Below are positions 1-40,729 of a stretch of DNA of 40,729 bases, one piece after another. This DNA is from a virus: positions 1 to 40,729 of the IMG/VR virus record IMGVR_UViG_3300025426_000061; one strand, 5' to 3'. The first letter of the stretch is position 1. Each line of letters starts with the position of its first letter. Below the pieces are notes generated by a model, which had not been told where the DNA came from, searched no databases, and saw only the letters and a program-made list of their open reading frames with translations. The position numbers were made by a program, and so were the translations under genes.

Positions 1-69
1 TTTACTTTTGCGGTCATCCTTTATCAGTCCTCTAATGTCTTATTATAAACTACGCACTTAATAAAGTCA

Positions 70-77
70 AATAAATA
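70..77 (+). promoter_or_regulatory. T4-type late promoter box (AATAAATA)
   Basis: The box AATAAATA lies in the 101-base gap before the first gene, 24 bases ahead of its ATG. It matches the T4 late promoter core TATAAATA except at the first base. A good ribosome binding site (AAGGA at 90-94) follows, seven bases before the start. The same ATAAATA core recurs in three other gaps of this window, each just ahead of a structural gene, which supports it as a late promoter. A transcript from here could cover the five baseplate genes to 5514. Confidence 0.6.
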
Positions 78-101
78 ATATACCAAAACAAGGATATTAT
101 T

Positions 102-1103
102 ATGGGATTACTAGATTCATTAAACGGCTCGGCTAATTTGCTGGGTGCCGGAGCAGGCGCTATTAATACGGCTAGTAATTTGGGTAGTGCGATAAGCTCA
201 GCATATAATAGTAATGGTGGCGGAGATGTTATGTCTGCTATTCGCGCGGTAAATCTTCCAGCAGCCGGAGAAGCAGTTGGAGATATTATCAGCGCAGTTT
301 CTAGTTTCGGCGGAGATGCCAACGCTAATGACTGGCGTGTTAGATTAAGTCTAGCTAATTGGTCCAGTTTTAAAACAAGTCCTGTGTTAAAACCTTTGAA
401 AGATGCAGGCGGTTTAATATTTCCTTACACTCCAAAAATTACTATGCAAAGTGCTGCCACTTATCAGCCTATTGATACTGTGCATACAAACTATCAATTC
501 CACGCATTTAAAAATAGCGATCCAGGACATGTGCAGATTGAAGCTCCTATGTATGTAGAAGATTCTACACAAGGGTTATACTGTATTGCTATGATCCATT
601 ATTTACGCAGCCTTACCAAAATGTTCGCAGGAAATGATCCTAAGGCAGGAAATCCTCCACCAGTTATTTTCTTAAATGCTTATGGAAATTATGTGTTTAA
701 AAATGTCCCGGTAGTAGTTACAAAAATGACTTGGCAATTTCCTAATGATTGCGATTATATTGGTTGTAACGTAGTCGGTAGTGCCGCTGGAGAAGTACAA
801 GGTGTTGCAGACAGTATTGGCGGTTTAGCCAGTGTTGGAGCTGGACTGTTAGGAGGCGATAGTGCGTTAGGCGGAATATTAGGCGGAGTCAGTGCCATTG
901 CTGGAGGAGTTGGACAAGTAGCAGGTTTATTAGGTACATTTGGTATTGGCGGGACAACTAGCGGAGGAGTAGCGCATGTTCCAACAAAGAGTAGTCTTAG
1001 CGTAACATTACAACCTATCTATAGCAGAACTAGTGCTCGTAACTTTAGTCTTGATAGATTTGTTACTGGCGGCTATCTCAATAATAGTTTTGGATACATT
1101 TAA
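102..1103 (+). CDS. Baseplate/tail-tube cap protein, gp48-like
   Basis: A 333-residue structural protein, probably the T4 gp48-type protein that joins the baseplate hub to the first tail-tube ring. Residues 1-75 are rich in Gly, Ala and Ser. The folded core runs from about residue 78 (NDWRVRLSLANW) and contains an HYLRSLTKMFAG segment followed by PPPVIFLNAYG and a VVVTKMTWQFPND stretch, the layout of tube-like proteins of the gp48/gp54 group. A Gly-rich insertion lies at about 240-290, and the C-terminus carries PIYSRTSARNFSLDRF, typical of the end of this family. It is the first gene after a late promoter box and is followed two bases later by a gp53-like gene, as expected for a baseplate cluster. 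It could instead be the gp54 equivalent; assignment rests on recalled motifs and position. Confidence 0.6.
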   Translation: MGLLDSLNGSANLLGAGAGAINTASNLGSAISSAYNSNGGGDVMSAIRAVNLPAAGEAVGDIISAVSSFGGDANANDWRVRLSLANWSSFKTSPVLKPLKDAGGLIFPYTPKITMQSAATYQPIDTVHTNYQFHAFKNSDPGHVQIEAPMYVEDSTQGLYCIAMIHYLRSLTKMFAGNDPKAGNPPPVIFLNAYGNYVFKNVPVVVTKMTWQFPNDCDYIGCNVVGSAAGEVQGVADSIGGLASVGAGLLGGDSALGGILGGVSAIAGGVGQVAGLLGTFGIGGTTSGGVAHVPTKSSLSVTLQPIYSRTSARNFSLDRFVTGGYLNNSFGYI

Positions 1104-1105
1104 TC

Positions 1106-1405
1106 ATGGCTACATATAGTAATACAAGTCCTTGGTACAAAACAAAGATAAAAAACAATTATCTTGATGTACTAACTATCAGACCTGTTAGTGCTGATGC
1201 GGACGATTTCCTTTATACTATTGAACCGCAATATACTTACCGACCTGATTTGTTAGCCTATGACTTGTATGGAGAAGTTAACCTTTGGTGGGTGTTTATG
1301 CAACGTAATTTAGATGTTATACAAGATCCTATATTAGATTTTGTTCCAGGAACTCAAATATACATACCCAAAGGTAGCGGACTAAAAACTGTTTTAGGAC
1401 TATAA
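1106..1405 (+). CDS. Baseplate wedge protein, gp53-like
   Basis: A 99-residue protein resembling the gp53 family, which in T4 clamps neighbouring baseplate wedges together. Visible marks are the motif YRPDLLAYDLYGE (residues 45-57), the Trp pair W61-W62 in the LWWVFMQRN segment, the DPILDF segment at 74-79, and a final PGTQIYIP strand (81-88) like a LysM-type ending. It is about half the length of T4 gp53 (196 residues), so it represents only the core domain. It starts two bases after the previous stop and ends one base before the next ATG, so translation is probably coupled. The family call is fairly sure; the short length is the main oddity. Confidence 0.65.
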   Translation: MATYSNTSPWYKTKIKNNYLDVLTIRPVSADADDFLYTIEPQYTYRPDLLAYDLYGEVNLWWVFMQRNLDVIQDPILDFVPGTQIYIPKGSGLKTVLGL

Positions 1406-1406
1406 T

Positions 1407-3662
1407 ATGAGTTTTGACTCACTGCCAGGTATAATAGATTCAGCAACACAAACCACAACTGCGGTTAGTAATGCCGCATCTCAATTTTTATCATCAGGTC
1501 CTGCAAGCGGATTAACGTCTGCGTTTAGTAGTGTATCTGGTTTGCTATCAGGCATTAGTGGATTCTTTAAAGGATTAAGTCCTGGCCAAAAATTGCCATT
1601 ACCTAATCCACTGTTTGCTTATGCAAGTTATACCTATGTATTAGGTATAGGATGTCTTACAGAAAACGATTTAAATTATCCAGATAAAACTTATAAAGCC
1701 GGCGGAAAAATTCCTTTAATTTGTAAAGATGCCAATGCTGATCCTAATAATCGAGTTAACACAGTCTATGGCAAATTTGATTTTTTTATTAACAATCTAG
1801 AATTATATAGTGTTGTTGGCTTTGAACAAGGCGGCGGCAATACTAATGTAATGAACTTTACATTTGATATCATAGAACCTTACAGTATGGGGTTGTTTAT
1901 TATTGCATGTCAGCAACTAGCACAAAAACAAGGTTGGGATAATTGGCGTGAAGCACCATTTGTCCTTACAATAGATTTTAGAGGTAATACTGAAAACGGA
2001 CAAATAAAAAATATTCCTAACACCGGCAGACAAATACCTTTTAGCTTTGTTGATTTAAGTATGACTGCTACTGAAAAAGGTAGTGTTTATAAATGTTCAG
2101 CTATGCCATGGAATCAACTTGCTTTAACAGATGATATTGCAGATACAAAAAGTGATTCATCGGCTGTAGGATCAACTGTTCAAGAAATACTACAGTCAGG
2201 CGAAAACAGTTTACAAAAAGCCTTAAATGCCAGAATGAAAGAAATGGAAAAACAAGGTATTGTAGATCAAGCTGATGAATATTTAATTTTATTTCCACAA
2301 AATACAGCTAGTTCAGCAGATGCTAGTCAAAGTTCTGATACAACTGAAGATTCTAGTTCTGCTACTGAATCATCTAATAGTTCGGGCGGTGGCGGCATTT
2401 ACGATACACTAGGTGTTGCTAGAAGTAAGACTAATCAAACACTAGTTCAAAATCCAGGTGATTGTAATCTTATTGGACAAGCTAGTTTAGGATTTGATGA
2501 AAAGCGTAAAGGAGATCCTGCCTTTGGTAAAGATCAACAATTATACGATACTAAAACTGGCACATTTAATACTGGAAAATTTAAATTTGATAAAACATCG
2601 ACAGAAATGCGTTTTACACAAAATACCAGTATTCCGCAAGCAATCAACCAAGTTATATTACAAAGTGATTTTGTTAGTGACACATTAGATAGCAGTAAAA
2701 TAAGTCCCGAGGGTTATAGAGATTGGTATAGAATAGCTACCAAAGTATATACTACTGGTGACACACAAAAAAACACAGGTATTAAGCCTCGATTGATTGT
2801 TTATCAAGTTGTTCCATATAAGGCACATAACAGTAGACAACTACCTGCAGGCGTTAAAGGCTTGGGTTTCGACAGTCTCGCAGATCAGGCAGTAAAAAAA
2901 TATGAATACATTTATACTGGGCACAATGTAGATATTATTAATTTTAAAATTGAAATTCAAAATGGATTTGTTTATATTATGGGTGCAGATGGTTTAGCTG
3001 AAACTCAAGATAAAGTTACAGCTAACCAGACAGGTAGTGAAGATCCTGAAAAAAATCAAAATCAAAAATACATGCCTGATGGAAAACAGCAAACTCCTAC
3101 ACCAGGATTTATGCCTACAATTTTAAAATGGGTTAACACACTAACAGGCAATGACAGAGGCGGCGGTGGCGGTGCTGAAGGTCAAGCGCAACGTGCAGGT
3201 AAGTTGTTTAACCTAGCTCTTAATAATCCGTTTGATATGTACAATCTTGAAATGACAATTATTGGAGATCCATATTATATCACACAAAGCGGAACAGGAA
3301 ATTATACCAGCGAAGCGGCCACACATAATTTAAACACAGATGGAACTGTAAATTATGAAAGTGGTGAAGTTGACATTATAATTAATTTTAGAACTCCTAT
3401 CGATCTTAATCAAAGTACAGGATTGTATAATTTTGGCGGTGCTAGTAAAAGCGCACCAGTTATGCAATTTAGCGGACTATATTGTATACAAACAATTAAA
3501 AGCCATTTTGCAGACGGTAAATTTACACAAACATTATCTGGATTTAGACGACCAACGCAAGAATACCTAGACGAGTCAACATTAGCTGATATGCCATCGA
3601 CAAAAGGTAAAGTAACCGAAACTCCTAATACAGATTCAGATGCAGAGCAAACAGGAACATAA
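1407..3662 (+). CDS. Large baseplate (hub-like) structural protein
   Basis: A 751-residue structural protein between the gp53-like gene and gp5, where baseplate hub components lie in T4-like phages. After a Gly/Ser-rich start (1-60) comes a domain with PNPLFAYASYTYVLGIGCLT, then FEQGGGNTNVMNFTFDIIEPY, consistent with tube or hub-type beta domains. A flexible Ser/Asp/Glu/Gly linker at about 300-335 divides the protein. The second half has a NPFDMYNLEMTIIGDPYYI segment and another poly-Gly stretch near 585. Its stop overlaps the gp5 start by one base (TAATG), so the two are probably made together. It may do the job of T4 gp27, but I cannot demonstrate homology from motifs. No enzyme motif was seen. 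Confidence 0.5.
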   Translation: MSFDSLPGIIDSATQTTTAVSNAASQFLSSGPASGLTSAFSSVSGLLSGISGFFKGLSPGQKLPLPNPLFAYASYTYVLGIGCLTENDLNYPDKTYKAGGKIPLICKDANADPNNRVNTVYGKFDFFINNLELYSVVGFEQGGGNTNVMNFTFDIIEPYSMGLFIIACQQLAQKQGWDNWREAPFVLTIDFRGNTENGQIKNIPNTGRQIPFSFVDLSMTATEKGSVYKCSAMPWNQLALTDDIADTKSDSSAVGSTVQEILQSGENSLQKALNARMKEMEKQGIVDQADEYLILFPQNTASSADASQSSDTTEDSSSATESSNSSGGGGIYDTLGVARSKTNQTLVQNPGDCNLIGQASLGFDEKRKGDPAFGKDQQLYDTKTGTFNTGKFKFDKTSTEMRFTQNTSIPQAINQVILQSDFVSDTLDSSKISPEGYRDWYRIATKVYTTGDTQKNTGIKPRLIVYQVVPYKAHNSRQLPAGVKGLGFDSLADQAVKKYEYIYTGHNVDIINFKIEIQNGFVYIMGADGLAETQDKVTANQTGSEDPEKNQNQKYMPDGKQQTPTPGFMPTILKWVNTLTGNDRGGGGGAEGQAQRAGKLFNLALNNPFDMYNLEMTIIGDPYYITQSGTGNYTSEAATHNLNTDGTVNYESGEVDIIINFRTPIDLNQSTGLYNFGGASKSAPVMQFSGLYCIQTIKSHFADGKFTQTLSGFRRPTQEYLDESTLADMPSTKGKVTETPNTDSDAEQTGT

Positions 3663-5080
3663 TGTCAAACGATCAAACAAGAATTAGTGCTAAAGGTACC
3701 GAACCACGTCCAGGACCTTTTTTAGCTAGAGTGATCAGTCACTTAGACAGTACTGCTATGGGCATGTTGCAAGTGGAAATTTTAAGACCTACAGGTAACA
3801 CAGGCGATTCTGGACAACTACACCAAGTAAAATATATGAGTCCTTTTTATGGTGTAACTAGTGCTGATTTTGTAAGACAAGATCCTGACAATTATGGTAA
3901 CACTCAAAAAAGTTATGGTATATGGGCAGTTCCTCCGGATGTTGGTACAACTGTAGTTGTTATTTTTATTGACGGAGATCCTAAGAGAGGATACTGGATA
4001 GGGTGTGTGCAAGATGAAGGAATGAATTTTATGATTCCTGGAATTGCCTCAACAGAAAATAATGTAGAAGGCGAAGGCAGATTGCCAGTAGCAGAATATA
4101 ATAAAAAAGTAAATGACGGAAGTCCTTCAGATTCTACTAAAAATAAAAAACCTCTACACCCTTTAGCAGATGCGTTAAAAACACAAGGGTTAGATAACGA
4201 CGATATCAGAGGATTAACTACTAGTAGTGCTAGAAGAGAAGTGCCAAGTATGGTGTTTGGATGGAGTACCCCAGGGCCTGTAGATAAAAGATCAGGCGCA
4301 CCAAGAGGCGCTATTGGCAAAGAAGATTATAAAATACCAAATGCTTTTGTAAGTCGTTTAGGTGGAAGTACATTTGTCATGGATGACGGGGATGATAAAT
4401 TTTTACGTAAAACAAAAGCCGGAGATGGCCCTCCAGAATACGCAAGTGTACTGGGCGGAGAAACAGACGGTGATCCTACAATTCCACATAATGAATTAAT
4501 TAGAATTCGAACAAGAACAGGGCATCAAATACTTTTACACAATAGCGAAGATTTAATTTATATTACTAATAGCAGAGGAACTTCTTGGATAGAATTAACT
4601 AGTAATGGAAAAATTGATATCTATGCACAAGATAGTATCAGTGTGCATACTGAAAACGATATAAATTTTACAGCTGATAGAGATATAAATTTTACAGCAG
4701 GCGCTAATGTTAATATTAATGCCGGAACAAATATAAACCAACAAGCAGGATCTGCATGGAATTCAACATCGGGTACTACTAGCAAAATAACAGCTGGCGG
4801 AGATACTCATATTATGGCAGCCAATACTGCTATAGACGGCGGTAATATTAATTTTAATTCAGGTGTTGCAACATCAGCCGATACAACTCCTAAAGCAGGA
4901 AGAATTCCACAAACCGAGCCCTGGGCCGGCCACGAAAATTTAGATCCTGCACAATTTACTTCAGACAAAACACAAGCATCGGAAGATGTATCGGAGCCCA
5001 GCACAACTGCATTTAACAAATACACAACAGCAACTGATACTTTTAATAAAGTACAAGGTTCACAAGAGGAGCAACAATAA
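3662..5080 (+). CDS. 5: Baseplate hub and tail spike protein, gp5-like without lysozyme
   Basis: A 472-residue gp5/VgrG-type spike protein. The N-terminal third (about 15-130) looks like the OB-fold domain, with FLARVISHLDSTAMGMLQVEI, a YGIWAVPPDVGTTVVVIFIDGD strand pair and GYWIGCVQDEG. From about 275 the sequence turns into the spike: IRIRTRTGHQILLHNSED, then a beta-helix with an eight-residue period, where DINFTAD at 333 is repeated as DINFTAG at 341 and followed by NVNINAG and NINQQAG. The repeat is also visible in DNA, as a 17-base identity at 4658 and 4682 spaced 24 bases apart. T4 gp5 carries a lysozyme domain between these parts; none is recognisable here. The last 80 residues are Thr/Ser-rich and probably extended. 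The start overlaps the previous stop and the stop overlaps the gp25 start. Confidence 0.8.
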   Translation: MSNDQTRISAKGTEPRPGPFLARVISHLDSTAMGMLQVEILRPTGNTGDSGQLHQVKYMSPFYGVTSADFVRQDPDNYGNTQKSYGIWAVPPDVGTTVVVIFIDGDPKRGYWIGCVQDEGMNFMIPGIASTENNVEGEGRLPVAEYNKKVNDGSPSDSTKNKKPLHPLADALKTQGLDNDDIRGLTTSSARREVPSMVFGWSTPGPVDKRSGAPRGAIGKEDYKIPNAFVSRLGGSTFVMDDGDDKFLRKTKAGDGPPEYASVLGGETDGDPTIPHNELIRIRTRTGHQILLHNSEDLIYITNSRGTSWIELTSNGKIDIYAQDSISVHTENDINFTADRDINFTAGANVNINAGTNINQQAGSAWNSTSGTTSKITAGGDTHIMAANTAIDGGNINFNSGVATSADTTPKAGRIPQTEPWAGHENLDPAQFTSDKTQASEDVSEPSTTAFNKYTTATDTFNKVQGSQEEQQ

Positions 5081-5514
5081 TGGCTACAAACTTATATGAC
5101 AAAATAATACTTCCTGCTCGCCCAAATCCTACTAATGCTCCTCCACAAATGTACAAAGGTTTTAGTACAATAAATTCATCTACACAAAATTTTATTTTAT
5201 ACGATTTTGAACTTATTAAACAAGATTTACTTAATAATTTTAATATTAGAAAAGGCGAACGTTTAATGCAACCTAGCTATGGTTGCATTATATGGGAAAT
5301 GTTATTCGAACCGTTAACAGAACAAGTAAAAGATTTGATTATACAAAACGTAAATGAAATTTTAAATTACGATCCCCGAATACAAGCTGGGAATATTGTT
5401 ATAACACCATACGACACTGGCATACAGATTGAATGTGTAATAACCTATTTGCCTTATAATATTAGCCAGGATCTACAATTACGCTTTGACCAAGCTAACG
5501 GGCTGATTAGCTGA
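5080..5514 (+). CDS. 25: Baseplate wedge protein gp25
   Basis: A 144-residue protein of the GPW/gp25 family, the wedge component that contacts the sheath and helps trigger contraction. The family signature is clear: a KQDLLNNFNIRKGER helix-turn (47-61) followed by MQP-x-YG (63-68), IIWEMLFEP (70-78), then the VKDLIIQNVNEIL helix and DPRI. Length matches the family (T4 gp25 has 132 residues). Its ATG shares one base with the gp5 stop (TAATG). It is the last gene of this block: a 50-base gap with a late promoter box follows before gp6. Identity is secure from motifs plus the gp5-gp25-gp6 order. Confidence 0.9.
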   Translation: MATNLYDKIILPARPNPTNAPPQMYKGFSTINSSTQNFILYDFELIKQDLLNNFNIRKGERLMQPSYGCIIWEMLFEPLTEQVKDLIIQNVNEILNYDPRIQAGNIVITPYDTGIQIECVITYLPYNISQDLQLRFDQANGLIS

Positions 5515-5538
5515 TAAAATACCCACATAATTCCATTC

Positions 5539-5546
5539 GATAAATA
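5539..5546 (+). promoter_or_regulatory. T4-type late promoter box (GATAAATA)
   Basis: GATAAATA lies in the 50-base gap between gp25 and gp6, 18 bases before the gp6 ATG. It matches the T4 late core TATAAATA at seven of eight bases and is identical to the boxes at 28961 and 33142. AGGA at 5555-5558 serves as ribosome binding site. No further box was seen until 28961, so a transcript from here probably covers gp6, the giant gene, the repeat fibre and the S53 peptidase, more than 23 kb. Confidence 0.7.
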
Positions 5547-5564
5547 CACTTATTAGGACTAATT

Positions 5565-8500
5565 ATGAGCTCAACGGATAGACAAAATAACCTGTTAGTC
5601 AGCGAAGACTGGCAGAAAATTTATCAATCATTTAAGAACGCTGATTTCCAAAGTTACGACTTTGATAACTTACGTCGTACAATGATTGACTATATCCGTA
5701 CTAATTTTCCAGAAGATTTTAACGATTACATTGAATCCAGCGAATACCTCGCCCTTATCGATCTTATTGCCTTCGTGGGCCAAAGCATAGCTTTCCGTGT
5801 TGATTTAAATGCTCGTGAAAACTTTTTAGAACTAGCAGAACGTAGAGATAGTGTGCTAAGACTAGCACGAATGATTAATTATAATGCTAGTAGAAACATA
5901 GCTGCCACAGGTTTGCTAAAATTTAGCACAGTTCAAACTACAGAAAATGTATTAGATAGCAACGGCATTAATATGAGTGGCCAAGTAATTACTTGGAATG
6001 ATCCAAGTAACAGTAACTGGTATGATCAATTTATTAAAGTTATCAATGCGGCTTTACCTACAACTCAACAGTTTGGCAATCCAATAGATCAAGCTAACAT
6101 ATACGGCATACCTACTGGACAATATCGTTTTAACGCTAGAAATACAAACGTTCCTGTTTTTAGTTTTAGTAAAAACGTTGCTGGTCGTACAATGAATTTT
6201 GAAATTACTAGTACTACAATTTCTGGCGGTGAAGTAATTTACGAAGAACCTCCAAAAGTTGGAAATCATATGTCTTTTATTTTTAAAGATGATGGTTATG
6301 GAGCTGGTAGTAGCAACACAGGATTCTTTTTAAATTTTACACAAGGCAATTTAAATCAAGGAACATTTACAGTTACCCAACCAAGTAGTAATCAAACTAT
6401 TGATATTAACACACAAAATATCAATAATACAGATGTATGGTTATACAGCCTAGATCAAAGTACTGGTCTTGAAAATACACTTTGGACACAAGTTCCTGCT
6501 ACAACTGGTAATAATATAATTTATAATAGCCTAAGCAATAGTATTAAAACAATTTACAATGTAATTACTAGAGCAGGTGATGCAGTTAGTTTAAGTTTTG
6601 CAGATGGAACATTTGGTAGTTTACCATTAGGAAATTTTAGATCTTACTATAGAGTTAGTAATGGTTTAACATATACAATAAATCCTAGCGATATTTTAAA
6701 TGTAGCAATTAGTATTCCATATACAAGTAGCCAAGGACAAGCAGAAACATTGACTATAACTTTAAGTTTGGCATCAACTGTTTCAAATGCATCAGCAACA
6801 GAAACAAATGCTAGTATTAAAGCCAATGCTCCTCAAACTTACTATACACAAAACCGTATGGTTACCGGAGAAGATTATAATATTAGTCCATTAGGCGTTA
6901 CACATAAAATTGCCAAAGTAAAAAGTATTAATAGAACAAGTAGCGGCATTAGTCGTTATTTCGATTTAACTGATCCCACTGGCAAATACAGCAGTACAAA
7001 TTTATTTGCTGATGATGGAATTTTATATCAAGAAATTTACACTTCTGCAACAAATTTTTCTTATGTAACTAAAACTGATGTAGAAGGAATTATATACAAT
7101 ACAGTTTTTCCTATTTTAGATGATCCTAACTTACGTAATTTTTATTATGCAAATTACATAAATTATATTTCTGAAAGTTTAAGTATTCAGTGGGCTAATG
7201 TAACTACAGACAGTAACAGTTCAACAGGATTCGTTACTGATACTACAGCTTTACCTAAAAAATTAGCTAGCTATACCAGTACTGATTTAAAATATTTTAC
7301 ATCAGGGTCGTTAATTAAATTTATTGCTCCAACAATACGAGGAGTAACATATTATTTTGATACAACAAATCAAAACAATCTAGTAGCAGTTCCTGCATTG
7401 GGATTATTGCCTGCTGGAGGTGTAAGTTATTTGTGGGCGCAGGTTGTATCTATTGTGGGCGATGGTCTTGGGGATAATGATAATAACACAGGAACAACTA
7501 CAGTTAATGGCGGGTTATTCGGAGTTGTAACATTAAATCAGATTGTACCATCAAATGCTGTTATTAGTCAAATTATTCCTCAATTTAATTTAACTATTGG
7601 ATCTAGTGTTATTACAACAATGATAGATTTGATTTTTAATAATACGCCTTTTGGACTACGTTACGGATATGATTCATTAGCCGGAATGATGGACTGGCAA
7701 ATTATATTTGAAACAAATTTAAACACTACTATGAGTTTTAGTTTAGGTAATCAAGGCGATACTACAAATACACAACAAGATTCTAGTTGGATGTTATTGT
7801 TTACCACGGATAATCAATTTTATACTATTACCACACGACTAATGAGATATGTGTTTGAAAGTGATCAAGAAGTTACATTTTATTTTGACGATGCTGTAAA
7901 AGTTTATGATACAGTTTCTAGTGCCACCATATTAGACAATTTAAAAATATTAAGCATTAATACACAACCTACATCGACTTACCCATTTACTACAGATTTT
8001 AATTGGCAAATTACTAATTCTTATACTGGATTAGATGGATATATTGATCCTAGTAAAATTGTAATATCATTTGCAGACAGTATGAATAATGGTATTGTTG
8101 ATAATCCTCAATTATTTTTAGATATTGTTTCGCCGGACAATAAGACAACATACATTGTACAGGAAAAATATTTAATTAGTGCCGGACAAGAAGATTATAG
8201 ATATGTGTCTAATGCATCTGGTATAGTTAAAATATTGTCAACACAAAGTTCTGCTAGACCTTATACACAATGGAATGATGGACAGTATTTTTATTTTTTA
8301 GATACGCAAACTGTAATGCAATATAGTGCATCTAATGTTACCAGCCCACTAAATGCATCTTTAGATTATAAAGTTTATGTTGGCCGAGACAAATTAAAAT
8401 TTCAATATACACACAATGCTGATTATGATAGCCGTATTGATCCGGGTGCAAGTAATATCATGGATGTGTATATTTTAACAACTGATTATGATACACAATT

Positions 8501-9077
8501 TAGACAATGGTTAGCAGGAGCGAATGTAGCAGAACCGTTACCGCCAAGCAGTACTGAACTAAACAGTTTATTAAGTCCTGAATTGAATTTAATTAAATCT
8601 ATTTCAGATGAAATTATCTATCATCCAGTGAGCTATTTGTTATTGTTTGGAAGTCAAGCTGATTTAAATTTACAAGCTACATTTAATGTAGTTAAAAATC
8701 CTGCAAGTACTGCCAGCGACAATGACGTTATTTCTAGAATTATTACAGCATTTAATAATTTCTTTGCATTAGAAAATTGGAATTTTGGTGACACATTTTA
8801 TTTTACGGAATTATCTACATACGTGATTAATCAACTCACACCAGATATTACGAATTTTGTTATTGTTCCAAAACAAGGTAATTTATACTTTGGAGCATTA
8901 TTTGAAATTAAATGTCCTAGCAATCAAATATTAATTAGTTGTGCAACTAGCGCAGACATTAATGTTGTATCAGGATTAACTAGTGATAATTCTCGAACAG
9001 TAACAGGCAGTGGCTTAACTTCTTTAGTATCAAGTCAAAACATAACAAGTGCAACCTTTGGAGTAACTAATGGCTAA
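5565..9077 (+). CDS. 6: Baseplate wedge protein gp6
   Basis: A 1,170-residue gp6-type wedge protein, which in T4 forms the inner ring joining the wedges around the hub. The N-terminus is characteristic: DWQKIYQSFKNADFQSYDFD, then RRTMIDYIRTNFPEDFNDYI, ALIDLIAFVGQSIAFRVDLNARENFLELA and SVLRLARMINYNASR (to about 110). The gp6/gpJ motif TGEDYNISP begins at residue 434, after FADGTFGSLPLG. A further conserved block follows in the C-terminal third (LFGSQADLNLQATF and ITAFNNFFALENWNFGD). At nearly twice the length of T4 gp6 (660 residues), it carries extra domains, probably between about 480 and 980. It has its own late promoter box and overlaps the following giant gene by eight bases. Confidence 0.85.
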   Translation: MSSTDRQNNLLVSEDWQKIYQSFKNADFQSYDFDNLRRTMIDYIRTNFPEDFNDYIESSEYLALIDLIAFVGQSIAFRVDLNARENFLELAERRDSVLRLARMINYNASRNIAATGLLKFSTVQTTENVLDSNGINMSGQVITWNDPSNSNWYDQFIKVINAALPTTQQFGNPIDQANIYGIPTGQYRFNARNTNVPVFSFSKNVAGRTMNFEITSTTISGGEVIYEEPPKVGNHMSFIFKDDGYGAGSSNTGFFLNFTQGNLNQGTFTVTQPSSNQTIDINTQNINNTDVWLYSLDQSTGLENTLWTQVPATTGNNIIYNSLSNSIKTIYNVITRAGDAVSLSFADGTFGSLPLGNFRSYYRVSNGLTYTINPSDILNVAISIPYTSSQGQAETLTITLSLASTVSNASATETNASIKANAPQTYYTQNRMVTGEDYNISPLGVTHKIAKVKSINRTSSGISRYFDLTDPTGKYSSTNLFADDGILYQEIYTSATNFSYVTKTDVEGIIYNTVFPILDDPNLRNFYYANYINYISESLSIQWANVTTDSNSSTGFVTDTTALPKKLASYTSTDLKYFTSGSLIKFIAPTIRGVTYYFDTTNQNNLVAVPALGLLPAGGVSYLWAQVVSIVGDGLGDNDNNTGTTTVNGGLFGVVTLNQIVPSNAVISQIIPQFNLTIGSSVITTMIDLIFNNTPFGLRYGYDSLAGMMDWQIIFETNLNTTMSFSLGNQGDTTNTQQDSSWMLLFTTDNQFYTITTRLMRYVFESDQEVTFYFDDAVKVYDTVSSATILDNLKILSINTQPTSTYPFTTDFNWQITNSYTGLDGYIDPSKIVISFADSMNNGIVDNPQLFLDIVSPDNKTTYIVQEKYLISAGQEDYRYVSNASGIVKILSTQSSARPYTQWNDGQYFYFLDTQTVMQYSASNVTSPLNASLDYKVYVGRDKLKFQYTHNADYDSRIDPGASNIMDVYILTTDYDTQFRQWLAGANVAEPLPPSSTELNSLLSPELNLIKSISDEIIYHPVSYLLLFGSQADLNLQATFNVVKNPASTASDNDVISRIITAFNNFFALENWNFGDTFYFTELSTYVINQLTPDITNFVIVPKQGNLYFGALFEIKCPSNQILISCATSADINVVSGLTSDNSRTVTGSGLTSLVSSQNITSATFGVTNG

Positions 9078-12000
9078 TAATAACAATCCATTAGGTAATA
9101 CCGGTCTTACCGTAAATTTTCTTCCTAAATTTTATCAGTCAGACGCTAATAAAAAATTCTTACAAGCTACATTAGATCAATTATATCAACCTGGCAGTAT
9201 TAAAAAAATTAATGGCTATGTAGGTAGAGAAAATGCAAAAAGTGCCACTGGCGCCGATGTTTATCTAACTGCGGCTGATGCTAGTAGACAAAATTACCAA
9301 TTAGAACCGGCTATAACAGTAACAGATAAAATTGGTAATCAAACATTCTTTAAAGATTATATAGATTACATTAATCAAATTGGAACATTTGGCGGTAATA
9401 CTAGCAATCACGCTCGATTAAACAAACAAGAATTTTACAGTTGGGATCCTCATATCGATTGGGATAAGTTTGTTAATTTTCAAAATTATTACTGGATGCC
9501 ATACGGTCCTGACACTATTAAAATTGTAGGACAACAACAAGCTATTACAAGTACATATACTGTTACTGTTGAATCAGAATTAAGTAATAACGAGTATTTG
9601 TTTACACCTAACGGTTTTACACGTAATCCTGTATTAAAATTATACAGAGGACAAACATATACATTTGAAATTACAAGTCCGGGAAATCCTTTTAGTTTTA
9701 AAACAGCTAGAAGTCCAGGTAGTGATGATCGATATGTAACATCTAACATAGACAACTATGCAGTAGAAAATGGAACTATTACATTTAGTGTTCCATTAGA
9801 TGCTCCAACTTTGTTATTTTACCAAAGTGAGTCAGATATTAATTTAGGTGGAGCAATTGAAGTTTTAGATATTACCGCCGATACTTACATAGATATAGCA
9901 AATGACATGCTAGGTAAAAAGCATTATAAGCTACCCGACGGTACTGCTCTAAGTAATGGAATGAAATTAGCTTTTGAAGGCAATGTTATTCCGGCAGAAT
10001 ATGCTGTAGGAGAATTTTATGTTGAAGGTGTTGGCGTTGCAATTAAATTAATTCCAACAACAATTTTAGAAGTTGTTAATCCTTACACTGAAGAAAAAAC
10101 TATTCCTTTTGACAGCGACAAATTTGATAGTTTACCTTTTAGTGATGCTAGCGGATATGCTGGATCATCGGACTATATTGTTATTAACAGAACAAGCAAT
10201 GATAGAAATAATTGGAGTCGATACAACCATTGGTTCCATAAAGATGTCATCGCTACTAGTTCAACCTATAACGGTAATCCTGTTGAATTAGATCAAACAG
10301 CAAGGGCTATTAGACCTATTATTGAATTTGATGCAGATTTAAAACTTGCTAACTATGGAACAACTGCAATCGATGATATCGATATCATCGATGATTATAC
10401 TACAGATGCGTTTAGTACTATTGAAGGATTGTTTGCTTATAATGTTGACGGAGTAGCACTTGCAGAAGGTCAGCGCATTATTTTTACTGCCGATACTGAT
10501 AGACTTGTAAAAAATAAAATATTTAAAGTTACATTTGTTGATGTATTACATTTAAGTAAAGGTAGCAGACAAATTCATTTAGTAGAAATTGCAGATCCAG
10601 TAGAGTATCAAGTAGCCACTGTTAAATTTGGTAACAAATATCAAGGCAAAACATTTTGGTATAACGGAACTTCGTGGATTAAAAGTCAGCAAAAACTTAC
10701 AGTAAATCAAGCTCCGTTGTTTGATGTCGTAGACGAAAATGGTATAAGTTTTGGAGATTCTAGTGTTTATAACGGAACTACCTTTGTTGGAACTACATTG
10801 TTTTCTTATAAGACAGGAACAGGGTTATCTGATACTGCGTTAGGTTTTCCATTGAGTTATAGAAATATTAGTAATATTGGTGATATTGTTTTTAATTTTA
10901 CCTTAGCAACTGATACTTTTCAATATAAACAAACTACAAGTCTTATAACACAAGCCATTAATGTTGGATATCTTGTAAGTCAGACTTATGCTGGAAAAAC
11001 AATTTATGAAAACGGCTGGCAAACATGCACCGCACCTAATACACAAGCGGCAATTAGAATATATAAAAATTCTGGACAAACAAATAATTTTAATATTGAT
11101 ATTTTTGACGATGTTAGTAATTTGTTGGATCTAGTAGTAAGAGTTTATGTAAATGGAATCAGATTAAGTCCAACTTTATGGAAACTGGTTACAAATTCAG
11201 ATTATGTTCAAGTACAACTTACAACTGATATTGCATTAACTGATGTATTAACTATAAGAGCATTTGCCGCACAACCTATAAACAGCAATGGTTATTATGA
11301 AATTCCAGTAAATTTACAAAATAATCCTTTGAATAATGTAATGGGAGATTTTACATTAGGTGAAGTTGCCGACCATGTAAATTCTATTGTTGATAATTTA
11401 GCTACTACTTTTGTAGGAACATTTCCAGGAGATAGTAATTTAAGAGATTTAGGAAATGTAACTCAGTACGGCACTAAATTTGTCCAACATAGCGGACCAT
11501 TGAGTCTTGCAATTTATCATATTACCAATCAATCGAATAATATTGTACGTAGTCTAGAACAAGCACGAGATGATTATAATAGCTTTAAAAGAAATTTTAT
11601 TAAAACTGCTAGCAATTTAGGTATTGATGGCGACCCAGTTGTTATTACAAATTTAATTTTACAAAAACTTAATAAAGATAAACCTAATACTTCCCCATAT
11701 TATTTTAGTGATATGGCGCCTTATGGTGCTTGTGTGGTTACAAATCTCACAGTAGTTGATTATAGAATTAAACAATATCCGTTATCTAGTGTGTTTACAT
11801 TAACAACTTTATCAAATAAAGCAGTTGGTGTATATTATAACGGTATACAGATGATTTATGGGCAAGATTATACATTTGATAATTCTGGTTTTATAGTTGT
11901 ACAAGATTCATTTACGCTAACTAATGGAAGTACTATTAGCACATATGAATATGATAGCACTGATGGCAGTTTTATTCCGGCTACTCCAACAAAACTTGGA

Positions 12001-15000
12001 TTATGGCCTGCTTATGTTCCGCAAATTTATACAGATACAACACTAGTAACTCCAAGAACGATGATACAAGGCCATGATGGTAGCCAAGTATTAGCTTACG
12101 GTGACTATCGTGACGATTTAATTTTAGAATTAGAAAAACGTATATACAACAATATTAAAGTACAATACGATCCTACTATTTTTGACATTGCTGATGTCAT
12201 TCCTAGTTATAACAGACCAAACGATTATACTTTATCAGAGTTTAATGATGTTCTTGCTCCTAATTTTTACAAGTGGGTGCAACTATCAGGACGAGATTTT
12301 ACTAAACCTCTAAGCTATGATATAACAAATCCGTTTACTTATAACTATTCTGAATCAAATGCACCTGACGGTAGAAATATTCCAGGTTATTGGAGAGGAA
12401 TTTATCAATATATTTTAGATACTGACCGTCCTAATTTATGTCCTTGGGAAATGTTAGGGTTTAGTATTATGCCTAGTTGGTGGGTAGACTTATATGGACC
12501 TGCTCCTTATACTGGAGACAATTTGCCAATGTGGCAAGATATTAGCCAAGGCCTAGTAAGAGCTCCAGGAGTGCCTCCAGTTAAACTAAGCAAGTATGCT
12601 AAACCGTTCTTAATGCAACATATTCCTGTAGATAGTGATGGGTTATTATTCAGCCCAAGAGAATCGGGTCTTGCTTATGGTACTATTACTCCAAGCATAG
12701 ATAATAACTTTGTATTCGGTGATGTAAGTCCAGTCGAAGGTGCCTGGCGCCGTAGCAGCCACTATCCATTTAGTGTATTAATTACTTCTATCTTATTAAC
12801 TCCTGCAAAAACATTTGGTCTAGTACTTGACAGATCAAATATTTCAAGAAATCTTGCAGGTCAACTTGTTTACAAGTCTACTAATTTAAGAGTTCGACCA
12901 AAAGATATAGTATTACCAAGCATTTACTCTAGTGCAATTCGTGTTCAAACTGCCGGCGTAATCAATTATATAGTAGATCATATCTTGAATTTTATCTTTA
13001 GTAATAATATTAAAGATTACAATCAATACTCTACAGACTTGACTACAATGACAAGTCAAATTAGTTATAGAGTTGGAGCATTTACTAGTAAAGAACAATT
13101 TAATTTATTACTAGATAGCAAAACTCCACAAAGTGCCGGAAGTGTGTTTGTTCCTCAGGAAAATTATCATGTTAATATTAACAGCTCTAGTCCAATTAGA
13201 AGAATAAACTATAGTGGTGTTATTATTACTAAACTTCAAGCTGGATACGAAGTTAAAGGATATAGTATTACTCATCCTTATTTCAAATATTATCCATATA
13301 CTCAAACTGGTCAAAGCATTAATATTGGAGGCATAAGCGAGGCTTATTCTACATGGACAGCAGGCCAACAGTACATTGCTAATTCTGTTGTGTTATACAA
13401 CGGAAGATTTTACAGAGCATTAAGTACATTAACTGCCGGCTTAACATTCGATGCTACATCCTTTGCTGAATTATCTAGTTTGCCTATTATAGGTGGTCAA
13501 AATGCTGTATTAAGAAAATTATGGGATCGATCAAATCCTATAACTGTTCCTTATGGAACAGAGTTCTCTTCAATACAAGATGTTGTTGATTTCTTACAAG
13601 GTTACGGAGAATGGTTAAAAGATCAAGGTTTTGTATTTGATGATTTTAATACAAGTTTGAATAATGTTAGTAACTGGGATACTAGTGCTAAAGAATTCTT
13701 GTTCTGGACCACACAAAACTGGACAGCAGGCGAAGATAAGTGGAGCGATTGGACTCCAAATGAACCAGTACCATACGGTACTATAGTAAGATATAATGGC
13801 GATTATTATAGCGCATTGTATAATCTTGCGGCATCTGCAATATTTGATCCAATTAAGTATACAAAATTAGACGGATTAAGTACAGTAGGTAGTAGTGTTA
13901 TAAGCCTAAGCCCTGCGGCAAACAAACTTACCTTTAATGTTCCATTAGCAGTAGTCGATAACATTAGTAATCAATTCTACGAATATGAAATATTTAAAGT
14001 TGATGGAACACCATTGGCACCATTATTCTTAGACAGCTTTAGAGAAGGTAATATTGTAAGTTACAGTCCACGTACTGATGATGGAATCTATGGTGCTAGT
14101 TTTTATCTAATTCAAAATGAGCATGTAATTACATTAGATAATTCTACAATTTTTAATGATGTAATTTACAATCCAGAAAGCGGATATAGACAAGAACGTA
14201 TTAAAGTTTCAGGACACGTGAGTCTTGACTGGTACGGTGGGTTAGATGTTCCAGGATTTATTTTTGACCAAGCTAATATTCAGCAATGGCAACCATGGAA
14301 AGATTATGCATTAGGCGATATAGTTAACTATCAAGGTTTTTATTATGCAGCCAACGCATCGATTCCTGGTGTACAATTTTTTGATGCAACAAATTGGAAT
14401 CAACTATCTTCTAGACCACAAGCGGAATTAATTCCTAACTGGACTTATAAGGCAACCCAATTTACTGACTTTTATAGTTTAGATAGCGATAACTTTGACA
14501 ACCAACAACAAAAAATGGCACAACATTTAATTGGTTATCAAAAACGTCAGTATTTAGATAATATTATCCAAGATGATGTTAGCGAATTTAAATTTTATCA
14601 AGGAATGATTCGTGAAAAAGGAACACAAAATGTTCTTAATAAACTATTTAATGTCCTTAGTTCAGACAGCGAAGAAAGTTTAACATTCTACGAAGAATGG
14701 GCTATACGTGCAGGCCAGTACGGTGCGGCAAAAGCATTTGAAGAAATTGAATTTATATTAGACGAAGGGTTGTTTAGATCGAATCCGCAAGGCTTTGAAT
14801 TAGTTAATACCATTGATACTAATTTAAAAAATACATTTATTATACAACAAACTCCTAACGATGTTTACTTAACACCATTGGGGTATAATAGTCAGCCTTG
14901 GCCATTATTAACTACATACTATCCTTTCCTAAGAAGTGCTGGGTATGTGAATAGTAAAGAAATATTTTTAAGCCTGGGCTATTTGCCAGAAATAGTTAAT

Positions 15001-18000
15001 CAAGATATTACTTCTTTCAACGAAGGAGCATATATTTGGGTAGCATTTGAAGGACCTAGTTGGAATTTGTATAGATATACTGATATCCATTTGTCTATTA
15101 CTGGTGTTTCATATAATTTAAGTACAAAAACATTAACACTTACTACACAAAATTTAACAGGATTATCTGTCGGACAATGGATTGGTCTGTCACAAGTAAC
15201 AATATTACAAGGTTTTTATCAAATTACTAGTGTAAAACTGAATACTTTTACAGTAACAGCTAATTTAGGAAATTTTCCAAATCCGTTTAATCAAAGTAAT
15301 GAACTTGTTGTGTATTCTCTAGTTAGTCAACGTACTAATAGCATAGATAATTTAGACTCTATCCTCACTTTAAAATTAAATCCAGGCGAACTAGTATGGA
15401 CAGATGACAAGGGCGACGGTAAATGGGCCAGCTGGGTATATAATCCTGTTTATACATTGAGTAATGTTAATAATCAAGCCGCACAAAATCAATTAAGATT
15501 TGGTAATATTATTGCAGTAAACAACAAAGGCACATTAGCCGCAGTTGGATCTAGCTTCGGGGAAATAATTACTTACGATAAAGCAGGTACAGTAACTCCT
15601 TGGGTGCAACGCCAAATTATATCTGCTCCATATATTGCTACCAACATAGTATTTTTATTAACAGGTTCTATTTCTATTAACGGAAATGTCCTAACTACGA
15701 CAAATGCTGTAACTAATATGATTGGCGGCTTGATAGAAGGCCCAGGAATTCCATATGGAACTACAATAATTTCTGTGTCTGCTGGAACTAGCGTAACTAT
15801 TAGTCAAACATCTACTGCAACAGTTAGCTCATCAACATTTACAATTACTGCAAGTCAGAATTTACCTACAACACTATCTACTTCAATAGCATTTTCAAGT
15901 GGTGGTACATGGATGGCATCTGCTAGCCCGTTAGCTGGCTATGCAGCCACTAACTATCTTGGTGCATACACTAGTGTAAACACTTCAACATTAAGTGCAG
16001 GCGTAGTAGTTTCAACTGGTTCTGGAACTAATATTGCTTACTGGCAAGCATTGACAACTGTATTGCCTAATCATACACCTACATCTACATCGGCGTACTG
16101 GGAACAAATTTATTATCTACCTGTTAATTCATATGGTACATGGTCAATATATAATTCTTATCCAAATAATACATTAGTTGTTTATAAATCTAAATTATAT
16201 CAATCTAATCAGGCACTATATGGCCAAACAACTATAAACATTTATGGTACAAATACCAGCGGAGTTATAACCGCTGATACTACTGCAGGATTAGCATCAG
16301 GATATGAAATTATTTTTTCAGGATTTTCGTTTGGCGGTATAATAATTGGAGCTCCGTATTATATTGTTTCTGTTTTAAGTTCAACTACATTTACAGTTTC
16401 GGGACAACAAGGCAGTTCTAATTTATCTCCATTAACTACAGCAACAAATTCTGCTGGCGCAATGACAGCTACACAGCAACCACTACCTTCACCGGGTTCT
16501 AACAGCCAATGGACAGATATTACTAGTCAAGCCACATCAGCTTATGTAGGTCTTGACACTACATATTATCTTGGCGGTCCTGCTGGCCAAGGTGTTGTCA
16601 GCTTATACAAGAAAGATGCTAATAACAATTATTTCTTAATTGATACTATTGTTAGCCCATTGTTTGTGACAAACGAAAACTTTGGTAGTAATTTAGTATT
16701 TGGTACTAATGAATTATACGTATCTGCAACCGGTTATAAAAATAGTAGCAATGTAACAGTCGGTGCAGTATATAAATTAAAATATTCTACTATAATACAA
16801 CAATCAACTAGTTATAATCCTGCTGGTAGTAGTTTTGGCACATTAAAAGTTGCTAGTACAAGCGGTATAAGAGTTGGAATGAGTTTGGTCAACCCTGCAT
16901 TTGTCAGCGGACAAACTGTTATCAGTGTAGTCGACAGCACTACATTATTGTTAAGCGGTAGTCCAGATTCTATCCCAAGCGGCATTATTCAATTTGCAGT
17001 AACTGGGTGGGGATATGATTTTACAGAATTCTATACAGGTTCAGTTTCTGGAGGCAACTTTGGTAGTGCCATTAGCTTGAGTCAAGACGGTTCTACACTT
17101 GCTATTAGTGCAAGCGGTGGAACACAAAACGGTCTTGTAAAAATTTATAAAAATTCTGGAACAGGATTTAGTTTGTTGCAAACTATTACAGGAACTGATT
17201 TAGATTTTGGAATTAGTACAAGCATATCTAATTCTGGAACTTATATTGCAATTTCTGATGATACAGCTACGACTCCAGGATTTGTACAACGTGGCGGAGT
17301 AAGTGTATACAGTTATGCAAACAATACTTACAGTTCTTATTACTCTTTAGTACCTCACATTCCAGAAACCAATGGGCATTTTGGAAATAAGATATCGTTT
17401 ATGAATGACTACGAAACACTGGTAGTGTTTAGTCAATACGGTGATACTAGAATTATAACTACTTTTGATAATAACAAAACAACATTTGATAAAAACAGTA
17501 CAGATTTTGTATACAATCAAGTCAATGGCGGACGTATTGATGTGTATGATGTGTATGCTACTAAATGGGTCTTTAGCGAAAGTTTAACTAAATCTAATCC
17601 AGTAGTTTCTGCTGGAGAATTTGTTATAAATGATGTTTATCAAATTTTAACTTTAGGTACAACAGACTTTACAAAAGTCGGAGCAAGTACAAACGCCATC
17701 GGAGTAACATTTACTGCTACAGGTGATGGAGCAGGAACTGGAACAGCGGCTTTAAAAACTAATGAAACTATAGAACTTGATGGATACGGATCAGGATTTG
17801 CAGTTGGATCCAATCATATTTTAGTCGGGTTGCCTGAAGCAGTTGATCAAGGTTATGTATCTGGTCGAGTAGTTGATTATGGAAAACCTGAAAATACCTT
17901 TACATGGACAGTTGACCATACCGAAGTTGATAAACCAGATGTAACTAAAATTAAAAAAGCCTTTTTATATAATAGAATTACAGGAGAATTATTAACTCAT

Positions 18001-21000
18001 TTAGATGTTGTCGACATTGCCCAAGGAAAGGTCCCAGGGCCAGCAGACGAAGAAATTATGTATAAAGCATTTTATGATCCTGCTGTGTACAACACATTTA
18101 GCGGATCTACATCTCCAAATTCTTCTGCGGCATGGACAACTGACCAAGTAGGACAACTATGGTGGGATCTTCGCACCGCAAAAATTATCGATGCGTATGA
18201 AGATGATCCTGTATATAGAAATACAAATTGGAGTACACTAGCTACTGGTTCTACTATAGACATCTATGAGTGGATTGGCACAAAATATAAACCAAGTCAA
18301 TGGGACGCACAAGCAGACACTCCTGCTGGGTTAGCATTGAATATTAGCGGTACAAGTTTGTATGGAGATAATCAATATAGTATTCGTACAACTTATAATA
18401 CTGTAACTAAATCAACTGTTACTACATATTATTACTGGGTTAAAAATAAGAAATTTATTCCTAATGTTTCAGGAAGACATATGGCGGCACAAGATGTGTC
18501 GAGTTTAATATCAAACCCAAGAGGTCAGGGCTATACATATCTTGCATTAACTGGCCCTAATAGTTTTAGTTTAATTAATGCTAAACAATATTTGTCATCA
18601 AATAATGTTGTATTAAGCATACAATATTGGACTGGCACAAAAACAGATCAAAATATACATAGTCATTGGAAAATTATAAGCGATGACCCAACTACATATA
18701 TTCCTACAGTAGTTGAACAAAAATGGATTGATAGTTTGTGTGGAAAAGATATCGCAGGTCGAGAAGTTCCTGATCCAAGATTACCGCCTAAGATTCGTTA
18801 TGGTATCGAAAATCGTCCAAGACAAGGAATGTTTGTAAATAGATTTGAAGCATTAAAGCAATTTGTAGAATTAACAAATCAAATATTAGCCGAAAATCAA
18901 ATTGTTGAAAGTGATAACATTGCACCTTTAGAAACTTACGATCCTCAACCAAGTATCATTTCTGGATTATATGATGCTGTATTTTCTGTAGATACGGATT
19001 TAAGTTATGCTAGTGTTGGTAATTTTACTCGTCCAAGCATAACACCTGTAGTTAATAACGGAAAAATTACAGGAGTGGTCATCAATAGTTCTGGCAAAGG
19101 TTATATAACATCGATTAATGGAACAGCTACGGCACCATTCTTAACAGTTAATGGCGTAGGTGAAGGTGCAGTAGTCCAAGCAGTATTAAATGCTAAAGGA
19201 CAAATCATTGGGGCTAACATTATATCTCCGGGAGAAGGTTATACAGCAAATACTACTACAATCACAGTTAGAGATTATTCAGCATTAGTACAAAGTGATA
19301 GTCAAGCAAACGGTAATTGGAGCATTTATAGTTACGATCCAGTACAACAGTCTTGGAATCGTACATTAACACAAAGCTACGATGTAAGAAATTATTGGAA
19401 TTATAGTGATTGGTACGGATCATATGTCGATACTAATGGCAAAACAATCTTTACAGCCACACAATTTACAGTAGCAACTTTTGCTGTGGCTAACCTAACA
19501 GGTTTAAATGCTATTAATGCATCTATAGGCGATACTGTTAAAGTTAGAAATAGCAATAATGGCGGTTGGGAATTACTGTACAAATATGCAAATTCTACAA
19601 GCGTTGATTGGACACAATCTTATGCTACAGTTGGTATACAAAACGGTACGATACAATTAAGTAGTAGTTTGTATCAGTTAGCAAATACTGATTTAGGATT
19701 TGATAATACAATATATGATTCTACAGGATTTGATAAAGTAGCCGCTACAGAATTAAGAATTATTTTAAACACACTTAAAAATAATATCTTTACTAAAGAA
19801 AATAATTTAAATGGTAGTTATTCAGATATATTCTTTGCTGGCGTAAGATATGCATTAAGCGAACAGCCATATGTTGATTGGATTTTCAAAACAAGTTTTG
19901 TTAAAGCACAGCATAATGTTGGAGCATTGGATCGACCAGTTACTTACAAACCAGATAATCTAGCAAACTTCGAAGATTATGTTAACGAAGTTAAACCATA
20001 TAAGACTAAAATCCGCGAATATGTAAGTAATTATAATAGTATTGACCCAGCGCAATTACCTATTACTGATTTTGACTTACAGCCAATATATGAAAACGGT
20101 GTTGTTAAAGTTATCGACACGTATGTTAGTAACGGTAAATTGCAATCCCAAGATGGTGCAGTAAGTACATATCCTTGGAATTTCTGGTTAACAAATGCAG
20201 GCTTTGAAGTTATTGATTTAAAATTAACCAGTAACGGTTCAAATTATATTACAGAACCACAAGTTGTCTTTACAAGTGATAGTGGCTCAGGCGCTACCGC
20301 CCGTGCATTTATTAGTAACGGACAAGTTAGCAGAATTGTATTATTAACATCAGGTAGCGGTTATTTGTCAGCACCAACTGTTACGATTAACGGTGGGCTA
20401 TTACAAACCGGTGTCGCCGCAACAGCTAGTGCCATTATTGGCAATAGTGTCGTTCGTGGCACACTAGTTGGTATGAAATTTGACCGCGTTGATTCTACTT
20501 ATTTTATAACACAAAGAACTAAAACTGAAACATTTACTGGAAGCGGAAGTCAATTACAATTTTTATTAACATGGGGCCCAGATATAACTCTTGGAGCAAG
20601 CACTGTTACTATCAATAATATTCTTGTTTTAAGAGACACATATAAAATGTCAGTCCTTAGCTCAACAGCTTCGGGTTATACAACTTATTATGGAATGATA
20701 CAGTTTAACACTGCTCCTGTTAAGGGTTCTAGCATTAGTGTAACTTATCAAATTAATCAAGCGTTGTTAAAAGCCACAGATAGAATTCAATATTTGTATT
20801 CTCCAACAACTGGCGAATTAGGAAAAGATCTTGCACAATTAATGACAGGTGTTGATTATGGCGGAGTTGTTGTTAACGGTATAGGATTTAAATTATCCAC
20901 AGGTTGGGATAGTTTACCATATTTTACGGACGCATGGGACACTTATGATGAGACATTTACTGATTATAACGTTATCGTAGATGCCAATACTAATACATTT

Positions 21001-24000
21001 ACATTACCATATACACCTGCGGCTGGCGTACAATTAAACTTATATAGAACACAAACTCATACTGATTCTTATCAATCGGATGGTGTTACTACAGTTTATA
21101 ATTACAGTCTTTCAGATATATTACCTTATGTAACTGTTGTAAATAATCTTGCAACTACTTCAGTAACCGCAGTAGGTAGTTTAACTATTGCAGTATCAAG
21201 CACAGCAAGTTTGAAACTTAATGATGTAGTGACATTGGCAAACTACAGTGCCTTTAGTTATGATACTACTGTTGCTGGAATTAACGGTAATACTGTTACT
21301 TTAAGTAATATTATATATGAAGCTATTCCACAAGGTACTTATATCACATTTACCCGTACATTAGTTCAGCCAACCGATGTTATTATTAATTCTGACGGAC
21401 AAATTAAATTAACTAATTTGTCTAATTCAAAAATACTTTCTGGAACAATTATTAATATTATTGGTCAATTAAATCCTGTCAGACTTGATGATCCATATTA
21501 TAATATTAATCCTTTTATACAAGATTTAGTAAATGCATTTGCTTATGATACAGCATTTACTGTGATGGGTGTAACCAGTAATTTACAAAGTATTTTTGTA
21601 GCTCTTGAAATATTGGATCAAGTAACAACTTACGGATTTGATCCTGCTGCCACTGCATTTAGTGTAACATCTATTGCAAATGAAATATTAGCTATTCCAG
21701 CAGTAGCCGCAAACGCCAATGCAATTAGTACAATTAACACAAATCTTGCTAATATTGTAGGAATAATAAAACAAACTAATAATGGAGTTATACCTACTCC
21801 AGAATTTCCAGCACCGTCTGGAACAAACACTGGTATTATTAATGCCGGAATATTGTTGTTTGATAACATACCATACATTCAAGCAGAAATGGTGGCGTAT
21901 ATTACCACTACATATCCTAGTGTGAATTATAACCACGCTAGCTGTCAACGCGATGTTCAGTATGTTGTTTGGGCATTAATATACGATTTGACTTACGGCG
22001 GAAATAGTCAAACTACACATGCTGGTTTAAGATATTGGTTATACAATAGCGTTTTAAATGTAGAACCCGTCAACTATTGGGAAGATGTTTATACACATTT
22101 TAAAACTATTTGTTTGGACATTATTACTAACACAGCATTTAGTTCTTTACAAAATATTTTTACACAATATATTAATACAGGACTAAATGGAGGATCTGCG
22201 GCAACTACTAGCATTACAAATAATATCAATACATTCTTAACTATTATTGGATCTCCAAATAAACCAACTGTAACTGCAACAGCACCTACATTGACTAATG
22301 CTTCAGTTGCATTACAAAATGTAGCAACAGCAATATTAACAGCTACAGGTTTAACTCCTACATACAATACAAGTGCTATTGTAAACACATTCTTATCTAA
22401 TGGTATTTCGGATAGTAATGGAGTTGTTACTAAGACATTTAGTATTTCAACACCTTATACTTCTATAGATGGCGGAGCATCATTTACTACATTGGATTCC
22501 GAAATAGATGATGGCGGTAGCGCAAATTCAAATAGTCCAACAGTAACAGACGAAGGTGGCACTGCAAGTTCAACAGCATTTATTGTTAATGCAGGTGATG
22601 AATTTATTATAAGACAAACTACAAGTGATGGTAGTATTGCTCCTAAAGCAACTGATTACGATACAAGTCTTAGCGGCGGCGATACTAGCCAATTAAACGG
22701 AATATATTTGACTGCTACTGGTCTTGCCGCAGATGATATTATTGTTGATGGAGATGATTTAATTACACCAACAACTAGCCCAGCACCAGAAGAAGTTGTG
22801 CCGGGGCAAGTCGTTGATGCGGTTGCAATTAAAGTATTTGACAAACCAAATAACGGTGCCGCTACAATGCGCACTGACAATTATATTGCAGACGGTACAA
22901 CTACAAGTTTTGCATTAAGCCAACAACCAAATAGCAAAGGTGCAGTAATTGTAAAATTAAATGATACAGTTAAAACTTTAAATGTAGATTATACTGTTGA
23001 TTATAGAAATCGTTTAGTTGTGTTTAGTAGTGCTCCGAGTGCAAATACACAAATTAGTTTGTTTAGTATTGGATTTAATGGCTCTAATATTTTAGATATA
23101 GATCATTTTATTGGCGATGGTTATACAACTGAATTTGTAAGTAATGCAAAATGGCAAAATCTAATAACAACATTAGTTTATGTAGATGGAGTCGTTGCAA
23201 GCCCTCAAGTATTTGAAACTAATAATTCATATGATTTTTCTAATGCTGTTGCATTTAGATTCTCAGTTGCGCCAGCGGCAGGCGCATTAGTTAGTTTTAT
23301 AGTTGTAGCAGGGTCTCAACAGACATTTGCAATTACTAAAGTAGAAACTGTAGCCACAAACGGCGCTACAACTTATACATTGCAAAATCAAATTGGCAAT
23401 GCATTGCCTAACGAATCTAATATGATTGTTCGTGTAGATCAAAATATATTACCAGCTCCTGTAAATAGTTATTTTACAATTGGCAGCAACAGATTAAATT
23501 ATACTATTGATTCTACTAAATTTGTTCCGTTTGCAGTGCTTATTACTAATATAGTTGTTTATGTCGGCAATGTTACTTTAGTTCAAGGAACTGATTATAT
23601 TGTTGATTTGTCCGGTATTACAGTTAAAATTAATAAATCAATTTATAAAACATATTCGGGACAAACATTAATTGTAAGTATCATAACAAACGAAGGATAT
23701 ACATTTAATCCTGCAACTAATCAAATTACATTTGCGCAAGCGTACGATAATACACATTTGGTACAAGTTATTAGCAGTTATCAACACGATATATTGAATA
23801 TTGAGCGTACTGCGGTTAGTGTAACTAGTGATGCAGAATTAACTCCTAATAGTGCAAGTTTTTACTATTATCAATCAGCGGCCGGTGGCTTAATACAATT
23901 AGATCGTCCAGTAATTAATGACTATTATGTATGGGTGATTAAAAATTCAACTTTATTAACTCCTACAGTAGAATATAAATTGAATGATGATTTACAAAGT

Positions 24001-25017
24001 ATTACTTTAGCATCTTCATTGATATCCTCAGACGTAATTACATTGATAACATTTGGATCTAATATTGTAACTCCAGGTATTGCATATATGCAATTTAAAG
24101 ACATGTTAAATCGTGTAAGTTACAAACGATTGAGTGCAACTAAGCAAACAACTCTGGCACAAAATTTACATTGGAATGATACTGTTATTGTTTTAACAGA
24201 TGCAAGTAATTTTGATGTTCCAAGTCCTGCAAATAATAAGCCAGGTGTTGTTGAAATCCGTGGAGAACGTATTGAATATTTTTCTAAAAACGGCAACACA
24301 CTAGGTCAATTACGCAGAGGCACATTGGGCACAGGTGTGTTTACAGTGAATCTAGTAGGTACACATGTACAAGATATCGGTGGTAGCGAAACTATTCCTT
24401 ATTCTGATTCTCAGACTGTAAAACAATACATAAGTGATGGCACAGATACTGTTGAATTAGATTTTATTCCAGCTAATGTGAATGAAATTGAAGTATTTGT
24501 CGGCGGATATAATACAGGAAGTGTGTGGACTAGCGGTGTTGATTACACAGTAGGAACTATTGTAAATCAAGGACCGTATACTTACAGATGTACAACTGCG
24601 CATACAAGTACTAATTTCTTTACAGATATTGCTAATTGGACATTCTTTATTGGAAATATACGTTTAAAGAAAGAATCATATAGCGTATTCAATATTAATA
24701 ATGCTCCTGAAAGCCCAGCGGGAGATGTTACATTCCCTGCTGATTTTACAGTAGACGGAACAACTGCAAAAATAACATTGTCTAATTTGTTAGATTTTGG
24801 AACTCAGATAACTGTAATTAAAAATACAGGTGTTGCGTGGGATAATTCTATAAGCATATTATATGATACATCCAATATTGGACAATTTTTAAGAGCAACA
24901 CCGGGCATTTGGTATAGTGAGTATAAGCAGATAAGTACTACACCAACTGGAACTTTTGATAGTGCTGGAGATACTATGGACAGTAGTTCTGGCGAAACAT
25001 TCGATCAAGGACAATAA
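9070..25017 (+). CDS. Giant baseplate-associated structural protein (5,315 residues)
   Basis: One uninterrupted 15.9-kb reading frame directly after gp6, the position of T4 gp7, though five times its length. The N-terminus (1-160) has the FLPKFYQSDANKKFLQATLDQ and EFYSWDPHIDWDKFVNFQNYYW motifs of large virion proteins of aquatic T4-like phages. A helical conserved block (DDVSEFKFYQGMIREKGTQN) lies near 1830-1890. Modules visible along the chain: Trp/Tyr-rich segments like carbohydrate-binding modules near residues 1428, 1558, 1740, 2358 and 5153; FG-GAP-like propeller repeats at about 2140-2915; GxGY...PxxTI repeats near 3330-3400 and 3715-3780; an ASCQRDVQYVVWALIYDLTYGGN domain near 4295-4320; a GERIEYF motif near 5065. 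It probably forms the outer wedge and a long adhesive arm. A gp7 role is inferred from position. It overlaps gp6 by eight bases. Confidence 0.75.
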   Translation: MANNNNPLGNTGLTVNFLPKFYQSDANKKFLQATLDQLYQPGSIKKINGYVGRENAKSATGADVYLTAADASRQNYQLEPAITVTDKIGNQTFFKDYIDYINQIGTFGGNTSNHARLNKQEFYSWDPHIDWDKFVNFQNYYWMPYGPDTIKIVGQQQAITSTYTVTVESELSNNEYLFTPNGFTRNPVLKLYRGQTYTFEITSPGNPFSFKTARSPGSDDRYVTSNIDNYAVENGTITFSVPLDAPTLLFYQSESDINLGGAIEVLDITADTYIDIANDMLGKKHYKLPDGTALSNGMKLAFEGNVIPAEYAVGEFYVEGVGVAIKLIPTTILEVVNPYTEEKTIPFDSDKFDSLPFSDASGYAGSSDYIVINRTSNDRNNWSRYNHWFHKDVIATSSTYNGNPVELDQTARAIRPIIEFDADLKLANYGTTAIDDIDIIDDYTTDAFSTIEGLFAYNVDGVALAEGQRIIFTADTDRLVKNKIFKVTFVDVLHLSKGSRQIHLVEIADPVEYQVATVKFGNKYQGKTFWYNGTSWIKSQQKLTVNQAPLFDVVDENGISFGDSSVYNGTTFVGTTLFSYKTGTGLSDTALGFPLSYRNISNIGDIVFNFTLATDTFQYKQTTSLITQAINVGYLVSQTYAGKTIYENGWQTCTAPNTQAAIRIYKNSGQTNNFNIDIFDDVSNLLDLVVRVYVNGIRLSPTLWKLVTNSDYVQVQLTTDIALTDVLTIRAFAAQPINSNGYYEIPVNLQNNPLNNVMGDFTLGEVADHVNSIVDNLATTFVGTFPGDSNLRDLGNVTQYGTKFVQHSGPLSLAIYHITNQSNNIVRSLEQARDDYNSFKRNFIKTASNLGIDGDPVVITNLILQKLNKDKPNTSPYYFSDMAPYGACVVTNLTVVDYRIKQYPLSSVFTLTTLSNKAVGVYYNGIQMIYGQDYTFDNSGFIVVQDSFTLTNGSTISTYEYDSTDGSFIPATPTKLGLWPAYVPQIYTDTTLVTPRTMIQGHDGSQVLAYGDYRDDLILELEKRIYNNIKVQYDPTIFDIADVIPSYNRPNDYTLSEFNDVLAPNFYKWVQLSGRDFTKPLSYDITNPFTYNYSESNAPDGRNIPGYWRGIYQYILDTDRPNLCPWEMLGFSIMPSWWVDLYGPAPYTGDNLPMWQDISQGLVRAPGVPPVKLSKYAKPFLMQHIPVDSDGLLFSPRESGLAYGTITPSIDNNFVFGDVSPVEGAWRRSSHYPFSVLITSILLTPAKTFGLVLDRSNISRNLAGQLVYKSTNLRVRPKDIVLPSIYSSAIRVQTAGVINYIVDHILNFIFSNNIKDYNQYSTDLTTMTSQISYRVGAFTSKEQFNLLLDSKTPQSAGSVFVPQENYHVNINSSSPIRRINYSGVIITKLQAGYEVKGYSITHPYFKYYPYTQTGQSINIGGISEAYSTWTAGQQYIANSVVLYNGRFYRALSTLTAGLTFDATSFAELSSLPIIGGQNAVLRKLWDRSNPITVPYGTEFSSIQDVVDFLQGYGEWLKDQGFVFDDFNTSLNNVSNWDTSAKEFLFWTTQNWTAGEDKWSDWTPNEPVPYGTIVRYNGDYYSALYNLAASAIFDPIKYTKLDGLSTVGSSVISLSPAANKLTFNVPLAVVDNISNQFYEYEIFKVDGTPLAPLFLDSFREGNIVSYSPRTDDGIYGASFYLIQNEHVITLDNSTIFNDVIYNPESGYRQERIKVSGHVSLDWYGGLDVPGFIFDQANIQQWQPWKDYALGDIVNYQGFYYAANASIPGVQFFDATNWNQLSSRPQAELIPNWTYKATQFTDFYSLDSDNFDNQQQKMAQHLIGYQKRQYLDNIIQDDVSEFKFYQGMIREKGTQNVLNKLFNVLSSDSEESLTFYEEWAIRAGQYGAAKAFEEIEFILDEGLFRSNPQGFELVNTIDTNLKNTFIIQQTPNDVYLTPLGYNSQPWPLLTTYYPFLRSAGYVNSKEIFLSLGYLPEIVNQDITSFNEGAYIWVAFEGPSWNLYRYTDIHLSITGVSYNLSTKTLTLTTQNLTGLSVGQWIGLSQVTILQGFYQITSVKLNTFTVTANLGNFPNPFNQSNELVVYSLVSQRTNSIDNLDSILTLKLNPGELVWTDDKGDGKWASWVYNPVYTLSNVNNQAAQNQLRFGNIIAVNNKGTLAAVGSSFGEIITYDKAGTVTPWVQRQIISAPYIATNIVFLLTGSISINGNVLTTTNAVTNMIGGLIEGPGIPYGTTIISVSAGTSVTISQTSTATVSSSTFTITASQNLPTTLSTSIAFSSGGTWMASASPLAGYAATNYLGAYTSVNTSTLSAGVVVSTGSGTNIAYWQALTTVLPNHTPTSTSAYWEQIYYLPVNSYGTWSIYNSYPNNTLVVYKSKLYQSNQALYGQTTINIYGTNTSGVITADTTAGLASGYEIIFSGFSFGGIIIGAPYYIVSVLSSTTFTVSGQQGSSNLSPLTTATNSAGAMTATQQPLPSPGSNSQWTDITSQATSAYVGLDTTYYLGGPAGQGVVSLYKKDANNNYFLIDTIVSPLFVTNENFGSNLVFGTNELYVSATGYKNSSNVTVGAVYKLKYSTIIQQSTSYNPAGSSFGTLKVASTSGIRVGMSLVNPAFVSGQTVISVVDSTTLLLSGSPDSIPSGIIQFAVTGWGYDFTEFYTGSVSGGNFGSAISLSQDGSTLAISASGGTQNGLVKIYKNSGTGFSLLQTITGTDLDFGISTSISNSGTYIAISDDTATTPGFVQRGGVSVYSYANNTYSSYYSLVPHIPETNGHFGNKISFMNDYETLVVFSQYGDTRIITTFDNNKTTFDKNSTDFVYNQVNGGRIDVYDVYATKWVFSESLTKSNPVVSAGEFVINDVYQILTLGTTDFTKVGASTNAIGVTFTATGDGAGTGTAALKTNETIELDGYGSGFAVGSNHILVGLPEAVDQGYVSGRVVDYGKPENTFTWTVDHTEVDKPDVTKIKKAFLYNRITGELLTHLDVVDIAQGKVPGPADEEIMYKAFYDPAVYNTFSGSTSPNSSAAWTTDQVGQLWWDLRTAKIIDAYEDDPVYRNTNWSTLATGSTIDIYEWIGTKYKPSQWDAQADTPAGLALNISGTSLYGDNQYSIRTTYNTVTKSTVTTYYYWVKNKKFIPNVSGRHMAAQDVSSLISNPRGQGYTYLALTGPNSFSLINAKQYLSSNNVVLSIQYWTGTKTDQNIHSHWKIISDDPTTYIPTVVEQKWIDSLCGKDIAGREVPDPRLPPKIRYGIENRPRQGMFVNRFEALKQFVELTNQILAENQIVESDNIAPLETYDPQPSIISGLYDAVFSVDTDLSYASVGNFTRPSITPVVNNGKITGVVINSSGKGYITSINGTATAPFLTVNGVGEGAVVQAVLNAKGQIIGANIISPGEGYTANTTTITVRDYSALVQSDSQANGNWSIYSYDPVQQSWNRTLTQSYDVRNYWNYSDWYGSYVDTNGKTIFTATQFTVATFAVANLTGLNAINASIGDTVKVRNSNNGGWELLYKYANSTSVDWTQSYATVGIQNGTIQLSSSLYQLANTDLGFDNTIYDSTGFDKVAATELRIILNTLKNNIFTKENNLNGSYSDIFFAGVRYALSEQPYVDWIFKTSFVKAQHNVGALDRPVTYKPDNLANFEDYVNEVKPYKTKIREYVSNYNSIDPAQLPITDFDLQPIYENGVVKVIDTYVSNGKLQSQDGAVSTYPWNFWLTNAGFEVIDLKLTSNGSNYITEPQVVFTSDSGSGATARAFISNGQVSRIVLLTSGSGYLSAPTVTINGGLLQTGVAATASAIIGNSVVRGTLVGMKFDRVDSTYFITQRTKTETFTGSGSQLQFLLTWGPDITLGASTVTINNILVLRDTYKMSVLSSTASGYTTYYGMIQFNTAPVKGSSISVTYQINQALLKATDRIQYLYSPTTGELGKDLAQLMTGVDYGGVVVNGIGFKLSTGWDSLPYFTDAWDTYDETFTDYNVIVDANTNTFTLPYTPAAGVQLNLYRTQTHTDSYQSDGVTTVYNYSLSDILPYVTVVNNLATTSVTAVGSLTIAVSSTASLKLNDVVTLANYSAFSYDTTVAGINGNTVTLSNIIYEAIPQGTYITFTRTLVQPTDVIINSDGQIKLTNLSNSKILSGTIINIIGQLNPVRLDDPYYNINPFIQDLVNAFAYDTAFTVMGVTSNLQSIFVALEILDQVTTYGFDPAATAFSVTSIANEILAIPAVAANANAISTINTNLANIVGIIKQTNNGVIPTPEFPAPSGTNTGIINAGILLFDNIPYIQAEMVAYITTTYPSVNYNHASCQRDVQYVVWALIYDLTYGGNSQTTHAGLRYWLYNSVLNVEPVNYWEDVYTHFKTICLDIITNTAFSSLQNIFTQYINTGLNGGSAATTSITNNINTFLTIIGSPNKPTVTATAPTLTNASVALQNVATAILTATGLTPTYNTSAIVNTFLSNGISDSNGVVTKTFSISTPYTSIDGGASFTTLDSEIDDGGSANSNSPTVTDEGGTASSTAFIVNAGDEFIIRQTTSDGSIAPKATDYDTSLSGGDTSQLNGIYLTATGLAADDIIVDGDDLITPTTSPAPEEVVPGQVVDAVAIKVFDKPNNGAATMRTDNYIADGTTTSFALSQQPNSKGAVIVKLNDTVKTLNVDYTVDYRNRLVVFSSAPSANTQISLFSIGFNGSNILDIDHFIGDGYTTEFVSNAKWQNLITTLVYVDGVVASPQVFETNNSYDFSNAVAFRFSVAPAAGALVSFIVVAGSQQTFAITKVETVATNGATTYTLQNQIGNALPNESNMIVRVDQNILPAPVNSYFTIGSNRLNYTIDSTKFVPFAVLITNIVVYVGNVTLVQGTDYIVDLSGITVKINKSIYKTYSGQTLIVSIITNEGYTFNPATNQITFAQAYDNTHLVQVISSYQHDILNIERTAVSVTSDAELTPNSASFYYYQSAAGGLIQLDRPVINDYYVWVIKNSTLLTPTVEYKLNDDLQSITLASSLISSDVITLITFGSNIVTPGIAYMQFKDMLNRVSYKRLSATKQTTLAQNLHWNDTVIVLTDASNFDVPSPANNKPGVVEIRGERIEYFSKNGNTLGQLRRGTLGTGVFTVNLVGTHVQDIGGSETIPYSDSQTVKQYISDGTDTVELDFIPANVNEIEVFVGGYNTGSVWTSGVDYTVGTIVNQGPYTYRCTTAHTSTNFFTDIANWTFFIGNIRLKKESYSVFNINNAPESPAGDVTFPADFTVDGTTAKITLSNLLDFGTQITVIKNTGVAWDNSISILYDTSNIGQFLRATPGIWYSEYKQISTTPTGTFDSAGDTMDSSSGETFDQGQ
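10369..10392. repeat. Perfect 24-bp palindrome inside the giant gene
   Basis: The 24 bases read identically on both strands, with no loop or mismatch. They consist of interleaved GAT, ATC and CGAT units and encode an Ile-Asp-Asp-Ile-Asp-Ile-Ile-Asp-Asp run. It may be a by-product of the Asp/Ile-rich peptide with GAT and ATC codons, or a hairpin in the mRNA. Confidence 0.85.
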
Positions 25018-25020
25018 AAA

Positions 25021-27708
25021 ATGACGCAACAGACCATTAATATAGGTACAATAGCAGGGGATCACACAGGTGATAGTTTGCGTACTGCTGGACAAAAAAT
25101 AAATGCAAATTTTGCAGAATTGTATACAAGCGTAGCACAATCAGCAATTCCTGCTCAAGCAAGTAATGCCGGAAAAGTTTTAATTACTAACGGAACAAAT
25201 TTTAATTGGCAACAACTTAATAATATAAGCAATGGTAATGTTAGTGTTTACGTTGATAGTTATGGTAATTTAAATATTCCAGGTAACATTATTCTTAGTA
25301 GCACAAGTCCAAGTGTGTTATTATCTAATACTAGTTCTCTTATTGTACCAACATTAAACTTTTCAGATACTAGTATTCAAACTACTGCATATTTAGGAAC
25401 TGCTACAGTAGCTCAAATAGGAGGTGTTAAACCTGACGGAAGTACAATTACTATCACTAATGGAGTCATAAGTGCAGTACCAGGAGCGTATGTGCTACCA
25501 ACTGCTAGTCTAACAGTATTAGGTGGCGTCAAAGTTGATGGAAGTACAATTACTATTACTAATGGAGTTATTACTAGCCACAGTACTTACAGTTTACCTA
25601 ATGCAACTAATAGTGTATTAGGCGGTGTCAAAGTTGACGGTACAACAATTACAGCTAACAATGGAGTTATTACAGCAACCGCATATTCACTACCAACTGC
25701 TACAACAATCGCATTGGGCGGTGTTAAAGTTGATGGTACAAGCATAGCAATTAATAACGGAGTAATTAGCACAGGAGTACTAACTAGTAGTCAAGTTACA
25801 TCGGCATTAGGTTTTACACCATATAATGCTACAAATCCAAACAATTATGTTTCAATAGGATCTTTTAGTGTTAGTACAAATGCGGCTAGCGGAGCAGGTA
25901 GTTTAACTTATAATAATTCAACTGGTGCTTTTACATTTACACCTCCTGCGGCTTATACATTGCCAACTGCTACAACAAGTACATTAGGTGGTGTAAAAGT
26001 TGATGGTACAAGTGTAACAATATCTAGTGGAATTATTAGTGTTCCTGCTGTAGCTACTATTGGACAAAACAGCGGAATTGCTACTTTAGATAGCACTGGC
26101 AAATTATCTGCTTCACAAATTCCTAGTAGTTTAACTGGAGCAGTTGTTTTCAAAGGTGCATGGAATGCAAACACAAATAATCCAACATTGGCAAACGGTA
26201 CAGGTACAGCTGGTTGGGAATATGTAGTTAGTGTTGCTGGAACAGCATTGGGTTATACATTTAATCCTGGAGATTATGTAATTTATAACGGAACTACTTG
26301 GCAACAAATTCCAAATGGTAGTACAATATCTGCTAGTACATTAACTGGCACAACGTTAGCATCTAATGTTACAAGTTCAAGTTTAACTAGTGTAGGAACA
26401 TTGACAAACTTAACAGTAACAAATACTATTAATGGAAGCATTACTGGTAATGCCGCAACAGTATCTAGTATTAGTGGAAATACATTAACTATTGGACAAG
26501 TCACTGGAGCATTAGGTTATACTCCATTACAATCAAATAGTTTAAGTGTAGTAACTAATGCGGCTAGCGGTGCAGGTTCGTTAACATATCTTAATAATGT
26601 GTTTACATTTACACCTCCTGCGGCTTATTCATTACCGACAGCAAGTGCTTTGCAGTTAGGCGGTGTTAAAGTAGATGGAACCACTATTACAATTAGCGGA
26701 GGTATAATTAGTTCTGCTCAATATACTTTACCAACAGCTACTACAAGTGTGTTGGGCGGTGTTAAAGTAGACGGAACTACTGTTACAATTAATAATGGAG
26801 TAATTAGTAGTGCTAGTGCTTATTCATTACCAACAGCTACTACAAGTGTATTAGGTGGTGTTAAGATAGATGGCAATACTATTTCAATTACTAACGGAAT
26901 TATCAGTGCTAACTATACAAATTATTCATTACCAACAGCTACTACAAGTGTGTTGGGCGGTGTTAAAGTAGACGGAACTACTGTTACAATTAATAATGGA
27001 GTAATTAGTAGTGCTAGTGCTTATTCATTACCAACAGCTACTACAAGTGTATTAGGTGGTGTTAAAGTAGATGGAACTACTATTACAATCAGCGGAGGTG
27101 TAATTAGTTCTGCTCAATATACGTTACCAACAGCAAGCACTACAGTTTCTGGCGGAATTAAAATTGATGGCTCGACTTTAACGTTTAATGGCAGCGGCCA
27201 ACTAGTTGCTAACTATACAAATTATTCATTACCAACAGCTACTACGAGCATATTAGGTGGCGTAAAAGTTGATGGAACTACTGTTACAATTAATAACGGA
27301 ACAATTAGTTCTGTACAACCAATTGGATTACAAACTCGTTCAACAGTCCAAGTAATTACTTCAGTACTAGCCAACCAAGCTAGCACAACAGCTACTACTG
27401 CAATGGCAAAAGGTTATGCATTATATAGTATTCAATCATCTGCTGGCGCATGGGTAACTGTTTACACAAGTGCAACTGCACAATCAAATGATAGTTCAAG
27501 ATCAATAACAACAGACCCAACACCAGGTAGCGGCGTTGTTGCTGAATCAATAACTACTACAGCAACTACAACATATTTTACACCAGCAGTTTATGGTTAT
27601 AATGCAGATCCTACTATTAGTGCAACAACTTATTTAAAAATTTATAATAACAATGGATCAAGCCAAGTTATTACTGTGACATTAACTTATCTTAAATTAG
27701 AAATATAA
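25021..27708 (+). CDS. Repeat-rich tail fibre protein
   Basis: An 895-residue fibre. The N-terminus INIGTIAGDHTGDSLRTAGQKINANFAELY (5-37) is a known start of T4-like fibre proteins and probably the docking part. The shaft holds 12 copies of a roughly 33-residue unit built on LPTATTSVLGGVKVDGTTVTINNGVIS, with two larger duplicated segments (AASGAGSLTY...FTFTPPAAY) between copies. The last 125 residues form a non-repetitive tip with QVITSVLANQAS and ALYSIQSSAGAWVTVYTSA, a C-terminal domain found in several fibres and probably the receptor-binding or trimerisation part. It starts three bases after the giant gene and lies one base before the peptidase gene, so all three are probably co-translated late. 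Confidence 0.75.
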   Translation: MTQQTINIGTIAGDHTGDSLRTAGQKINANFAELYTSVAQSAIPAQASNAGKVLITNGTNFNWQQLNNISNGNVSVYVDSYGNLNIPGNIILSSTSPSVLLSNTSSLIVPTLNFSDTSIQTTAYLGTATVAQIGGVKPDGSTITITNGVISAVPGAYVLPTASLTVLGGVKVDGSTITITNGVITSHSTYSLPNATNSVLGGVKVDGTTITANNGVITATAYSLPTATTIALGGVKVDGTSIAINNGVISTGVLTSSQVTSALGFTPYNATNPNNYVSIGSFSVSTNAASGAGSLTYNNSTGAFTFTPPAAYTLPTATTSTLGGVKVDGTSVTISSGIISVPAVATIGQNSGIATLDSTGKLSASQIPSSLTGAVVFKGAWNANTNNPTLANGTGTAGWEYVVSVAGTALGYTFNPGDYVIYNGTTWQQIPNGSTISASTLTGTTLASNVTSSSLTSVGTLTNLTVTNTINGSITGNAATVSSISGNTLTIGQVTGALGYTPLQSNSLSVVTNAASGAGSLTYLNNVFTFTPPAAYSLPTASALQLGGVKVDGTTITISGGIISSAQYTLPTATTSVLGGVKVDGTTVTINNGVISSASAYSLPTATTSVLGGVKIDGNTISITNGIISANYTNYSLPTATTSVLGGVKVDGTTVTINNGVISSASAYSLPTATTSVLGGVKVDGTTITISGGVISSAQYTLPTASTTVSGGIKIDGSTLTFNGSGQLVANYTNYSLPTATTSILGGVKVDGTTVTINNGTISSVQPIGLQTRSTVQVITSVLANQASTTATTAMAKGYALYSIQSSAGAWVTVYTSATAQSNDSSRSITTDPTPGSGVVAESITTTATTTYFTPAVYGYNADPTISATTYLKIYNNNGSSQVITVTLTYLKLEI
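26728..26864 (+). repeat. 137-bp perfect direct repeat, copy 1
   Basis: Identical to 26929-27065, at an offset of 201 bases (67 codons, two protein repeat units). Other units of this fibre agree in protein but differ at many third positions, so this perfect DNA identity points to a recent duplication or gene conversion within the fibre shaft. Confidence 0.9.
26929..27065 (+). repeat. 137-bp perfect direct repeat, copy 2
   Basis: Second copy of 26728-26864. The identity ends at an A in place of G in a GTTAA(A/G) run. Because the offset is a multiple of three, recombination between the copies would delete or add 67 residues without a frameshift. Confidence 0.9.
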
Positions 27709-27709
27709 T

Positions 27710-28936
27710 ATGGACTTTAAACCAGCTAACCTTGTTCCAATAGATATAACAGATCCTAATACAGGGGCAGTGCCAAATGCATTGCCAGTTAACGGATATC
27801 TTACACCACCTCAAATTGCCACGGCATACGGTTTGCCTGCAAGTACTGGCTATGGAGTTAAAATTGGAATTATTAGTTTAGGCGGCGGATTTTTACAAAG
27901 CGATCTTAATAAATCTTTTGCGGACTTACAAAATGCTGGATTAATTTCTTCTTCGTTAACAGTTCCAACAATACAACAAAAATTGTTTGATGGAGCATCC
28001 GGTACTTTTAGTTCTACTGACGGATCCAGCGGTGAAAATACTGTTGATATTTTTTGTATAGCTACTATTGCTCCTCAGGCTAACATTACAATATATATTG
28101 GGCAAACTTGGACAAGCCCTATCAATCAAGCTATAGCAGATGGTTGCCATATAATCAGTATTAGTTGGGGAACTTCTGAATCTAGTGATTTCTTATCAAC
28201 ACAATTTTCTACGGCACTTAATAACAAACAAACAATACTTATTGCATCTGGAGATTCAGGGTCTGAATGGTACACAGGCGCTGGCAGTTTATCGGTTGGT
28301 TATCCAGAATCGAGCCCGTTAGTAATTTCAGTAGGCGGAACAAAACTTACACTAACGGGTTCCAACGCCAGGTCAGCAGAAACAGATGATAATAGAGATT
28401 CAAATTTTGGAACAACTTGGGGAGGCGGTGGTGGCCTGAGCACATTGTTTTCTTTACCAAGTTGGCAAACTGGATTAAACTATACAAAAATTACAAACGG
28501 AGTCACAGGAAGCCCTACATCATTAACTGTAAGAGGAGTTCCTGATATTTCGGCTCCAATGAATGTATATGCATTATATTTTAATGGATCGGCCGCTGGT
28601 TACGGCGGCACTAGTCTAGCATGTCCTGTGATGGCCGGAATGTTAGCTAGATTTCAGCAACTAACAGGTGTACAACGATCTAGTGTTGACTATAACACAC
28701 TTTTTTACTCTAATCCTAGTGCATTCTATGATATTACAGTAGGATCTAATAATGATGTAATTACTACAGGATATGCAGGAACAACAGGATGGGATTGTGT
28801 AACAGGTTTAGGCCCACCAATTGGGGCTTCTTTATATTCAAAACTTCGACCTAATGTAACTTTTCCTAAACATAATTACGGATTCCGCCCAACATCTGGA
28901 GCAGTTTATCCAAGAAAAACTACCGGTGCTCGATAG
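27710..28936 (+). CDS. S53 family (sedolisin-type) serine-carboxyl peptidase
   Basis: A 408-residue peptidase with the full S53 catalytic set. The Glu/Asp pair appears in GENTVDIF (E109, D113), the oxyanion Asp in IASGDSG (D182), and the nucleophile in the GYGGTSLACP motif (S302). The calcium site ending is also present: FYDITVGSN (D341, I342) and TGWDCVTGLGPP (D362). The start resembles a mature sedolisin (LTPPQIATAYGLP at 31-43, then YGVKIGIISLGGG). The usual propeptide of about 180 residues is missing, as is any signal peptide. A basic, Pro/Gly-containing tail follows the catalytic domain (380-408). The gene sits between fibre genes, one base after the preceding stop, so it is made with virion proteins. 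A place on the tail, attacking host surface proteins, is plausible; processing of virion proteins is the alternative. Confidence 0.88.
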   Translation: MDFKPANLVPIDITDPNTGAVPNALPVNGYLTPPQIATAYGLPASTGYGVKIGIISLGGGFLQSDLNKSFADLQNAGLISSSLTVPTIQQKLFDGASGTFSSTDGSSGENTVDIFCIATIAPQANITIYIGQTWTSPINQAIADGCHIISISWGTSESSDFLSTQFSTALNNKQTILIASGDSGSEWYTGAGSLSVGYPESSPLVISVGGTKLTLTGSNARSAETDDNRDSNFGTTWGGGGGLSTLFSLPSWQTGLNYTKITNGVTGSPTSLTVRGVPDISAPMNVYALYFNGSAAGYGGTSLACPVMAGMLARFQQLTGVQRSSVDYNTLFYSNPSAFYDITVGSNNDVITTGYAGTTGWDCVTGLGPPIGASLYSKLRPNVTFPKHNYGFRPTSGAVYPRKTTGAR

Positions 28937-28960
28937 TTAAACTAGCACATAATTGATACG

Positions 28961-28968
28961 GATAAATA
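28961..28968 (+). promoter_or_regulatory. T4-type late promoter box (GATAAATA)
   Basis: GATAAATA lies in the 52-base gap after the peptidase gene, 20 bases before the next ATG, with a purine-rich AAAGAGAGA ribosome binding site between them. It is identical to the boxes at 5539 and 33142 and probably starts a late transcript for the 202-residue protein and the first two paralogous fibres. Confidence 0.7.
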
Positions 28969-28988
28969 TAAGATAAAGAGAGATTGAT

Positions 28989-29597
28989 ATGCAGACTAAA
29001 GACGCAACAGGAATACATATTGAGGGACATATTAAGATATATGACCCTGAATCTAAAGAAATTTACATTGACAAACGCAATGCAATTCACTACGAAAATA
29101 TTAGTGTAGCTTTAGCACAAAGTCTAGCAGACAGCGGCAACGGCTTTGTTTACAATATGGCTTTTGGCAATGGCGGAACAAGTATCGATCCAACAGGAAT
29201 TATTACATACCTTACACCAAATACTAGCGGAACAAATGCTAGTCTTTACAATCAAACATACGCAAAAGTAGTTAATCAAAATAGTGCAAACAACACAGAT
29301 CCTACTAGAAATTTTATTGAAACAAGACACACTACTGGTACAAACTATACAGATTTATTTGTAACTTGTTTGTTAGACTACGGTGAGCCAAGCACTCAAA
29401 GTGCGTTCGATGTGGTAAACAACAGCAACAGTCAATTTGTTTTTGATGAACTAGGTTTGCAGGCTTACAATAGTAACGGTTCGTCATTATTGCTAACACA
29501 TGTTATTTTTCACCCTGTATTAAAAAGTCTTAACAGACTGGTTCAAATAGATTATACAGTACGTATTCAAAGTTTAACTGGATTGGTAGGAGTATAA
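28989..29597 (+). CDS. Probable virion structural protein, unrecognised family
   Basis: A 202-residue protein with no enzyme motif. It starts with a hydrophilic beta-rich segment (GIHIEGHIKIYDPESKEIYIDKRN), has a helix around AIHYENISVALAQSLADS, and then a GFVYNMAFGNGG motif followed by Thr/Asn-rich beta sequence. The last third (SQFVFDELGLQAY, LLTHVIFHPV, RLVQIDYTVRIQSLTG) reads as a beta sandwich. I associate similar small proteins with the fibre regions of aquatic T4-like phages, where they are annotated only as structural. It heads a late transcript and is followed three bases later by a fibre gene, so a connector or fibre-base role is likely but unproven. It does not resemble T4 gp8, gp9 or gp11 at motif level. 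Confidence 0.55.
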   Translation: MQTKDATGIHIEGHIKIYDPESKEIYIDKRNAIHYENISVALAQSLADSGNGFVYNMAFGNGGTSIDPTGIITYLTPNTSGTNASLYNQTYAKVVNQNSANNTDPTRNFIETRHTTGTNYTDLFVTCLLDYGEPSTQSAFDVVNNSNSQFVFDELGLQAYNSNGSSLLLTHVIFHPVLKSLNRLVQIDYTVRIQSLTGLVGV

Positions 29598-29600
29598 TAG

Positions 29601-32012
29601 ATGACTTATCAAGTTACATTTACACAATCTAATAATCCTGACAAACCACCAATTACAGTTGCTGATGGTACTATTAATAGTACTACCAGTATTAATTTTG
29701 TAGGTAAAAATTATACAGGTTACGCATCAGTAGTAGCTAGTGACATGTTACACATGTTGGAAAACTTTGCTAACGATACTGCACCAACTAATCCTGTACA
29801 AGGACAATTATGGTTTGATACTGCTAGCGGTATTAATTTATTAAAAGTATACGATGGCACCACATGGCAACCTGCTGGTAGTCTTAAAAAGGCAACTAAT
29901 GCTCCAGCTTCTGCTCTAGCTGGCGATTTGTGGGTTAATACAAATACAAGTCAGTTGTTTTTATACTCAGGAAGTACTTGGGTCTTAGTTGGTCCTCAAT
30001 ATAGTGCAGGCTTAACGTCTGGACCTGTAGTAGAATCAATCGTAGATACAGCCAACATTAGCCATAATGTTGTAACCATATATGCTAGTAGTAGTGCAAG
30101 CACTACAGTAAGTTATCGAGTAGCTATTATAAGTGAAGATGCATTTACTCCTAAAGCCGCAATAGCAGGGTATCCGACAATTAATACTGGTATAAATGTA
30201 GCTAGTACTAAATCATCTGCTGATACAGGAAGTCAATATACAGCATTATGGGGAACTGCTAGTTCAGCAGATGCATTGTTAATAAGCGGAACAGCAGTTC
30301 CTAGTTCAAATTTTTTACGTAGTGATATAGCTACTATTGCTAACAATACAATTAGTATTCGCAATGATGGCGGATTAACAGTCGGTGCTAACCTTGGATT
30401 TAATATTGGTATTAACGGCAATACTACTTTGTTCTATTCTAAAAATAGCGGAAATCCAATTGAAATTGCTTTAAACAATAACGGAACAGTAAACACAGCA
30501 TTACATCTTACAGCAGATGCTAAACTAGGCTTAGGTAATAGTAACACTAGTCCACAAGGGACATTAGATGTCATTGGTGGCGCATACATTAAAGATGATC
30601 CTACTACACAAGCTATTTCTTGGACAAATTTAACAGCCGTTACTGCTGGGCAATATCTTGCCGCAGGACTGAACTACTATCTAGTAGTAACATCTGGAAC
30701 TACAGGAACCGTTAGCCCAACTGATACATCTGGATCAAATATTTCAGATGGAACAGCAACTATCAAATTTGTATCAGCTATTCCTACAACTACAAAACCA
30801 GTTCCAGGAAGATTAATAGTACAAGGTACTAGTGACACCGATGCAACTAGTGGTAGTCCGTTCGATCCGGGAGGCGCAAGTATTCAAACAGCAGGTGGAT
30901 TATCTGTTGCTAAGAAGTCGTCCTTCGGTGACGATGTTACTACTTACGGGCAAAATTACATTAATTATTTAGATAGTGATAACAACCCAGTAGCGGCAAG
31001 TGTAATATTACCAGGATCAGATAGTGCAGCCAACACATACGACATTGGATCTGTATCAAGACCTTTTAGAAACGTATTTGCACAAACATTTAGCGGTAAC
31101 TTTAGCGGTACACTCAATGGTGCTACATTAACAGGTAGTCAAGGTGTAGCGGCCAGTGCGGCAAAATTACAATCGACTACTGTACTACAGTTACAAGGCG
31201 ATGTAACCAGCGATGGATTAGAATTCAACGGTCAGTCATTAACTGGCACCCAGCTGTTTACAACTAGCATTAACCAGTCAATTATTACAAATAAAACAGC
31301 CGCAACTGATTCGATTCCAACTGATACATTTTTAGTGTACAGAAGTGGTACTGGTTTGATCAGTATGACTAAAAATGTATTAATGAATCATGTGGCTACT
31401 GTTCCAATTGGTTGTATTTTTCCTTATGCAGGACTAGCAACTAATGTTCCAAATGGATATTTGTTATGTGACGGTAGTGAATTGCAGATTAACAAGTATT
31501 CTGCGTTGTTTGCTGTAATACAATACACATATAAAGCACCGGGGTTACTAGTTGGATTAAGTACATTTGCACTACCAGACTTGCGTGGACGTTTTCCATT
31601 GGGTGCAGACAACATGAATAACGCACTAACAGTTCCAAATAAAGATGGTTCTGGTAGTTTTGTAACTGCTGGCGGCGGTGTAGCTAATAGAGTAACCGAT
31701 GTTACCGCAGATACAGTTGGTGCTGGTAGCGGAAGTAACACAGTTACTTTAGGTCCAAACAATTTACCAGATCACAAACATAATCTTAATGATGGCGTAC
31801 AACAATTTTATGCTGTTGGTGCTCCAAATAGTGCAACAGATCCTAATACTAACATTAGTTCGGGTAAAGGATTAACAGCAACGTCACAAAGTGGTCAAGG
31901 ATACGGCTTAACAGACAGCGGAAGTGTGATATCAAATAGTCATGCAACTCCTGTAGTAGTAATGAATCCATACCAGACTATTAATTACATAATTTTTACC
32001 GGTGTACTATAA
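29601..32012 (+). CDS. Tail fibre with collar domain (paralogue 1 of 3)
   Basis: An 803-residue fibre. The N-terminal 130 residues form an adaptor shared with the next two genes: VADGTINSTT, LNFVGKNYTGY-type strand, a MLENFAND helix, GQLWFDT and then GDLWVNT-N-SQLFLY. The shaft from 140 to 590 is Thr/Ser/Asn-rich. Residues 595-670 are a phage tail collar domain: PIGCIFPYAG, VPNGYLLCDGSEL, YSALFAVIQYTY and FALPDLRGRFPLG. This is followed by the usual His-containing loop LPDHKHNLNDG and the end HATPVVVMNPYQTINYIIFTG, as in T4 gp12 and microcystin-dependent-type proteins. The collar and tip probably bind the receptor; the His residues may hold metal as in gp12. Its stop overlaps the next start (TAATG). 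Confidence 0.8.
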   Translation: MTYQVTFTQSNNPDKPPITVADGTINSTTSINFVGKNYTGYASVVASDMLHMLENFANDTAPTNPVQGQLWFDTASGINLLKVYDGTTWQPAGSLKKATNAPASALAGDLWVNTNTSQLFLYSGSTWVLVGPQYSAGLTSGPVVESIVDTANISHNVVTIYASSSASTTVSYRVAIISEDAFTPKAAIAGYPTINTGINVASTKSSADTGSQYTALWGTASSADALLISGTAVPSSNFLRSDIATIANNTISIRNDGGLTVGANLGFNIGINGNTTLFYSKNSGNPIEIALNNNGTVNTALHLTADAKLGLGNSNTSPQGTLDVIGGAYIKDDPTTQAISWTNLTAVTAGQYLAAGLNYYLVVTSGTTGTVSPTDTSGSNISDGTATIKFVSAIPTTTKPVPGRLIVQGTSDTDATSGSPFDPGGASIQTAGGLSVAKKSSFGDDVTTYGQNYINYLDSDNNPVAASVILPGSDSAANTYDIGSVSRPFRNVFAQTFSGNFSGTLNGATLTGSQGVAASAAKLQSTTVLQLQGDVTSDGLEFNGQSLTGTQLFTTSINQSIITNKTAATDSIPTDTFLVYRSGTGLISMTKNVLMNHVATVPIGCIFPYAGLATNVPNGYLLCDGSELQINKYSALFAVIQYTYKAPGLLVGLSTFALPDLRGRFPLGADNMNNALTVPNKDGSGSFVTAGGGVANRVTDVTADTVGAGSGSNTVTLGPNNLPDHKHNLNDGVQQFYAVGAPNSATDPNTNISSGKGLTATSQSGQGYGLTDSGSVISNSHATPVVVMNPYQTINYIIFTGVL

Positions 32013-33127
32013 TGAGTTACTCAATACAATTAACAAACGGCAACACATTAACTGAATTAATTGACGGAACAATTAATCAAACAGCTACTGATCTTACATT
32101 AATTGGTAAAAACGCCACAGGTTATGGTATATACTTTAATGATAATTTTGTACGTTTATTAGAAAATTTTGCAAATACCAGTCAACCAAACAATCCTATT
32201 ATTGGACAACTATGGTTTGATACAACCCAAAACAGATTAAAAGTTTATAACGGCAGTCAATTTGTAGTTAGCGGTGGAACATTAATTAGTTCTAGCGTTC
32301 CTAGTAGTTTAACTACTGGAGACTTATGGATTGACAGCGGAACGGGGCAATTATATTTTAATGATGGTGTTGCTAATATACTAGCAGGCCCTGCATATAC
32401 AAATAGCCAAGGACAAAGTGGCTTTATTGTAGATACTATAATAGATACTAATAAAATTGCTCATACTATTACTTATTTGTACAATGGTGGTAACTTATTA
32501 GGAATATTTGCATCTGAAGCATTTATTCCTGCTAGCCCAATTACTGGATTTTATGGAAATATTGGCATTGGGTTCAATGTAGGAACACTTACAGGTGTGC
32601 AATTTAATGTTCCAGTATTAACTGCTAGCAATTTATTAGGGCCAGATGGCGTAACTTTATTTTCCGCAACTAGCTTTGTAACAACATCTAGTAATAGTAC
32701 TATTAGTAATGGTACATTGACTATACAGAATAACGCTCTTAATCCATCTTTAATATTAGGACCGGGTAGTAATACTGAAATTAATGTTACTACTACTTTA
32801 TTTCAGATACAATCTAACACAGCAAACCAAAATTTTGAAATATCTACACTAAGTAGCTCAGGGTTAAGCCCGGCGATATTTGTAAATGCACAAAGCAAAT
32901 TTGTAGGTATCTTTAATAGTAGTCCTCAGGTTGGTTTAGACGTTACAGGCTCTATCAAGAGTTCAATTTCAGTAACAACTCCAGCATTAAATGTAACAAG
33001 CACATATACTCCTGCAACTAGTTCAAGTACAGGAACAACAGGACAAATTGTATGGGATTCATCGTACATTTACGTTTGCGTAGCAACAAATACTTGGAAA
33101 AGAGCGGTCCTAAATAGCGGCTGGTAA
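32012..33127 (+). CDS. Tail fibre, short tip (paralogue 2 of 3)
   Basis: A 371-residue fibre sharing the N-terminal adaptor of its neighbours: LIDGTINQTATDLTLIGKNA, LLENFANTSQ, GQLWFDT and GDLWIDSGTGQLYF. A shared domain with FIVDTIIDTNKIAHTITY follows at about 140-190. The shaft is short and low in complexity. The C-terminus (about 330-371) is a compact tip, TTGQIVWDSSYIYVCVATNTW followed by KRAVLNSGW, a widespread fibre ending. Compared with the gene before it there is no collar domain. It shares one base with the previous stop and is followed by a gap with a late promoter box. Confidence 0.75.
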   Translation: MSYSIQLTNGNTLTELIDGTINQTATDLTLIGKNATGYGIYFNDNFVRLLENFANTSQPNNPIIGQLWFDTTQNRLKVYNGSQFVVSGGTLISSSVPSSLTTGDLWIDSGTGQLYFNDGVANILAGPAYTNSQGQSGFIVDTIIDTNKIAHTITYLYNGGNLLGIFASEAFIPASPITGFYGNIGIGFNVGTLTGVQFNVPVLTASNLLGPDGVTLFSATSFVTTSSNSTISNGTLTIQNNALNPSLILGPGSNTEINVTTTLFQIQSNTANQNFEISTLSSSGLSPAIFVNAQSKFVGIFNSSPQVGLDVTGSIKSSISVTTPALNVTSTYTPATSSSTGTTGQIVWDSSYIYVCVATNTWKRAVLNSGW

Positions 33128-33141
33128 ACAGTTAAAATAAT

Positions 33142-33149
33142 GATAAATA
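33142..33149 (+). promoter_or_regulatory. T4-type late promoter box (GATAAATA)
   Basis: GATAAATA lies in the 46-base gap before the third fibre gene, 24 bases ahead of its ATG. AGGAGC at 33167-33172 sits very close to the start codon. The octamer is identical to those at 5539 and 28961. It probably drives the third fibre and the 300-residue protein after it. Confidence 0.7.
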
Positions 33150-33173
33150 CTCAAGAATAAGGAAACAGGAGCA

Positions 33174-34664
33174 ATGGCATATACAATCAATCACTATAAC
33201 GGGACGCTACTTGTAACAGTTGCTGACGGTACTGTTGATGCAACCACCGACTTAAAGTTGGTTGGTAAAAATTACGCAGGTTACGGGGCAATTCAGAACG
33301 AAAATTTTGTCTATTTGCTAGAAAATTTTGCTAATTCAACAGCTCCTGCAAGCCCTTTAACTGGTCAAATTTGGTTTGACAGCGGAAATAGTAAATTAAA
33401 ATTCTGGGACGGTACTCAATTCCGTACAACAGGTGGAGCAGAAATTGGAACTACAGCACCTAGCGGGTTAACAATAGGTGATTTCTGGTTTGATACTACA
33501 ACAAATCAGCTGTTTGCATGGGGTGGAAGTAGTTTTACCCTAATTGGTCCACAGGCAGTTGCAGGTTCTAGTACAACAGAAATGTTAAGTACCAGCGTCA
33601 AAGACACATTTGGTACTAGCCATACTGTAATCGAAGCTATTGATAACGGTCAGACTATTTTTATTATTAGTGCTGATAGTGCATTTACATTAGATAGTAC
33701 TGTAAATCCTATTACTGGTTTTACTCAAATACAACAAGGTGTAACTTTAGTTAATACAAATAACAGTTCACAACTTGGTCAAACCCAAAGTGCTCACAGA
33801 TTCTGGGGTACAGCAAGTAATTCAGATCGTTTAGGCGGTCAACTAGCTAGCAACTATGTACAAGCAGGTAGTGCGGCTTTTAGTACAGTTGTTAACTTTG
33901 CAGACGTAGGATATACAGTTGGTAATCCTGTTGCACGTTTGCGTGTATTCAATAACAACAGTAGTACTCCTACAATTCAAAACGAAAGTAATAATACTAT
34001 TGTTTTCCAAACAACAAACAATGCAACAACATTAACACCATTACAATTAGTAAATGCAGATGTATTGCCGGGTGTTACTGCAACAAGTAATTTAGGTAAT
34101 TCAAATTATTCTTGGTTAAGCGTAACAGCAACTAACTTTTATGGAACAGCAACTAACGCTAATAATTTAGTTATTGGTGGAACCGCGTATGCAGGTAGTG
34201 TTTCAACAAGTCCAGGAACAGTTGTAGCTCGTGATGGTAGCGGCAATATTAATGCTAACACATTTAATGGCGCAAGCACAACAAGTTATTACGCTGACTT
34301 GGCAGAAAAATATTTAACTCAAGAAGAATATCCACCAGGAACAGTAGTATGTGTTGGCGGCACAGCTGAAGTTGTAGCCGCAACTTATGGTAGTAAACCA
34401 ATCGGAGCTATTAGTACTAATCCAGCTTATAAAATGAATTCTGCATTAGAAGGCGGTCAATATGTAGCACTTAAAGGACGTATTCCAGTTAGAGTTGTTG
34501 GAGGTTGTAGTAAAGGCGATCAAATGGCATCTTATGGAAATGGTTTAGCTGTAAGCATGAGTGTTATGTTTAGCCCAGATGATTCTGTACCTGTTTGTTT
34601 TGCTATAGCACTTGAAGATTGTGCTAACACAGCTGAAACATTGGTAGAATGTGTAATACTTTAA
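33174..34664 (+). CDS. Tail fibre with YADLAEKY C-terminal domain (paralogue 3 of 3)
   Basis: A 496-residue fibre. The N-terminal adaptor matches its two upstream paralogues (VADGTVDATTDLKLVGKNYAGY, LLENFANS, GQIWFDS, GDFWFDTTTNQLFAW). The middle carries HRFWGTASNSDRLGG, a segment often seen before fibre tips. The last 130 residues are a different tip starting YADLAEKYLTQEEYPPGTVV, with VGGTAEVV, IGAISTNPAYKMNS and GGQYVALKGRIPVRVVGG, then KGD and a final AIALEDC...VECVIL. This domain ends many fibre and capsid-decorating proteins of aquatic T4-like phages. Four Cys residues in the tip (in VVCVGG, GGCSKG, EDCAN and VECVIL) are unusual for a fibre. It has its own late promoter box. Confidence 0.75.
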   Translation: MAYTINHYNGTLLVTVADGTVDATTDLKLVGKNYAGYGAIQNENFVYLLENFANSTAPASPLTGQIWFDSGNSKLKFWDGTQFRTTGGAEIGTTAPSGLTIGDFWFDTTTNQLFAWGGSSFTLIGPQAVAGSSTTEMLSTSVKDTFGTSHTVIEAIDNGQTIFIISADSAFTLDSTVNPITGFTQIQQGVTLVNTNNSSQLGQTQSAHRFWGTASNSDRLGGQLASNYVQAGSAAFSTVVNFADVGYTVGNPVARLRVFNNNSSTPTIQNESNNTIVFQTTNNATTLTPLQLVNADVLPGVTATSNLGNSNYSWLSVTATNFYGTATNANNLVIGGTAYAGSVSTSPGTVVARDGSGNINANTFNGASTTSYYADLAEKYLTQEEYPPGTVVCVGGTAEVVAATYGSKPIGAISTNPAYKMNSALEGGQYVALKGRIPVRVVGGCSKGDQMASYGNGLAVSMSVMFSPDDSVPVCFAIALEDCANTAETLVECVIL

Positions 34665-34689
34665 AATAGAAGTTTAAAAAGGATAAAAA

Positions 34690-35592
34690 ATGGCTGGACA
34701 AGGTACCCCAATACTTGCTAGTGACTTTAATGCGATACAGTCGATAGTGGCTACTGTGCTAGGTTCTGGCTCAGGAACACTTGGTTACGGACAATCAGTT
34801 ACAAGCAGCCAAGTTAGTGTCGGCCAACAAATCAGTCACCTTGATTGGGCCGCATTAAGAAACGATTTACTTGCGGCAAGACAACACCAAACTGGTAATA
34901 ATGAAAGTGGAAATTTAACAGTACCAACTACAGGCATATTAGTTAGAGAATATGACCGTGCGGCTTATTATGCATTTGCACAGCTAATACAAACTAATGC
35001 GTTAGTTACTCCTCCTTCGGGACAAGCATCATTGGCTACATTGGCAACTGGTACTAGATCTAGTGCATGGAATGGTACAATTAATCATACTGTAACTCTT
35101 AATTTTGGTAGCAATACAAATGCACGTTACTATTTTAACTCAGGCAGTACTATTCAATTTAGTGCAAGTTTATCAAATATTCCATCGGACGGTAGTCAAG
35201 CCAAAGGAAATGATTGGGCAACCTTGTTAAGCAATATGGGTACTATTACTATGAACTATAATAGTACTACAAATACTGGTTCGGGCACTCCTGCAAGTAG
35301 TATTGGATTTTATCAACTAACTACAAGCCCACAAACGCTGTTTACTAAATCGACTAGTAGTCCTACATATACTCCAAACCAATATGATATTTACGCACAA
35401 GTAGATGGAACTGGTAGTATTATTACATTTACACTTTCGTTCAAGGACTTATCAGGTCAGCCAAATCCTCCATGGGGAACGGACGAAAACGTAGAAGGTA
35501 CCTTAACTAGTGTAGTCCAAGGCTATTATGCTTCTGGTTCAAATGTTACTGTTGGCGGATACGTTCCAAGTGTAACTACTTCAGGACCTTAA
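34690..35592 (+). CDS. Virion structural protein following fibre genes
   Basis: A 300-residue protein whose N-terminus, ILASDFNAIQSIVATVLGSG, GYGQSVTSSQVSVGQQI and WAALRNDLLAARQHQTG, is a recurrent start of structural proteins in aquatic phages. The middle has SAWNGTINHTVTLNFGSNTN followed by ARYYFNSGSTIQFSAS and KGNDWATLLSNMGTI, a beta-rich fold with no enzyme motif. It probably forms a fibre, collar or head decoration; its exact place is unknown. The ribosome binding site AAAAAGGA lies just upstream in a 25-base gap without a promoter box, so it is probably read through from the fibre gene. It is the last gene of the late cluster: the next gap holds a sigma70-type promoter. Confidence 0.55.
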   Translation: MAGQGTPILASDFNAIQSIVATVLGSGSGTLGYGQSVTSSQVSVGQQISHLDWAALRNDLLAARQHQTGNNESGNLTVPTTGILVREYDRAAYYAFAQLIQTNALVTPPSGQASLATLATGTRSSAWNGTINHTVTLNFGSNTNARYYFNSGSTIQFSASLSNIPSDGSQAKGNDWATLLSNMGTITMNYNSTTNTGSGTPASSIGFYQLTTSPQTLFTKSTSSPTYTPNQYDIYAQVDGTGSIITFTLSFKDLSGQPNPPWGTDENVEGTLTSVVQGYYASGSNVTVGGYVPSVTTSGP

Positions 35593-35604
35593 TACTCTAA
35601 CCTC

Positions 35605-35633
35605 TTGACAAGATAATTAAAGTAGTATATTAT
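35605..35633 (+). promoter_or_regulatory. Sigma70-type promoter for the glycosyltransferase operon
   Basis: TTGACA at 35605-35610 is followed after 17 bases by TATTAT at 35628-35633: a consensus -35 box, ideal spacing and a -10 box with one mismatch. It lies in the 61-base gap after the late structural genes, 20 bases before the next ATG. In T4-like phages such promoters are read by unmodified host polymerase early in infection, so the downstream operon is probably early. Confidence 0.75.
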
Positions 35634-35643
35634 CGTATACTAC
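35622..35643. promoter_or_regulatory. 8-bp inverted repeat over the -10 box (possible operator)
   Basis: GTAGTATA at 35622-35629 and its exact reverse complement TATACTAC at 35636-35643 are separated by six bases. The repeat covers the -10 box and the expected transcription start. It could be an operator for a repressor that blocks the promoter. Part of it could instead be a 5' mRNA structure close to the GGAG ribosome binding site at 35644-35647. Confidence 0.55.
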
Positions 35644-35653
35644 GGAGTTATCT

Positions 35654-36004
35654 ATGGATGAAAGAATTGAAAAAGCGTTTGCTGTTGCCAATTATATGGC
35701 AACCTTGTCTAATCAACGCAGAATAATATTAGAAGAATACAACCAAAAGCTGATATACTATATCAACGGCGCCACATTTAAAATCACCCCTGAGTTGATT
35801 AATTTTACCAAAACAGTTCTAGACTTGGGTTATTCCGAAGATGTAGCTTTCTTAGATTCTAATAATTTGCCAGTTATTGTCAACGATGTACAAAAGTTTT
35901 TTGATGATATCTCATTGAAATTTTTTGAGTCAACAAATGATTATGCTGCCAAATATGCAGAATTAAGAAGCAAGAGAAAAATTTCAGATATTGTCGAGCT
36001 ATGA
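35654..36004 (+). CDS. Unrecognised small protein heading the glycosyltransferase operon
   Basis: A 116-residue mostly helical protein. It begins with a KAFAVANYMATLSNQRRIIL helix, continues with EEYNQKLIYYINGATFKITPELINF, and ends in a charged helix (YAAKYAELRSKRKISDIVEL). I have an impression of similar short proteins in other T4-like phages but know no function. No DNA-binding or catalytic motif is evident. It is the first gene after the sigma70 promoter and overlaps the first glycosyltransferase-like gene by four bases (ATGA). It might be a partner of the enzymes behind it or an unrelated early protein. Confidence 0.7.
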   Translation: MDERIEKAFAVANYMATLSNQRRIILEEYNQKLIYYINGATFKITPELINFTKTVLDLGYSEDVAFLDSNNLPVIVNDVQKFFDDISLKFFESTNDYAAKYAELRSKRKISDIVEL

Positions 36005-36849
36005 CTACAGGCGCAGTAATTTTTGCACAAAATAATGCATCTATTGATTATATAAAATTAGCTATATTTGCGGCTAGTAAGATACAAGAACATTTAGATA
36101 TTCCTGTCAGTATAATAACAGACAGTAAAAACTATTTGTTAAAGGCATTCCCTAATCATACATTTGACAAAATTATAGAAATAGGATACGTTGAAGAAAC
36201 ATCTACAAAGCAATTCTACGACGGCGCACTAAGTTCAAAGTCATTGGTATGGAAAAATCATAATCGAACTAATATTTTTAATCTTACTCCTTATGATAGA
36301 ACGCTAGTAATTGACAGCGATTATATTATTAATTCTGACATATTAAAATCTGCATTAGATAATGACTACGAATTCCAAATTTATCAAAGTAGTTTTGATC
36401 TTGCCTTTGAACGAAATAATTCCGAGTTTCAACGGATCAATCAATACACTATTCCGTTTTTCTGGGCAACAGTTTTTATATTTCAAAAAACAACTGTCAT
36501 GGAACTATTTTTTAATTTAATTACTCAAATAAAGGAAAACTGGCAATATTATCGATTACTATATAACATAACCTCTAATACTTATAGAAATGATTTTGCT
36601 TTTAGTATAGCTATACATATTATGGGAGGTAAAATGCAGAATGATTTTGCTATTGAGCTTCCCGGTAAGATGGTTTACGCCATGGATACCGATGTATTAA
36701 TAAGCGCAGATGGTGTAAAAATGAAATTTATAACTCAAAAAAAAGATCACTTAGGTGAATATCTAGTTACAAAAACTAATGGATTGGATGTGCATGTCAT
36801 GAACAAATTAAGCCTTAGTAGATTTATAGATGGTGGTTCAGGTGTCTAA
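36001..36849 (+). CDS. GT-A-like glycosyltransferase (pair 1, member A)
   Basis: A 282-residue protein that reads as a nucleotide-sugar transferase of the GT-A fold, closest in feel to GT8-type enzymes. The first strand is AVIFAQNNASIDYIKLA (5-21) followed by an IPVSIITDSK strand. The metal-binding DxD is in TPYDRTLVIDSDYIINSD (D105-S-D107). A later IPFFWATVFIFQKT segment (about 152-165) and a FAFSIAIHIMGGKM helix fit the acceptor side. There is no signal peptide or membrane segment, so it acts in the host cytoplasm. It starts within the stop of the previous gene (ATGA) and is paralogous to the gene that follows. Donor and acceptor are unknown. Confidence 0.65.
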   Translation: MTTGAVIFAQNNASIDYIKLAIFAASKIQEHLDIPVSIITDSKNYLLKAFPNHTFDKIIEIGYVEETSTKQFYDGALSSKSLVWKNHNRTNIFNLTPYDRTLVIDSDYIINSDILKSALDNDYEFQIYQSSFDLAFERNNSEFQRINQYTIPFFWATVFIFQKTTVMELFFNLITQIKENWQYYRLLYNITSNTYRNDFAFSIAIHIMGGKMQNDFAIELPGKMVYAMDTDVLISADGVKMKFITQKKDHLGEYLVTKTNGLDVHVMNKLSLSRFIDGGSGV

Positions 36850-37687
36850 AGGATTTTTAATTTTTGCCCAGAATACAGATTCAGTTGATTATGTTCGACA
36901 GGCGTGTGTGCTGGCACTTAGCATAAAATACAGTCAAAAAGTAATTAAAAATGTAAGTTTAGTAACTAATAACGTTGTACCTGATGAATATAAATCTTTA
37001 TTCGATCATATAATTCCTATTCCTTGGTTTAAAGAAGTAGAAGATAGCCCACTTCAAGCAGAAAATCGATGGAAGTTATATTATACCACACCGTACGATG
37101 AAACAATAGTTTTGGATTCCGATATGCTAGTTTTGGCAGATATTTCTTTATGGTGGGATTTTTGTAGTAATTTTGATATTAAATTTTGTAGTAAGATTCG
37201 GAATTATAAATTAGAATTTATAGAACAAGATTTATATCATCGTAAAACATTTATATCTAATAATTTACCTAATCCTTATTTTGCATTACATTATTTTAAA
37301 AAGAATCAAACTAGTTTTGAATTTTACAAAGTATTAGAATTTGTAATTAATAATTGGGAATTTTGTAGAGGAAATTTTGCTCCACTTGATCCTCAATTAT
37401 GGATAAGCATGGATTTAGCTACTGCTATTGCATTAATTATTTCTGGTATGGAAGATTCTGCTATTGATCAAACAAATCCTTTAGAATTTATACACATGAA
37501 ATCTGCTATACAGGGGTGGGATACTGTTCCGGTATCCTGGAGAAATTATGCCAATTTTGTATTAAATTCTAAAGGAGAATTTTTGGTTGGAAATATAAAA
37601 CAAGAAAAAATATTTCATTATGTAGAAAAAGATATTGTGGATCAACAATTAGTTGATAAGTTAAAGGAGTTAGTAAATGGCTCGTAA
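36842..37687 (+). CDS. GT-A-like glycosyltransferase (pair 1, member B)
   Basis: Paralogue of the gene before it, with the same opening (SKGFLIFAQNTDSVDYVRQA) and the same sugar-nucleotide motif (TTPYDETIVLDSDMLVLAD; the DSD is D96/D98 if counted from an ATG at 36830, D92/D94 from GTG). I place the start at the GTG at 36842: GGTGG lies six bases upstream as a ribosome binding site, and the protein then begins exactly where its paralogue does. The ATG at 36830 would add four residues and a 20-base overlap. The middle has NPYFALHYFKKNQTSFEFYK, and PLDPQLWISMDLATAIALI is a probable acceptor helix. It is cytoplasmic, with substrate unknown, and ends over the start of the next gene. Confidence 0.65.
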   Translation: MSKGFLIFAQNTDSVDYVRQACVLALSIKYSQKVIKNVSLVTNNVVPDEYKSLFDHIIPIPWFKEVEDSPLQAENRWKLYYTTPYDETIVLDSDMLVLADISLWWDFCSNFDIKFCSKIRNYKLEFIEQDLYHRKTFISNNLPNPYFALHYFKKNQTSFEFYKVLEFVINNWEFCRGNFAPLDPQLWISMDLATAIALIISGMEDSAIDQTNPLEFIHMKSAIQGWDTVPVSWRNYANFVLNSKGEFLVGNIKQEKIFHYVEKDIVDQQLVDKLKELVNGS

Positions 37688-38288
37688 AAAAATAGCTTCT
37701 CCACCTAAGCATATTCCTGATGTATTTTATGCATATTATGATGTTGACACAAAACAATTATTATCTGTTACAAATGAAAAAATAAATCTCTATAAAGATT
37801 ATCTTGAAATCGATTATTCTACATACGAAAAATTAGTAACTGGTAAAGAAAAATTTAGCGACTATCTTTTAGGGTTAGTAGAAGATGAAAATTCTACTGC
37901 CTTGCAGTTAGTTTCTCTCGTAGATAGTGTTCCAAGATTTAAAAATACTATGTTGGAAGTTATTCCAACTAAAGATATAATTGATCCTGAATTATTAGTA
38001 GAGTGGAACGAGACTAATAAAGTGTGGAATTTTTTCTTATCTGTATCCGGAAAATTAAGATTTAAAAATAAATTAGATATTGAAAAGTTTCTTTTTTTTA
38101 TTATCTTAGAAACTGACTATAATTTCTTAATAAGAACTATAATAGTAGATAAAAAAGAATTATGTGAAAATACATGCGTAGGGGTAATTTTTGAAAATGA
38201 TCTCGAACTAGATATATCTAAAATTAATATAGCAACTACACTTGTTTTTCGTAGCAAGCAATTAAGGATTACCCATGACAACAATTAA
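37677..38288 (+). CDS. Unrecognised protein within the glycosyltransferase operon
   Basis: A 203-residue protein with a basic N-terminus (MARKKIASPPKH) followed by VFYAYYDVDTKQLLSVTNEK, and alternating strands and helices rich in Lys, Asp and Glu. A VEWNETNKVWNFFLS segment near 108-122 looks like a beta hairpin, as in structural or adaptor proteins. No catalytic motif, signal peptide or membrane span was seen. A strong ribosome binding site (AAAGGAG) precedes the ATG inside the end of the previous gene (11-base overlap), and the gene overlaps the next one by 14 bases. Its place between two glycosyltransferase pairs suggests a function linked to them, possibly as acceptor or scaffold, but this is only context. 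Confidence 0.7.
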   Translation: MARKKIASPPKHIPDVFYAYYDVDTKQLLSVTNEKINLYKDYLEIDYSTYEKLVTGKEKFSDYLLGLVEDENSTALQLVSLVDSVPRFKNTMLEVIPTKDIIDPELLVEWNETNKVWNFFLSVSGKLRFKNKLDIEKFLFFIILETDYNFLIRTIIVDKKELCENTCVGVIFENDLELDISKINIATTLVFRSKQLRITHDNN

Positions 38289-39174
38289 AGTTATAGAACA
38301 GGATATTATATTTCTCAGTTATAATGAACCCAATGCTGAAAAAAACTATGCAGATTTGCTTACTAAAGTTCCTTGGGCAAAACGTGTTCATGGAGTTAAA
38401 GGCAGTGATGCGGCGCATAAAGCCTGTGCGGCTTTAAGCGAAACTGAATATTTTACAACAGTGGATGGTGATAATATTATTGATCCTAAATATTTAGAAG
38501 TAGAAATTGAACTAGATGGAAAACAATTTACAGACGAAAATGTTTTTAGCTGGGCAGGTAATGTTCATGTTAACGGATTAAAATACGGAAATGGTGGTCT
38601 CAAATTATGGACACGTAAGTTTGTTAACGAAATGAAGACACATGAAAACTCAGATCCTGATGATGTGCAAGGTCGTGTTGAGTTTTGTTTTGATCAACGC
38701 TATTATCAGTTTAATGAATGTTATAGTGAAAGTTTTACCAACGCAACTCCTGAGCAAGCGTGGAGAGCAGGATTCAGAGAAGGTGTTAAAATGTGCCTAG
38801 TGCAAGGTGCTAAAGTAAACAATATTAGTGAAATCTGGTGGCAAAATTATCATAGATTATTAATTTGGTCAAGTGTCGGTGCCGATGTTGAGAACGGTAT
38901 TTGGTCAATACTAGGAGCTAGAGAAGGAGCTTATAAAACTCTTTTAACTGATTGGGATTACGCTAATGTGCGTGATTTTGATTGTCTAAGTGAATTTTGG
39001 AGAACTACTCATGCACTTGCGGAACCAGAAGAAATAACCAAATACATAAATTTTCTTGCCCAAGAATTAATGGCGAAATCTAAATTAGAAATTGCCAATT
39101 TAGATGGCGCTGGCAGTAAGTTTTTTAAAACTGTTTATAGCCCTATGCCACGTAGTGTACGTAAAAAATTCTAA
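38275..39174 (+). CDS. GT-A-like glycosyltransferase (pair 2, member A)
   Basis: A 299-residue protein with a Rossmann-like start, QDIIFLSYNEPNAEKNYADLL, then AKRVHGVKGSDAAHKA and the metal-site-like TTVDGDNIID (D64-G-D66). The order of strand, helix, short loop and DxD is that of GT2-like GT-A enzymes. A YGNGGLKLWTRKFV segment (about 103-116) resembles an acceptor loop, and EQAWRAGFREGVKM a buried helix. It is followed by a paralogue that shares all these blocks. The ending (PMPRSVRKKF) is basic. There is no signal peptide. The substrate is unknown. A non-enzymatic role cannot be excluded, because the conserved blocks outside the DxD are not ones I can map to a named GT family. Confidence 0.6.
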   Translation: MTTIKVIEQDIIFLSYNEPNAEKNYADLLTKVPWAKRVHGVKGSDAAHKACAALSETEYFTTVDGDNIIDPKYLEVEIELDGKQFTDENVFSWAGNVHVNGLKYGNGGLKLWTRKFVNEMKTHENSDPDDVQGRVEFCFDQRYYQFNECYSESFTNATPEQAWRAGFREGVKMCLVQGAKVNNISEIWWQNYHRLLIWSSVGADVENGIWSILGAREGAYKTLLTDWDYANVRDFDCLSEFWRTTHALAEPEEITKYINFLAQELMAKSKLEIANLDGAGSKFFKTVYSPMPRSVRKKF

Positions 39175-39848
39175 TGTACGATATTATTTTTATCAGTTAT
39201 AACGAGCTTTATGCAGAGGAAAATTTTAATGATTTAAAAACAAAGTTTCCTCTAGCAAAACGTGTGCATGGTGTTAAAGGCATACATCAGGCACATATAG
39301 CGGCCGCCAAGAAATCGTTTACTAAAATGTTTTGGGTAGTAGATGCAGATGCTATTATATTAAATGATTTTAAATTCGATTATCTAGTCCCAGATTGGGA
39401 TTTAGATGTAGTGCATGTTTGGCGTAGTTTAAATCCTGTTAACAATTTATCTTACGGTTATGGAGGAGTCAAATTACTACCAAAAAATCTTACACTAACA
39501 ATGGATACTAATACAGTAGATATGACTACAAGTATCAGCACTAAATTTAAAGCAATGGATACTATTAGTAATATTACAGCTTTTAACACAGATCCGTTTA
39601 GTACCTGGAAATCGGCATTTAGGGAATCGTGTAAATTAGCAGTAATCAATAACGACGAATCTTTAACTAGATTAGATGCTTGGTGTTCTTTGAATGAAAA
39701 TGCTGAATACGGATTTTATGCCTATTCGGGTGCATTAGCTGGTCGGTGGTATGGAGAAAAAAATGCCTCCAATCCGGAGGCACTGTCTAAAATAAATGAT
39801 TTTACTTGGCTACAAGATCAGTGGCAAGTGGAAAAATCTCAGCAATAA
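39174..39848 (+). CDS. GT-A-like glycosyltransferase (pair 2, member B)
   Basis: A 224-residue paralogue of the preceding gene: YDIIFISYNELYAEENFNDL, AKRVHGVKGIHQAH and MFWVVDADAIIL (D57-A-D59) line up block by block, as do YGYGGVKLLPK and STWKSAFRESCKL. It is about 75 residues shorter, mainly in the middle and at the C-terminus. Its ATG shares a base with the previous stop (TAATG). The last 47 bases overlap the convergent thyX gene, and its codons 195-203 also contain the thyX terminator on the other strand. That constrains the protein sequence there (GEKNASNPEA), which lies outside the conserved core. Confidence 0.6.
   Translation: MYDIIFISYNELYAEENFNDLKTKFPLAKRVHGVKGIHQAHIAAAKKSFTKMFWVVDADAIILNDFKFDYLVPDWDLDVVHVWRSLNPVNNLSYGYGGVKLLPKNLTLTMDTNTVDMTTSISTKFKAMDTISNITAFNTDPFSTWKSAFRESCKLAVINNDESLTRLDAWCSLNENAEYGFYAYSGALAGRWYGEKNASNPEALSKINDFTWLQDQWQVEKSQQ
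39757..39782 (-). terminator. Intrinsic terminator of thyX, inside the opposing gene
   Basis: Read on the minus strand, a seven-base-pair stem TGCCTCC/GGAGGCA with a GGATT loop is followed directly by seven T residues. It starts 19 bases after the thyX stop codon. On the plus strand the stem has no T run after it, so it should stop only minus-strand transcripts. It lies wholly within the coding sequence of the last plus-strand gene. Confidence 0.85.
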
Positions 39849-40488
39849 CCTTTGCACAAGCAATAGCAACTTCCTGATGTTCCTTTTGTGTGCCGTTAGC
39901 ACTACGCAATTCGATAAAATGAATCCAGCTACGTAGCGTACCATTCATATATAAACGACTTTCAATTAATCCTTCTGGCAGTACAGCACGAGCTTGTTCT
40001 TTGGCAATACCTTTTAGTATAGCCCATTCATATGCGTCACGTGATTGTTTAATCACTAGCTCTTGCATACGTTCCCACTGATAAGCAAGAAATCGATCTT
40101 CATCGTTATTATGTGGATCTAACTCTACACTATTCTGTCTATTCTTGAGGTCTTGTTTTCTGGCATCTCTAAGTACAAAGTTGAGATCCTTTGTCGGGTC
40201 AGCATAGCGTTGGCTAAACTCTTGGAAACTAAAACTTCTGTGTCTAAGGATCTGACGGGCAATGTCTCTAGTTGTTGTAATTTCAATGCAAGCTGAGACC
40301 ATTTCAAGTGGGCTCCAATGCTGGTGCTTGATGAGATACTTGATAAGCTTCTCGCTAGTTTCTGTGTTGAATTGATTGCTTGGGTTTGAAACTCTGGCGC
40401 AGAAGGCAATAAGCTCTTGAGCGTCAGAGATTCCCATGCTAGTGAATTCTTCAGTTGGCTGGCTGTAACTAAGTAATCTAACATTCAT
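39802..40488 (-). CDS. thyX: Flavin-dependent thymidylate synthase ThyX
   Basis: A 228-residue ThyX, which methylates dUMP to dTMP using methylene-tetrahydrofolate and FAD with NAD(P)H, supplying thymidine nucleotides for phage DNA synthesis. The ThyX signature RHRx7S is exact (R82-H83-R84 to S92, in RHRSFSFQEFSQRY). Also present are HWSPLEM (57-63), the ARAVLP segment (166-171) and MNGTLRSWIHFIELR (181-195), which line the flavin and nucleotide sites. Length is normal for the family. Its ATG shares one base with the stop of an upstream minus-strand gene (TAATG), so it belongs to a minus-strand operon running in from beyond the window. It ends 47 bases inside the convergent plus-strand gene and has its own terminator. 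Confidence 0.95.
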   Translation of the reverse strand: MNVRLLSYSQPTEEFTSMGISDAQELIAFCARVSNPSNQFNTETSEKLIKYLIKHQHWSPLEMVSACIEITTTRDIARQILRHRSFSFQEFSQRYADPTKDLNFVLRDARKQDLKNRQNSVELDPHNNDEDRFLAYQWERMQELVIKQSRDAYEWAILKGIAKEQARAVLPEGLIESRLYMNGTLRSWIHFIELRSANGTQKEHQEVAIACAKVIAEIFPLATDLVAK

Positions 40489-40729
40489 TATAACTTTTTC
40501 TTTCGTAAAAATTTCTGTGTACTACGTTCAATATCTTTCTTAACTCGATTTGTATCTAATTTAAAATCGATATCACTAATTTTTTCTTCATAATTTTTAA
40601 CCAGTTCGGCCAAGTTCCTTTCGAAGGCATGCCATCCATCTCGCTTGGTTTTTTGAGTTATTTTTATTTCCCAAGTTTTACCATCTTTAAAATTAACCAG
40701 TACGGTATGTAAGTACCCTAAGGGTACTA
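40488..40729 (-). CDS. C-terminal part of an unrecognised small protein upstream of thyX
   Basis: An open frame runs in from the window edge and ends in TAA at 40490-40488, overlapping the thyX ATG by one base. The visible 79 residues include HTVLVNFKDGKTWEIKITQK, a GWHAFERNLAELVKNYEEKI helix, DIDFKLDTNRVKKDIERSTQ and a very basic end (KFLRKKKL). No in-frame ATG is visible, so the start lies outside. Codon use matches its neighbours, and the tight coupling to thyX supports a real gene. I do not recognise a function; a small helical protein next to thyX could be a regulator or simply a neighbour. Confidence 0.7.
   Translation of the reverse strand, partial: VPLGYLHTVLVNFKDGKTWEIKITQKTKRDGWHAFERNLAELVKNYEEKISDIDFKLDTNRVKKDIERSTQKFLRKKKL
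40712..40728. repeat. 7-bp inverted repeat at the window edge
   Basis: AGTACCC (40712-40718) and GGGTACT (40722-40728) are exact reverse complements around a three-base TAA loop. The stem can form in RNA from either strand. It falls inside the open frame of the partial gene (Val-Pro-Leu-Gly-Tyr codons) and has no T run on either side, so it is not an intrinsic terminator as seen. Confidence 0.6.

Follow-up and report, generated by a model that had tools for sequence, protein, structure and literature searches.

A prodomain-less S53 peptidase, encoded next to a baseplate fibre in an uncultivated phage, as a candidate fibre-tip enzyme

What does a sedolisin-type peptidase do among the baseplate and fibre genes of a phage? 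The question is raised by IMG/VR virus record IMGVR_UViG_3300025426_000061, which was analysed over its full 40,729 nucleotides (hereafter the window). The window is part of the genome of a jumbo-myovirus relative. A gp6-like wedge gene and a phrog_11259 gene in it match those of Atu_ph07, Phosso, RaK2/K64-1 and others. The features on which the analysis turns are collected in Table 1.

Table 1. Features of the window that bear on the S53 gene and its fibre partner.
Feature	Position	Strand	Basis or remark
T4-type late-promoter-like box GATAAATA, before the gp6-like wedge gene	5539..5546	+	
Baseplate fibre, 895 aa, gp9/gp10-like N-terminus and repeat shaft	25021..27708	+	PF07880, phrog_958
CTD, the C-terminal tip domain of the fibre (residues 769-894) and constant companion of the tagged payload	27325..27702	+	
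Prodomain-less serine-carboxyl peptidase gene of family S53 (kumamolisin-type), 408 aa	27710..28936	+	phmmer, AF2
Catalytic Glu and Asp codons, E109 and D113	28034..28048	+	kumamolisin GEveLDI motif; invariant in 73 sequences
Oxyanion Asp codon, D182	28253..28255	+	invariant in 73 sequences
Catalytic Ser codon, S302, GGTS motif	28613..28615	+	invariant in 73 sequences
C-terminal tag FPKHNYGFRPTSGAVYPRKTTGAR, residues 385-408, proposed docking peptide	28862..28933	+	conserved, shared with S8 payloads
GATAAATA box between the S53 gene and the gene that follows	28961..28968	+	
phrog_11259 gene, borders the cassette slot	28989..29597	+	also in Atu_ph07 and Phosso, both without the cassette there

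By its catalytic residues and its predicted fold, the protein belongs to peptidase family S53. Comparison with kumamolisin (1t1g) by phmmer gave an E-value of 1.6e-37 over residues 31-383, and the Glu, Asp, oxyanion-Asp and Ser motifs all line up. In an alignment of 73 viral and cellular S53 sequences, the four catalytic residues are among 21 invariant columns, and D341 and D362, in the putative calcium loop, are all but invariant. These results bear out the first-pass annotation, which had read the family and the residues from the letters alone, and by sequence the active site is intact. With the 73-sequence alignment as input, AF2 gave a model with pLDDT 91 and pTM 0.90, superseding a poor one (pLDDT 59) built from 13 close sequences. 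The predicted fold is S53: its top PDB matches are kumamolisin-As, kumamolisin and sedolisin (for 4ne7, TM 0.75 by query and 0.86 by target), and the model implies the geometry of the catalytic tetrad. Against its relatives the gene has a dN/dS of 0.03-0.14, which indicates purifying selection and means that the frame is not a chance one. Pfam returned only the broad subtilase model for this protein, and neither PHROGs nor NCBIfam profiles recognised it as S53.

The N-terminus is more complicated than was first described. The annotation had the frame start directly at the mature domain, without a signal peptide. The second part holds: a signal-like hydrophobic N-terminus occurs in 24 of 36 cellular S53 proteins but in 0 of 109 viral ones, which makes export by the usual route unlikely. 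The exact start does not hold, since the kumamolisin match is preceded by a conserved stretch of about 30 residues. The Pro-kuma_activ prodomain is likewise absent from the window protein in a Pfam scan, as had been noted, and Pfam scans of most window proteins found no prodomain encoded by a neighbouring gene. This absence does not extend to the phage family as a whole: some sister phage proteins carry the prodomain in the same slot with the same neighbours. A prodomain is typical of cellular S53 enzymes and not strictly defining, because family membership is set by the catalytic domain. When 76 S53 domains are placed in a tree, phage sequences stand apart from the cellular ones (support 99/99, with only 19 cellular sequences sampled) and the prodomain-less phage proteins form a single clade (100/100). 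The simplest reading of that single clade is that the prodomain was lost once within the phage family.

The window protein belongs to a sizeable family whose known members all come from uncultivated phages. Two successive IMG/VR scans for relatives returned 20 and 91 stretches, one of the relatives (L011) lying on a 345-kb contig, and tblastn against 50,697 phage records returned none. Many related phages carry the gene, and a stray cellular gene is ruled out because phage structural genes flank S53 in many loci. Phages also exchange the gene: L068 has neighbours with 46-90% identity to those of the window (most 67% or more), whereas its S53 has 38%. Some family members have unusual structures. 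One phage protein of 1362 aa has both S8 and S53 domains (L058:6071-10159). In L019 (10001-11267) the S53 gene is broken into two overlapping frames of 169 and 261 aa; the near-identical L018 has an intact gene, and L019 represents a frameshift or an assembly error. The 345-kb record behind L011 (L229) has an extra S8 match in a 523-aa frame at bases 324669-325727, away from its S53 cassette.

Genomic context places the gene with the fibre. One base separates the fibre stop codon (27706-27708) from the S53 ATG at 27710, as had been stated. The N-terminus of the fibre matches PF07880 (E 9.9e-07, residues 3-75), and the protein matches phrog_958, annotated in PHROGs as a baseplate wedge subunit. 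The sequence ATAAATA occurs four times in the window (70-77, 5539-5546, 28961-28968 and 33142-33149) vs 32.7 expected, always on the + strand and in the gap just before a gene; three of the four occur as GATAAATA. These sites resemble T4-type late promoters, and the motif is avoided elsewhere in the window. The window lacks an exact T4 late box, TATAAATA, and has GATAAATA instead; scans for sigma-70 promoters and terminators gave chance-level results. There is no GATAAATA between 5539 and 28961, and if these boxes are read as T4-type late promoters, 5565-28936 forms one late unit. The arrangement fits S53 and fibre sharing a late unit with gp6.

In Atu_ph07 and Phosso the order is wedge, giant protein, phrog_11259 gene and next large gene, with no fibre and S53 pair. 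The window has a 5315-aa protein at 9070-25017, with two weak chitin-binding-like CBM_5_12 matches; giant structural proteins occupy the equivalent position in those two phages.

The fibre and protease genes form a widespread cassette rather than a one-off. What recurs is the last ~125 residues of the fibre, the CTD, which in most loci lie immediately ahead of S53, including loci with otherwise different genes. Marine cyanophages have this CTD too, and there the next gene, at a distance of -4 to +1 bases, encodes a subtilase assigned to S8 by Pfam. Two scans were run with CTD alignments, one with rows all from protease cassettes and one with rows all from non-protease cassettes, and retrieval was blind to the identity of the next gene. 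They gave at least 591 and at least 576 confirmed stretches, from which the best 80 loci per scan were retained. Among these loci, 175 fibre genes end in the CTD, six of them at a contig edge. The next gene is a serine protease in 121 of the remaining 169 (91 S8 and 30 S53) and something else in 48. The pairing of CTD fibre and protease appears to be obligate; the counts are drawn from related sequences and, because only the best 80 loci per scan were retained, the proportions are not census values. The protease is most likely an exchangeable payload, since the same tip is found with S8 in cyanophages and with S53, with or without a prodomain, elsewhere.

A third payload family of ~620-930 aa follows the same CTD in L122, L123, L125, L132, L133, L138 and L234-L300, with the tag described below located on the gene after the payload. 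Cyanophage S-H9-1 (L123 / L136) has two CTD fibres in tandem, one with a third-family payload and one with an S8 protease.

The cassette has a second mark, at the C-terminus of the protease. The first-pass annotation had noticed a short basic tail there; the tail is present, and proves to be a conserved peptide motif rather than merely basic. In most phage S53 proteins the C-terminus is a variant of FPKxNYGFRPxxGxxYPRKTTGxR, and the core RPxxGxx[YFW]PR is common to S53 and S8 cassette proteases (for example RPTTGHIFPRIRNRR in S-CREM1 and RPDSGAVFPRARNR in Sf-FR1). The window locus has both marks, with the CTD fibre directly upstream and the core on its payload. Among non-redundant complete payloads from the best 80 loci per scan, the strict tag is found in 25/25 S53 and 50/65 S8 proteins, and [YFW]PR in 65/65 of the latter. 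Other payloads have it in 0/38, but 33/38 of them are followed by a gene that does. The S8 and S53 cassettes among these loci never have a second tag on the gene that follows the protease. In the background, 2 of 1148 non-protease reading frames have the tag near their end, both small cassette proteins, and cellular S53 proteins have it in 0/37. Each of three large genomes contains the core motif a single time, in the protease.

Tag and CTD also vary together. Among non-redundant phage S53 proteins, 43 have both the tag and an adjacent CTD, 2 the CTD only, none the tag only and 11 neither; in place of the tag these 11 have extended C-termini, which in some contain Ig or glycine-rich repeats. 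Across the prodomain divide, median identity is 52% for the tag, 51% for the CTD and 39% for the catalytic domain. The tag region has low pLDDT in the model. Most likely the tag tethers the protease to the fibre CTD. It is improbable that the two are not binding partners and that the tag has some other role, for example in assembly or folding of the fibre module, with presence in the virion a separate matter. Such a role is compatible with a link drawn from co-occurrence, for which the Fisher p ignores shared ancestry. It sits poorly with a tag that is kept on S53, S8 and small non-protease proteins, once per cassette, and that is missing from phage S53 proteins without an adjacent CTD.

In another reading, the fibre or the giant protein is the substrate of the protease. 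The annotation had offered, besides an entry role, the trimming of the giant protein or fibres during assembly. A maturation protease led to its substrate by the tag is unlikely overall, although presumed late co-expression with the fibre and the constant fibre-tip pairing both fit the fibre as substrate. Structural proteases that mature the phage head are well documented (PMC7824862). Trimming of the giant protein is weakened because the pair also occurs with no detectable giant-protein homologue in the ~10-kb flanks (L029-L038, L074-L080), and with S8 in cyanophages; trimming of the fibre may still be entertained as a reading. Against any such cleavage, the slot is filled by two protease families and a non-protease, which is ill-suited to one specific cut. 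In addition, some S53 relatives are fused to long structural repeats, as expected of a component that stays in the particle.

For location in the virion, relatives provide the evidence. Virion annotation of cassette proteins comes from one relative, cyanophage S-SCSM1, whose virion was analysed by mass spectrometry (PMC9602691). Among the proteins that its record assigns to the virion are a CTD fibre (231), the payload of that fibre (232), a tail fibre with the ending RPQSGQMYPR (235) and an S8-domain protein of 1411 aa (228). By hand count, this virion mark covers ~48 features vs 45 in PMC9602691, so it is close to the mass spectrometry list and not exactly that list. In Atu_ph07, three clusters contain most of the virion proteins detected by mass spectrometry, CDS 170-215 being one of them (PMC6102473). 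The stretch homologous to the window locus, gp176-gp181, lies within it, and the S8 protease gp329 is in a cluster rich in detected virion proteins, near tail-fibre genes. From these relatives we infer a virion location for the window protein. An accessory enzyme that degrades host protein in the cytoplasm or on release at lysis, with no part in the virion, would suit a family otherwise known mainly as cellular peptidases. It is very improbable here, given the fibre-tip pairing, the structural-repeat fusions and the virion annotation of cassette homologues.

The best explanation, to which we assign a probability of about 0.6, is a virion-borne S53 peptidase that is docked on the fibre tip by its tag and cuts host-surface protein at adsorption. 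This keeps the first suggestion of a virion-borne protease acting on the host surface as the best reading, with its place in the virion drawn from relatives. The enzyme would be expressed late, along with the upstream fibre, whose N-terminus would anchor in the baseplate. The flexible C-terminal tag (RPxSGxxYPR) would tether it to the conserved tip domain. There it would cleave a protein of the S-layer, pili, outer membrane or sheath and so open a path or uncover a receptor, in the way that capsule depolymerases act on sugar. That the protein has no export signal agrees with cytoplasmic assembly. S53 enzymes normally require a prodomain for folding, which counts against this explanation. They are also typically acid-active; as a speculation, acid-dependence could keep the enzyme quiet inside the cell.

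Known systems resemble the window protein in part. Kumamolisin, kumamolisin-As and sedolisin share its predicted fold, catalytic Glu/Asp/Asp/Ser and calcium-loop residues; unlike kumamolisin and sedolisin, it is phage-encoded, has no prodomain or signal peptide, bears a C-terminal tag and is paired with a fibre. The cyanophage proteases of S-H38, S-WAM2, S-CREM1 and Sf-FR1 have the same CTD just upstream and the same C-terminal tag core, but belong to family S8 and have ~130 residues ahead of the catalytic domain. Atu_ph07 gp329 is likewise a protease of clan SB, with tail-fibre genes nearby and many detected virion proteins in its cluster, but it is a 1251-aa protein in a genome without a CTD fibre. 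Giant-virus proteins of Homavirus and Barrevirus (BFVD A0A3G5A7D9, A0A3G4ZQ87) have the S53 fold and 31-35% identity over the match; unlike the window phage, these viruses infect eukaryotes. Tail-borne capsule depolymerases, as tail-fibre enzymes that open the host surface, are similar by analogy, but act on polysaccharide and are not homologous.

More generally, there is an even chance that tailed phages share an undescribed plug-in system, in which a conserved fibre tip holds proteins ending in RPxxGxxYPR, mostly S8 or S53 surface-cutting proteases, and sometimes holds another payload via a small tagged protein. Enzymes with which phages remove sugars from the host surface are familiar; to our knowledge, dedicated protein-cutting enzymes at phage fibre tips are not. 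In the open-access literature covered, two jumbo-phage reviews included, there was no relevant report of sedolisin, kumamolisin, S53 or subtilisin with phage or cyanophage. The cassette suggests a common, undescribed phage means of cutting host-surface protein. If this is right, the window protein would be a natural case of an S53 enzyme working without a prodomain, and the docking tag a directly testable element. The cassette would also account for a large set of genes in cyanophages and other phages, many of them annotated 'hypothetical', and protein layers would be predicted as a common barrier for the phages that carry it.
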